From: a virus
Direction: 5' to 3' (one strand)
DNA length: 44,588 bases
Virus record (IMG/VR): IMGVR_UViG_3300021963_000222
Coordinates: 1 to 44,588 of that record
Position 1 is the first letter of the stretch, and the number at the start of each line of letters is the position of its first letter. The position numbers were made by a program, and so were the translations under genes. Below, piece by piece: positions 1 to 44,588 of this stretch. The notes below the pieces were generated by a model. It did no database searches. It was not told the DNA's origin and saw nothing but the letters and a program-made list of their open reading frames with translations.

Positions 1-898
1 AGAAGACATCTCCCATGAAGGAAACATATCTCTCGTCTTCGCTATCTCCTTCTACCTTAAATGTATCAATCCCTTTTTCTAAGATAAAGTTCATTACATC
101 AAGAAGAGTAAGTCCTAGGAAATCGCTAGGTTTGTTCTCCTTCTGCTTCATGCTCTTGTCTTTAGCCATCTGGGTAAAGACTGGATCGACCATCTTGGCA
201 AGCACAGGCTCGGATTCCTTGTTTGGATCACCAAATCTAAATACTATTCCTTCTACGTCCTTATCCAAATCCTCATTGAGAGCAGTCTTTTTAAGCTCCG
301 GATTTAGAGTTCCGATGATGAATCTAACAAAGCTTTGAGTCTTAAATCTCTCAACAAGCTGATCAAACGGGGTTCTCAGAAACTCTGTGATCTTACTCTT
401 CTGCTCATCGGTCAAATATCCCTGGAAGATGATAGGAGCCCTATCAATTCCGAGCAAGTCGGCCCAATCATCTAGTTCTTTCTTGTCTTGGATTGTCTTC
501 TTGATCTTTCCATCATCCCCATACTCGTGGACATATGACAAAAGAAGGTGATTCTTCGGAATAGAGTCATACATGATCTCTACCGGCTTGTTGTTAGCAA
601 AGTACTCAAGACCAAATCTCCATCCTCTTGGAATTTTTTCCAAAATGTGAGGTGGAAGGGATTCAATATACTGAATTGGCTTCTCGTAGTACTTCATCAG
701 AGTTCTATCAACGAAGGTGATTGGATTTCTCTGATCTCTTCTGTAGAACTTAAACTTTCCGGTTTCTTTATCTCTTTCAAAAGTGAACGCGGACCCGTCC
801 ATCTTTTCATTGACAGTCACGAAGGTGTTGAAGAGTTGTTCTATAAACTCTTGTCCCTTCTTGTTGTAGATATCATATAGGTGATTTATCCCCGACAT
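1..898 (-). CDS. RNA-ligase-type nucleotidyltransferase (3' end outside window)
   Basis: The frame starts at ATG 898-896 and stays open to the window edge, giving 298 residues without a stop, so the C-terminus is missing. It carries the covalent nucleotidyltransferase signature of ATP-dependent ligases and capping enzymes: motif I KMDGS with candidate nucleotide-binding Lys32, motif III FGLEYF with Glu98, motif IV EGIV at 216-219, and a motif V-like AKMV with Lys235. Spacing fits an RNA ligase better than a DNA ligase, and no OB-fold is obvious in the visible part. The probable reaction is enzyme-AMP formation followed by joining or adenylylating a nucleic acid end. At least 60 residues follow motif V, so another domain may lie beyond the edge. 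It is the last gene seen in a run containing a second, unrelated nucleotidyltransferase, which suggests RNA repair or modification (inference). Superfamily is confident; exact substrate is unknown. Confidence 0.72.
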   Translation of the reverse strand, partial: MSGINHLYDIYNKKGQEFIEQLFNTFVTVNEKMDGSAFTFERDKETGKFKFYRRDQRNPITFVDRTLMKYYEKPIQYIESLPPHILEKIPRGWRFGLEYFANNKPVEIMYDSIPKNHLLLSYVHEYGDDGKIKKTIQDKKELDDWADLLGIDRAPIIFQGYLTDEQKSKITEFLRTPFDQLVERFKTQSFVRFIIGTLNPELKKTALNEDLDKDVEGIVFRFGDPNKESEPVLAKMVDPVFTQMAKDKSMKQKENKPSDFLGLTLLDVMNFILEKGIDTFKVEGDSEDERYVSFMGDVF

Positions 899-900
899 AT

Positions 901-1350
901 TTAGTTCAGTATTATTCTTCTCTTATTTCCTTGCTTATCAACAAAAATAAAAAATGGACCATAAGAGAAACTTTCTCCAAGATCGACCTTTCCCATTGTG
1001 GCTAAAATTGCCAGACCTTCCCTTGTCATTCTAACAAACTCTTTTGATTGTTCTTTGATTGGAGAAGATATCAATGTTTTTAAGCACTTCATGTATTCGT
1101 CTATCGAGGGAGCATTCCCCTCATGAGTTATTATAGAGTAAACTTCGTTTTCTATTTCATAAATTTTTGAGTCATTTACTAAAATGTCCCAGTTTCCTCT
1201 CTCGTTCGGTATAACTAATCCGTAATTTCCCAATGCTGTTTCAAACGATACTCCTAAGTCGTCCCTAAATATACGGACTGGAGAGTCACTCTCGAGAAAA
1301 TGATCAAGAGCACTAAACATTAAATCGGTATGAACTTGGGTAAATCCCAT
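901..1350 (-). CDS. hypothetical protein, 149 aa
   Basis: I do not recognise this protein. It is soluble-looking, mildly acidic, and has no signal peptide, membrane segment or Cys cluster. The N-terminal half reads as alternating strands (around residues 25-75) and the middle as helices (80-120). The C-terminus has a strand pair, with FFIFVDKQGNKRR around residue 132 looking like a beta-hairpin. Its ATG shares one base with the stop of the upstream nucleotidyltransferase gene (TAATG), which indicates translational coupling, so the two products are probably made together. An antitoxin, chaperone or accessory subunit role would fit that coupling, but no motif supports one. Confidence 0.75.
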   Translation of the reverse strand: MGFTQVHTDLMFSALDHFLESDSPVRIFRDDLGVSFETALGNYGLVIPNERGNWDILVNDSKIYEIENEVYSIITHEGNAPSIDEYMKCLKTLISSPIKEQSKEFVRMTREGLAILATMGKVDLGESFSYGPFFIFVDKQGNKRRIILN

Positions 1351-2276
1351 TATTGGAGGGTGTCGATTTCAGATGGCATAATTAGAGGTGTTCTTTCGAG
1401 ATATCTCTTAAACTCGTCTCTAATCTCTGCTCTATTTTGTTTGTTCTTGAATTTTGGGGACTTAATTGCGGCAAGAAGGTCCTCAAAGGTCTTAACCTCA
1501 TCTGGACTAAATCCGGGGCCCATCGCAAAGTTTAAAAACTCTTGAGGGTTGTTGGTAACAAGTTCTCTTGGCATTCCATCGACTTTAACTGGATTTTTTA
1601 GTCTTCCCTTCTTTCCCCGGAACGTCTTTCTCGTCTTAAAAAGACCATCGCTAAAATCAAAAACATAGGTGTCTATATCTAGAGGTTCCCCATTTTCGTC
1701 CTCTGTTACAACGTCTTTCATAGCGGAAAGAATTGACTGGAAAAGCCAGTTTCTGTGTGCAGATTTATATTTACTTTCTCCTTTTCTATAATCGGGGGAA
1801 TAGTATGCAAAAGAAGCCCAATCTAGGTCGGAAAGAGGGATCAGATCCAACTGAACGATCCCAAATCTAGGATCACCTTTAATCGGCCATCCGATACTTA
1901 AAATATTTAGTCCAACCATCAAATTCATCTCCGGATCAAATCCAAGATCATCTGGAAGTTTTTCTTTTAACTCTTCATATAGATTAGCAAGAACTTCCTT
2001 CTTAGTAGAAACCCCCATCGTCTTTGCGGTCTTTTCCCACTCAAATCCAAGGTCCAAGTCGCCAGAAACGTCATCAGGGTTTGGTTTCTTCCCTATACTT
2101 CCAATTACAAGATAGTCACTGCTGTCTTCGTCTATTCCTAAGATGGGGAGTAGAACAGTTTTTATTGAGTCAAAGGTCGCAGGATATTCATCTTCTCTAA
2201 TGGATCTAGATGTTTTAATCGCTGCTCCCCCCTCATTAAGAGCCGAGAATTGTGAAAATGTGTAGATTAAACTCAT
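1350..2276 (-). CDS. Pol-beta-superfamily nucleotidyltransferase with putative capsid-targeting leader
   Basis: This 308-aa protein shows the core of the Pol-beta-type nucleotidyltransferase fold: Gly59-Ser60 in VIGSIGKK, the metal-binding pair in SGDLDLG (Asp73, Asp75), and a third acidic strand VQLDLIP with Asp144. Families with this core transfer NMP to RNA ends, proteins or small molecules; the acceptor cannot be told from sequence. Residues 7-15 read FSQFSALNE and are followed by Gly-Gly-Ala. This resembles the T4 capsid-targeting sequence, cut by prohead protease after (I/L)-x-Glu and before a small residue. The catalytic core begins well after that site, so cleavage would leave it intact. 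The upstream 161-aa gene carries a similar leader and the downstream 149-aa gene overlaps by one base. The fold is fairly secure; packaging and injection are inference. Confidence 0.65.
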   Translation of the reverse strand: MSLIYTFSQFSALNEGGAAIKTSRSIREDEYPATFDSIKTVLLPILGIDEDSSDYLVIGSIGKKPNPDDVSGDLDLGFEWEKTAKTMGVSTKKEVLANLYEELKEKLPDDLGFDPEMNLMVGLNILSIGWPIKGDPRFGIVQLDLIPLSDLDWASFAYYSPDYRKGESKYKSAHRNWLFQSILSAMKDVVTEDENGEPLDIDTYVFDFSDGLFKTRKTFRGKKGRLKNPVKVDGMPRELVTNNPQEFLNFAMGPGFSPDEVKTFEDLLAAIKSPKFKNKQNRAEIRDEFKRYLERTPLIMPSEIDTLQ

Positions 2277-2762
2277 TTATTTCTTCATTCTTTTTACTAT
2301 TTCATTCTCACCTTTTCTGATCGTATCAGCAAATTTCTTCTGGTCTTCTCCCTTGGGGTTGTTATAGTCCCAGGACTTTCCATATCTCTTGAATGCGGTT
2401 TCCTCGGATTTTTTAACAAACTTCTCCAGATCTTTCTCTGTAGTAGTTGGGCCTAAATCTTCTCTCCATCCGCTAAAAGCATCTTGTGTGTCTTCTTTCT
2501 TCTTTTCCTTGGATTCTCCTTTTTCGTTCTTCTTTCCAAGAATATCTGCAGTAGCTGCTCCAGCTCTAAAAAGACCAGAAAGAACTTTATTTAGAACGAT
2601 GTCCCCAAACATTTTTTGTGAAGAAGCTTCAGATTTTACGTTTGCTCTCATCCTTTCCAATTTTCTTCCGAGTTCTGTTCTTCTGTCCTTTCCCAAATAA
2701 GAAAAATCGTTATAATAGGACTCATTTACAGAGAACTCTTTGAAATTCATGAAATTTTTCAT
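2277..2762 (-). CDS. hypothetical protein with putative capsid-targeting leader, 161 aa
   Basis: This is a small, highly charged, Lys-rich protein with a predicted helical character and a low-complexity stretch of alternating Lys and Glu near residues 78-90. No enzymatic motif is visible. The start reads MKNFMNFKEFSVNE followed by Ser, similar to the T4 internal-protein leader MKTYQEFIAE followed by Ala (established: that leader targets proteins to the prohead core and is cut by gp21 after Glu). Small, basic, charged composition is also typical of T4 internal head proteins. Its stop lies directly against the start of the nucleotidyltransferase gene. The most likely role is an internal capsid protein ejected with DNA, inferred from the leader only. 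A scaffold-core component is an alternative. Confidence 0.6.
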   Translation of the reverse strand: MKNFMNFKEFSVNESYYNDFSYLGKDRRTELGRKLERMRANVKSEASSQKMFGDIVLNKVLSGLFRAGAATADILGKKNEKGESKEKKKEDTQDAFSGWREDLGPTTTEKDLEKFVKKSEETAFKRYGKSWDYNNPKGEDQKKFADTIRKGENEIVKRMKK

Positions 2763-2807
2763 CTTAGTTATGCCAAAAAATATTTCATCTATATATCTAA
2801 AGAAGGA

Positions 2808-4331
2808 CTAAAGAGTTATTCTAAAGATCTTATAGTCAAAATTCTCGTTTTTGTAAATTGCAATTCTAGCTTCACTGTGCTTCATGAGATAGTTTTTATA
2901 ACCAACCGTGCTAAAATCATCTACAAAGTCGATAATATTCACCTTTTCTTTACCCTCCATCTTTCTCATTCCCCTACCAAGACTCTGTTTAATCAGAACT
3001 TCACTCTTGTAAGACTCAACTAAGAAGATGTTGTGCAGATTGTTAATCGAGATACCGGTCGAGAAAGTTCCATATGTTGCAATCAGAACCTTATTTTCTC
3101 CCGTCTCCATTCTAGACTTATATTCTTCTCTTAATTGCTCGTTGGTGTCTCCGTCTACGTAGAATGCCTCTTTAGTTGCATTTGTTTCCCTAATCCCGTT
3201 CCAGATATTTCTCCCATATTCATCCTTTACCGACTGGAAGAGAACTAGAGAATTCTTAGAAGTCTTATTTATGAAATCTACTATATAATTGAGTCTCGCC
3301 TTGTTTGAAATTACAAGCTTTCTCTCCAAGTTGTAGAGATCATTTCCCTCCATCTTTTCCGAACTAGACTTTAGCTCTGCTAGTTTGTCCTTATATTCAG
3401 GGGACAGCCAATCCAGAATAACCACCTTGATGGCAACTGGTGTTGCATAGTTATTTCTGAATAGAAAGTCTGGAGAAATTTCCACCAAGACGGGGCCAAG
3501 ATACTGTTGAATGGTCAGGTGATCTGCAGATCCTCTTTTAGTTAGAGTTCCGGTTAGACCAAATCTCCATCCGGTGTGCATGCAGTTGGACATGATCTTC
3601 TTAATAGAAGTCGAGTTGGTGTGGTGTGCTTCGTCGATAAAGACCGCATCAAATTCTTCAAAATAGTCCTTATCTTTCTTTACCAGAGACTGGAAAGTTC
3701 CAATAACAACATCACATCCTTCTCTCATCTTACTTCCTCCCCCGATCTGTTGGATCTTGCTGCCAATCTTGTCTATTCCATAGTCTTCAAAATCCTCCGT
3801 GCCCTGGATCACTAGGTTTGTGCTAGGCACGATCATTAGGAATTTCCTTATGTAACCTTGAGACTTGAGGAAAGCGAAGATCATAAATGAAATAAGAGTC
3901 TTTCCTGAAGACGTTGCAATCTCGGAGACTGAGTATCTAAACTTAACAATCTTCCAAGCTGCTTCAATCTGATAATCTCTTGGCTCAATGTCGCTGTCTT
4001 TGAAGAACTCATCAACCCAAGCCTTAAAATCTTCCAGTTTCAAGTCGGTCAAAAACAGTCTTTCGATTCCCTCGATGTGAAACTCATATCTATATTCTTT
4101 TCCAATCTCTAAAACTTCTGACCAAAGACCAATAGGAATTTTCCAGAAAGGCCCTCTCTTGTCTATAAAATTTATACTTCCGTCCCAGATCTTCTTCTTT
4201 ACCAGCGGGTGGAAATACCAGTTGTGAATCTTCTTTGTTAGAGAAAGCTCAACCTGCTTCTTTTCAACCTCGTCAGTGCACTGAGCTAGAATTAACCACT
4301 GATTATCTTCTGATAGATTAAACTTAATCAT
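2808..4331 (-). CDS. uvsW: UvsW-like SF2 helicase
   Basis: This is a superfamily 2 helicase of the T4 UvsW type, 507 aa (T4 UvsW is about 500). Visible motifs are a Walker A variant ATSSGKT (139-145), DEAH box (233-236), motif III GLTGT (258-262) and motif VI QSLGRGMR near residue 447. The first ~100 residues form the substrate-binding N-terminal domain, followed by the Q-motif-like RDYQIEAAWK at 118-127. UvsW reverses stalled forks, migrates branches and unwinds R-loops, moving T4 from origin-dependent to recombination-dependent replication. The UvsY-like gene lies immediately upstream (13-nt gap), the same pairing as in T4. No Shine-Dalgarno precedes the ATG. Identification is secure. Confidence 0.93.
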   Translation of the reverse strand: MIKFNLSEDNQWLILAQCTDEVEKKQVELSLTKKIHNWYFHPLVKKKIWDGSINFIDKRGPFWKIPIGLWSEVLEIGKEYRYEFHIEGIERLFLTDLKLEDFKAWVDEFFKDSDIEPRDYQIEAAWKIVKFRYSVSEIATSSGKTLISFMIFAFLKSQGYIRKFLMIVPSTNLVIQGTEDFEDYGIDKIGSKIQQIGGGSKMREGCDVVIGTFQSLVKKDKDYFEEFDAVFIDEAHHTNSTSIKKIMSNCMHTGWRFGLTGTLTKRGSADHLTIQQYLGPVLVEISPDFLFRNNYATPVAIKVVILDWLSPEYKDKLAELKSSSEKMEGNDLYNLERKLVISNKARLNYIVDFINKTSKNSLVLFQSVKDEYGRNIWNGIRETNATKEAFYVDGDTNEQLREEYKSRMETGENKVLIATYGTFSTGISINNLHNIFLVESYKSEVLIKQSLGRGMRKMEGKEKVNIIDFVDDFSTVGYKNYLMKHSEARIAIYKNENFDYKIFRITL

Positions 4332-4344
4332 GGTCTATATATTG

Positions 4345-4824
4345 TTATTTAATGGTACTACCCCTTAAGTAGTCTTCAAGAGATATGCGACTTTTGATCC
4401 CATAAAGCATGTGATCCACGGTTTGGATGGTCTGATCGATGTATTTTCTATGTCCCTCTACCAGCTGCATCTTCTCGCTCAGTTCGGCTAGGTCCCCTTC
4501 GATGAGAGTCGTCTTCTCGTTTGCTCCATATCTAATGTCCTTTCCTTCTGTGTATTCTTTCAGCTTCTTGGCTCTCATCTGTCTTTCCTTGGTCGACAGC
4601 TTAGAAATTATTTGTGCGAGCTTGTAGCTATATTCTAGCAGAGTCTGACGGGTAGAAAACAAATCCACCTGTGCTTCCGCAACGGTCTTAATGTTCTTGA
4701 TGTGCAGAGAAATAACTTGGATCTTCTCCCTCCATTCCGCTCTCTCCCTCTCGAACATCTTTCCGAAGTCGGTGGGCTGTTGTTCCTCTGGAACCGGGTT
4801 GTATTCTGGAAATACTTCTGACAT
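4345..4824 (-). CDS. uvsY: UvsY-like recombination mediator
   Basis: This 159-aa, mostly helical protein has a sequence pattern like T4 UvsY (137 aa), the mediator that loads the UvsX recombinase onto gp32-coated ssDNA. The recognisable stretch is KLKEYTEGKDIRYG around 87-100, then a K-T-x-L-I-x-x-D block (104-111), and GIKSRISLEDYL around 142-153. These match in order the T4 blocks DYYSGRGD, MKTVLSADKD and AIKSRGFAIKHIQD. The first ~25 residues are Pro/Glu-rich and look like an added disordered tail. Its position directly upstream of uvsW reproduces the T4 arrangement, which strengthens the call. Similarity is modest by eye, so a profile search should confirm it. No UvsX lies in the window. 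Confidence 0.68.
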   Translation of the reverse strand: MSEVFPEYNPVPEEQQPTDFGKMFERERAEWREKIQVISLHIKNIKTVAEAQVDLFSTRQTLLEYSYKLAQIISKLSTKERQMRAKKLKEYTEGKDIRYGANEKTTLIEGDLAELSEKMQLVEGHRKYIDQTIQTVDHMLYGIKSRISLEDYLRGSTIK

Positions 4825-4825
4825 C

Positions 4826-5056
4826 TTAAAATAGTCCTTTCTTGTCTTTTTTATTTTTTCCTAACTGTATGACCCTTACCGCCTTCTCCTGCTTCTTTGG
4901 CGGAAGCAGAGTAAGATGATCGGGTATTTCTTCTATTGGTGGAATCTGGTCGTGAAAGGTGACCGGAAACTTTAGCTTTCCATCTCCCTCTACTTTGTCC
5001 AGGGACTCCTCCCATAATTCTGTATTTTCGAATGATAAATTTATTTCAAACATCAA
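4826..5056 (-). CDS. small hypothetical protein, 76 aa
   Basis: I do not recognise this protein. The N-terminal half is acidic and strand-like (FEINLSFENTELWEESLDKV), a proline-rich linker follows around residues 37-53, and the last ~20 residues are strongly basic and end in KKDKKGLF. An acidic body with a basic tail could suit a small replisome accessory or DNA-binding adaptor, but nothing proves that. The start overlaps the end of the primase gene by 11 nt and its stop nearly touches the UvsY-like start, so it is part of the primase-uvsY-uvsW operon. Met1 and Met2 are adjacent and either could be the start. Confidence 0.7.
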   Translation of the reverse strand: MMFEINLSFENTELWEESLDKVEGDGKLKFPVTFHDQIPPIEEIPDHLTLLPPKKQEKAVRVIQLGKNKKDKKGLF

Positions 5057-6116
5057 TAAAATCTTTTAGGTCTAAAACCTCTTCTGTAAAATAGTAATCA
5101 AATCTTCTGATCTTGAGTCCTTTGGATCTCAAGAAGTTAACTAGATCATTTAAGTCCCATTTTTTATTGGTTGGAAGTTGGTGATCTTCCAAGAATTTTC
5201 TCCAGTTGAAGACTGTTGCTCCTTCTGCTAGAAACTCTGAAGACTTTGCTCTTCCTGCATTATCCCAGTCATACCAGAACTGGAGATTGTCCATCTCGAA
5301 TGGAAATCTGTTTTCCACCGAACATAGAGCTACCGAGTTCTTCCAGAGGAAAGAGTCCATAGGTCCTTCAAAGATTGTGATTGTGTCGTTGAAAGAAATG
5401 GTTCCTATGTTGAACACAGTCGAAATTGGATCTATCTTCCTGCATCCATTTAAGAATTCCTCATCTGTGCATCCCAGAAGTTTCTCCCAGATTCCGCTGA
5501 GCTTGTAGGTGTAGTATTTAGATCCGGTATTTCCCCCTCCGTGCTGCATATTTCTGAACTGGAGTCCAAGAATATTTCCTTCCCGGGAGAGATTAAAGAT
5601 ATAAAGTCTCTGCTTTGCAGGATCCCAGGCAAACTTTTGATCTGGATTTTGGTTCCTTCTGGTGAGATAAATTTCAATCTTAGAACCTCGAGCTTCTTGA
5701 AGTCCCATTCTTTCCATAAACTCAGACCTGGGGATGATGTATTTTTTAATATCGTCGTCGAAGAATAGGGAAATATCAATATCTCCGTAGTACGTCTTAC
5801 GCTTCTCCTTCCTGCTGTGTAGCGTGTCTAGAATCTCAGTCCTCTCGTCTTGACCAACCTTATCGATCATGCCGTAATCTTTAAGGATGCTATACATGTC
5901 TTTAAAGATACCGCATCCGCCATTATAACACTTATAAGATAAAGTGTCTAGGTAGAAATTTCCTCTCTTCTTTCTTCCATCTCTGCTGTCTCCGCAGTAT
6001 GGACAGGAGAAGTTGAGTCTATTTCCTGCTCGGTATATTTTGTGCTTGGACGGTTCTCCTGGAAATTCTTTAACCAGGACAGTGGTCAACAGGTCTTCTA
6101 TTCTGGATTCTTGCAT
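5046..6116 (-). CDS. 61: DNA primase, gp61-like
   Basis: This is a DnaG-type primase of 356 aa (T4 gp61 is 342). The N-terminal zinc-binding domain has Cys38, Cys41, Cys63 and Cys68 (CPYCGDS, then CYNGGCG). The Toprim catalytic domain is shown by IFEGPMDSF (acidic Glu in motif I) and WYDWDNAG (the DxD pair) in residues ~235-300. It makes short RNA primers for lagging-strand synthesis together with a replicative helicase not present here. The gene starts 13 nt beyond the terminator hairpin that follows gp32, so it needs read-through or a promoter inside that short gap. No Shine-Dalgarno is visible. It heads the run primase, 76-aa protein, uvsY, uvsW. Confidence 0.9.
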   Translation of the reverse strand: MQESRIEDLLTTVLVKEFPGEPSKHKIYRAGNRLNFSCPYCGDSRDGRKKRGNFYLDTLSYKCYNGGCGIFKDMYSILKDYGMIDKVGQDERTEILDTLHSRKEKRKTYYGDIDISLFFDDDIKKYIIPRSEFMERMGLQEARGSKIEIYLTRRNQNPDQKFAWDPAKQRLYIFNLSREGNILGLQFRNMQHGGGNTGSKYYTYKLSGIWEKLLGCTDEEFLNGCRKIDPISTVFNIGTISFNDTITIFEGPMDSFLWKNSVALCSVENRFPFEMDNLQFWYDWDNAGRAKSSEFLAEGATVFNWRKFLEDHQLPTNKKWDLNDLVNFLRSKGLKIRRFDYYFTEEVLDLKDFIDV

Positions 6117-6128
6117 AATTAAAGGGGA

Positions 6129-6156
6129 TAAAAAAGGGGTCTTGTAAGACCCCTTT
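6129..6156 (-). terminator. rho-independent terminator after gene 32
   Basis: A perfect 10-bp stem (AAAGGGGTCT pairing with AGACCCCTTT, 6133-6142 and 6147-6156) with a 4-nt loop lies 9 nt past the stop of the SSB gene. On the minus strand it is followed by six T residues (plus-strand A run 6130-6135). It should end or attenuate the abundant SSB transcript before the primase gene, as T4 gene 32 is also followed by a terminator. Confidence 0.92.
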
Positions 6157-6165
6157 AGGTTCTTA

Positions 6166-7137
6166 TTATAGATCTTTATAAAGATCGTCTAATGATGAAG
6201 CCGATGATGTGCTCGGACTCGATGAAGTCTGAACTTTAGTTGGGGTAGAACCAACGTTGGTTGAAGAAGCTTCGTTGAAGAATTCTTGTGTCGAAGAAGA
6301 CACTGAAGCTGCAGGTGAGCTGTAAGAATTAGAAGAGTTAGAAGATGCTGCTGCTCCACCTAGAACTTCGCTAACCAATCTTCCATCAGGAACTGTGTTT
6401 CTGATAACAGACATTACCTTCTCGGTTGTCTCGTTGTCCCAATCTTTGTAGTCGAAAGAAGTAAGATTCTGAGGACCAGTCTTTAGATACTCAACGATTG
6501 CGTTCATATCGTCTTGATTCTTCTCCATTTTCTTACCGCTGACTTCGATAGGACATCTTTCACCTACGAAAGAACATAGGTCGTAATTGTTCCACTCACC
6601 AACTTTTCTAGCGTGGATTGAGAAAAGCTTACCGTTGAATAAATCGAAAGGATTTACTGGCTCGCCATACTCAGGCTTTAACTGAGCTTCGATCATATCG
6701 TTTAGTTTTTTACCAAACTTGAAGATCATAATTTTTCCTTCTAGCTCAGGTCTGTTCTTGTCCTGAACGATTTGAATTAGAGAATAGTAATCCTCTTTTC
6801 TGCTGAAGTTCTTAGAAAGTTCTTTGTCTGCTGCAGAATTTGAATTCTGAAGCTTCCAGAAGATGTCTTTCAAGACAGACTTCTTACCCACAGTTGAAGG
6901 ACAGTCTACAGAAAAACCATTACCTGTTGAAGGGTCTTTTAGGTAAACGTAATACTTGTGGATTTTTGATTTTGTGGGTTCACTTGAGTTAGGAACGAAT
7001 CTAACTAATGATTTGTAAACACCGTCCTTTCCGTCTTCTGGATAGGGTTTGTAAAATTCTAGATCTTTAGATCCTTCTTTTTTTACTGGAGTCACTAAAG
7101 ACTCTGCGTCGAGATTGAAAATGTCCAAATTGCTCAT
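6166..7137 (-). CDS. 32: single-stranded DNA-binding protein, gp32-like
   Basis: This is a T4 gp32-type SSB of 323 aa (T4: 301). It coats ssDNA in replication and recombination and works with UvsY and UvsX. Core features match in order: GVYKSLVRFVP (39-49), LEGKIMIFKFGKK (132-144) and WNNYDLCSF (182-190). The C-terminus is Ser-rich and ends in SLDDLYKDL, closely like the T4 tail ending DLDDLLNDL, which recruits partner proteins. An extended Ser/Ala linker (~265-315) precedes it. The T4 zinc ligands (His64, Cys77, Cys87, Cys90) are not conserved: Cys79 fits the second, but the C-x-x-C pair is absent. The gene has a 99-nt leader and its own terminator, as expected for a strongly and separately controlled gene. 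Confidence 0.88.
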   Translation of the reverse strand: MSNLDIFNLDAESLVTPVKKEGSKDLEFYKPYPEDGKDGVYKSLVRFVPNSSEPTKSKIHKYYVYLKDPSTGNGFSVDCPSTVGKKSVLKDIFWKLQNSNSAADKELSKNFSRKEDYYSLIQIVQDKNRPELEGKIMIFKFGKKLNDMIEAQLKPEYGEPVNPFDLFNGKLFSIHARKVGEWNNYDLCSFVGERCPIEVSGKKMEKNQDDMNAIVEYLKTGPQNLTSFDYKDWDNETTEKVMSVIRNTVPDGRLVSEVLGGAAASSNSSNSYSSPAASVSSSTQEFFNEASSTNVGSTPTKVQTSSSPSTSSASSLDDLYKDL

Positions 7138-7236
7138 GATTTCTTTTAAATTTTTTTAGTTGTTTGTTTTAAATTACACTTATTAAACTCCGGAATCCTC
7201 TAAATGTTTCTTTGAAACATCATATATATCCGAAAT
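7138..7236 (-). promoter_or_regulatory. gene 32 leader: hairpin plus A-rich run, candidate operator/promoter
   Basis: This 99-nt gap is long for this compact block. Read on the minus strand it has a TATATAT-containing segment, then a 7-bp inverted repeat ATGTTTC-AAA-GAAACAT (7204-7220), then about 50 nt rich in A (7138-7187) running into the start codon with no Shine-Dalgarno. T4 gp32 represses its own mRNA by nucleating at a folded 5' element and spreading over an unstructured A/U-rich leader. The layout here is similar, and the function is inferred from that. A promoter probably lies in the distal part. Confidence 0.45.
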
Positions 7237-7902
7237 TTATCCATTTTTTATCGTTTCTTGCAAAAAAAGGCAGATCCAAGAAGCATCTACCAGATCGTCG
7301 ATCGGCTTGTTTACCTGCTTGGATTTGGTAATCCAAGACGAAGCATGCTTAGCGATAACATCGGTAAAGTCGGAGAAATTTCCTCCTGCAGTCGGAGCCT
7401 TTTCTACCAGTGCATGATACATCTCGTCCTTCTTGAAGTTGCCTTTTCCTGCAAACTTCTTGATTGCAGTCGGTGGAAAAACATAGAAGTTTTTTGACCC
7501 GATCTTGTCCACAATCTTTTTCCTAATGAGAGCTGTTGCCATCGAGATGTCAATCAAGGCATTTCCATTGGAGGAAAAGCTGAGTCCCTCAATGGCGATC
7601 TTAACATCCTCCCCTTCAATGAATGGCTCGATATGATACCAGAACACATCTACAATATCTTGAAAATAGTCAATCTTGACCCTTTCTCTGGCAGAATATT
7701 CTTCCGGCATCTCCTTCTTGGTTAGAAAAAAGAGATCTATATCGGGATCCCCATCCAAAATGGCATAGGGTTTGTCCTTTGACTTTCTGAGAGACTCTGC
7801 AGTTCTGTCGGTTCTAGTTAAACTTCCCCAGTTATACCTTCCGTCTTTGTAGACGCAGAATGCAGGAGACGTTAATGAAAAGTCTATTCCAATATAGATC
7901 AT
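7237..7902 (-). CDS. RuvC-like Holliday junction resolvase
   Basis: This 221-aa RNase H-fold nuclease is of the RuvC type. Strand 1 carries GIDFSLTSPA with catalytic Asp7, strand 4 carries IAIEGLSF with Glu105, and the C-terminal helix carries IDDLVDASW with Asp203 and Asp206. The PPTAIKKFAGKGNFKKDEM stretch (143-161) is the usual RuvC region (P-x-x-x-K...G-x-G...K). It probably resolves Holliday junctions and branched DNA before packaging. T4 uses the unrelated gp49 endonuclease VII for that job, so this phage appears to have an alternative. It lies immediately upstream of gene 32, in keeping with a replication-recombination role. The middle ~60 residues are longer than in cellular RuvC. Confidence 0.85.
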   Translation of the reverse strand: MIYIGIDFSLTSPAFCVYKDGRYNWGSLTRTDRTAESLRKSKDKPYAILDGDPDIDLFFLTKKEMPEEYSARERVKIDYFQDIVDVFWYHIEPFIEGEDVKIAIEGLSFSSNGNALIDISMATALIRKKIVDKIGSKNFYVFPPTAIKKFAGKGNFKKDEMYHALVEKAPTAGGNFSDFTDVIAKHASSWITKSKQVNKPIDDLVDASWICLFLQETIKNG

Positions 7903-7937
7903 AAAAATGTTATAGTGATTAGTGAGAGATAAGTTCT

Positions 7938-8255
7938 CTAGTCCTGGATAGAACTAAAAGTTAGGGTAACCAGAGTATCAGTGGTAAAATCCAGGGTCAC
8001 TATTTTATTATCTGTTAAAGAAGATAAGATTAGTGATATTTCCTGAAAAATCTGATATGCTAGGTCAGTTTTGGCAAATTCAACCACAGTTCCATAGTAG
8101 ATTTTTCCAGCACTTAAAGGTCCTGCCGTTGATAGGGATCTAAAGTACAGATAGACTGAGCTCTGATCAGATTTCATCTCTGAAAAACTCCTCACCGAGA
8201 AAGAACTATACAATTTTTCTGATCCAGAAAGATAAGCAATTCTAATGAACTCCAT
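7938..8255 (-). CDS. hypothetical protein, 105 aa
   Basis: I do not recognise this protein. It is Ser/Thr/Leu-rich with alternating hydrophobic residues, suggesting an all-beta or alpha/beta small domain. No signal peptide, Cys pairs or catalytic motif is visible. Its start shares one base with the stop of the preceding 111-aa gene (TAATG), so the pair is translationally coupled. Composition (Ser-rich, low charge) resembles the neighbouring virion proteins more than the replication proteins that follow, so a minor tail or head component is the likelier role. That is context-based inference only. Confidence 0.65.
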   Translation of the reverse strand: MEFIRIAYLSGSEKLYSSFSVRSFSEMKSDQSSVYLYFRSLSTAGPLSAGKIYYGTVVEFAKTDLAYQIFQEISLILSSLTDNKIVTLDFTTDTLVTLTFSSIQD

Positions 8256-8590
8256 TAGCTAGAAAGAATTGTTTGTGACAGGGAAAAACCAGAGCTATAG
8301 AAGTTCAGGTAAGAGATAGAACTGCTAGCTAAAATAGCATTATTCCAAAGGGATTCCATATAGTTTCCCGAGCCAGTAGCTCCAGTAGCTCCGGTTACTG
8401 CATAAAAATCCAAAAGTGTTTGGAAATTGGTAGAAGAAGAAAGAACCGAACTAGAGTTGACCGAGTCTAAAAAAATATAAAATTTAGTAGGAGATGTCTT
8501 ATAAGATCCGACTAATTCCGGATTAATAGAAACAGAAAGAGGATTCCCATTGGAGTCAAGACCATATTGAATTTGAATAAGACTTGACAC
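8255..8590 (-). CDS. small probable virion protein with GATG motif, 111 aa
   Basis: I do not recognise the family. The protein is Ser-rich and beta-prone, and contains the short glycine-triplet stretch TGATGATGSG at about residues 66-75, the same type of element seen in most large structural proteins of this window. That shared element and its place beside the tail-tube-like gene suggest a virion component. Its stop overlaps the start of the 105-aa gene by one base, so both are probably expressed together. No enzymatic or membrane feature is visible. Confidence 0.65.
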   Translation of the reverse strand: MSSLIQIQYGLDSNGNPLSVSINPELVGSYKTSPTKFYIFLDSVNSSSVLSSSTNFQTLLDFYAVTGATGATGSGNYMESLWNNAILASSSISYLNFYSSGFSLSQTILSS

Positions 8591-8598
8591 GGGTGAAA

Positions 8599-8844
8599 TT
8601 ACATTTTAGGCTGTACTGCTTGTCCTACTTGTCCAGTATATTGATAAACTTTAGCTAGCTTGTTGAAGCACTTCTCCATCTGCTCATCGGTTAGACAGTC
8701 AACGATGTCGTTTAGGACCCTTTGGTCGTTTCCAGAAGCAGCAACCAGAGTGTTTTTCATGTGTTGCTTTAGGTCATTTTTACCATACATTGGCTGACCG
8801 TACTTCATTTCGTTTATCTTGGTTAGTTCAGAAAATTTTCTCAT
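8599..8844 (-). CDS. small protein with putative capsid-targeting leader, 81 aa
   Basis: This is a short, mainly helical protein. Its first residues, MRKFSELTKINE, align without gaps to the leader of the nucleotidyltransferase at 1350-2276 over nine positions (F-S-E-L-T-K-I-N-E against F-S-Q-F-S-A-L-N-E). They end in the (I/L)-x-Glu pattern cut by T4-type prohead proteases, although the next residue is Met, not a small one. The body has a basic helix near 24-33 and an acidic helix (DCLTDEQMEKCFNKLAKVYQY) near 48-68. It may be an internal head protein. A small baseplate or tail chaperone is the alternative, given the tail-tube-like neighbour. Confidence 0.6.
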   Translation of the reverse strand: MRKFSELTKINEMKYGQPMYGKNDLKQHMKNTLVAASGNDQRVLNDIVDCLTDEQMEKCFNKLAKVYQYTGQVGQAVQPKM

Positions 8845-8888
8845 CTCTTTTATTATTTTATAGACTATATATCTCGACTCGATAAAAA

Positions 8889-9440
8889 TTATCTAGCCAT
8901 ATCGAGATCAATTCCTAGGTAGTTGTAGTTAAATCCGGCGGTGAATGCTGTTGCCGTCGGAGCATTCTGGGTGTAGTTCAAATTCAGCTCAGAAAGAGAA
9001 GCTATTGTTACCCCCTTAAATTGGACAGTTGCTACTACGTTTCCAGAGTTATCCAGAACCTGGAGAGGTAAATTCTCCACAAATAAATCGGGATTCTTAA
9101 AGTTAAGGTGTTCAAGCATCGTCTCCAACATCACGAAGTAGTTGATAAATCCAGAAGCCATTCTAAATGTAACAGAAAATCCCTGAGAGAATAAGTTCTG
9201 AATTGGGGTAGCTGATTGGTATGTTATCTTCTTACCTAGAGGTCTAGTCTGAGTTACATTGTCCACCTGCAGAGATGGGAACGTGACAGACTGAATAGTG
9301 CTATTCATGTACTGGGTCAGAGTATCATAGGGAATCGATTGATTCTTGATGTACTGAAAATACTTTGTTTCTATCCCAGGAGGAAAAAATCCCCTAGGGA
9401 AGACAAAGTAAAAACTATTGGATCTTGCGTTTAATATCAT
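8889..9440 (-). CDS. tail tube-like protein (gp19 or tube-initiator family)
   Basis: This 183-aa protein reads like a phage tail-tube fold. It has a beta-rich N-terminus, TIQSVTFPSLQVDNV (48-62), a central helix FINYFVMLETMLEHLN, a strand pair LQVLDNSGNVVATVQFKGV and a final hairpin FTAGFNYNYLGIDL. T4 gp19 has the same order, with a 'sel.l.y' strand before the last hairpin (here LSELNLNY). Tube proteins form the inner rigid channel for DNA. Homologous folds also occur in baseplate initiators (gp48, gp54), and a myovirus normally has several copies, so which one this is cannot be settled here. No sheath gene is in the window. The gene is followed by small proteins and preceded by a large structural gene. 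Confidence 0.55.
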   Translation of the reverse strand: MILNARSNSFYFVFPRGFFPPGIETKYFQYIKNQSIPYDTLTQYMNSTIQSVTFPSLQVDNVTQTRPLGKKITYQSATPIQNLFSQGFSVTFRMASGFINYFVMLETMLEHLNFKNPDLFVENLPLQVLDNSGNVVATVQFKGVTIASLSELNLNYTQNAPTATAFTAGFNYNYLGIDLDMAR

Positions 9441-9462
9441 CGTGTTGTCTTATGGATAAATG

Positions 9463-11952
9463 TTACTGCTGGACTGCAGGTGGTCTAGAAGTCCCGGAAT
9501 CCCCTCCTGTTGCATTTCCGGTTGATCCCTGGTTAGAAGCAGATCCTCCATTAGTTTGCCCAGCGTTGGTGTTTCCATAGTTGTTTAGAATTGTAAGATC
9601 AGCATCTGTAAATATCCCCTTAACTGCATCCGTGAAGATCTTCTTAGTTATTCCCACGTATAGTTTATATCCAGGAGACTGAACGTTCAAGAAGTAGTTG
9701 ATAATATATTGAACGGTTATTCCCTCCGATAACATAGATTTAACAGCCAGTGAAATTGCAGACTTTAGTTCAGTGGTTGATAATCTTTGACCAGACGAAG
9801 CCGAGTTGGATGGTCGAGTAACCTCTACTCCATTTTCACTTGTGAAAGCAAATCCTGTTGCTGCCGTTCCTCCTCCAGTTTGTGGCTGGGTGTTGAGAAT
9901 ATTATTTCCCACTGAAACTGGAAGTGCCGCAGATCCTAAGAATGCAGTAGCAGAAGTAGGCTGATTTGTGTTGGTCTGTACAACAGTAGCAGTTGCTCCG
10001 GTAGCTCCACTAGTTGGAGATGTACTTGGGATCGGTTCATCGACTTTCAGCCAGTTTCCATAGTAAAGAACTGAAGAAGCATTAGCAGAAACTGTTAAGA
10101 CCCCACTCAAGAGACTTTGGTCTATATTCTGAGCAGAAAGAACAACGTCTTTAATGCTGTCATTTAAAGCAGTAGATCTGCTAGCTAGTGCATTTTTTGC
10201 AGCTCCTGTGGTTGGGATCTGATCACTGACAATATTTGGATCGTTTGCTGCAGGAGGACGATTTGTAATTGTATATGTTCTGTTTGTATATTGAAGAACA
10301 TCGGTAGCCAAAGTTTCAGAAACTTTGAAAGCAAGTTCCCCTTTGGCCGGATTTGCTATGTTTTTATCGTCAATTGTTGGGGCAGAAACTTTCTTGTTAC
10401 TATTGTTAAGAAACACCATGTAATAAGTTCCAGAAGATTCTAGATCGATCAGTTGGGTGTTTCCGTCTGCTCCCTGTTTATAGAAAGTAAACTTATAATA
10501 GTTGTCGAATGGACTTATTCTAATGTATGCTTTTCCTTGTCCATACACGGTCTGGTCCTGTACAGATCCCCCGTCTGCTTGGGTGATTGTTGTTCCTTTT
10601 ACCACCAGATTAGTCATCGTGGTGTTTACGAGGTTTCTCTCGTAGAAGACGTTGCTGTACTTAACAATAATCCTAGGAGTTGGATTTGAACTCGGAACGC
10701 TGATGTTCGTCTCCGTCGCTACTTTATTGTAGATCTTCTGAACCTGTGGAAGATTCTGAAGTTGAAGGGGAGCAATATAGGCACCATACTTGGCTGGGTT
10801 ATTATATGTCACAGAAGCTATTCTAGTGACCCTAGACTGATCTACAGAGTTTACCAAGGTCATAGTATACCTTAGATTAAAAGTCGAAGCCACACCGGAG
10901 TTTCTGATGATTGGCCTGTAGAGATTCGGAATGTCGTAGGCATTAGTCTGGATCGTATAGAAATTAGCAGTCTGGATGAAAGCTGTTCCTATCTGTTCAA
11001 AAACTTTAATGTCGTTCTGGATGTAGTATTGATTCCCGATGGAATTCTGGAAGAGAATAAAATCTTCAATAAATCCTCCATTGTCAGTTGCAAAATACTC
11101 AAAGAAGTCCCCAGTATCTGCAGGAGAAATGTAGGCTCCAATATTTCTAAAAGGATCCTCAGATTCAAGAGAAAGAGTTGAAATTAGGTTAGCTCCATAA
11201 GTAACATATCCTGTAGTCAGAGTTGTATTTAGAACCTCATAGGCTCTAACTCTCATTGGGGATCCAACCACAAATCCTTTCCCACTGTGACTCAGGAGAG
11301 CTGCAGGAGTTAAAGATGGTGTTGGGGAAGAAATGTACTGATTATTTAGATTGACTAAACTCGGAACCTTAATCTCAAAGTACTTGTCATAGGAGTTAAT
11401 TCCTATCATTAAAGGACTTGGGTTTAGAGTGTATTGTCCAGCAAATCCGCTATCTATAAAGATTTGAGAAAAGGTCACATAAGTTCCATCAACGTCTAGG
11501 AAATCTATTCCGAGAATAACTCCATCGATATTACCCAAGTTGTAACCTGCTAGAATGTGATATCTAACAGAGTCATAAACGATTGCAAAGTTGCTCGAAA
11601 AATCCACAGGAAGATCTGCAGTTGAAGTCAACTTAGGATTGAAGTCGTTATATGGAATAATGTAATTTGGATTAAGCGGAATAAAGCTATTATCCGTAAC
11701 TCTAACAACGTTATTTAGGGTTGTATTTTTTGTAAGACTGTAGTTCTGACTTTGGTTAAAAATCTGAACCCCATTATCGGCAGTTCCACCAATCGACTGG
11801 ACCATTCCATTGATCAATTTATCATAGGAAACAGTTGTGCTTCCCGTGTTGACGTTATACGTCTCTGGATTGGGTTGATCCGCATACATGTACTCCATGA
11901 CCATGTAAGGGGTCAGTTGTACATATTTGGATGTGGTAGTATATGTTGCCAT
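9463..11952 (-). CDS. large virion structural protein, 829 aa
   Basis: The family is not recognised. The protein is Asn/Ser/Thr/Tyr-rich, poor in charge and Cys, and mostly beta, as expected for a tail or baseplate component. The N-terminal ~250 residues look like one beta-rich domain. A segment near 560-600 is rich in Ala and Asn. A mini GATGAT element sits near residue 650. A short helical domain (ELKSAISLAVKSML and following, ~725-790) precedes a disordered Gly/Asn/Ser tail ending in RPPAVQQ. It lies between the membrane protein and the tail-tube-like gene, so it may belong to the tail tube or baseplate hub surroundings. A virion role is very likely; the exact role is unknown. Confidence 0.7.
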   Translation of the reverse strand: MATYTTTSKYVQLTPYMVMEYMYADQPNPETYNVNTGSTTVSYDKLINGMVQSIGGTADNGVQIFNQSQNYSLTKNTTLNNVVRVTDNSFIPLNPNYIIPYNDFNPKLTSTADLPVDFSSNFAIVYDSVRYHILAGYNLGNIDGVILGIDFLDVDGTYVTFSQIFIDSGFAGQYTLNPSPLMIGINSYDKYFEIKVPSLVNLNNQYISSPTPSLTPAALLSHSGKGFVVGSPMRVRAYEVLNTTLTTGYVTYGANLISTLSLESEDPFRNIGAYISPADTGDFFEYFATDNGGFIEDFILFQNSIGNQYYIQNDIKVFEQIGTAFIQTANFYTIQTNAYDIPNLYRPIIRNSGVASTFNLRYTMTLVNSVDQSRVTRIASVTYNNPAKYGAYIAPLQLQNLPQVQKIYNKVATETNISVPSSNPTPRIIVKYSNVFYERNLVNTTMTNLVVKGTTITQADGGSVQDQTVYGQGKAYIRISPFDNYYKFTFYKQGADGNTQLIDLESSGTYYMVFLNNSNKKVSAPTIDDKNIANPAKGELAFKVSETLATDVLQYTNRTYTITNRPPAANDPNIVSDQIPTTGAAKNALASRSTALNDSIKDVVLSAQNIDQSLLSGVLTVSANASSVLYYGNWLKVDEPIPSTSPTSGATGATATVVQTNTNQPTSATAFLGSAALPVSVGNNILNTQPQTGGGTAATGFAFTSENGVEVTRPSNSASSGQRLSTTELKSAISLAVKSMLSEGITVQYIINYFLNVQSPGYKLYVGITKKIFTDAVKGIFTDADLTILNNYGNTNAGQTNGGSASNQGSTGNATGGDSGTSRPPAVQQ

Positions 11953-11960
11953 TTAAGAGT

Positions 11961-12560
11961 TTATTTTATTTTCCAGCTCACAGACCCTCTAAGATATGGA
12001 GTAATGTTTGAATTGATTCCCATTCCGACCCCAAATAGCATGTCTTTTTTAGTCTTTAGCTGAATATCTCCTCCAAGGGAAGCAGGATTTCCAAGCTGAA
12101 AAGATGGTCCGATAAACCAAGCATTGCTAAGTTCTTTTAGGTATATAGTTTCTTTAATGGTTGGAATATTAATTGAAGTGTAGTATTTTCTTCCAACTAT
12201 TCTGTTTCTAGAAATTGTGTCGTTAACTGCAATATACCCAAGGGTGTCCTTTAATTTAAATGTATCGCTGTAAAAAATTCTAGCATAGTAGTCCTTCAGG
12301 ATTGAAGCTGTATCTACATTTGCAGGTATTTCTTTCACAACTTCGACCTCATGAACGATGTCTTCGCCTTTTTTGTATCTAGTTTCGATTTTAGTTTCAT
12401 AGAAGGTATCAATCTCGTGTTTGATAACTTCATAGTCCTTTCCATTGATTCTTAGAGTATCCCCAGCCTTCTTCTTTCCAAAACATCCCTCTTGATAAAG
12501 AATGATTAGGATAAGCCCAAGGATAACAATGTAAGGTGTGGTTTTTTTAAGATTCTTCAT
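11961..12560 (-). CDS. membrane-anchored envelope protein, candidate spanin-like lysis protein
   Basis: This 199-aa protein has a basic start (MKNLKKT), one hydrophobic segment (about residues 9-23) and a long charged region, and the last ~50 residues alternate polar and apolar like outer-membrane beta-strands (GPSFQLG..., FGVGMGINS, LRGSVSWKIK). A Cys at 26 follows the hydrophobic segment but the preceding residues (Q-E-G) make a poor lipobox, so a signal anchor is more likely than a lipoprotein. An inner-membrane anchor with a periplasm-spanning middle and an outer-membrane-like end suggests a one-piece spanin (inference). It overlaps by 14 nt with a coiled-coil gene upstream. A host-envelope remodelling or superinfection protein is the alternative. 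Confidence 0.5.
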   Translation of the reverse strand: MKNLKKTTPYIVILGLILIILYQEGCFGKKKAGDTLRINGKDYEVIKHEIDTFYETKIETRYKKGEDIVHEVEVVKEIPANVDTASILKDYYARIFYSDTFKLKDTLGYIAVNDTISRNRIVGRKYYTSINIPTIKETIYLKELSNAWFIGPSFQLGNPASLGGDIQLKTKKDMLFGVGMGINSNITPYLRGSVSWKIK

Positions 12561-12807
12561 TTTCTTTAGTATCGTATATTAATGTGAAAGGATTCAACTT
12601 TCCTGGCCCGTATTTAGATTCAAGATCTTTGACGAATTCTATCTCCTCGTCTCTTAGCTCATTTAGCTGTTTGATGAGACCTTCTGCTCTTTTGTTCATC
12701 ATTTCAATTTCAATCTGAACTCCTTGAATTTGAGCATGAACATCGGTGAATTTAGTCTTTAGATTTCTTGCTCTCTTTTCCTCTTTGATAGTTAAATTTT
12801 TCTCCAT
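12547..12807 (-). CDS. small coiled-coil protein, 86 aa
   Basis: Residues ~5-60 form one continuous charged amphipathic helix with heptad-like spacing (alternating Leu, Ile, Met with Lys and Glu), so a coiled-coil dimer is expected. The C-terminal 25 residues (GPGKLNPFTLIYD onward) are extended and end in an acidic tail. There is no signal or membrane segment. The 3' end overlaps the start of the membrane-protein gene by 14 nt, indicating coupled expression and perhaps a joint function in lysis or envelope control. It also lies directly after the two collagen-like fibre genes, so a fibre-assembly chaperone is an equally reasonable guess. Confidence 0.65.
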   Translation of the reverse strand: MEKNLTIKEEKRARNLKTKFTDVHAQIQGVQIEIEMMNKRAEGLIKQLNELRDEEIEFVKDLESKYGPGKLNPFTLIYDTKENEES

Positions 12808-12829
12808 ATTTATCTGTTTTTCTTTATAG

Positions 12830-14860
12830 CTAAAAATTAGCTAATTTATTCAATTTTCCGGGATTTTTAAGGGTTATAATTTTTCCGATTGCTTTAGAAA
12901 TGAAAATTCCAAATCTCATAAGAATTTTTCCTGCTAGATTTCCCTTATCGATGGCTCCCATTTCGTATGCCATTTGATAAGCCCAAGGTTTAGCAACAAA
13001 CCAAACAATCTTTGAGAATAAACTGGATTTCTTCATCAGACCAACTATCGGAATAGCCCAATAATGATATCCGACCATGGTCTCCGGACTTGTTGCAGAA
13101 ATTATTCTTCCAAATTCTTCGTCCGCTTCTCTTATTTCATTAGGCATAAACCCTTGTCTGTATAGTTCTGTACATATTACAGTTAACTGAGTTCCACCTA
13201 AGCTAGAATAATAATATGGGAGTTGAGCTGAGGAATTATACCCAGAAGAAAATGATTCTATATAGAAAAATTTATTTCCGCTGGTGTTAACGGTTGTAGG
13301 GAAAGCTGACCCAAAGAAATTAATTCTAACGTGTCGACATCCACCAGTTGGTCCTGGGTTAGTAGCTCCAGAGTCCCCGATGTAAAAATCGCTAGGGGAA
13401 AAAGAAAAATTGGTCGGGATGGAAACCCCACCTATACAGGTTTCTCCATTTAGAAAAATATCTATGCATGAAGCGTTTTCAGCTTCGATATAGGAGTCGA
13501 TCCCGGTAAGTAGCAGCCAGATTCTGCCACTTCTCCCGTCTGAGTTAATTGGTCCAGTTGGAACTGCGTTCACGACAATTACGTCGCTGGAAGGGATTAT
13601 CTGAATATAATTGTTTAAATTAAGCCCATTAAATAGGGATTTAGAAGATGCAGAACTAGTGATAGATTGATAAGACTTGACTATATTTGCACCGGTTCCC
13701 CCACTCACTCCAGTAGAACCAGTATATCCTATAGATAAAGCGGGATACGTAGCAGCAATTTGACTTGCAGATGGGCTGTTTCCTACTGTGAATAAATTTC
13801 CTCCAGAAACACCTAAAGCTAGGGAATTTCTAATGCTTCCCCCATAGAATCCAGAATACTCTAAAACTGTTCTTAGTCCGGTTTGGCCGTCAAGAAGAGC
13901 TCCGTTGATGGACAGAGCATAGTCGCTTCCATATGAAGTTGCTCCCATTCCCGAGTCCATGTTAGAAAGAGAAAGTCCACCCGTCTGTAGAAGTGCATTT
14001 AAACTTGTAAATCCAAGAGTATTTGCATTAATAGAAATTCCAGAAGGTCCTTCTAGAGAACCCGTAGTAAAAGAGTTCCAGTTGATTCCACTAGCAACTA
14101 AGCTAGCAGTTCCCCCTGTAGAAGAGTATGATCCAGTTGCTTGAGATTGGATGGTGATTTCTCCACCAGAAGAAAATTTAATGTCGTAGTTATCTCCTGT
14201 GTTCTGCCAGAAAAAGGAAGGCAAATCTGATTCAGAATAAAAGGTTTTACCCAATGAAAATAAAGGGAGAGAAGCAGTAATTGAAGCATCATTCTCAATT
14301 AAAATCTTGGAATATCTTGGGTTTGCATTTGCAGTGGTAACATCTCTATCTGTAAAAACAAAGGTAGCCGAAGAAGGAGAAGTTGCCCCTATTACTATAG
14401 CATTTTTCTCCGTTACTTCTCCAGGGCCAGAAACCCCTTGGATCAGAGTAAAGTTGCTATCAATTGCAAAATTAGAAAGGGTGTCTATCCAGAACGGATA
14501 TTCTCCTAGAGTGTAATTGTCTTTATACTGATAAATTCGGTTTGGCCCTCCGGTGGATCCTGGTGAAGTATCCACCCAGACGTCATAATTTATCAGAGGA
14601 GCTTCCGTATATGGAATATTACCAAAAGGTGGGGTTTGTTGAAAGTACCATTTATTAGCTCTAGAACCAGTAGGTCCAGTAGATCCATCTTTCCCGACCT
14701 GTCCAATTATTCCGGTTGCACCCAAAACTCCGGATTGGCCAGGTAGTCCAACCGCATTAGAAAGTACTTGAGAAAAGTTGTAATTAACCTTTCCTATAAT
14801 TTGGTTCTTATCGTCTCCTGGCAGTATGTAATTTGTATTAAAACTCATATTGCTAGTCAT
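12830..14860 (-). CDS. collagen-like tail fibre protein, 676 aa
   Basis: The order is an N-terminal module ending in KVNYNF (24-29), a Gly-x-y collagen-like run (38-66) that should form a triple helix, and a domain opening with NKWYFQQTPP and YDVWVDTS. A long Ser/Gly/Thr-rich beta shaft follows, then a different helical C-terminal module (~577-676) with aromatic and basic residues (GYHYWAIPIVGLMKKS, KPWAYQMAYEMG). The first ~150 residues match the upstream 490-aa gene closely in pattern, so the two are tandem paralogues. The probable role is receptor-binding fibre or spike, trimeric. The C-terminal module is unlike the rest and could be an assembly chaperone, host-binding tip or acquired domain. 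Its start overlaps the upstream stop by one base. Confidence 0.75.
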   Translation of the reverse strand: MTSNMSFNTNYILPGDDKNQIIGKVNYNFSQVLSNAVGLPGQSGVLGATGIIGQVGKDGSTGPTGSRANKWYFQQTPPFGNIPYTEAPLINYDVWVDTSPGSTGGPNRIYQYKDNYTLGEYPFWIDTLSNFAIDSNFTLIQGVSGPGEVTEKNAIVIGATSPSSATFVFTDRDVTTANANPRYSKILIENDASITASLPLFSLGKTFYSESDLPSFFWQNTGDNYDIKFSSGGEITIQSQATGSYSSTGGTASLVASGINWNSFTTGSLEGPSGISINANTLGFTSLNALLQTGGLSLSNMDSGMGATSYGSDYALSINGALLDGQTGLRTVLEYSGFYGGSIRNSLALGVSGGNLFTVGNSPSASQIAATYPALSIGYTGSTGVSGGTGANIVKSYQSITSSASSKSLFNGLNLNNYIQIIPSSDVIVVNAVPTGPINSDGRSGRIWLLLTGIDSYIEAENASCIDIFLNGETCIGGVSIPTNFSFSPSDFYIGDSGATNPGPTGGCRHVRINFFGSAFPTTVNTSGNKFFYIESFSSGYNSSAQLPYYYSSLGGTQLTVICTELYRQGFMPNEIREADEEFGRIISATSPETMVGYHYWAIPIVGLMKKSSLFSKIVWFVAKPWAYQMAYEMGAIDKGNLAGKILMRFGIFISKAIGKIITLKNPGKLNKLANF

Positions 14861-16332
14861 TAAACAGTAAATATCCCAGAGACAGACGCTGTGTCGTAGT
14901 AAATTAGCCAGTTGCTAGCTCCGGTTTTTAATACCGTCGCATTGACTACTGGGGTTGCGGTAAAGTTAGCATTTCCTGAGCTGGCAGTTCCACCGATGCT
15001 GTATGAAATACCGGATATCCATCCAGAGCTAGAAGAAGCAGAGCTAAATATACTCATGCTTATAGACTCCCCAACTGAAAGATAATCGGAAAGTCCAGTG
15101 GATCCAGAATTCAAAGGAATCCCAACTCCAATTCCACCGGTTCCTCCCGTTAAGTTCACAACTACCCGGTTTCCGTTGGTCAAAACGTTAGACCCTATTA
15201 TATAGTAATTTTTTCCAGAAATTGTGTACGTTGGACTCGATGCCGTATAAGTCGAATAAGCAAAATTTGTTTTGTCAAATTTAACCTTGCCGTCAGATCT
15301 AACGTAGAATTTACTTGTTCCAGATACTAAGAAATTTGCAAGGAATCTACTGCTCGAAGCCGATCCAACCAAATTAACATATAGTCCCCCGCCTGTAGAG
15401 GTATTCGAGAATGAATACATGTAGCTTCCTCCGAATGCTCCGGATACTGTAACGGGGACATTAAAGAATGCAGAGTTTGCACTTAGAGAAAATTGGTTTG
15501 ACGAGATTAAAAGGTTAGAGCTGCCAGAGTTAATATTGAATGTTCCAACAGAGGTAAGAGAGATGGAAGTAGTAGCACTAAGAGTTGTGGTTACTCCGCT
15601 GAAATTAACGTTTCCTGTTGTGCTTTGGATGTTTAAATTTCCTCCGGATACTATATCTAATAGATCTCCGGGAACTACAAATCTTAGGCCATAATCATTT
15701 CCAGAAGGATTTTTCCATTGAAAAAACGGGTGCCTGTTATAGTCCGCTGGGGTTCCTATATTTGGAGAGTTACTCTTTCCAAATTCCAGAATAGGAAATC
15801 CATTCGATGCATTGGTAGAGATTAAAAATTTAGAATATGTTGGATTCGCGCTTGTTGGACTAGAAGTGTCGTCGCTAAAGACAAACGTATTACTCCCTGG
15901 TGTTGCAGAGGATTGAACGATTGCATTTTTTGTTGTCACGGATCCTGGGCCAATGATTCCAGTTAGAGTTGTAAATACGTCTGATGCCTGAAGGGAATCC
16001 CCGGTTGCTGTCCATCCTCCTGTAGCGTAGGTGTAAACCTCATTGTCTGCAGAAGTGTCTACCCAATAGTCTCCATAAACTATCCCAACTCCAGCAGTTC
16101 CTCCTAAAGGTTCAGTTAGAGAAATAAACCATCTAGTTCCTCTCGTTCCGGGAACTCCTTGATCTCCTTTGGGTCCGATTGGTCCGATTGGTCCTTGATC
16201 TCCCTGAGATCCTTCTTGACCCTGAGGTCCTCCTCCACTGGCAACAATTGACCCGAAGTTCTGATTTATTTTATTAACCAAAACCTCCTGGGTATCTCCT
16301 GGATTTAGATTTATAATAGTTAAATTGGGCAT
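14860..16332 (-). CDS. collagen-like tail fibre protein, 490 aa
   Basis: The protein begins with a short module ending in KINQNF (21-26), then a collagen-like Gly-x-y stretch (33-65) containing GPIGPIGPKGDQG. A conserved head domain (RWFISLTEPLGG, YGDYWVDTS) is followed by a Ser/Thr/Gly/Asn-rich beta shaft to the end. The block NAIVQSSATPGSNTFVF matches NAIVIGATSPSSATFVF in the downstream 676-aa fibre, and both continue with a (S/N)ANP-x-YSK-(F/I)-LI segment, so the genes arose by duplication. This copy lacks the helical C-terminal module of the other. It is likely a trimeric fibre or collar whisker that contacts the cell surface. Confidence 0.75.
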   Translation of the reverse strand: MPNLTIINLNPGDTQEVLVNKINQNFGSIVASGGGPQGQEGSQGDQGPIGPIGPKGDQGVPGTRGTRWFISLTEPLGGTAGVGIVYGDYWVDTSADNEVYTYATGGWTATGDSLQASDVFTTLTGIIGPGSVTTKNAIVQSSATPGSNTFVFSDDTSSPTSANPTYSKFLISTNASNGFPILEFGKSNSPNIGTPADYNRHPFFQWKNPSGNDYGLRFVVPGDLLDIVSGGNLNIQSTTGNVNFSGVTTTLSATTSISLTSVGTFNINSGSSNLLISSNQFSLSANSAFFNVPVTVSGAFGGSYMYSFSNTSTGGGLYVNLVGSASSSRFLANFLVSGTSKFYVRSDGKVKFDKTNFAYSTYTASSPTYTISGKNYYIIGSNVLTNGNRVVVNLTGGTGGIGVGIPLNSGSTGLSDYLSVGESISMSIFSSASSSSGWISGISYSIGGTASSGNANFTATPVVNATVLKTGASNWLIYYDTASVSGIFTV

Positions 16333-16371
16333 CTGATTTTTCTTTCTTTATATATTCTAACCTATAAGACC

Positions 16372-19300
16372 TTATATTTTTCCAGTAATAAAATTAAACG
16401 TCAGAGAGTAGTTTTGATTTGGGTCTAGATAATATTCAAATGAGTAGGTTAAATCTGTTCTTTGGGTTAGAGTAAAATTAGGTTCTGGGACATAACCATA
16501 CTTAATTTTATCCGGGTTTATCAAATCTCCCCTTACCAATCTTTGGGTATCTGTCAGAGGATTTCCGCTCTTTAAAACTAATAAATCTAACTGCTTACCC
16601 TCGAAGATAGGAACTACGTTTTGTTCGACGTAAGATCTAACATCATCTTGAATGTCGTTAGGATTACCAACACCATATTCGGTAATCATGTTTTCAACAA
16701 AGACTTTATCTATCCCAGAATTTAAAAGGTATCTTCTCAGAATTCTGTCCAGTCTAATTACTCCATAAACTTTATTAGAAATAGATTCTAACTGCCAGAA
16801 TACCTCAATATCAGGATAGATGCTCTCGTCCAGCTTAGAAAGATCTACTCCGGATAAAGCTGGACCTAACTGACCAATTCCAGTATTGGACTGAGCAGGA
16901 GTCATCGACTGAATAGTTGAAGTTGCAACTTGAGCTTGTGCATTGATAACCTGCGGATCGACTACCCCTTCATCTCTGGAAATCTGGAGGGTAATAAAGG
17001 TATAATTGCTGATCTGTCCTGGGGTTTGCATCATCTTAGATCCCATGAAGGTTTTCAATTCTGTCATAGATCTGGTTCCAGCAACCGGTGTCTGCTGGGT
17101 CGAAGCAGTGTATAAGTTGTAGTATCCAGGATCCCAGGTTGACTGGAAGATCGAGAAGTCTTTAATTGCAATAGGTGTTTGTCCTATCAAAGGATATACA
17201 GCCGCTTGTGCAGCAACTGTGGTTCCTGAAGAGGACACAACATCAAGAGGAGACCCTCCAATACTAGCTCTCCCGGTAGGGACTGCATTATTGGAGATGT
17301 TTAGAATGTTCTTTCCTAGAGAAACTTTAGTGTAGCTAAGATTTGAAATCACACCAAATCCGGTTTTTTCTGGTGCGAATGTGCAGTTTCTATATGACAG
17401 GTCAAATCCGGTAGCTCCTGGGATTGTATCAGTCTTATCGTTTTTGAACATGATAACCTTATCAAATATGGGTTCATATCCTCCCATGTATCTTAGCATG
17501 TCAGCTGAAGAGCTGGAACCATTGTTAACGATCTCGTATCCAGTAGGCTGATTTTGACCTAGTGTTTGTGGCCCAGCGTAGCTCTTTATTGGATATAGCC
17601 CGGTTGGTTTGTAGACTGCAGAAGGCTGAAGAAAGTCTAATTCAAAATAATCTGGTGTGGATACAGTAGCTCCGGTCTCTGTGCTATAGTTGTATGTGAT
17701 GTATTCGATGTAGGGACTGTTCGTATTTACCTTATCTGCTATGTAAGAAAGGGAAAGTCTCTTTGAAATAAAGTTGAAGTAGTTCTCTCCCCCTCCCAAT
17801 TGAGTAACAGGTCTGTTCTCGTATGCACCTCTAGAAGCCAGAGGGATACTAGTAACCGGATTAGAAGGAGCGAACGGAATTTCAAAATAGTAGTTGGTCG
17901 GATTTGTTGGTCCGAAATTAACCAGATATTGGGATCTTCCTGTCGGCCACGGGTAGTAAGAGGTAGAGGACGACCCTGCAATTGCAGTGAAAGTTCCAGA
18001 AGCTCCGGTAGCAGAAAGACTTCCAGTAGATCCAACCGGATAGAAAAGATTAATTTCTTCCCTTAAATCGGTATCGTATTCTGGGTTTGGTATAATGTAA
18101 GCCTGTCCGTTTGCATATGGGCTACAGCTGCTATTAGAGTTAAATGAAAGGTCTAAAGCTGCACTTAACTTAATGTCATCAATCTGGTAAAGAGGAGAAC
18201 CAGTAGGTCCGGAAGCTCCGGTAACTCCCGAAGGAGGAATTGCAGCTTTACCCAACTCTGTCGTCTTCTTTTTACTAGAAAGAGAATACATTAGAAGATA
18301 ATCTAAATAAGGATCTCCGCCAGTTGATCCAGTGTATTCTAGTGGAAGAGCTCGGTAATCTTTTATCACCGCATAGGTAACAAACAGGATCGATTTTTGA
18401 GCTATGTTTTCTATTATCTCATATCTAACAGGAGCCTGTATTGTATTAGAATCTTCGGGAACAACCCTTAGAATAGCTGCAAATTTATAATCCTGGAATC
18501 CTCTGTAGTTTGGAACATATTTTTCCAAATCGTTCTGTGGATTTGGTAGAGTACTTCTTCTCTTCAATGAGATTTTAACTCCTCTAAAGATGGTATCATA
18601 AAATCCAGTTCCTGGATTATATTTAAAAGGGGTAAAGAATTCTTTAACTTGATTAGTTCTTATTGCATAAGGTGCAGGATAAGATAGAGGATCTACCGTA
18701 AAATAAGATGCAAAATAATTAGACTCCGAAGGAGAAGCATTCCTAGCTCTATCTAAATCCATTTTGGATGGAAGATAGCTGTTCTGATCTACAATCGAAG
18801 ACGGCGGGAACTGTCTGGGAACACCTTCCAGAAGCATCCACTCGTGAGTAAAATATTGGGGATTTGGTTTGTCCTGTTGAAATCCGGGTGAAAAGTTAGT
18901 AGGGGTAAATGCAGGGCTAACGTTAAGTCTATATGCATTTCCTCTGGAGTCTGTTCCACCGTTATAAACCCACTTGTTGATGTATGGAACTATCCTGGAC
19001 TTGTTTGCTCTGGTTACTGTATAGTTCTCCTGTAGATACTGATACTCGGTGTCCAATTTACCATACTCAAATAGGGTGCTTTTGATGTTTGGATCAATAA
19101 TTTCTTCGGGTGCTAAACTCTGAATTCCATAGAATCCGTTAAAAGAATTTAGATCTTGCTCTGCAGGAACTTGTGTTCCGTAATTGTAGATAGGTCCGGA
19201 CCCCCAGTTTGCAGCGGTAACGTATCCCAACCTAGTAAATACTGCAGGGGCAACTATTGCGGGATTGCCATTCAGAAGAAGATCTTTAAAAGAAGAAGAA

Positions 19301-22300
19301 GATAAGCAAATAAAAACTTCTCCTTGATTAATAGTCCTTTGATTGATAGTTCCAGATTCTATTTGGATCTGTCCACTTCTAACATAGTATTTAATTCCAT
19401 CTTTTAGCTGTCCGGATTGATCCGGAACTAGCTGGAAATATCTGTGATACTCAGGGGTTGGTGTTATTCCGTAGTTAGAAGACCAAAAATCAAAGTCTAT
19501 AGTCTTCATGTCGAAGAAGCTAAAGACCCCAGAATAGAGATTAGTCATGCTATAGACATTGAAGCTAGAATTTGATCCTAGACTTATGACTGCATTAGAA
19601 TCCGAAAGTGTCGCAACTAAATACTCCTGATATCCATTGAATCCTGTAACGGTTCCTGTTGTGGACAGAGGGTCATTATCATAGATTGGTTTATCTACAA
19701 ACTTAGTCACCGAAGAAATCATAGACATTCCTCCGGTAATTCCCTTTCCACTTTCTACTTGAATCCAATTGCCGGGAACAACATTTCCTGCTTCGTCTTG
19801 GGAAAATACCACTCTATTTTTCGTAGTGTCTGTTCCTCCAACAAAATTTTGAACATATGAGATTTGAGAAGCATCCACTCCTCCTATATTGACATATCCA
19901 GGGTAAGAGAATGGATAGTAAGGAATCCAGTCGTCGGATACCCCGGGAGGAAGATTTGTTCCATACGGATTCAAAGGGATTGAACTGGTAGCTTCGTAGT
20001 AGTTATTATCATAAACTACTATTTCTCCTACCACATATGAGGATTTATTGTTCCAAGTTTCTCTGAATCTAGCTTCAAAATCTGAATAATCGGAGAAAAC
20101 TGAGATAGCATACTGTAAATTTTGTTTAGCCCCCGGATTTTTAATTCTAATGATGGAGTCAGATCCGGTAACCAAATTCTGAGAAGCTCCAGTATCCCAA
20201 ACAACTGTTGAGATGTCAGAAACTGCTCCATTGAAAGCCTGAGCAAACTGAAGGGTTGTTCCTTGAGACCAATTAAAATAAAACTCGTCTCCGGTTGAAT
20301 AGTAGGATCCTGCAGTCCATCCAGAAAGGGTCCCTGAATAATCTCCAGAAATAACTAAATCATATTTAGAATTTAGACCACCTCTAGATCCATTTGGCCA
20401 GAATATCTTAAAAGTTACTGGCTTGTCGAGATCTAAAGTCTTTACAAAAGTAATGTTAGAATAAGCTCTTCCCTTTTCTCCCGTGATTTCTCCAAGAAAG
20501 GATCCAATTTTTTCGTCTGGTCCAGTGAAGTCAAGAAGATCAACTTTGGTGTCTCCGATAACTAGAGATCCTGTTTTGTAATTAGAAGATCCGGTAGTTC
20601 CCTGTATTAGTCCTCCCGATGCTCCTTGTGTTGGATAAACAGAAGGATTGACATAGTTTACCGTCGAACCCGAAATATAACCAGTACTTCCAGTAACTAT
20701 TCCAGTTCCTGCCTGAAGAACGGTTGGGATTTGAAAAGAATTTCCAGTGGATCCGGAAGGAATTGTTATCCTCCATGGTCCATTTATTTGATCGCTAGAC
20801 CCAGTAATGGTAACTAGGGACCCATCATCATACCCATGATCTCCGTTAGTTATGATGTTGACATACCCATATTGAGTTCCGTCAAAAACCGAATAGGCCT
20901 TGGTCACATCTTTTAGATTTGGTCTATATGGACCGAACTTTAGATAGTCTGGAGTGTTGTCCACCCAAGTTCCATCAACTGTGTTGAATTCAGGTTTAAT
21001 GTAATTTTCATATCTAGAAAGGCTATAAAAATTATCCAGCTTGTCAGTTACGTAATATAACTTTTGAGGGTCCAGAATGTTAACATCTGCAGATCCTGGC
21101 ATCCATCCGGATGCTCCTTGATAATAAAGTCTAACTCCCCCAGTACTACTTTGGAATGCTCTATTAGAATTATAGTAGTATCCAAGATTATTTCTAGTAG
21201 GCTTGGGAAGATTTAGATTGTCTGAATCGTTTTTGTTGTCCCAAAAGTACTGCCCATTGAGTTTAAATTCCCCAAGGTCGTTCCTAGAAACATAGAATCC
21301 AATGTATCTGTTAATTGAATATAAATCAGAATCTGGATCATTGAACAAGAACTCCATGTTCAGTAGATTTGGACAGATAATTCCATTACGAGAGAAACCA
21401 TCAGTCATATACTCTTCAAAGTCTATCTGTGAACTAGATTCCGCCGATGTGTAGTAGGAATTTAGAAGTTCTCCTTTTTGAGTTAAAACTCCTTCATTTA
21501 TACTAACCCCATTGAAATATGTAAACCCATTTGATTCGGGGGTAAACGTAATCGGGTTAGGATTAAAACCTGGATTATTAACTAGAGATCTAATATATCC
21601 TCCAATATTGGTATTTGATCTTAAATCAAAAGTTGCAATTACTTGAGCATATGGGAGTATTTTTGTGTTAAAATAAGTCTCAACATCATTGACCTCGTCG
21701 TAGTACTTGAGCTCACTCATCTCAGTAACTACTCCACTTCCTTGAACTATGGTATAGGTATTGTAAATACTATTTCCGTAGAAAAATTCTCCATCTACAT
21801 AATTGGAGAAAGAACTTGTTTCTGGGTTCCAATATTTAACGATAAACGGATCAGTAGATCCGGGGTTTTGAATTACTTTATACTGTGTCCCTCTAACTAT
21901 TGTAGTTACGTTAGTTGGGTAGGGATAACTTAAAGGCTGTGGGACTTTAAAGATTACAAAAAATTCGGGAAGGACATCTTTAATCCAAAGGGGCTGAAAA
22001 TATTTAAAATTCTCCTCGTAATTTCTATCTACCAGAGTCGAAGCCCCGGATCCATAAAAGAAATCATATTGTAGATTAAAAGTCTCTGCGGTTTGAGTAG
22101 ATCCATTGGTAAAAGTTCCAACCTGGAAAACCACATCATTTGGAGTTTTTCCCTCGTCAAAGAATGTATAAACATCCTTTGCATATGGATTTTGGCCAGT
22201 AATTCTAAATTTTTTATACCTTTGATTGCTTAGTTCGGGACTGACGTCCATCGAATTAAACCAAATTCCCCCTGTAGAATCTAAAGTTAATTTTAGATTT

Positions 22301-22371
22301 CCCGTCAATCTAGGGTTGGTTCTAATTACCCCAAACGAACTATTATAGTCAAATAGTTTTTCTGCTGCCAT
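16372..22371 (-). CDS. giant virion structural protein with carbohydrate-binding-like module, 1999 aa
   Basis: This is the largest gene in the window (6 kb). The protein is beta-rich, Tyr/Asn/Ser/Gly-rich and nearly Cys-free. Visible modules are an N-terminal domain opening LFDYNSSFGVIRTNPRLTG and a ~75-aa domain at about 489-577 (DHGYDDGSLVTI, QINGPWRITIP, TGNSFQIP) also present in the 1431-aa protein. A chitin-binding-type-3-like stretch at about 771-822 (WNNKSSYVVGEIVVYDNNYY...DDWIPY) follows. Glycine-triplet insertions appear around 1385-1395 and 1450-1460 (SGVTGASGPTGS and similar). The C-terminal ~150 residues look globular and may anchor it. Expected role: long tail fibre, spike or baseplate rim contacting surface glycans. 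That is inference from modules and context; the whole protein has no family I recognise. Confidence 0.72.
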   Translation of the reverse strand: MAAEKLFDYNSSFGVIRTNPRLTGNLKLTLDSTGGIWFNSMDVSPELSNQRYKKFRITGQNPYAKDVYTFFDEGKTPNDVVFQVGTFTNGSTQTAETFNLQYDFFYGSGASTLVDRNYEENFKYFQPLWIKDVLPEFFVIFKVPQPLSYPYPTNVTTIVRGTQYKVIQNPGSTDPFIVKYWNPETSSFSNYVDGEFFYGNSIYNTYTIVQGSGVVTEMSELKYYDEVNDVETYFNTKILPYAQVIATFDLRSNTNIGGYIRSLVNNPGFNPNPITFTPESNGFTYFNGVSINEGVLTQKGELLNSYYTSAESSSQIDFEEYMTDGFSRNGIICPNLLNMEFLFNDPDSDLYSINRYIGFYVSRNDLGEFKLNGQYFWDNKNDSDNLNLPKPTRNNLGYYYNSNRAFQSSTGGVRLYYQGASGWMPGSADVNILDPQKLYYVTDKLDNFYSLSRYENYIKPEFNTVDGTWVDNTPDYLKFGPYRPNLKDVTKAYSVFDGTQYGYVNIITNGDHGYDDGSLVTITGSSDQINGPWRITIPSGSTGNSFQIPTVLQAGTGIVTGSTGYISGSTVNYVNPSVYPTQGASGGLIQGTTGSSNYKTGSLVIGDTKVDLLDFTGPDEKIGSFLGEITGEKGRAYSNITFVKTLDLDKPVTFKIFWPNGSRGGLNSKYDLVISGDYSGTLSGWTAGSYYSTGDEFYFNWSQGTTLQFAQAFNGAVSDISTVVWDTGASQNLVTGSDSIIRIKNPGAKQNLQYAISVFSDYSDFEARFRETWNNKSSYVVGEIVVYDNNYYEATSSIPLNPYGTNLPPGVSDDWIPYYPFSYPGYVNIGGVDASQISYVQNFVGGTDTTKNRVVFSQDEAGNVVPGNWIQVESGKGITGGMSMISSVTKFVDKPIYDNDPLSTTGTVTGFNGYQEYLVATLSDSNAVISLGSNSSFNVYSMTNLYSGVFSFFDMKTIDFDFWSSNYGITPTPEYHRYFQLVPDQSGQLKDGIKYYVRSGQIQIESGTINQRTINQGEVFICLSSSSFKDLLLNGNPAIVAPAVFTRLGYVTAANWGSGPIYNYGTQVPAEQDLNSFNGFYGIQSLAPEEIIDPNIKSTLFEYGKLDTEYQYLQENYTVTRANKSRIVPYINKWVYNGGTDSRGNAYRLNVSPAFTPTNFSPGFQQDKPNPQYFTHEWMLLEGVPRQFPPSSIVDQNSYLPSKMDLDRARNASPSESNYFASYFTVDPLSYPAPYAIRTNQVKEFFTPFKYNPGTGFYDTIFRGVKISLKRRSTLPNPQNDLEKYVPNYRGFQDYKFAAILRVVPEDSNTIQAPVRYEIIENIAQKSILFVTYAVIKDYRALPLEYTGSTGGDPYLDYLLMYSLSSKKKTTELGKAAIPPSGVTGASGPTGSPLYQIDDIKLSAALDLSFNSNSSCSPYANGQAYIIPNPEYDTDLREEINLFYPVGSTGSLSATGASGTFTAIAGSSSTSYYPWPTGRSQYLVNFGPTNPTNYYFEIPFAPSNPVTSIPLASRGAYENRPVTQLGGGENYFNFISKRLSLSYIADKVNTNSPYIEYITYNYSTETGATVSTPDYFELDFLQPSAVYKPTGLYPIKSYAGPQTLGQNQPTGYEIVNNGSSSSADMLRYMGGYEPIFDKVIMFKNDKTDTIPGATGFDLSYRNCTFAPEKTGFGVISNLSYTKVSLGKNILNISNNAVPTGRASIGGSPLDVVSSSGTTVAAQAAVYPLIGQTPIAIKDFSIFQSTWDPGYYNLYTASTQQTPVAGTRSMTELKTFMGSKMMQTPGQISNYTFITLQISRDEGVVDPQVINAQAQVATSTIQSMTPAQSNTGIGQLGPALSGVDLSKLDESIYPDIEVFWQLESISNKVYGVIRLDRILRRYLLNSGIDKVFVENMITEYGVGNPNDIQDDVRSYVEQNVVPIFEGKQLDLLVLKSGNPLTDTQRLVRGDLINPDKIKYGYVPEPNFTLTQRTDLTYSFEYYLDPNQNYSLTFNFITGKI

Positions 22372-22406
22372 CGTTTATAAAAATTAAGAATCTCCCCCCT
22401 CCATGT

Positions 22407-25400
22407 TTAGTTTACTGCTCCTGTAGTAGCTCCTGCATTAGATGTAGATCCATATCCTGCTAGAGTTTCCTGTTTGAAAGATCCAGTTGCAACTAAATCG
22501 AAAGAGAAAGGAGCGGTATTTCTAACCTGAATATCCACACCAATTTTCTTTTGGTATGTTATGTTGCTCGGATTACCATCCAAATTATATCCTCCAATAT
22601 ATCCAAGATAATCTGTGGCTCTGAATTGGAAAATCAAAGGAACATTAATAGCGTTTGCTTCTCCTTGCTGGACATATCTGCTGGCAAGAGCAGTAGATCC
22701 CTCAACCTGAATGGTAGAAGCTGTCGGTGGACCTAAGAATAGGTATCCTCCGCAAGTGTATTTACCGATCAAATATCTGTCATTCTCAGTAAATCCAAGT
22801 TTGTTTGGATACATTGCATCAGATCTAGAAGCAGTAGGCCCAGTTGCAAAGGTAGATTCAACCGGAGACCATCCAAGTTGGGTAGCAAAGTTGGTAGATC
22901 TCGTATCGACATAGAAGTAGTCAGAATGTCTAAAGTAAGGGTAAACTACAGTTCCATTAGAGAAATCTGGAGTAATCAACTGGGTGAATACACTAGTTGT
23001 GGAGTTCGGATTTCCATTGGCTAGAGCCGGGTGGTCCTTACTAATACAGAACTCAGCTATATAACCATTCCCAATACCAACATAAGATCCAGTGGATCCT
23101 GTTATACCACCGCTCCATACTCCTCCGTTTAATCCTCCGTTACTGTAGGTTGGAGCTGTAGAAGACGGAGCAAAAGGAACTACCGCACTATTATTTAGTG
23201 GTAAATAGTATCCAGTTGTTGTATCCAAGGTTCCCAAATAGTTGTAAGAACCTGATGGAGTAACTTCTGCGTTGTAATAAGAAGTGTCAAGTCCTACACT
23301 TTTCCATCTAGGGTAGATAAACTGTCCATTTTCATTCGCAGACATATAAGGAGGAGCCTGCTGAAGAAGTTGGAACGAAGTTATTGTAGCGGTCTGTGAA
23401 CCAACCGGGATAATATTAGAAGCATTTAAAGAAGTTATAGAAATTGGAATTTCCCCATATCTTAAATTTTCGTCATATCCAGCTGGCTTAGAGTAGGTTG
23501 TGCTCTGAACTCCTGCAAGAGTATTAAGTCCTCCGGGCAGAGCGCTCGAAAGTTCGAGAAGCCCAGCAGATGGATTTACTATTCTTATTTGGTAGATGCT
23601 CGAAGAAATTTTTCCTGCATCCGAAGTAGTAGCATTTGAATAAATCTGATTGTAGATAACCGGAGGAAGAGAATTTGTGCTTCCTGGGGTAAGCTTTCTG
23701 GCAGTTCCGTCGATAAGAACAATATAAACTTCCAAAGTTCCAACCGATTTTTCAACTGCTGCTTGTAGAGAGCTTATCTGGTCTTGAAGCTCCTGAATTT
23801 TTTGTAACAGACTTACTGGCTGTCCATTTGGACTAATAAATCCGCTCAGAACTGAAGCAGCATCTAGATAGTAAGTTGTAGACCCAACTGTTGTTTGTTT
23901 AGCCAAAAGTCCGTTTATCCCCAGAGATTGAAGATTTTGTTGGACCGCTAGGACTGCCGCATCGGAAGCATTTGAAACTGCCGAGGTTGCAGATGATTGT
24001 ACAGTCAAATCTGCAGGGAAGATAACGATCGCACTCTCTGAAAATTCAGAAGACAAAGGATTCTGTGGCCATCCAGCTTCAGAAAGAGATTTTATTCTAA
24101 TCTCAACTTTTTCCCCCTTGGTGATAGGAATATCCAATTGATTAATATTTGGAACGTTAGCATCTGCAGTAGCTTCCGGAGCCCAAACATAAACCCCTTT
24201 ATTAGCATCATAGACTTTCTTTCTAACTTCCGTTTTATATTCATTCCAATCGCTAAATGCTCCGGTCTTTGTTTGACCATTATTATCTACGTAAGGGGTT
24301 TGAACTATAGGATTAGCAGCTCCGCTTTCGCTCAGATATCTATACTGAACTACGAACTGAACAACCTGCTGGGGTCCTGTTTTAGTGCTAAGTGCAGGAT
24401 CAGGGATCGCCCAGAATCCTCTAACTCTATACTTTGGGGCTTCAAAAAGAGTTGGATTAGACTCGGTTAGAGTTGTAATGTCTTGAATAAGAGAAGAAAG
24501 AAGCTGTTGCTTTTGAACTCTTTGTTGGGTTAAACTGTCTATTTTTGCTTGCAAAGTGCTAGACTCCGTCACAGGAGGAGTAGTACTTACAACATTAGAA
24601 AGAGAGGCTGTGCTAATCGAAGATGTTGTAATCTGAGACTGTGCAGATCTAGTCTGAGCAATTGCAACATCAAGCTGATTAATTTCAGACTGAAGAGCAG
24701 ATTTAGAAGCAATCTTCTGATCTAGGGTTGCCTTTGCAGTCCCAGCAGTTAGCTGTTGATTTACTTGAACAACCTTAAAATTAGTTGCTGATAACACCGG
24801 AGGATTAGGAACTAGCCCTTCGTATGCAGGAACCATTTTTTCCTTGGCTGCACCTAAGAACATCTGGCCAAGATCTGAAACTGAACTTAGGTAATATTGC
24901 TCTAGAGTTTGAATCCCCGCCGTTGTGTTAATCAAAAGTTGATTACTGAAGAAAACTATCCCAGTAGACCAAGTGCTAGAAACAATATTAAAGTTATCAT
25001 CAACTTTTTTGAAGAAGATTCCTTGTCTCTCGTTATATCCAATATTTACCTGAATGAATCTCTGTCCAAGATTGGAACTGGAGAAAGATAGGGTATCAGG
25101 TCCAATTTGAACTGGCTGATATCCATTTATTCTCCTAAGTTGAACTGTTGTAGAATTGACATTAACAGAAACAACCTGATATGTTGATCCATCTTTAGTT
25201 AAAAGATAATCATTTACTGCAACGGTCTTTCCATCAATAACACCTGATGTAGTATCAGTATAGTTTAACGTGTCAAGTCTGTAGTTTCTTCTAGTTTCTT
25301 GAACTGTCTGGTTGTTTGCATCTGTTGTCGAAACGACATCGTCAAAGATTTGGAGAACACTAAAATTTCCAACATAAACTATAGATCTTAGAGGAAGAGG

Positions 25401-26000
25401 AATGGTGTCCTCGTCAGTAAAATAAGAAATTCCTGCGTCAGTTAGAGCAGCAAGATACTGGGTCTCTGTTATATCGTTTCTTCCCCTTAGATTCTGGTCA
25501 AAAAAGATTTTTTGTTCATCTGTTACCGTATTGGCAATTAACCTTTTAACCACAATTCTATCGGCGGAATCTGGGATTTGCCCGGTTACATCGATGTTGA
25601 TGTAAAGAAGAGGGGTTAAAAAATTCTCAAAAAACCAGTTGTCTTTAACTGCAAAAGTGCTAGGAACTGGAAGTCCAACCATCGGAGCAGGGTCCCTAAG
25701 GGGTTCTGCTTTAAAGATCGGTGAGTATGTTCCATCGGGATTTCTAATTGTAGAGAAGTTATTCCCTAGACCTGCCAGAGCTTCTATGTTGCTATCAAGT
25801 CTTTGAATTTGGGCTCTTAGGTATCCATATGCTGGAATACTAGCTGTGCTTGGAAATCCGAACTCGTCCAGAAGTTGAATTTCCACATTGTCGTTGGTGG
25901 AAGTTGCAACCTGGTTAAGGCCATTAATGATTTCTAAAGCATTCTTCTGGAGCCTTAAAAACTGAGCTACTAAAGAACTTATAGAATTTTGTGTATACAT
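22407..26000 (-). CDS. large virion structural protein with coiled coil and FN3-like segment, 1197 aa
   Basis: I do not recognise the family. The first ~60 residues are helical (MYTQNSISSLVAQFLRLQKN...), followed by a beta-rich domain to ~390. A helical coiled-coil section comes next at ~420-500 (Ala/Gln/Ser-rich, LDQKIASKSALQSEINQLD). A fibronectin-III-like or tail-tip-like section (~505-660) follows, with FVVQYRYLSESG, FSDWNEYKTEV and KGEKVEIRIKSLSEAGWP. A second short coiled coil near 740 (LLQKIQELQDQISSLQAAVE) leads into a beta C-terminus with glycine-triplet insertions (GGITGSTGSY). Such a helix-beta alternation suits a long baseplate-attached fibre or tail-tip protein. Virion location is inferred from composition and neighbours. 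Confidence 0.68.
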   Translation of the reverse strand: MYTQNSISSLVAQFLRLQKNALEIINGLNQVATSTNDNVEIQLLDEFGFPSTASIPAYGYLRAQIQRLDSNIEALAGLGNNFSTIRNPDGTYSPIFKAEPLRDPAPMVGLPVPSTFAVKDNWFFENFLTPLLYINIDVTGQIPDSADRIVVKRLIANTVTDEQKIFFDQNLRGRNDITETQYLAALTDAGISYFTDEDTIPLPLRSIVYVGNFSVLQIFDDVVSTTDANNQTVQETRRNYRLDTLNYTDTTSGVIDGKTVAVNDYLLTKDGSTYQVVSVNVNSTTVQLRRINGYQPVQIGPDTLSFSSSNLGQRFIQVNIGYNERQGIFFKKVDDNFNIVSSTWSTGIVFFSNQLLINTTAGIQTLEQYYLSSVSDLGQMFLGAAKEKMVPAYEGLVPNPPVLSATNFKVVQVNQQLTAGTAKATLDQKIASKSALQSEINQLDVAIAQTRSAQSQITTSSISTASLSNVVSTTPPVTESSTLQAKIDSLTQQRVQKQQLLSSLIQDITTLTESNPTLFEAPKYRVRGFWAIPDPALSTKTGPQQVVQFVVQYRYLSESGAANPIVQTPYVDNNGQTKTGAFSDWNEYKTEVRKKVYDANKGVYVWAPEATADANVPNINQLDIPITKGEKVEIRIKSLSEAGWPQNPLSSEFSESAIVIFPADLTVQSSATSAVSNASDAAVLAVQQNLQSLGINGLLAKQTTVGSTTYYLDAASVLSGFISPNGQPVSLLQKIQELQDQISSLQAAVEKSVGTLEVYIVLIDGTARKLTPGSTNSLPPVIYNQIYSNATTSDAGKISSSIYQIRIVNPSAGLLELSSALPGGLNTLAGVQSTTYSKPAGYDENLRYGEIPISITSLNASNIIPVGSQTATITSFQLLQQAPPYMSANENGQFIYPRWKSVGLDTSYYNAEVTPSGSYNYLGTLDTTTGYYLPLNNSAVVPFAPSSTAPTYSNGGLNGGVWSGGITGSTGSYVGIGNGYIAEFCISKDHPALANGNPNSTTSVFTQLITPDFSNGTVVYPYFRHSDYFYVDTRSTNFATQLGWSPVESTFATGPTASRSDAMYPNKLGFTENDRYLIGKYTCGGYLFLGPPTASTIQVEGSTALASRYVQQGEANAINVPLIFQFRATDYLGYIGGYNLDGNPSNITYQKKIGVDIQVRNTAPFSFDLVATGSFKQETLAGYGSTSNAGATTGAVN

Positions 26001-26016
26001 CTTTTACTTTGGAATT

Positions 26017-28215
26017 TTAAGAATTATTTGTTAAGCTACTACCTATCATATCAACCTGGAAGGTTAAGTTTTCAGAATTTATACAAACAATATCAATCAC
26101 TGGTTTATAATCTTGTGCAGCAAACTGAGAATCCACTAGAGAAACTATTACGGTTGAATATGGAACTCTCGAAGGTGAAGACAAAGGATATAGTCCAGTG
26201 GAGTTTGTTAGGAAGGTAACGCTATAGTCTCCGGGGATAATCTGATCTCCGAAAGAGAATCTATAAACTTGTCCTCTTCTCCATTGAACATCGGTGTCTT
26301 TTAGTCTGATCACCAAATCTGAATTTAGAGTAATTGGGGTTCCGTTATTAATGTGCTTGGTGTAGTTTCCGTAAGGTCTTAGATTTATAACATTGGAGGA
26401 AGTTGTGGAGAGAGTGACAACCCCTTCATCGTTTCCGATATTGTAGTCCTGGCTGTCATTGATAATTATCAGTTCGTTTGGGATGCTTCTATCTACAATT
26501 ATACCGGGGCCCTGTTTAACTAGATTTAGATTGTAAGAGATTTCAACGCTTGTCTCTCCGTTAATCAAAGCTCTAATCAGTTCATAGTTCTGATTGATCA
26601 GACCCATAATTCCCTGGGTATTGTTAAAGATTGCTTGGTTAGCTGCTAAAGAAGATTCTATGCCATTGATTCTTCGGTCTAAGTTGAAAACTGTATCTGA
26701 CGTGAAAGCAAGATTTTCTAGATTGTTAACCCTCTGTTCCAGAGTAGCATAAATAGATGCTGTGTTGTTCAGAGTCGCAGAAGCATCCTGCAAAACGTTC
26801 ATGGAGTCCATAAACATGCTCAGAGAGAAAGGAGAATAGTCGTTGATTGCCTGTTCTACCCCCGTCTGATCTATATCTACGTCAAACTTAAGATTTATCT
26901 TGAATCCGTATGAGTTACCGTTTAGTTTGGTAACGATATTTGGCTTGTATTTCTGAAGGGTTGGAATCCCGTAAATGCTAGCACCTTGGTCTTGGATGTC
27001 ATCTAGGAATAGAACTCCATATAAATTCGTAGCAGAATCCGCAGGAATTGCTGGGTCATACACATCATAATAGATTAGGACCGCGTTAAATTCAAAATCT
27101 TGAGCTGCCGAAGTTGAATTGAATTCCTCTATTGTAGAAATTGACGGATCAGAAACAATCTGCTGATAAGAATCTGGATCGAAATCAATTCCGACAGAAT
27201 CTAGCTTAGTTCTAACGTAAGTCTGAGAACTAGCATCGAATGTCTTAGTAAGAATATATGCAGTTGGGTCAGTAAAAGTAGAATCTGTGAAATATGTATT
27301 TGCAAGTGCTCTCGGGGAATACCAGTTTCCCGCTCCGGTAGATCCATCATATGTCCAAGTATAAGAAGCAGTAGGAGCTCCAATAACATCATCATCAAAG
27401 ATTGCTAGATTGGTTAGTCCGCTTGGGTTTAATTCATCATATGCTCTTCCTTGGAGATATTCATCGTTAAGAGGATCTGCTGGGTTATTTGTCCAGGAAT
27501 AGTCGGGATAGTAGTTGATGTCCAAGTTATTCTTAAAAAGAACCGTAGGGGTATTTCCGTCTTTAGTTGGAACATAAACATAGACCTCGGAATAAGTGTT
27601 GTTGTTATTTTTAACCGAATTTACAATATCTAGATTCCCAATGTATTGTACAACTCTATTATAAGTTGACCCGGTAAGTCCATAAGATCCGGTAGTCCCT
27701 GCAACAGGATCCCCTTCCACCCATCTGATCTCATTAACAGGAAGGTCATCTACTATAGTGACGTTGGTCTGGTTTAGCAATGATGAAACCTGGGTTGAAT
27801 TTGCTTGCTGATATCTAATTCCTCCTATCTCCTTCAGCCATTTGAAGAAAACTCTTTCCGCCACTGTCTGTTTAAGAGAAGAATCATAGTCAGTTGCACT
27901 TAGAATGGTGGACTCGAGGTTTAAGCAATAGCTTTGAAAACTCTGAGAAAAATTTATGTTCTGGTTTGAGGTGATTATTTGATCTGCTCCACTTGCATAG
28001 TCGATAAAAGCACTATCAGGAGCATTCAACTTAAGTGAATTTCCTAAAGGATCTCCGTTGTTGATTGGAGGGATATTAAGAAGAGCAAACTTAGAGAACT
28101 TAAATTTGTTGACTGAGTTATTAAAGGTGAAAGATAAATCCTCGGCAGAAGAGGAGAAGGAATAAAATGTTCCTCCTTGTACCTGCAGTGGTCTTATAAA
28201 AGGGGTTGTAGCCAT
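26017..28215 (-). CDS. virion structural protein with central coiled coil, 732 aa
   Basis: The family is not recognised. Residues 1-~480 form a beta-rich region with a mini glycine insertion (AGTTGSYGLTGSTYN near 173-187). A short coiled coil follows (~495-545; LEQRVNNLENLAFTSD, LDRRINGIESSLAANQ) that probably trimerises the protein. A beta C-terminal domain (~570-732) includes YRFSFGDQIIPGDYSVTF. This layout of head, coiled coil and tip is typical of tail fibres or spikes. It sits between the 298-aa spike-like gene and the 1197-aa gene in the same transcription unit, with only 16-17-nt gaps on both sides. A virion role is likely; a specific one cannot be named. Confidence 0.66.
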   Translation of the reverse strand: MATTPFIRPLQVQGGTFYSFSSSAEDLSFTFNNSVNKFKFSKFALLNIPPINNGDPLGNSLKLNAPDSAFIDYASGADQIITSNQNINFSQSFQSYCLNLESTILSATDYDSSLKQTVAERVFFKWLKEIGGIRYQQANSTQVSSLLNQTNVTIVDDLPVNEIRWVEGDPVAGTTGSYGLTGSTYNRVVQYIGNLDIVNSVKNNNNTYSEVYVYVPTKDGNTPTVLFKNNLDINYYPDYSWTNNPADPLNDEYLQGRAYDELNPSGLTNLAIFDDDVIGAPTASYTWTYDGSTGAGNWYSPRALANTYFTDSTFTDPTAYILTKTFDASSQTYVRTKLDSVGIDFDPDSYQQIVSDPSISTIEEFNSTSAAQDFEFNAVLIYYDVYDPAIPADSATNLYGVLFLDDIQDQGASIYGIPTLQKYKPNIVTKLNGNSYGFKINLKFDVDIDQTGVEQAINDYSPFSLSMFMDSMNVLQDASATLNNTASIYATLEQRVNNLENLAFTSDTVFNLDRRINGIESSLAANQAIFNNTQGIMGLINQNYELIRALINGETSVEISYNLNLVKQGPGIIVDRSIPNELIIINDSQDYNIGNDEGVVTLSTTSSNVINLRPYGNYTKHINNGTPITLNSDLVIRLKDTDVQWRRGQVYRFSFGDQIIPGDYSVTFLTNSTGLYPLSSPSRVPYSTVIVSLVDSQFAAQDYKPVIDIVCINSENLTFQVDMIGSSLTNNS

Positions 28216-28231
28216 CTATAGCTTTTTAGTT

Positions 28232-29128
28232 TTATATTGTTACGTTAGTTCCGGAAAGAACGATCCAAGATCCCGCTTGAGTTGTTTGGCCTTGAGCAAC
28301 TCTTGGCTCCCACTGAAGGTGAACTGCAGCTTGATATTGGCTATTTTGATTTACTACAATCCCACCTGTTGCATAGTTTCCATAAGTTGTAGTTGTATTA
28401 AATCCAGTATAGTAGGTGGTTGAAGACCCTTGGATACCCGTGTAGATATAACCAGTAGATCCGCTTGTGTTAACGATTCTAAGTCTAAATCCTGCGGGAA
28501 GATTAGCAGCTGTTCCTCCACTTCCTCCTACTACGGACATATAGAATCCAGTAGGACCACAGTTTGCATAAATAACATCCTCTAGTCCAGTAATAGCATA
28601 AGGAGAATCAATAGAAGTTAAATATCCTCCACCACCTAGAGTTGTGGAAGAAGGGAAAGCTTGACCTGCAGTAGCTCCAGAAACATAAGTTGTGTTCGTG
28701 CTAGTCATATTTCCCAAAGGACCTAGAACTACTGATCCGTTTAGATTGGCTGTTCCGTTGAATGAAGCAGTAGCTCCAAATGTAGAAATTCCAGTTTGAG
28801 CAAGAGTCCCATTAATTGTAGTTAGGCCGCTTGAGGTAAACGTAGTTGTACTAACATCTGTGAAAGATCCCGCTCCACTAGCCAGGATTCTAGCAGTAAA
28901 AGATCCAGAAGCTGGAACTTGAATCTGGTTGAAATATCCTGTTTTAGCATAAATAGATCCGGTTGTAGCATTCGAAAGATTCAAAATACCATTATTGGTG
29001 TCGATTCCAAAAGTGCTTACATACCCATTAATCCAGTTTTCTAGAATAAGGAAATTAGAGTTGATAGTTATTCTGGATGCCGAGATGGAATCTGATCCTA
29101 GAATTGATGTTGTGCTTACTGTTGCCAT
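28232..29128 (-). CDS. probable fibre or spike protein, 298 aa
   Basis: This protein is almost free of charge and rich in Ser, Thr, Gly and Asn. The N-terminus (ILGSDSISASRITINSNF) resembles the short docking segment of the two collagen-like fibres, which also end in N-x-NF. Residues ~45-150 are short repeating strands (TTTFTSSGLTTINGTL, ISTFGATASFNGTANLNGS) typical of a beta-helical or intertwined trimeric shaft. The C-terminal ~120 residues look like a globular tip (GFRLRIVNTSGSTG, AAVHLQWEPR, GSWIVLSGT). The probable role is a short tail fibre or head decoration, and the exact one is uncertain. It is the first gene on this side of the divergent gap facing phoH, so its promoter should lie at 29129-29247. 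Confidence 0.66.
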   Translation of the reverse strand: MATVSTTSILGSDSISASRITINSNFLILENWINGYVSTFGIDTNNGILNLSNATTGSIYAKTGYFNQIQVPASGSFTARILASGAGSFTDVSTTTFTSSGLTTINGTLAQTGISTFGATASFNGTANLNGSVVLGPLGNMTSTNTTYVSGATAGQAFPSSTTLGGGGYLTSIDSPYAITGLEDVIYANCGPTGFYMSVVGGSGGTAANLPAGFRLRIVNTSGSTGYIYTGIQGSSTTYYTGFNTTTTYGNYATGGIVVNQNSQYQAAVHLQWEPRVAQGQTTQAGSWIVLSGTNVTI

Positions 29129-29247
29129 TTTTTTATTTTATTTGTTTCTGGTGTTATATTTTATACTTCTTATATATCAATGATCAAATTGAGACTAAAA
29201 ATTTAATTACGGAAGTGAGGTAAATATATAAGAGGAGACTTACAACA
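29129..29247. promoter_or_regulatory. divergent intergenic region between the 298-aa spike gene and phoH
   Basis: This 119-bp AT-rich gap separates divergent genes and must carry starts for both. For the minus strand, TATAAAATA (plus 29157-29165) lies 29 nt before the ATG and is one inserted base away from the T4 late promoter box TATAAATA. For the plus strand, TAAATATATA (29221-29230) precedes the phoH ribosome site closely, so its promoter is more likely upstream near 29170-29200. No sigma factor gene is available here to test the late-promoter idea. Confidence 0.35.
29231..29237 (+). promoter_or_regulatory. Shine-Dalgarno-like site of phoH
   Basis: AGAGGAG lies 10 nt before the phoH ATG. 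It stands out because most other starts in the window have only A/T-rich sequence upstream. The spacing is slightly long. Confidence 0.5.
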
Positions 29248-29943
29248 ATGGATCAAAACAATACACAAGAAGCAAGGAAAAAAAACTCGGAGAGAAGAAA
29301 GCCAAAAAATGAGATTACTTTTTCCCTTTCTCTCAACGACGAACAAAAAGCTGCTAAAGCTCTAGTTCTTGAAAACGAGATTACTCTATTAAAAGGGCAA
29401 GCAGGATCAGGTAAAACTCTATTAGCCTGCCAGATCGCTCTAGACATGTTCTTCAACAGAAAAATTGAAAAAATCATTATCACCAGACCTGTTGTTGATG
29501 CAGCAAATCCTATGGGATTTCTACCTGGGGACATCAAAGCCAAGATGGACCCATGGTTGGCTCCAATCTACGCCAATCTCTACATGCTATACAACAAAGC
29601 TGCAGTAGATAAGATGATTGAAAACCAAGACATTGAAATCATCCCATTTACTTTCGTTAGAGGTAGAACTTTCGTAGATGCCTGTGTTATTGTGGACGAA
29701 TGCCAGAACGTTAGCACTAAGCAAACGGAAATGATCATTGGAAGACTCGGGATAAACTCTAAAATGATGTTCTGTGGAGACACTTCTCAGATAGATTTAA
29801 AAACCAAGAAAGAATCCGGGATCGACTTCTTTAAAATTCTAGAAGCAAGGGTTCCCGGGGTTAAGGTAATTACTCTGCTAAAGAACCACAGAAATCCTAT
29901 CGTCCCACTAATTCTAAAAGTTTACGAGGAATACGAAAGTTAA
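29248..29943 (+). CDS. phoH: PhoH-like ATPase
   Basis: This 231-aa P-loop ATPase is of the PhoH family and is common in phages. Walker A is GQAGSGKT (50-57) and Walker B is CVIVDEC (146-152, Asp150 and Glu151). A conserved TRPVVDAANPMGFLPGD stretch (79-95) and a sensor region FCGDTSQIDL (175-184) complete the family pattern. PhoH proteins resemble the N-terminal half of SF1 helicases and have been linked to RNA metabolism; the phage role is unsettled. The first ~22 residues are a polar tail. It is the only plus-strand gene here and sits inside the tail gene block. Its TAA and the stop of the converging 1206-aa gene overlap in a single TTAA. An AGAGGAG site precedes its ATG. Confidence 0.93.
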   Translation: MDQNNTQEARKKNSERRKPKNEITFSLSLNDEQKAAKALVLENEITLLKGQAGSGKTLLACQIALDMFFNRKIEKIIITRPVVDAANPMGFLPGDIKAKMDPWLAPIYANLYMLYNKAAVDKMIENQDIEIIPFTFVRGRTFVDACVIVDECQNVSTKQTEMIIGRLGINSKMMFCGDTSQIDLKTKKESGIDFFKILEARVPGVKVITLLKNHRNPIVPLILKVYEEYES

Positions 29944-32900
29944 TTCCCACTAAATGTGTCGTATGGGTCATCTGGTACAACCAGTCCAGATCCAAATGGC
30001 GGTCTAGTATCTTTCAGAATCTGAGCCTGCTGTTCAAGTAAGCTCTTACTTAATCTATATGAAGAATTTTTCTCTAGTGGAATTTCTGGAGGATATCCAT
30101 AATCCACTGAATTTACAAATTCTGGGTTCGGATCCGATGCAGAAGCAACCGACTGATTAACAACCTTAATGAATGCGGGCTTTGTAATCAAATATACGTT
30201 TCCAGCAGAGTCTTCCACTGAATTTTGAATGGTATAATATCCAGCTTCTGTAAAAGTGTAAATGAAATAAGGAATAGATTTAACGTCTAGAATTACAGTG
30301 TCACTCTTTGCATCCTTTAAAATCCATCTATTGTTTTGCTTTCCAAATATCTGAGATGCATAGTTGCTAAAGAAGACGGTCGAAAGCATCGGAACTAGAA
30401 GGTCTCCTTCTGAATTGCTCACGTCTGCCCACGTCCAAGCTCCTGATCCCGCACGGGAAATAATGTTTCCTAGATCTATCCCTGTTCCAGGAATGTATTG
30501 AGGAATCAATGCAGTGAAAGAATTGTCTATTGTGGATAAAGCAACAGGAAGAGCTGTGGGCCCGGTTGATCCTATTCTATATCCTCCTGTCAAGAGATTA
30601 TCCTCCCTGTCAAGAGAAAGTCTGATATGACCGGTCCCTCCGACATAAATAGATCCGTTTAATCCGCCGCTAGGATTAACCTTATAGATATTATTAGAAG
30701 CAGTTCCTCCTTGTGAGAAGAAAGAATAAAATCTCTGTCTTTCTCTTCCCACTTCAAGATCGTCCATTCCCAAAGAAGTAGAATTTAGATCCACAGGGAG
30801 AACTTTATTTGAGTAGATTTGAGTCAAAGACTCGGAAGGGGTAATCTCAGCAGTTAAAATGCTGTATCCATTATAATCAACTTCTTCTGAGATTGAATAA
30901 GACCCAAAAGACCCAGTTCCAGAATAGAAAGTAGCCCAGTAATATTTTCCATCTAAATAAGCAGAATCAATTCCTTGATACTGATCTACGGGAGCACTAT
31001 TGGTCTGAATAAAATTATAGGAACTAAGAGAGGGGGTGTAGCTAGAAACCAAATAGAAAGGAGAATTTGATCCTGTTGTTCCACCGATCAAAGTAGATCC
31101 TATAAAGTTAAAAGAATACGTATCCGAGGTTCCGGTAATCAAATAAGTTAAAGTTCCTTGATCCTTCTGAACAGAATTAAATATTACATTTCCACCTGTT
31201 CCTGAGGTGACTTGAGTCTTTAGCAATTCCAATTCAGTCCCAAGAGAAATCCAAAATCCTCCCTTTAAATAAGAAGGTCCGGTAGGGCAAGAGGAGAACA
31301 GAAATCCGGAGGTAGACGGAAGATCTAAATCTCTCCCATAATCGTCCTTGTATGTTGAAATTCCTCCCTCCAAAGTTCCAACTATTTCAACTTCATAGTC
31401 AGAAACAGAAAGAGAAAGAGTTGAGCCGTATAATATTGTGTCTATTGAAGTGGAAGAAGAATTTGGGTTATATCCAGAGCTAGCTCCAGGGAATATTCTA
31501 AAATCCTTAACTCTGTATGAAGATCCAAGAGCACCCGTCACGCCAAAGTTTATTCCTCCATAGGAAGACTCACTTCCTATGTTCTTATCAATTTCCATTA
31601 AGAAAATAGATGTCTTGAGATCGTTAACAACCGAAGTATCTGGGACGAATGGACCAGTGGCTGGGATAGCTTGTGTTCCGTCGTAGATCCAAGGGTAAGT
31701 GTATGGACTTCCTGTTATTCCTGGGGTTTGGATGTTAGAGAATCCGATAGGGCCACCAGTTGGTCCTGTCATACCTCCTGCTCCCGGATATGTCGAAGAG
31801 TAAATTAATCCTCCAATCTCAATGTATCCCTTGTAAGTTCCTAGAACATATAGAGATTTTTCGTCGGTCGAGGTCTGAACATCATGAACTTCAGTTTCTA
31901 AACCTCTAATGGTCAGAACGTCTTGAACTTGTCCAGCTTTATTATAGTAGGAGACAAATCCGAAAGACTGACCTGCCCAAGGCTGATAAAAAGAATATGT
32001 TGGGTTTGGGTTAGAAACTATAAGGTCTTCCAGATTATTTTTTAACCCAAAGTAGACGCTTTGATCTGTGCTATATCCTCCGAAGACATATTTTTCATCT
32101 ATGTATGCTGTAGAAGTAATTTTAACATCTCCGGTTCCCCCGGTTATTCCATCTACCCAGGTAGCATCCTGTAAGGACTGGGCAGTTTGGACTGCGTCAA
32201 AATTAGGGATTCTACCCAGGTTCCAATAGTCTTGTTCACCCGCTCTTCCATCTGCAATTGCTTTCAAATTAGCTTCCAGGAATAAATTTCTTGGATCTAA
32301 CCCGGGATGCTTATACTGAAGATATGAACTCTGATAGTTTCTCCAGGAAGGATAAGTCCAAGTGTATTTGTTTGCCTTGGGAAGCTTAGCTTCGTCTGTG
32401 GGGAGGGCTTCTGTGGTTGGGGTATAGTCTACAAAATTCCATCCGGTAGTTCCTGCATATTTAGAAGTGGCATAGATGTGGGGAATTGTATAGTCGAAGA
32501 ATCCAATGTTATTCCCGGAAACTAGGATGATGTCGTTTGGATAGAGGACAGTTCCGTTATTAGAGGATTTATCTCCGACCAGCATGATTGAATATACATC
32601 ATCGCTTGGAAGGCTCGAGTTAGAAGAATTGTAGTTGGTTAGAGTGTCCCCATTAAAATAGTAAAAACCAGTTCCTTCTCCCTTTTCAGGATTCCCTGCA
32701 GTAAAAAAGACGTGTCCGTTTGGTCTGCTTTGGACCATCATAATCTCATTAGACAGTAGCCCGGTGAGAGAAGAAGAATCCCAAACATAAAATTTACTTC
32801 CATCCCAATATGCTAACCCTGAATCTGTACCAATCCATAGGTGGCCATTCTCGTCAAAATCTAGAGAGTAAATGGTATCAGAAGGGAGTGAAGTGTTTTT

Positions 32901-33560
32901 GCTGTTCCAGATGTTAGCCTGTTCAACATAAGGTTGTCCACCTAGGAAACTAGAAACTTCCAGAGTTCCGGGAGGAATAATATAAATTCCCTGCGGCGTA
33001 GCTAAATAATATTCATATGTAGATCCCAGAATTCCCTTTGCCTTGATGTCATAAATGTGGGGCCAAATGAAATTTTCGGCTGGTTCGGTCCAAGTAGTTA
33101 AGATCTTGTTGTAGACATAAAGACTTCCTCCGGTTACCCCATAAACTCCAACTGGTCCAGTTCCAGATCCTCCATTCAAAGAGGATATGAATGCTAAAAC
33201 CTCTTCCCCATAAGGTGAAGCATAGATGGTGGGAACATCAACCGCTAGTCCAGTTGCCCCTATAATATCAAAAGGAGTCCAGCTTTGGCCCGTTGCAGCA
33301 TATGGTCCTTGAACGTTGAAAATCAAGGAGCTTGGAAGTGTCGGTATGTATGCACAGCCAACCCATTTGGTGTTGTCCTCGTCTATAGAAATACTTCTAG
33401 TGTCAAGATAGTATGGATTGTTGCTGGGGACAGCAGAATTTAGGTAGTCATAATATGTTAAAATTGTCCCGTCAAATTTGCTGAGATCTCTTCCTACGGC
33501 CCAAACATTGTTGAACCCGTCTAGTTGTGCTTGATTTATATACGCTCCGGTAGATGGCAT
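29940..33560 (-). CDS. virion protein with Reg_prop-type beta-propeller and PKD-like C-terminus, 1206 aa
   Basis: Residues ~205-330 carry repeats of the two-component-regulator propeller type: LPSDTIYSLDFDENGHLWIGT, then GLAYWDGSKFYVWDSSS, then LPSDDVYSIML. Related blade motifs occur at the N-terminus (NNVWAVGRDLSKFDG) and further on (KSLYVLGTYKGYIEIGG). The middle is beta-rich with glycine-triplet insertions (GGMTGPTGG). Near the C-terminus (~1120-1160) the segment FTEAGYYTIQNSVEDSAGN reads like a PKD strand pair. Such propellers are known as sensor domains of Bacteroidota hybrid regulators and in surface proteins, so a ligand- or glycan-binding adhesin in the tail is the best guess. Its stop shares TTAA with phoH. 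Domain type is moderately sure; the target is unknown. Confidence 0.72.
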   Translation of the reverse strand: MPSTGAYINQAQLDGFNNVWAVGRDLSKFDGTILTYYDYLNSAVPSNNPYYLDTRSISIDEDNTKWVGCAYIPTLPSSLIFNVQGPYAATGQSWTPFDIIGATGLAVDVPTIYASPYGEEVLAFISSLNGGSGTGPVGVYGVTGGSLYVYNKILTTWTEPAENFIWPHIYDIKAKGILGSTYEYYLATPQGIYIIPPGTLEVSSFLGGQPYVEQANIWNSKNTSLPSDTIYSLDFDENGHLWIGTDSGLAYWDGSKFYVWDSSSLTGLLSNEIMMVQSRPNGHVFFTAGNPEKGEGTGFYYFNGDTLTNYNSSNSSLPSDDVYSIMLVGDKSSNNGTVLYPNDIILVSGNNIGFFDYTIPHIYATSKYAGTTGWNFVDYTPTTEALPTDEAKLPKANKYTWTYPSWRNYQSSYLQYKHPGLDPRNLFLEANLKAIADGRAGEQDYWNLGRIPNFDAVQTAQSLQDATWVDGITGGTGDVKITSTAYIDEKYVFGGYSTDQSVYFGLKNNLEDLIVSNPNPTYSFYQPWAGQSFGFVSYYNKAGQVQDVLTIRGLETEVHDVQTSTDEKSLYVLGTYKGYIEIGGLIYSSTYPGAGGMTGPTGGPIGFSNIQTPGITGSPYTYPWIYDGTQAIPATGPFVPDTSVVNDLKTSIFLMEIDKNIGSESSYGGINFGVTGALGSSYRVKDFRIFPGASSGYNPNSSSTSIDTILYGSTLSLSVSDYEVEIVGTLEGGISTYKDDYGRDLDLPSTSGFLFSSCPTGPSYLKGGFWISLGTELELLKTQVTSGTGGNVIFNSVQKDQGTLTYLITGTSDTYSFNFIGSTLIGGTTGSNSPFYLVSSYTPSLSSYNFIQTNSAPVDQYQGIDSAYLDGKYYWATFYSGTGSFGSYSISEEVDYNGYSILTAEITPSESLTQIYSNKVLPVDLNSTSLGMDDLEVGRERQRFYSFFSQGGTASNNIYKVNPSGGLNGSIYVGGTGHIRLSLDREDNLLTGGYRIGSTGPTALPVALSTIDNSFTALIPQYIPGTGIDLGNIISRAGSGAWTWADVSNSEGDLLVPMLSTVFFSNYASQIFGKQNNRWILKDAKSDTVILDVKSIPYFIYTFTEAGYYTIQNSVEDSAGNVYLITKPAFIKVVNQSVASASDPNPEFVNSVDYGYPPEIPLEKNSSYRLSKSLLEQQAQILKDTRPPFGSGLVVPDDPYDTFSGN

Positions 33561-33576
33561 TTGTCTTATTTATCTT

Positions 33577-35307
33577 TTATGGGTATCCCACTGTTCCTCC
33601 TAGGGTAAAACTATTATATGCTCCTGGACCAGCCCCTACAATTGATGTAAGAATAGTAGAAGCAAGGCCACTACATGTTTCAGTAGATCCTTGAGCATTG
33701 TTAGTATCTGCAGCAAATGGAGCAAACGGTATATTTGGTGTGTATGAGCTAGAGAGAGACGCTGAGTTATCGCTAATGGTAACGGATTGAACCAAAGTAT
33801 TGTTCAAGATTCTTAAAATAACTCCGTTATAGTTGGTGGGATTATAAGAAGCTCCAGAAGGTCCGTTGTAGCTGCAATTAAATTGAGGTCCTGCTACAAA
33901 ATCAATAAATCCAGTTCCTCCTGGAATAGAAGCATTGATTGCATTGTTTAAATATTGAACAAACCCGGGACCATTGGAGTTGTTTTGAGCAACTAGGAAA
34001 TTTCCACTCGTGAGAGGATCATTACCGGTTAACCCGATTAGACCAATTTCTGCAGTTGCACCATATGGAACTGCTGCAACGACTGCAGTGATATAAACAG
34101 TATATCGAGGACTTGGAGGTGCTCCTAGAAGACTCTGAAGATAAGCAGGTGAATAAATCATTGGATTTTCACCAGAAGCTCCCATGCCCAATGGATCTAT
34201 ATAAGACATCCCGGTTAGTCCAGGAGGAAAGTTATATTGAGTCGTATTTACATATTGGAGATTTCCACTATGCAGAGATTTATATGGGTTACTAAGCATC
34301 GTGTTAAACAACTGGATGCTGTAGTTGTTATTATTGTAAAGTCCTTCTAAGAAGTCAGACTCATCTGCAAGAAAAAATTCTGGAGATTGATTCTGGATGA
34401 CATAGAGCCCAGTTCCTATTGCGGCATTAACAGGTACGGAAGAGTAGTCGGTATAAAGAGATCCGTCTATCACGATAAATCCAGGAATTATATCCATAAA
34501 CATCTGGATATTCCAAAGTCCTGTGAGAATCATCACCTGTCCACTCTCATTCGTCGAATGGAAATACTCGTTAGTTGTATTCGAAAGCCCTCTAAATCTA
34601 AAATCGGTTTTAACTAACCAGTGATCTACTGGATATCCAAAATCTATGCTGGAAATAGGATTGTTAGGGGGAACGATAGAAAGAGGAACGCTGCCGATAA
34701 ACCCGGTAGTTACAATAGAACTGGCAGGCCCAGTAGCATTCATAAATAGGATTTCCGAAGGGCCAAGTTTTTCAACTTGAACAACTGCAGATGATGAAGT
34801 TGGGTTGAATCCATTGCTTGCAGTTAAATTTATGATTCCATCATAAATTGATCCAGGAGAGCCCGAATAAGTTCCAGTAAGAGTATACCAATCAATGTAT
34901 CCGGTAACTCCAACATTTTGAGTTCCTGCCGTCACCCCATACGGAAGTGTCCAAAGCCAGCTAATTGCAGGATAAGGATCTCCTACGCTCGCATCGTCGA
35001 GCTGATAAGTTTCGTTCATCCTAACCTTAGAAGGGGTAGGACCGGAAATCCCACCAATTAAGCTACTTGCAGCAACTTCAATCAAACTGGGTTCAACCAA
35101 AGTTTTTGTTGTCCCATAGATGTCAGTTGCCGTCAATGAGGCGGTGTAAAATCCAGGAACGTTATAAAGAACTGTTTCTGTGGATGCAGTTCCGCTAGAA
35201 GGTATTCCTCCAGCGAAAGCCCAAGATAGAGTAAAAGGACTTGCTCCTGTAGTAGTGTCTGTGTAAACTACCGATTGATACTGATATATTTTTAAAGGTA
35301 TTGACAT
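33577..35307 (-). CDS. virion protein with N-terminal PKD/Ig-like repeats, 576 aa
   Basis: The N-terminus (~5-85) is a PKD-like domain: SPFTLSWAFAGG, then YNVPGFYTASLTATDIYG with the usual aromatic-x-x-G-x-Y/F-x-x-x-L pattern. A second Ig-like unit follows (~95-185; PAISWLWTLPYG, GIINLTASNGFNP). The remaining ~390 residues are Asn/Ser/Gly/Pro-rich and beta, with no family I recognise, and end in a Gly-rich tail. PKD domains are widespread in Bacteroidota surface and phage tail proteins, where they act as spacers or bind polysaccharide. The gene lies between the gp7-position protein and the propeller protein with 12-17-nt gaps, so it is likely a baseplate-attached component. Confidence 0.7.
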   Translation of the reverse strand: MSIPLKIYQYQSVVYTDTTTGASPFTLSWAFAGGIPSSGTASTETVLYNVPGFYTASLTATDIYGTTKTLVEPSLIEVAASSLIGGISGPTPSKVRMNETYQLDDASVGDPYPAISWLWTLPYGVTAGTQNVGVTGYIDWYTLTGTYSGSPGSIYDGIINLTASNGFNPTSSSAVVQVEKLGPSEILFMNATGPASSIVTTGFIGSVPLSIVPPNNPISSIDFGYPVDHWLVKTDFRFRGLSNTTNEYFHSTNESGQVMILTGLWNIQMFMDIIPGFIVIDGSLYTDYSSVPVNAAIGTGLYVIQNQSPEFFLADESDFLEGLYNNNNYSIQLFNTMLSNPYKSLHSGNLQYVNTTQYNFPPGLTGMSYIDPLGMGASGENPMIYSPAYLQSLLGAPPSPRYTVYITAVVAAVPYGATAEIGLIGLTGNDPLTSGNFLVAQNNSNGPGFVQYLNNAINASIPGGTGFIDFVAGPQFNCSYNGPSGASYNPTNYNGVILRILNNTLVQSVTISDNSASLSSSYTPNIPFAPFAADTNNAQGSTETCSGLASTILTSIVGAGPGAYNSFTLGGTVGYP

Positions 35308-35319
35308 TTCTTCTATTTA

Positions 35320-38300
35320 TTAAGGTCCAGTTGCATATGTGAAAGAAACTACCAGTTCGGGTGCAGATCCCGGAATAGTTGGAGGAACTGTAAATGGCCC
35401 AGATGTTGCTCCAACAAAAGAAAACGAGGTCTCAATTGGTCCATCTGTAGTTAAAAGATCCCCATATCCGTAAGGAATTACTTGATAGTAGAAATTGGAG
35501 ATGTGAGGTTCTGTAGACTCGTTCAATTCCGAAGCTGCCCCCGAGAGTGTAATGTATCCAGTTGGTCCGGTAACTCCCCCGGTTGCACTGAAAGTAACCC
35601 CAACTGGGAAAGGATAAGTCTCATTTCCCGTGCTAACTTTGATGTTATCTCCAACTTTAGCACTATGGATTTCAAATCCTCCTAGCCATCCATTATCATA
35701 CTCGAAGTCATACCATCCGTGAGCATAAGCTTGATCCCAAGTCGAAGTTGGTATCGAATCCCAGTTTAGAGTAAGATAACCCCAATATCTAAGATTTTCA
35801 TCCGGGAATGATCCGTAATTTTGGTTCCAAGAAATGTATCCACTAGACTCGGTTGCCCCTCCGGAAAGGGTTGGGTCGATAGAAACAATCTCCAAAGCTC
35901 CAGTAACTACTGCAGTTAGGATGTCTCCATTTCCTATATTTCCAGAATCTGTATTAGCAAGAATATTGATAGTAGCTGGGATAGAATTTGGCCCAGTGAC
36001 TCCGGCAATATAGTCGGGCTGGGTATAAACTGAATTTACAACCTCCACTATTGAGTTTACTGTTGATTGAAGAGATTCCCCGGCTGAAGTTGCTCCGATG
36101 GATCTCCCGTTAACCCGAATGTCTATATCTCCACCCCCAGTAACTGTCTGGTTTGGATAGTAGGTTGATACAATATAAAGGATAGTATTTCCCCCAGTAG
36201 ATCCAATACCTGCGCTAAATGCAGTGTTTGCAGAATCTGTCGCTAAAGGAACTGGGATCTGGAAAGAATTCCCGGTTGCTCCATCTGGTATAGTCACATA
36301 CCAGGCTCCGTTGATCTGAGGTGATGAATTTCTAATGAAAATCTTAGCCCCTTCTACAAATCCGTGGTCTTGATCTGTAAAGATCGTGACATAATTGTAT
36401 TGATTTCCAGAAATCTTAGTTGAATAAGCCTGAGTGATGTTGTAAAGATTCTGGGAAAGAACTATATTTCCAGAAGCTCCGATCGGGAGATCTGAAACCC
36501 TTACGAGCATGTCCTGAGTTCCTTGAACATTGTTTCCGTAAGTAGAAAACTCTATAATTTCGGGAGGAAGCTGTTTTAATAATTGGTCGTAAGTTTTTCC
36601 TTCTGCCGGGTATTCCCAGATCGAGTTATAAGAATTCCAGTCTCTAACTGTCTGATTCCAGGAGTAGTATTCATTTTCTCTATATCTAGACCAAGCATCC
36701 AGCTGGATTTCTACTGGATCGACTTTAATCAAAGACTTCTTAATGACATTCGCTCTAAAGTTATAAGAGTCATAGATGTTACAAGTGACCGTATATTCTC
36801 CTACATAAGGAAGGAAGTGGGCAAGCTTGTAGTAGTCCATGATAGCTCCTCTATACTCAAAGTAGTAAGGACTTCCTGGTTGGGTTGCTGGTTTTTCTAC
36901 TATCCATTCAACTTCATTATAATTCGAGAAATTGATATTCGCCCAGGTTAGAAGCTGCATCTCCTGGATAGCAGAAGTTAATAGATTTACCGTTAGATTC
37001 GTATTTGTTAGAGTCGAAGAAAGCTTAACGGTATAGGTCTGAGTATCATAGAAAGTATTTACAATCTGTCCCCCGCCACCTCCGGTAGTTCCTGTCCATC
37101 CGGTAACTCCAGTTGGCCCAGTTGGTCCATAAAAAGGGCCATAAGGATCCTGGAAAGTTTTGATGTCAACTAGATCCCCAACTTTAAATTCTGGGAGATT
37201 CAAAGAAGACCAACTAACCCCCATTTCATCCCAGATCCAGTCATCTAGAATAGTTTCTAGAATGATAGGCATTCCTATTGGGTTTTGGTATGGCTGACCA
37301 GTTGCAGGGTCAATAAATTCTACCGGATCCGTTGTTCCATCCCCTAGAGATTTAATCTGCCCATTTTCTTTTAGATAATAGAAATTAGAGATTGCAGTCT
37401 GCATGGCAGTATTCTGACCTGGGGTATAGATCTGGCTGGACTCTAATGGTAGGGATATGTTTCCTAAGTCAGAAGCTGGTGCATCGATAATATTGATAGA
37501 CCCTTTCAAGTAAGGGGTGACATTCGAATAATAATAGATTGTTGGCTGTTCCTGTGGATTGACGTTGATTGTAACTGCACCTCCAGTTCCCCCACTCGCT
37601 CCATTATTAGTAACACCCAAAGGATCAACTTGACTATATGAAGGGCTGGTAGTTAGATAAAAATTATACCCAATTGTAGTTAGATCAAAGTTATAGGATT
37701 TCCCCTTCTGAAGAGTCAAAGTTGGATTGAACCCATTAGAAACGATCCCGGTTGCCCCAGTAAATATAAAAGCATTTCCGCTTGCCCCTGTAACTCCGAC
37801 ATTATAAGTAAAGTCGTCATAATAGTTCATCGGGGTCTGGATTGCATTTGGATAAGTTCTAAGGCCAAAAGCTCTTAGATCCTCAATAAATCCCTTCGGT
37901 GGGTTGGATTTGACATCAAAGTAGAATCCCGAGTCGATGTCGGTTCTTTCCATTGTGTCGGTCCAGGATTTTGTATTATAAACTTCAAAGTAAACTCCCT
38001 CCCCTGTAATGTCTACGATTTTTGCATTTAGAGGAAGATAAGTGAGTTTAAGTCTTTGCTTTAAAGCAAATAGTTTTGTTAGGATTTCCTCCTGACTAAA
38101 GAGGAAAGATTCCTCAACTATAGGATACCCATATTCATCCTCAATAGCAGAAGCTCTGTTGATGTCATAGTAAAGGCCAAATAGTGAAGTCTTTTTATAA
38201 GTTTTGCTAGGAATTAGAGTGTCTTCTCCGGAAACATCCAGAACATAGTTTCCATCCCCATCTGGTCCGTAAGTCTGCTCAAGTCTATATTTTCCACTGT

Positions 38301-39615
38301 TCTCATTATCTAGAAGATCTGCAATCAAGAAGGACTGATTTACCATAAAACTTTGGTCGTACTTGTCCAAGAACATTTGGTTTTCTAGAAGAGGACTAAC
38401 TTTTACTTTTTGATAAGCAAGATTTAACCAGTATTCCTTAATCCTAAGATCTTGGTATCCGAAGAACTGAAGTGCTCCAATAAGTCCTTTATAAGCTCCA
38501 ATATATGGGAATATTTCCTCCCCAGCAACCATCAGCTCTTTTCTCTTCTCGTTGATCTCTACCCAGTTTGGAAAGGGTTCATATGGGTTGTGCTGACGAA
38601 GAATCGTAGAATCTGACTGATAGAATGCTCTTCCCAAGTTTGCGGTCAAAACATCTAATCTGGAGTCTTCCCCGATAATCTGACCATAGAATAGAATTTC
38701 TACAATCTTCTCGGGGGTTCCTGAAGTTATATCTTCTACTATTAGTCTTCTTTCATAAACTTCTGCAGCAATATCTGGAGCATTAAGAGCAACGTTGATT
38801 GATAGAGCAGTCGAATCTACCGATGGGGTTTGGACGTATCCAGGATAGGCAATAGAATAAAAGTCTGCTGAAGTCCCTCCGACAGGGATTGCAATATTCT
38901 GATAGTTGACAATCGCAGGTTCTCCTGCAATGTCTGGGTCATTCTGGGTTATCTGATAGGTGAAAATTATATCACTAACATCTGTATTCCCGTAGGTATC
39001 ATTTTCCCATCTGGTTCTCCAAAGAGGGGTTCCTGCGGTGGGGCCTGTTGCATTTGTATGCGGGTATCCAAGTTCACCTGTTCCCCCAACGACAAACTGC
39101 TGAACTATAAATATCTGTTGGTTCTCATAAAGACCTGCAGAAACTGGGTCAAAGTACATCTCACCATAGAAATATCCGCCAGGAAGATTCTGGTAGACAG
39201 TGGTCATAGTGATGTTGTTCTGATTAGAAATAATCGTAGAACCAAGCACTTTAGAAATAGAAAGAGTTATCGTAGTTCCTGAAATAGAAACGTCCGTAAC
39301 ATTAAAACTTAAATTTTGAGCAGGGTAAACAGACAGATTAACTCTAATCTTCGCCCCGTCTACTATCGAATCAAGAACAGAATTAGCCCACGAAACTGAA
39401 CTAGATCCGTTCCTATCTATAGTGTTAATGTAGATTTTAGGATCAACTGCATCCGCATCAACAAAGGACATATACCCTTGAGCAGGTGTAGTTCCGGAAT
39501 TAATCGAAAAATAAGCGAAACTACTGTCCAGAACAGAAGAACCGGTCGGTCCAATATACTGAAAATTTAAAGGATCCCCCTGTTTATCAAAAAATCTTAA
39601 GTGTAGATTAGCCAT
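35320..39615 (-). CDS. giant baseplate-region protein in the gp7 position, 1431 aa
   Basis: The position after gp25, gp6 and a 190-aa protein matches the wedge order of T4-like baseplates, where gp7 joins gp6. Residues ~325-410 (NLGRAFYQSDSTILRQHNP, FPNWVEINEKRKELM, LIGALQFFGYQDLRI) have the helical look of tail protein I/gp7-type wedge domains. Later modules are added: a cupredoxin-like segment at ~632-712 (KSYNFDLTTIGYNFYL, TIYYYSNVTPYLKGSINI), a glycine-triplet stretch near 835-855 (GPTGPTGVTGWTG), a PKD-like segment at ~912-968, and the DHGF...QINGAW...TGNSFQIP domain at ~1058-1145 shared with the 1999-aa protein. It is probably wedge core plus displayed decoration. The gp7 assignment is mostly positional. 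Confidence 0.6.
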   Translation of the reverse strand: MANLHLRFFDKQGDPLNFQYIGPTGSSVLDSSFAYFSINSGTTPAQGYMSFVDADAVDPKIYINTIDRNGSSSVSWANSVLDSIVDGAKIRVNLSVYPAQNLSFNVTDVSISGTTITLSISKVLGSTIISNQNNITMTTVYQNLPGGYFYGEMYFDPVSAGLYENQQIFIVQQFVVGGTGELGYPHTNATGPTAGTPLWRTRWENDTYGNTDVSDIIFTYQITQNDPDIAGEPAIVNYQNIAIPVGGTSADFYSIAYPGYVQTPSVDSTALSINVALNAPDIAAEVYERRLIVEDITSGTPEKIVEILFYGQIIGEDSRLDVLTANLGRAFYQSDSTILRQHNPYEPFPNWVEINEKRKELMVAGEEIFPYIGAYKGLIGALQFFGYQDLRIKEYWLNLAYQKVKVSPLLENQMFLDKYDQSFMVNQSFLIADLLDNENSGKYRLEQTYGPDGDGNYVLDVSGEDTLIPSKTYKKTSLFGLYYDINRASAIEDEYGYPIVEESFLFSQEEILTKLFALKQRLKLTYLPLNAKIVDITGEGVYFEVYNTKSWTDTMERTDIDSGFYFDVKSNPPKGFIEDLRAFGLRTYPNAIQTPMNYYDDFTYNVGVTGASGNAFIFTGATGIVSNGFNPTLTLQKGKSYNFDLTTIGYNFYLTTSPSYSQVDPLGVTNNGASGGTGGAVTINVNPQEQPTIYYYSNVTPYLKGSINIIDAPASDLGNISLPLESSQIYTPGQNTAMQTAISNFYYLKENGQIKSLGDGTTDPVEFIDPATGQPYQNPIGMPIILETILDDWIWDEMGVSWSSLNLPEFKVGDLVDIKTFQDPYGPFYGPTGPTGVTGWTGTTGGGGGQIVNTFYDTQTYTVKLSSTLTNTNLTVNLLTSAIQEMQLLTWANINFSNYNEVEWIVEKPATQPGSPYYFEYRGAIMDYYKLAHFLPYVGEYTVTCNIYDSYNFRANVIKKSLIKVDPVEIQLDAWSRYRENEYYSWNQTVRDWNSYNSIWEYPAEGKTYDQLLKQLPPEIIEFSTYGNNVQGTQDMLVRVSDLPIGASGNIVLSQNLYNITQAYSTKISGNQYNYVTIFTDQDHGFVEGAKIFIRNSSPQINGAWYVTIPDGATGNSFQIPVPLATDSANTAFSAGIGSTGGNTILYIVSTYYPNQTVTGGGDIDIRVNGRSIGATSAGESLQSTVNSIVEVVNSVYTQPDYIAGVTGPNSIPATINILANTDSGNIGNGDILTAVVTGALEIVSIDPTLSGGATESSGYISWNQNYGSFPDENLRYWGYLTLNWDSIPTSTWDQAYAHGWYDFEYDNGWLGGFEIHSAKVGDNIKVSTGNETYPFPVGVTFSATGGVTGPTGYITLSGAASELNESTEPHISNFYYQVIPYGYGDLLTTDGPIETSFSFVGATSGPFTVPPTIPGSAPELVVSFTYATGP

Positions 39616-39617
39616 CT

Positions 39618-40190
39618 TTAGAAAACTCTTCTGTTATTAAAGGGAACTGTATAGTTAAAATAGTTTTTTATTTCTTTTACTGTTTCAATTAGAGCAAAAA
39701 CTACCCTCTGGAATTTATCCAAGATTGGAATTTTTTGTGGATTTGCGTAAATCAAATTAGAGAGAGTTCTAGGAAAAATCTGTTCCTTATAATCAAATCC
39801 GGTGTAAGCATTATCATTAATAGAATCTGTTACGTCAAAGACATTTTCTGTCTGATCAAATAGATAATATCTTCTCTTCATATCCCCCTTTGGCATTTGA
39901 TTCATAATGTCAATGTACTCCTGATTGGTTTGACATGGAGCGTATGTGTAATTTCCAGCGGAAGAGACTAGAATCATTCTATATCCGGTACAACCAAGAT
40001 TGTAAGATCTAATCTCGGCTAAAGCTGCAGTCGAATAAGTGTCGGTAACAGTATCAAAGCTAGTAGTAAAAGTCTTATACTTTAACCCACTAGCAGTATT
40101 AGAAGTGGAGTTAGTAGAAGGGACTACTGGTAAATTGGTGTAGGCATTTTTACCGTTTGGTGGAAAATATGGGGAATAGTCTAGTGGCAT
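39618..40190 (-). CDS. probable baseplate wedge component in the gp53 position, 190 aa
   Basis: No clear family is visible. The N-terminal ~45 residues are Pro/Asn/Ser/Thr-rich and extended (DYSPYFPPNGKNAYTNLP). The middle has strands, including MKRRYYLFDQTENVFDVTDS, and the C-terminal ~50 residues are helical with a basic end. T4 gp53 has nearly the same length (196 aa) and acts with gp6, gp7 and gp25 in the wedge, and this gene lies between gp6 and the gp7-position gene. The sequence itself shows no convincing gp53 or LysM match, so the call rests on size and order. The gene is separated from its neighbours by 2-4 nt, consistent with coordinated stoichiometry. Confidence 0.5.
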   Translation of the reverse strand: MPLDYSPYFPPNGKNAYTNLPVVPSTNSTSNTASGLKYKTFTTSFDTVTDTYSTAALAEIRSYNLGCTGYRMILVSSAGNYTYAPCQTNQEYIDIMNQMPKGDMKRRYYLFDQTENVFDVTDSINDNAYTGFDYKEQIFPRTLSNLIYANPQKIPILDKFQRVVFALIETVKEIKNYFNYTVPFNNRRVF

Positions 40191-40194
40191 ATTG

Positions 40195-41925
40195 TTATTT
40201 ATTTGCAGCTATTAATTGGGCCTTAGTTTCAGCGCTCAGTTCTGAGAGATAGTTAACAGGAACTATTCCTTTGATAGAGATGTTCAAAGCAGAAGGTTTT
40301 CCTGGGACTATTCCTACTTCATAGAAGTTTCCATATCTGTCGTTCCATCCTCCTCTAATAACTACCAGTTCTCCTCTTCCGATAATAATGTCTCCAAAAT
40401 CGTCAAATCCAATATTAGTATTCAATTCACTGGTACTAACATTGGGGAGGACGTCAACAGTAGCATGGTAAGCTTCGTTTGCTTGTCCAACAAAATAAAA
40501 AGAAACAGAATCCACCCCAGGAATAGACTCTATTAAAGCAATCATATCGGACTTTGGAATTTTATCTCTTCTCTTCAGGTTTATAAAATATTCCGAAATT
40601 GTAGACTGAATTTGGTCTTTAATTATGTCGGGATCAAATCCTTCAAAAACAGTTATAATAGCATTTCCCACATATCTGGAAATTTTTGGCTCTACAATTT
40701 TAACAACAGTAGTGGCAATCATGGATCCAGAGTCTTCGATTAGATTTAGAATGGCAAGCTTTTGAGCTTGGGTAAGGAGGAAGGAAGATAGAGGAATGCT
40801 AAAGTAATCCTCATTTGATCCAAGACCTAAAGTCACGTCAGGAACCAAATAAAGATAAACCACGTTGTCGTCGTCTAAATATTCATCATCAAAGGTAGAG
40901 AACGCCTGGATCTGAGAGAAAATATTGAATCTCTGAAGATAAATTTCATAGTTTGCAGCATTTGCAAATACGAAAGCTCTACTCGTCTTTGGGGCTGCCA
41001 GTCTAGTAATGTTAATGGGTTCAGAATCTGCTCCGAATGAAGGATCTACAGTGTTAACTATCTGAAGGAAGTCGTTTAGATTTACTTCGCTACCAAATAG
41101 ATCTGTTCCTTGATCCAAAAATTTATAGGTGATTTTTGAAGTTGCAGTAGATCTAACATTTCCTAAGAAACCAGCAGTTAAAAGGTAGTTAACTTTGATG
41201 AATGCACCAGGCTGAGGAACTTTACCAAAATTGGAATTTCCAAAGTAAATATCAATCCCTTCGCTAATACCAGACTTGGAAAGATAACCTTCTCCTTCTA
41301 GAGGAATATCATAGAGAGAATCATATCTCTTCCATTTGTTATCGTTCACATAAACATCAACATAAAATTGATCAACATAAACACCCCCCTTTACTGGAAC
41401 GTTAAAACTCTGAAGGGCATTTCCACTTCCTGTGAAAGTAGTCGTTGAAAAAGCACCTTGAACTATTTTAAATTTTGTTATATTATCTCTAACTAAAGGA
41501 ATTTTTACCCTTGGCCCGTTAATCACTATCGTGTAGGCAAGTCCATTTTGTTGACACTGGATTCTAGTATTTTCCGGAATGATAACTGCTCCTCCGCCAA
41601 CCTGTGCTGTTGTAGTCAGATTCCATGAAACTGCAATTTCTCCTTGAGCCGCCATAGATCTAGCAGGATCATATCCTGAGATTCTAGCTAAACTTCTAAT
41701 TGAATAGTCCCTAGTTGCTTCATAGATGTTTAGTTCCGTAATGGAATCTTCGATAAAATAAAGTATAAGTTGAGACAAGTTCTCTAAAACGAATAGAATT
41801 TGTCCCCATGCAGATGCAGTAGTAAAGACATTCCTAGTCTGATTATAAGTCGTCTGTAAAAAATTATAGGTCGTGTTTAGAAGACCTCTAATTAGGATAT
41901 TATTTTTCTGAAAAATATTATTCAT
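40195..41925 (-). CDS. 6: baseplate wedge protein gp6-like
   Basis: This 576-aa protein is of the gp6/baseplate J family, which forms the iris-like ring that holds the contractile baseplate together. The C-terminal gp6-type region is clear: the FINLKRRDKIPKSDM stretch, then ALIESIPGVDSVSFYF at about 465-485, the usual 'I-x-x-V-x-G-V' pattern of this fold. The N-terminal ~90 residues are helical, and AQVGGGAVIIPENTRIQ (~105-121) resembles the J-type beta-domain entry. T4 gp6 is longer (660 aa). The gene lies directly after gp25, the expected partner in the gp6-gp7-gp25 core bundle. The assignment is good from sequence plus order. Confidence 0.82.
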   Translation of the reverse strand: MNNIFQKNNILIRGLLNTTYNFLQTTYNQTRNVFTTASAWGQILFVLENLSQLILYFIEDSITELNIYEATRDYSIRSLARISGYDPARSMAAQGEIAVSWNLTTTAQVGGGAVIIPENTRIQCQQNGLAYTIVINGPRVKIPLVRDNITKFKIVQGAFSTTTFTGSGNALQSFNVPVKGGVYVDQFYVDVYVNDNKWKRYDSLYDIPLEGEGYLSKSGISEGIDIYFGNSNFGKVPQPGAFIKVNYLLTAGFLGNVRSTATSKITYKFLDQGTDLFGSEVNLNDFLQIVNTVDPSFGADSEPINITRLAAPKTSRAFVFANAANYEIYLQRFNIFSQIQAFSTFDDEYLDDDNVVYLYLVPDVTLGLGSNEDYFSIPLSSFLLTQAQKLAILNLIEDSGSMIATTVVKIVEPKISRYVGNAIITVFEGFDPDIIKDQIQSTISEYFINLKRRDKIPKSDMIALIESIPGVDSVSFYFVGQANEAYHATVDVLPNVSTSELNTNIGFDDFGDIIIGRGELVVIRGGWNDRYGNFYEVGIVPGKPSALNISIKGIVPVNYLSELSAETKAQLIAANK

Positions 41926-41934
41926 TCCTATCTG

Positions 41935-42306
41935 TTATGTTACTTGAAGTGATATTGCTGGGCTCTGATTTGAGTATCCTGGAATAAAGAAGTATAGATT
42001 TGCTATATCTCTAAGTGTTCCTTGAAAAAATTCCAATTTAAAATATCCGCCTAGATCATAAAATAGGGGACAATAAGTTTGCAGCTGAAAATTTATTTCT
42101 TTCTGAATAGAAGTTTCAGAAAGTTCTAGGTTAAAAACTAAATCATCTAGACCGATCCCAAATCCAGGGTCACCTAAAACTTCCCCCTTATTTGTTAAAA
42201 GGAGCATTTTTATCTGACCTATACAAATTTCAATAGGATCAGTGGTCTCAAGAATGTCCTTCTTGTAACCATAATCGCCGGGATCCCTGTTGTAAATTTC
42301 TATCAT
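41935..42306 (-). CDS. 25: baseplate wedge protein gp25-like
   Basis: This is a 123-aa member of the gp25 family (T4 gp25 is 132 aa). The signature runs from CIGQIKMLLLTNKGEVLGDP through GFGIGLDDLVFNL (28-60), ending in a helix QKEINFQLQTYCPLF. gp25 sits at the centre of each baseplate wedge and starts sheath polymerisation. It precedes gp6 here, as in many contractile systems. The ATG (42306-42304) is partly inside a perfect hairpin (42305-42327), which could hide the start codon from ribosomes; the next in-frame Met is at residue 34, so no convenient alternative start exists. Confidence 0.87.
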   Translation of the reverse strand: MIEIYNRDPGDYGYKKDILETTDPIEICIGQIKMLLLTNKGEVLGDPGFGIGLDDLVFNLELSETSIQKEINFQLQTYCPLFYDLGGYFKLEFFQGTLRDIANLYFFIPGYSNQSPAISLQVT

Positions 42307-42327
42307 TGGAAACTGTTAGTTTCCAAT
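42305..42327 (-). promoter_or_regulatory. 10-bp hairpin overlapping the gp25 start codon
   Basis: ATTGGAAACT (42305-42314) and AGTTTCCAAT (42318-42327) pair perfectly around a 3-nt loop. On the minus-strand mRNA the second arm ends in the first two bases of the gp25 ATG. There is no T-tract, so it does not look like a terminator. It may regulate translation, or be an RNA-processing site or protein operator. Confidence 0.6.
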
Positions 42328-42365
42328 ATATATCCATCGATAAAAGGATGGGAAAATAAAGACAA

Positions 42366-43139
42366 TTAGTTCCACTGAAGGAAGTAAGATGGGGTGTTTT
42401 CCCCGTTGATCATTTCCATTACTTCTTGCATTTCAGCATCCCCCATTGCTTTTAGATCTGTTGAATTAACTTGGACCCCACCTGGAAGATTATAGTTGAA
42501 AGCACTAATAACTCTAGCCAAACTCTGCTTTGCTTTTGCTCTGCAGTATCTAGAGAAGAGTTCATCGTCAAAAAGTTCGTAATCTTCAATTGCAACAAAG
42601 CAACTAACTGCTACCGACTTAACATAGTTATTTGGACCTGTTCCAACGTTATTTGGCGAGCCTGCTGGGTTTCTACCTAAGATGGTAAGTTTTTTAGTGT
42701 TTTTGTTCCATCTGAAAGCAAATGTTTCTAGAAGATAGGCTTTAGCCAAATCAAAGTAAGAATACATTACTGTTCTATAAACCAAGTTATCCCCCATAAA
42801 AGGAGAAAGAAGTAACTCTGATCCCAGAAGTTTCGAGCTTCCAAAATCCCTATCTGGATTACCGGAAATCCCTGGATTGTTTGCTTCCCTAACATCAAAG
42901 ACAGTTACAATTTTTTCAGGAAGTTGAATCTGTCTGGTTCTTAAAAATTCTGGGGTAGCAAAAAGGGTAGAACCAAGAACAAAAAATCTTTGCTCTACAG
43001 CATATTGATAGTTGTCGTACATCCAAGCTTTAGCCCGGTTGATGATCCTAATGATCTCTTGATCGTTAAGATTATATGGAAGTGAACAAGACGCAGATAA
43101 ATCGTCTTTAATCTCTTGTATTAGTTCTGCTTCTGTCAT
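42366..43139 (-). CDS. probable neck or tail-completion structural protein, 257 aa
   Basis: The family is not certain. The protein starts with a helical segment (EAELIQEIKDDLSASCSLPYNL) and then DQEIIRIINRAKAWMYDNY. A beta section follows (LPEKIVTVFDVRE), and then a long mixed region with YFDLAKAYLLETFAFRW, a short hairpin KKLTILGR, and a helix RAKAKQSLARVISAFNY. This is the sort of head-tail connector or neck protein (gp13/gp14-type) found just before wedge genes, but no diagnostic motif is visible. Residues 98-118 and 158-175 are Gly/Asn/Pro loops. The stop lies 59 nt before the gp25 start, a comparatively large gap that contains the gp25 hairpin. Virion location is likely from context. Confidence 0.5.
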   Translation of the reverse strand: MTEAELIQEIKDDLSASCSLPYNLNDQEIIRIINRAKAWMYDNYQYAVEQRFFVLGSTLFATPEFLRTRQIQLPEKIVTVFDVREANNPGISGNPDRDFGSSKLLGSELLLSPFMGDNLVYRTVMYSYFDLAKAYLLETFAFRWNKNTKKLTILGRNPAGSPNNVGTGPNNYVKSVAVSCFVAIEDYELFDDELFSRYCRAKAKQSLARVISAFNYNLPGGVQVNSTDLKAMGDAEMQEVMEMINGENTPSYFLQWN

Positions 43140-43141
43140 GG

Positions 43142-44563
43142 TTAATATAATTTTTTATATGTCCAGTTTTGGTCTCTAAACTTTTGAGGTTTGAAATGAA
43201 CATTGACGTCTTTTAATCTAGAATCTGCGATGAATCTTTCTCGTCTAACTTCTTCAAAGTCTTTTACTTTCTCAGTTTCTTCGGAAACTTTAGCATTTCT
43301 TCCAAGATCTGCTTTTCTTATCACACCACCTTTAATGTCACAATCTATGATTTTATCTTCACAGTCGATGTAACACTCGTCTAGATGATTAGAATAGTCC
43401 ACAGAGGTGGATTTCACCTTACTATTAGAAACGGTATTTCCTGTGAAAAGTTGACATTCCTCTAGTTGAGAATTTTTAACTGAACATCCATATAGATTGC
43501 AGTTAAAAAGTTTAGATCCCTTAATGTCGCAGTCAAGAAGATCTATATCTGTAATGTAAGAAGCATCCCTGCATCTAGCATCCTTTAACTGGAATCTTCC
43601 GGTAGAAGTATCATAGTTGAAGAATCCGTGTCTAACTCCTCCTTCTACAATCAGATCGAAAATTTTCTCTCTGATCATCGGATAATATGTTTTGATGTTT
43701 TCTTCAAACCCCTTCAAATCGACCAAGAGATGAATGTCAGGATAGTGCATAAAGAATGCTCTAGGATCCGAGAAGCTCTTTACAACCTTAGAATATTCTC
43801 TCATCATTTGTTTTAGAGTTTCTAAATCTTTCTGAGAATATTGAGTTCTCCCACTAAGAATATTATAGAGGTGGATTATAACATAATCTATGATCTCTCT
43901 AATTTCTGTTATTTTCTTCTGATAGTCTCTTCCTCCTAGATATCTAATCTCAATGTATCCATCTTTTAGTTTTGTAAAGTTGGCTCCATAATATTTGTCA
44001 TCTGGAAGTTTGAAAATCTTAGGGTCTATTGACACCAAATCTTCGATAGAGGTGAATCTGTTTCTCGGAACGATCTTTTTAATTGACTTAGCATAAACGT
44101 TGTTTGTTCTGTTTCCAAACTTGGAATAAATTACTCCTTCATCTAGACCAAGAATAAACTGAAGTTTGTCCAGATTTTCCATTCTTGTAACAACGTCCTT
44201 TCTCATCTTGTCAAAGCTAATTGAGAATTGAAAAGCACATTTATCGTTTGTCCATCCATTTTCGTCTATCCATCTTAGAACTCTGATAAGAACAGGCATT
44301 GCTTCTGCATATGGCATGGGACCTGTAATCAGCTCGTTCATTTTGCTCCCACCCGAATAATCAGGTTCAAGCTTAAAAGTATCCGAGTTAACAGGAATCT
44401 TAGAGTGGTACTTTGAGGATAGAATAATCTTTTTACCTAATAACTTTGATAAAGACTCCACGATTCTACCACGAACCATGTTGGAAAAGAATTCAAATTC
44501 AAATCCAATCACAGCTGCGTTTAAAGCATGTAGTTTATCAAAGTGATTTAGGTTATTGGACAT
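43142..44563 (-). CDS. amidoligase-like protein fused to a pentapeptide-repeat tail, 473 aa
   Basis: The first ~240 residues match the glutamine-synthetase-like amidoligase (COOH-NH2 ligase) layout. The first strand GFEFEF holds paired acidic residues Glu22 and Glu24. A second element KLEPDYSGGSKMNELITGP holds Asp68, Ser70 and Glu77, and a third strand is AFQFSISFD (110-118). A later GYIEIRYLGGRDYQKK (202-217) contains Glu205 and Arg207. Such enzymes join amines to carboxylates in ATP-dependent peptide or cell-wall chemistry. Residues ~330-420 are C-terminal pentapeptide-like repeats (DCDIKGSKLFNCNLYGC and further A/N/D-L/x units), expected to form a right-handed beta-helix. The fusion is unusual. 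The substrate is unknown. It sits in front of the neck and baseplate genes, 25 nt from the window edge. Confidence 0.6.
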   Translation of the reverse strand: MSNNLNHFDKLHALNAAVIGFEFEFFSNMVRGRIVESLSKLLGKKIILSSKYHSKIPVNSDTFKLEPDYSGGSKMNELITGPMPYAEAMPVLIRVLRWIDENGWTNDKCAFQFSISFDKMRKDVVTRMENLDKLQFILGLDEGVIYSKFGNRTNNVYAKSIKKIVPRNRFTSIEDLVSIDPKIFKLPDDKYYGANFTKLKDGYIEIRYLGGRDYQKKITEIREIIDYVIIHLYNILSGRTQYSQKDLETLKQMMREYSKVVKSFSDPRAFFMHYPDIHLLVDLKGFEENIKTYYPMIREKIFDLIVEGGVRHGFFNYDTSTGRFQLKDARCRDASYITDIDLLDCDIKGSKLFNCNLYGCSVKNSQLEECQLFTGNTVSNSKVKSTSVDYSNHLDECYIDCEDKIIDCDIKGGVIRKADLGRNAKVSEETEKVKDFEEVRRERFIADSRLKDVNVHFKPQKFRDQNWTYKKLY

Positions 44564-44588
44564 CTACAGGTTTAGCGAATATTTTTCC

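What the first reader, a model, noticed from the sequence alone, without database searches (positions are those of the whole stretch)
1350..2762. A nucleotidyltransferase and its neighbour carry capsid-targeting leaders, suggesting an injected effector
The 161-aa protein starts MKNFMNFKEFSVNE then Ser; the nucleotidyltransferase has FSQFSALNE at residues 7-15, then Gly. T4 internal proteins and Alt have N-terminal leaders (for example MKTYQEFIAE then Ala) that target them to the prohead core and are cut after (I/L)-x-Glu. Two such leaders in adjacent genes, one on a Pol-beta-type enzyme with intact Gly-Ser, Asp-x-Asp and third Asp, point to a packaged enzyme injected at infection, like T4 Alt but with nucleotidyl transfer in place of ADP-ribosylation.
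Basis: partly seen in the sequence, partly recalled or inferred. Interest (0 to 1): 0.8.

Follow-up and report, generated by a model that had tools for sequence, protein, structure and literature searches.

The report
Capsid-tagged phage nucleotidyltransferase and small partner
A phage enzyme of the DNA-polymerase-beta fold and its small neighbour carry a short removable tag of the kind phage T4 uses to load proteins into its head, so the phage probably delivers the enzyme into the bacterium together with its DNA.

Summary
Of 65 distinct nucleotidyltransferase products selected by catalytic motif, 60 have a leader ending [LIVM]-x-E|(G/S)-G; the 5 without are Lak-type, their start Met aligning with that Glu. 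The small partner family keeps an aromatic pair plus Glu in 48 of 48 by a loose pattern, 26 of 48 by the strict one. Relatives encode a T4-type head protease (22 of 28 records); four capsid proteins carry a similar site, YCHYHSLNE|S. One related contig has 28 leader-like N-termini among 144 ORFs, though no protease was found in that fragment. A leaderless homologue in phage PA5oct (E 2.7e-11) is recorded as a virion protein by ESI-MS/MS. Best reading: capsid cargo, trimmed to Gly16 (enzyme) and Ser15 (partner), delivered at infection. The enzyme has a Pol-beta fold, is not RlaP by profile, and usually lies near an RNA-ligase-like gene, so an RNA-end substrate seems likelier than Alt-like protein modification. 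Cutting, injection and activity are not shown.

The parts
2232..2276 (-). predicted capsid-targeting leader of the nucleotidyltransferase, residues 1-15 (MSLIYTFSQFSALNE), predicted cut after Glu15
   Evidence: Sequence; junction [LIVM]xE|(G/S)G in 60 of 65 distinct family products; residues 1-17 are the only segment of the model with pLDDT below 50; in leaderless homologues the start Met aligns with the Glu.
1350..2231 (-). predicted mature nucleotidyltransferase, Gly16 to residue 308 plus stop; Gly59-Ser60, Asp73-x-Asp75, Asp144
   Evidence: Catalytic residues invariant in 18 and in 14 aligned members; model mean pLDDT 89; best solved matches are Pol-beta superfamily, weak by Foldseek.
2721..2762 (-). 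predicted capsid-targeting leader of the 161-aa protein, residues 1-14 (MKNFMNFKEFSVNE), predicted cut after Glu14
   Evidence: Aromatic pair plus Glu in 48 of 48 by a loose pattern, 26 of 48 by the strict one; two Phe nearly invariant in 35 aligned rows.
2277..2720 (-). predicted mature small partner, 147 aa, pI 9.56, charge about +8.5 at pH 7
   Evidence: no Pfam match over cut-off, no PHROGs or NCBIfam match; model of low confidence, pLDDT 66.8.
901..1350 (-). 149-aa neighbour without leader, function unknown; missing in some relatives
   Evidence: cluster of 16 distinct products; no Pfam match.
2..898 (-). RNA-ligase-like protein (KxDG), cut by the end of the record; no leader
   Evidence: PF09414 RNA_ligase, 28.5 bits against a cut-off of 27, residues 27-226; two full-length relatives (634 and 687 aa) match PF09414 below its cut-off and have a cytidylyltransferase-like domain further on.

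Best explanation
The 308-aa nucleotidyltransferase and the 161-aa basic protein are internal head (cargo) proteins. Their N-terminal leaders, built like the T4 internal-protein capsid-targeting sequence, bring them into the prohead core; the phage's gp21-type protease cuts after Glu15 and Glu14, leaving the mature proteins in the head, and they enter the cell with the DNA. SHOWN by comparison: leader conservation and its separability from the enzyme, catalytic residues, protease and a similar capsid-protein site in relatives, a homologue recorded as a virion protein. INFERRED: recruitment, cutting and injection in this phage. The enzyme step is the least certain: most likely it adds nucleotides to RNA ends early in infection (for example to tRNA damaged by host defence), in a pathway with the nearby RNA-ligase-like protein made later inside the cell (about 0.4); modification of a host protein about 0.25; work on DNA ends about 0.2. 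The confidence given is for packaging and trimming.
For: Leader conserved in form while its other residues vary: [LIVM]xE|(G/S)G in 60 of 65 distinct products, 14 of 16 clusters at 70% identity. In the leaderless homologues (Lak, Atu_ph07, Phosso, PA5oct) the start Met aligns with that Glu and the next residues resemble the predicted mature N-terminus: SGMAI, GGRAF, GGAAF, SGNAF; the in-frame stops upstream in the five Lak-type loci are TAA. Residues 1-17 are the only model segment with pLDDT below 50. Small partner: 48 of 48 loose, 26 of 48 strict. T4-type protease: PF03420 in 6 of 25 records, of which two (G002, G013) belong to the window's clade and four are Lak-type or immuto; phrog_207 in 22 of 28 records of the enzyme's relatives, and in Atu_ph07, PA5oct and Phosso. 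Capsid proteins found by their MKLINE start in 4 records (one read only in part) have KYCHYHSLNE|SAGAY; the one tested is phrog_138, E 6.5e-37, and aligns with gp23. The three genes after the capsid gene in G002 and G013 carry LNE|S, VNE|S, VNE|G, LNE|A, INE|G or LTE|A near the N-terminus. Leader pattern: 28 of 144 ORFs in G023 (0.3 expected from internal windows), 27 of 586 in G026 (2.9), 7 of 112 in G046 (0.5; one of the 7 is a fit at another place of the capsid protein); 168 of 1673 distinct products against 31 of 6561 internal windows, products being related to each other. Calibration on T4: 4 of 254 ORFs, two of them the known internal proteins ipII and ipIII. There the KxDG gene is not marked while the 81-aa neighbour and the nucleotidyltransferase are, much as in the window, where the ligase-like gene has no leader. 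The Atu_ph07 homologue is the 65th CDS, inside CDS 31-76, from which 29 virion proteins were identified (PMC6102473, section 29).
Against: No virion data for this phage. The MS-supported homologue has no leader, so virion location in the family does not depend on it. Whether the Atu_ph07 homologue is itself in the virion list was not seen. In MIJ3, 98.7% identical to PA5oct, LC-MS/MS of major gel bands named four proteins, this one not among them (PMC6892783, passages). Protease and capsid genes are not in the window record. Six of 28 records gave no protease, among them G023 (126 kb), the one richest in leaders, and three of 150-181 kb; these may be fragments. The enzyme leader differs from T4 IPIII in spacing (4 residues between second aromatic and Glu in 55 of 59 products, 2 in 4). 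By a stricter N-terminal count G002 has 3 of 116 against 2.55 expected from internal windows, that is no enrichment, while G013 has 9 of 114 (2.5) and G010 7 of 103 (1.0). Some leader-bearing proteins look like cell-wall or lipid enzymes, odd for injected cargo. The pattern also hits the window's UvsY-like protein, 1 of 46 ORFs in the immuto stretch and one 64-aa ORF in each of three Lak-type loci, and two further T4 ORFs.
Confidence: 0.78

Rival explanations
1. Packaged and injected, but the enzyme modifies a host protein (for example AMPylation or UMPylation), an Alt-like takeover effector.
For: Pol-beta nucleotidyltransferase domains were already listed among protein-modifying domains of phage polyvalent proteins that are predicted to be packaged and injected (PMC5512222, passages). 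The Atu_ph07 homologue lies two genes from nine tandem paralogues with leader-like starts (MRWEQLTE and the like) and a shared YRGM motif, and near a gene with a Zeta_toxin domain; I read YRGM...S...E as ADP-ribosyltransferase-like from memory; Pfam gave no match to the four of the nine scanned.
Against: RNA-ligase-like KxDG gene within 6 kb on the same strand in 92 of 108 loci, overlapping records included, and directly beside the homologue in Atu_ph07 and Phosso, there with PF09414 matches below its cut-off; the best solved matches are nucleic-acid polymerases.
Confidence: 0.25
2. Virion protein held by another route (neck, tail or core scaffold) that is never injected; the leader is a scaffold-docking tag only.
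For: Leaderless homologue marked as a virion protein in PA5oct; the place of its neighbours in the virion is unknown.
Against: The leaders resemble those of internal head proteins; catalytic residues are kept in all 14 aligned members, which argues for an active enzyme.
Confidence: 0.15
3. The leader is a binding motif for another phage protein, for example a sliding-clamp motif (SLF-like, recalled), not a capsid tag.
For: Many leaders read FxSLFE or similar; the window genes lie beside uvsW and other recombination genes.
Against: A similar form occurs at the capsid-protein site and in the genes after it; the primase, SSB, UvsY-like, UvsW and RuvC-like ORFs of G013 show no such leader; the small partner and the distant members often read FxxF(L/I)xE without LF.
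Confidence: 0.07
4. Chance resemblance of two N-termini.
For: One further window ORF of 31 also fits the loose pattern.
Against: Conservation counts.
Confidence: 0.02

Closest known systems
T4 internal proteins IPII and IPIII with capsid-targeting sequence MKTYQEFIAE|A
   Same: Aromatic pair at i and i+3, hydrophobic-x-Glu, small residue next; a small basic protein beside it; prohead protease and T4-type capsid protein in relatives. In IPIII residues 4 and 7 mainly target, 8 and 10 serve processing (PMC9026906, passages).
   Different: The leader here is on an enzyme as well; its spacing is two residues longer in 55 of 59 products; cutting is not shown.
T4 Alt (packaged, injected ADP-ribosyltransferase)
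   Same: An enzyme that travels in the head (proposed here).
   Different: Other predicted chemistry; Alt's N-terminus is of another form.
Phage polyvalent proteins with Pol-beta nucleotidyltransferase domains
   Same: Pol-beta nucleotidyltransferases in proteins predicted to be packaged and injected (PMC5512222, passages).
   Different: Those are multidomain proteins; here a single-domain enzyme with a T4-type cleavable leader. Whether the domains are homologous was not tested.
[quoted passage not shown]
   Same: Pol-beta-type enzyme encoded near RNA ligases; predicted to restore nucleotides before ligation (PMC7824862, passages).
   Different: PF10127 does not match this gene in the window or in 8 other records, while it finds NrdC.11 in T4 and separate genes in Atu_ph07 and Lak-B2; the passages seen do not call RlaP packaged.
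DNA polymerase X family (Pol beta, Pol lambda, ASFV Pol X)
   Same: The 50 VIA rows shown, Z 9.2-9.6, best over 165-191 residues.
   Different: Profile comparison with 10 bacterial PolX fragments is within the range of column shuffles.
Phage P1 DarB and its N-terminal capsid targeting signal
   Same: N-terminal signal that loads a protein into a head (PMC9024508, passages).
   Different: No consensus among the Dar N-termini is reported there.

Membership tests
T4-type capsid-targeting-sequence cargo | Short N-terminal leader with aromatic pair and hydrophobic-x-Glu before a small residue | tested here: met
   Enzyme: 60 of 65 distinct products have the junction, 59 also the aromatic pair. Partner: 48 of 48 by a looser pattern, 26 of 48 by the strict one.
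T4-type capsid-targeting-sequence cargo | Leader separable from the mature domain | tested here: met
   Leaderless homologues start at the cut; residues 1-17 are the only segment with pLDDT below 50.
T4-type capsid-targeting-sequence cargo | gp21-type protease in the same genome | tested here: inconclusive
   The window record is a 44.6-kb virus record without capsid genes. In relatives: PF03420 in 6 of 25 records, phrog_207 in 22 of 28.
T4-type capsid-targeting-sequence cargo | Capsid protein of the same kind of phage has a site of the same form | tested here: met
   4 of 4 capsid proteins found by their MKLINE start carry YCHYHSLNE|S; the cut itself is not shown.
T4-type capsid-targeting-sequence cargo | Mature protein in the virion, cut after Glu | not testable with these tools
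   Only a leaderless homologue, PA5oct EST35_0231, carries an ESI-MS/MS note.
Pol-beta superfamily nucleotidyltransferase | G-S, D-x-D and third Asp in the matching fold | tested here: met
   Invariant in 14 diverse members; Foldseek best E 1.7e-3, none under 0.001; VIA best Z 9.6.
Pol-beta superfamily nucleotidyltransferase | Nucleotidyl transfer activity | not testable with these tools
   Needs biochemistry.
RlaP (PF10127) | Match to the RlaP profile | tested here: not met
   No match at this gene up to E 10 in the window or in 8 other records; T4 NrdC.11 found as control.
RlaP (PF10127) | Gene neighbourhood with an RNA ligase | tested here: met
   PF09414 over its cut-off in the window; KxDG gene within 6 kb in 92 of 108 loci.
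DNA polymerase X | Sequence-profile similarity to PolX palm and thumb | tested here: inconclusive
   hhalign score 19.8; 20 column shuffles gave 9.9-23.6, three of them higher.
ADP-ribosyltransferase (Alt-like) | ART fold or profile | tested here: inconclusive
   No Pfam match at all; the fold rows shown are Pol-beta superfamily.

The most novel reading that the evidence does not exclude
Uncultivated T4-like large phages use one short, protease-removable N-terminal code to load a whole arsenal of unrelated proteins into the head (28 of 144 ORFs in one contig, 21 of them within 20 kb), among them a packaged Pol-beta nucleotidyltransferase that repairs or rewrites RNA ends from the first minute of infection; the code makes the cargo of such phages readable from sequence.
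Probability: 0.45. Interest if true: 0.88.

Novelty: new variant of a known kind. Interest (0 to 1): 0.72.

Why it matters
Which enzymes phages deliver with their DNA is known for few phages. A leader that is conserved apart from the cargo and resembles the capsid protein's own site would let injected proteins of uncultured phages be listed from sequence. Packaged nucleotidyltransferases have been predicted in multidomain polyvalent proteins (PMC5512222, passages); here one would be loaded by a T4-type tag, and if its substrate is RNA it would place RNA repair before phage gene expression, where it could meet host anticodon nucleases.

Tried and rejected
Pfam, PHROGs and NCBIfam gave no family for the enzyme. 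A single-sequence scan of viral contigs found nothing; alignments found 1 and then 217 relatives, of which 80 were kept. hmmsearch of the PDB with the profile gave nothing up to E 10. PolX by hhalign: a first try with the HhH part included was meaningless, the trimmed one not significant. The genome-contig scan gave one weak relative, L140, on a 3.9-kb contig binned as Clostridium, with E|GG but no aromatic pair. Lysis-type proteins with the leader are left unexplained. Rejected: the ligase-like protein's FNQFVTINEKMDG as a leader, as it is the KxDG region. Two kept loci, L123 and L131, escaped the motif pattern and are not among the 65.

Papers: PMC9026906, PMC3012670, PMC5512222, PMC7824862, PMC9503650, PMC9024508, PMC6892783 and PMC6950013 seen as passages found by terms; of PMC9391042 only a reference-list line; PMC6102473 passages plus section 29 in full, its Supplementary Table S5 not seen. 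The PA5oct proteome paper was not seen. Searches that might have shown such leaders on a nucleotidyltransferase already in print; in their listed titles and abstract starts I saw none; that is no proof of absence, as most subscription papers are not held.

Full report
WHAT IS THERE. The window is one whole IMG/VR record of 44,588 bases; no capsid gene was seen among its larger ORFs. On the minus strand, downstream of uvsW, lie a 161-aa ORF (2277-2762), the 308-aa nucleotidyltransferase (1350-2276), a 149-aa ORF and a truncated RNA-ligase-like ORF with PF09414.

IS THE LEADER REAL. Relatives were reached through uvsW (27 loci) and through the enzyme alignment (217 relatives, 80 kept). In the 17 relatives that reads past uvsW, the small leader protein and the enzyme follow in all 17 and a ligase-like ORF in 16; the 149-aa ORF is missing in L017 and L018. 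Of 65 distinct enzyme products found by the catalytic motif, 60 have [LIVM]xE|(G/S)G; position P3 is L 38, I 14, V 6, M 2, and the two residues after the Glu are GG in 57 and SG in 3. Three distant ones read MKYIKLFEQFINE|SGNSI or nearly so (L136, L137, L139), very close to T4 IPIII. The five others are Lak-type, with TAA stops shortly upstream. In an alignment of 14 diverse members the start Met of the leaderless forms falls on the Glu, and Gly17 is invariant. The AlphaFold model has mean pLDDT 89 with residues 1-17 as its only segment below 50. The small protein is a divergent family in which two Phe are among 13 conserved columns; 48 of 48 fit a loose leader pattern, 26 of 48 the strict one.

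IS IT A CAPSID TAG. A T4-type head protease is found in 6 of 25 and 22 of 28 records of relatives and in Atu_ph07, PA5oct and Phosso. It was not found in six of the 28, among them G023, which has the most leaders. Four capsid proteins, one cut by the end of the piece read, share KYCHYHSLNE|SAGAY after an N-terminal stretch that aligns with that of T4 gp23; the three genes after the capsid gene have LNE, VNE, INE or LTE sites near their N-termini. Leader-like N-termini exceed expectation in G013 and G010 and in G023, G046 and G026, not in G002 (3 of 116 against 2.55 expected). G023 has 28 of 144, 21 of them between 1294 and 20732, mostly MKHIxxFExFLNE. In T4 the same pattern hits 4 of 254 ORFs: ipII, ipIII, 61.1 and a longer-start version of 61.4; in the immuto stretch 1 of 46. 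Counted products are related to each other, so the totals are not independent events.

VIRION EVIDENCE IN HOMOLOGUES. The fold search in BFVD led to Atu_ph07 (E 1.8e-17); its homologue, profile E 2.0e-13, is the 65th CDS and lies in the stretch CDS 31-76, 29 of whose products were identified in virions (PMC6102473); whether it is one of them was not seen. tblastn with that protein led to PA5oct (E 1e-3), confirmed at E 2.7e-11 with PA5oct left out of the profile. PA5oct EST35_0231 is annotated 'structural protein' with note ESI-MS/MS; 12 of 18 CDS around it have that note, 8 of 126 in the first 50 kb, 11 of 19 in the portal-capsid stretch. It has no leader. Its KxDG neighbour EST35_0228 is not marked and matches no Pfam family. 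In the near-identical phage MIJ3, MS of major bands named four other proteins (PMC6892783, passages).

WHAT THE ENZYME IS. Pol-beta superfamily by motif and fold: Foldseek best Cid1 1.7e-3 and Pol beta 3.5e-3; the VIA rows shown, Z 9.2-9.6 and thus tied, are Pol X family. Not RlaP by profile. PolX by profile not significant. Near a KxDG gene in 92 of 108 loci (overlapping records included); the 16 without are five Lak-type loci, L136-L139, L140 and six others. The published idea for RlaP, restoring lost nucleotides before ligation (PMC7824862, passages), is my best functional model; here only the nucleotidyltransferase and its partner bear the tag, so the ligase would be made after infection. 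Protein modification remains open, and Pol-beta domains in packaged polyvalent proteins were predicted to modify proteins (PMC5512222, passages).

VERDICT. Observation confirmed; packaging and trimming likely (0.78); injection inferred; substrate open. New variant of a known kind: T4-type tagged cargo with a new enzyme.

Noticed in passing
L169 (G023) 1294-20000 and L170 894-1232: 21 minus-strand genes within 20 kb, mostly beginning MKHIxxFExFLNE; looks like a cargo island. The nucleotidyltransferase relative is one of them.
   Followed up: partly
L165 18966-19130 (T4 gene 61.1): The T4 gene 61.1 product begins MKTFKEFIKED, close to the internal-protein leader; possibly an unrecognised internal protein.
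   Followed up: no
L217 6845-14508 (Atu_ph07 41844-49507): Nine tandem paralogues with M(R/K)WxQL(T/N/I)E starts and YRG(M/I) motifs, two genes from the nucleotidyltransferase homologue; possibly packaged ADP-ribosyltransferases.
   Followed up: partly
L045 11128-11919 (G002 83128-83919): A leader-bearing protein with an NTP_transf_2 match just under its cut-off and phrog_36119, next to the presumed portal gene.
   Followed up: no
L058 16503-17144 and L059 14349-15827 (G010): An adenylate kinase and a RimK-like ATP-grasp protein with leader-like N-termini.
   Followed up: no
L083 13651-14739, L108 14202-15545, L071 14293-15615, L136 6562-7713: Amidase, peptidoglycan-binding (endolysin-like), GDSL lipase and PAP2 proteins with leader-like N-termini; unexplained for injected cargo.
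   Followed up: no
window 4345-4824: The UvsY-like protein fits the loose leader pattern (FPEYNPVPE); not seen in the G013 relative, probably chance.
   Followed up: partly
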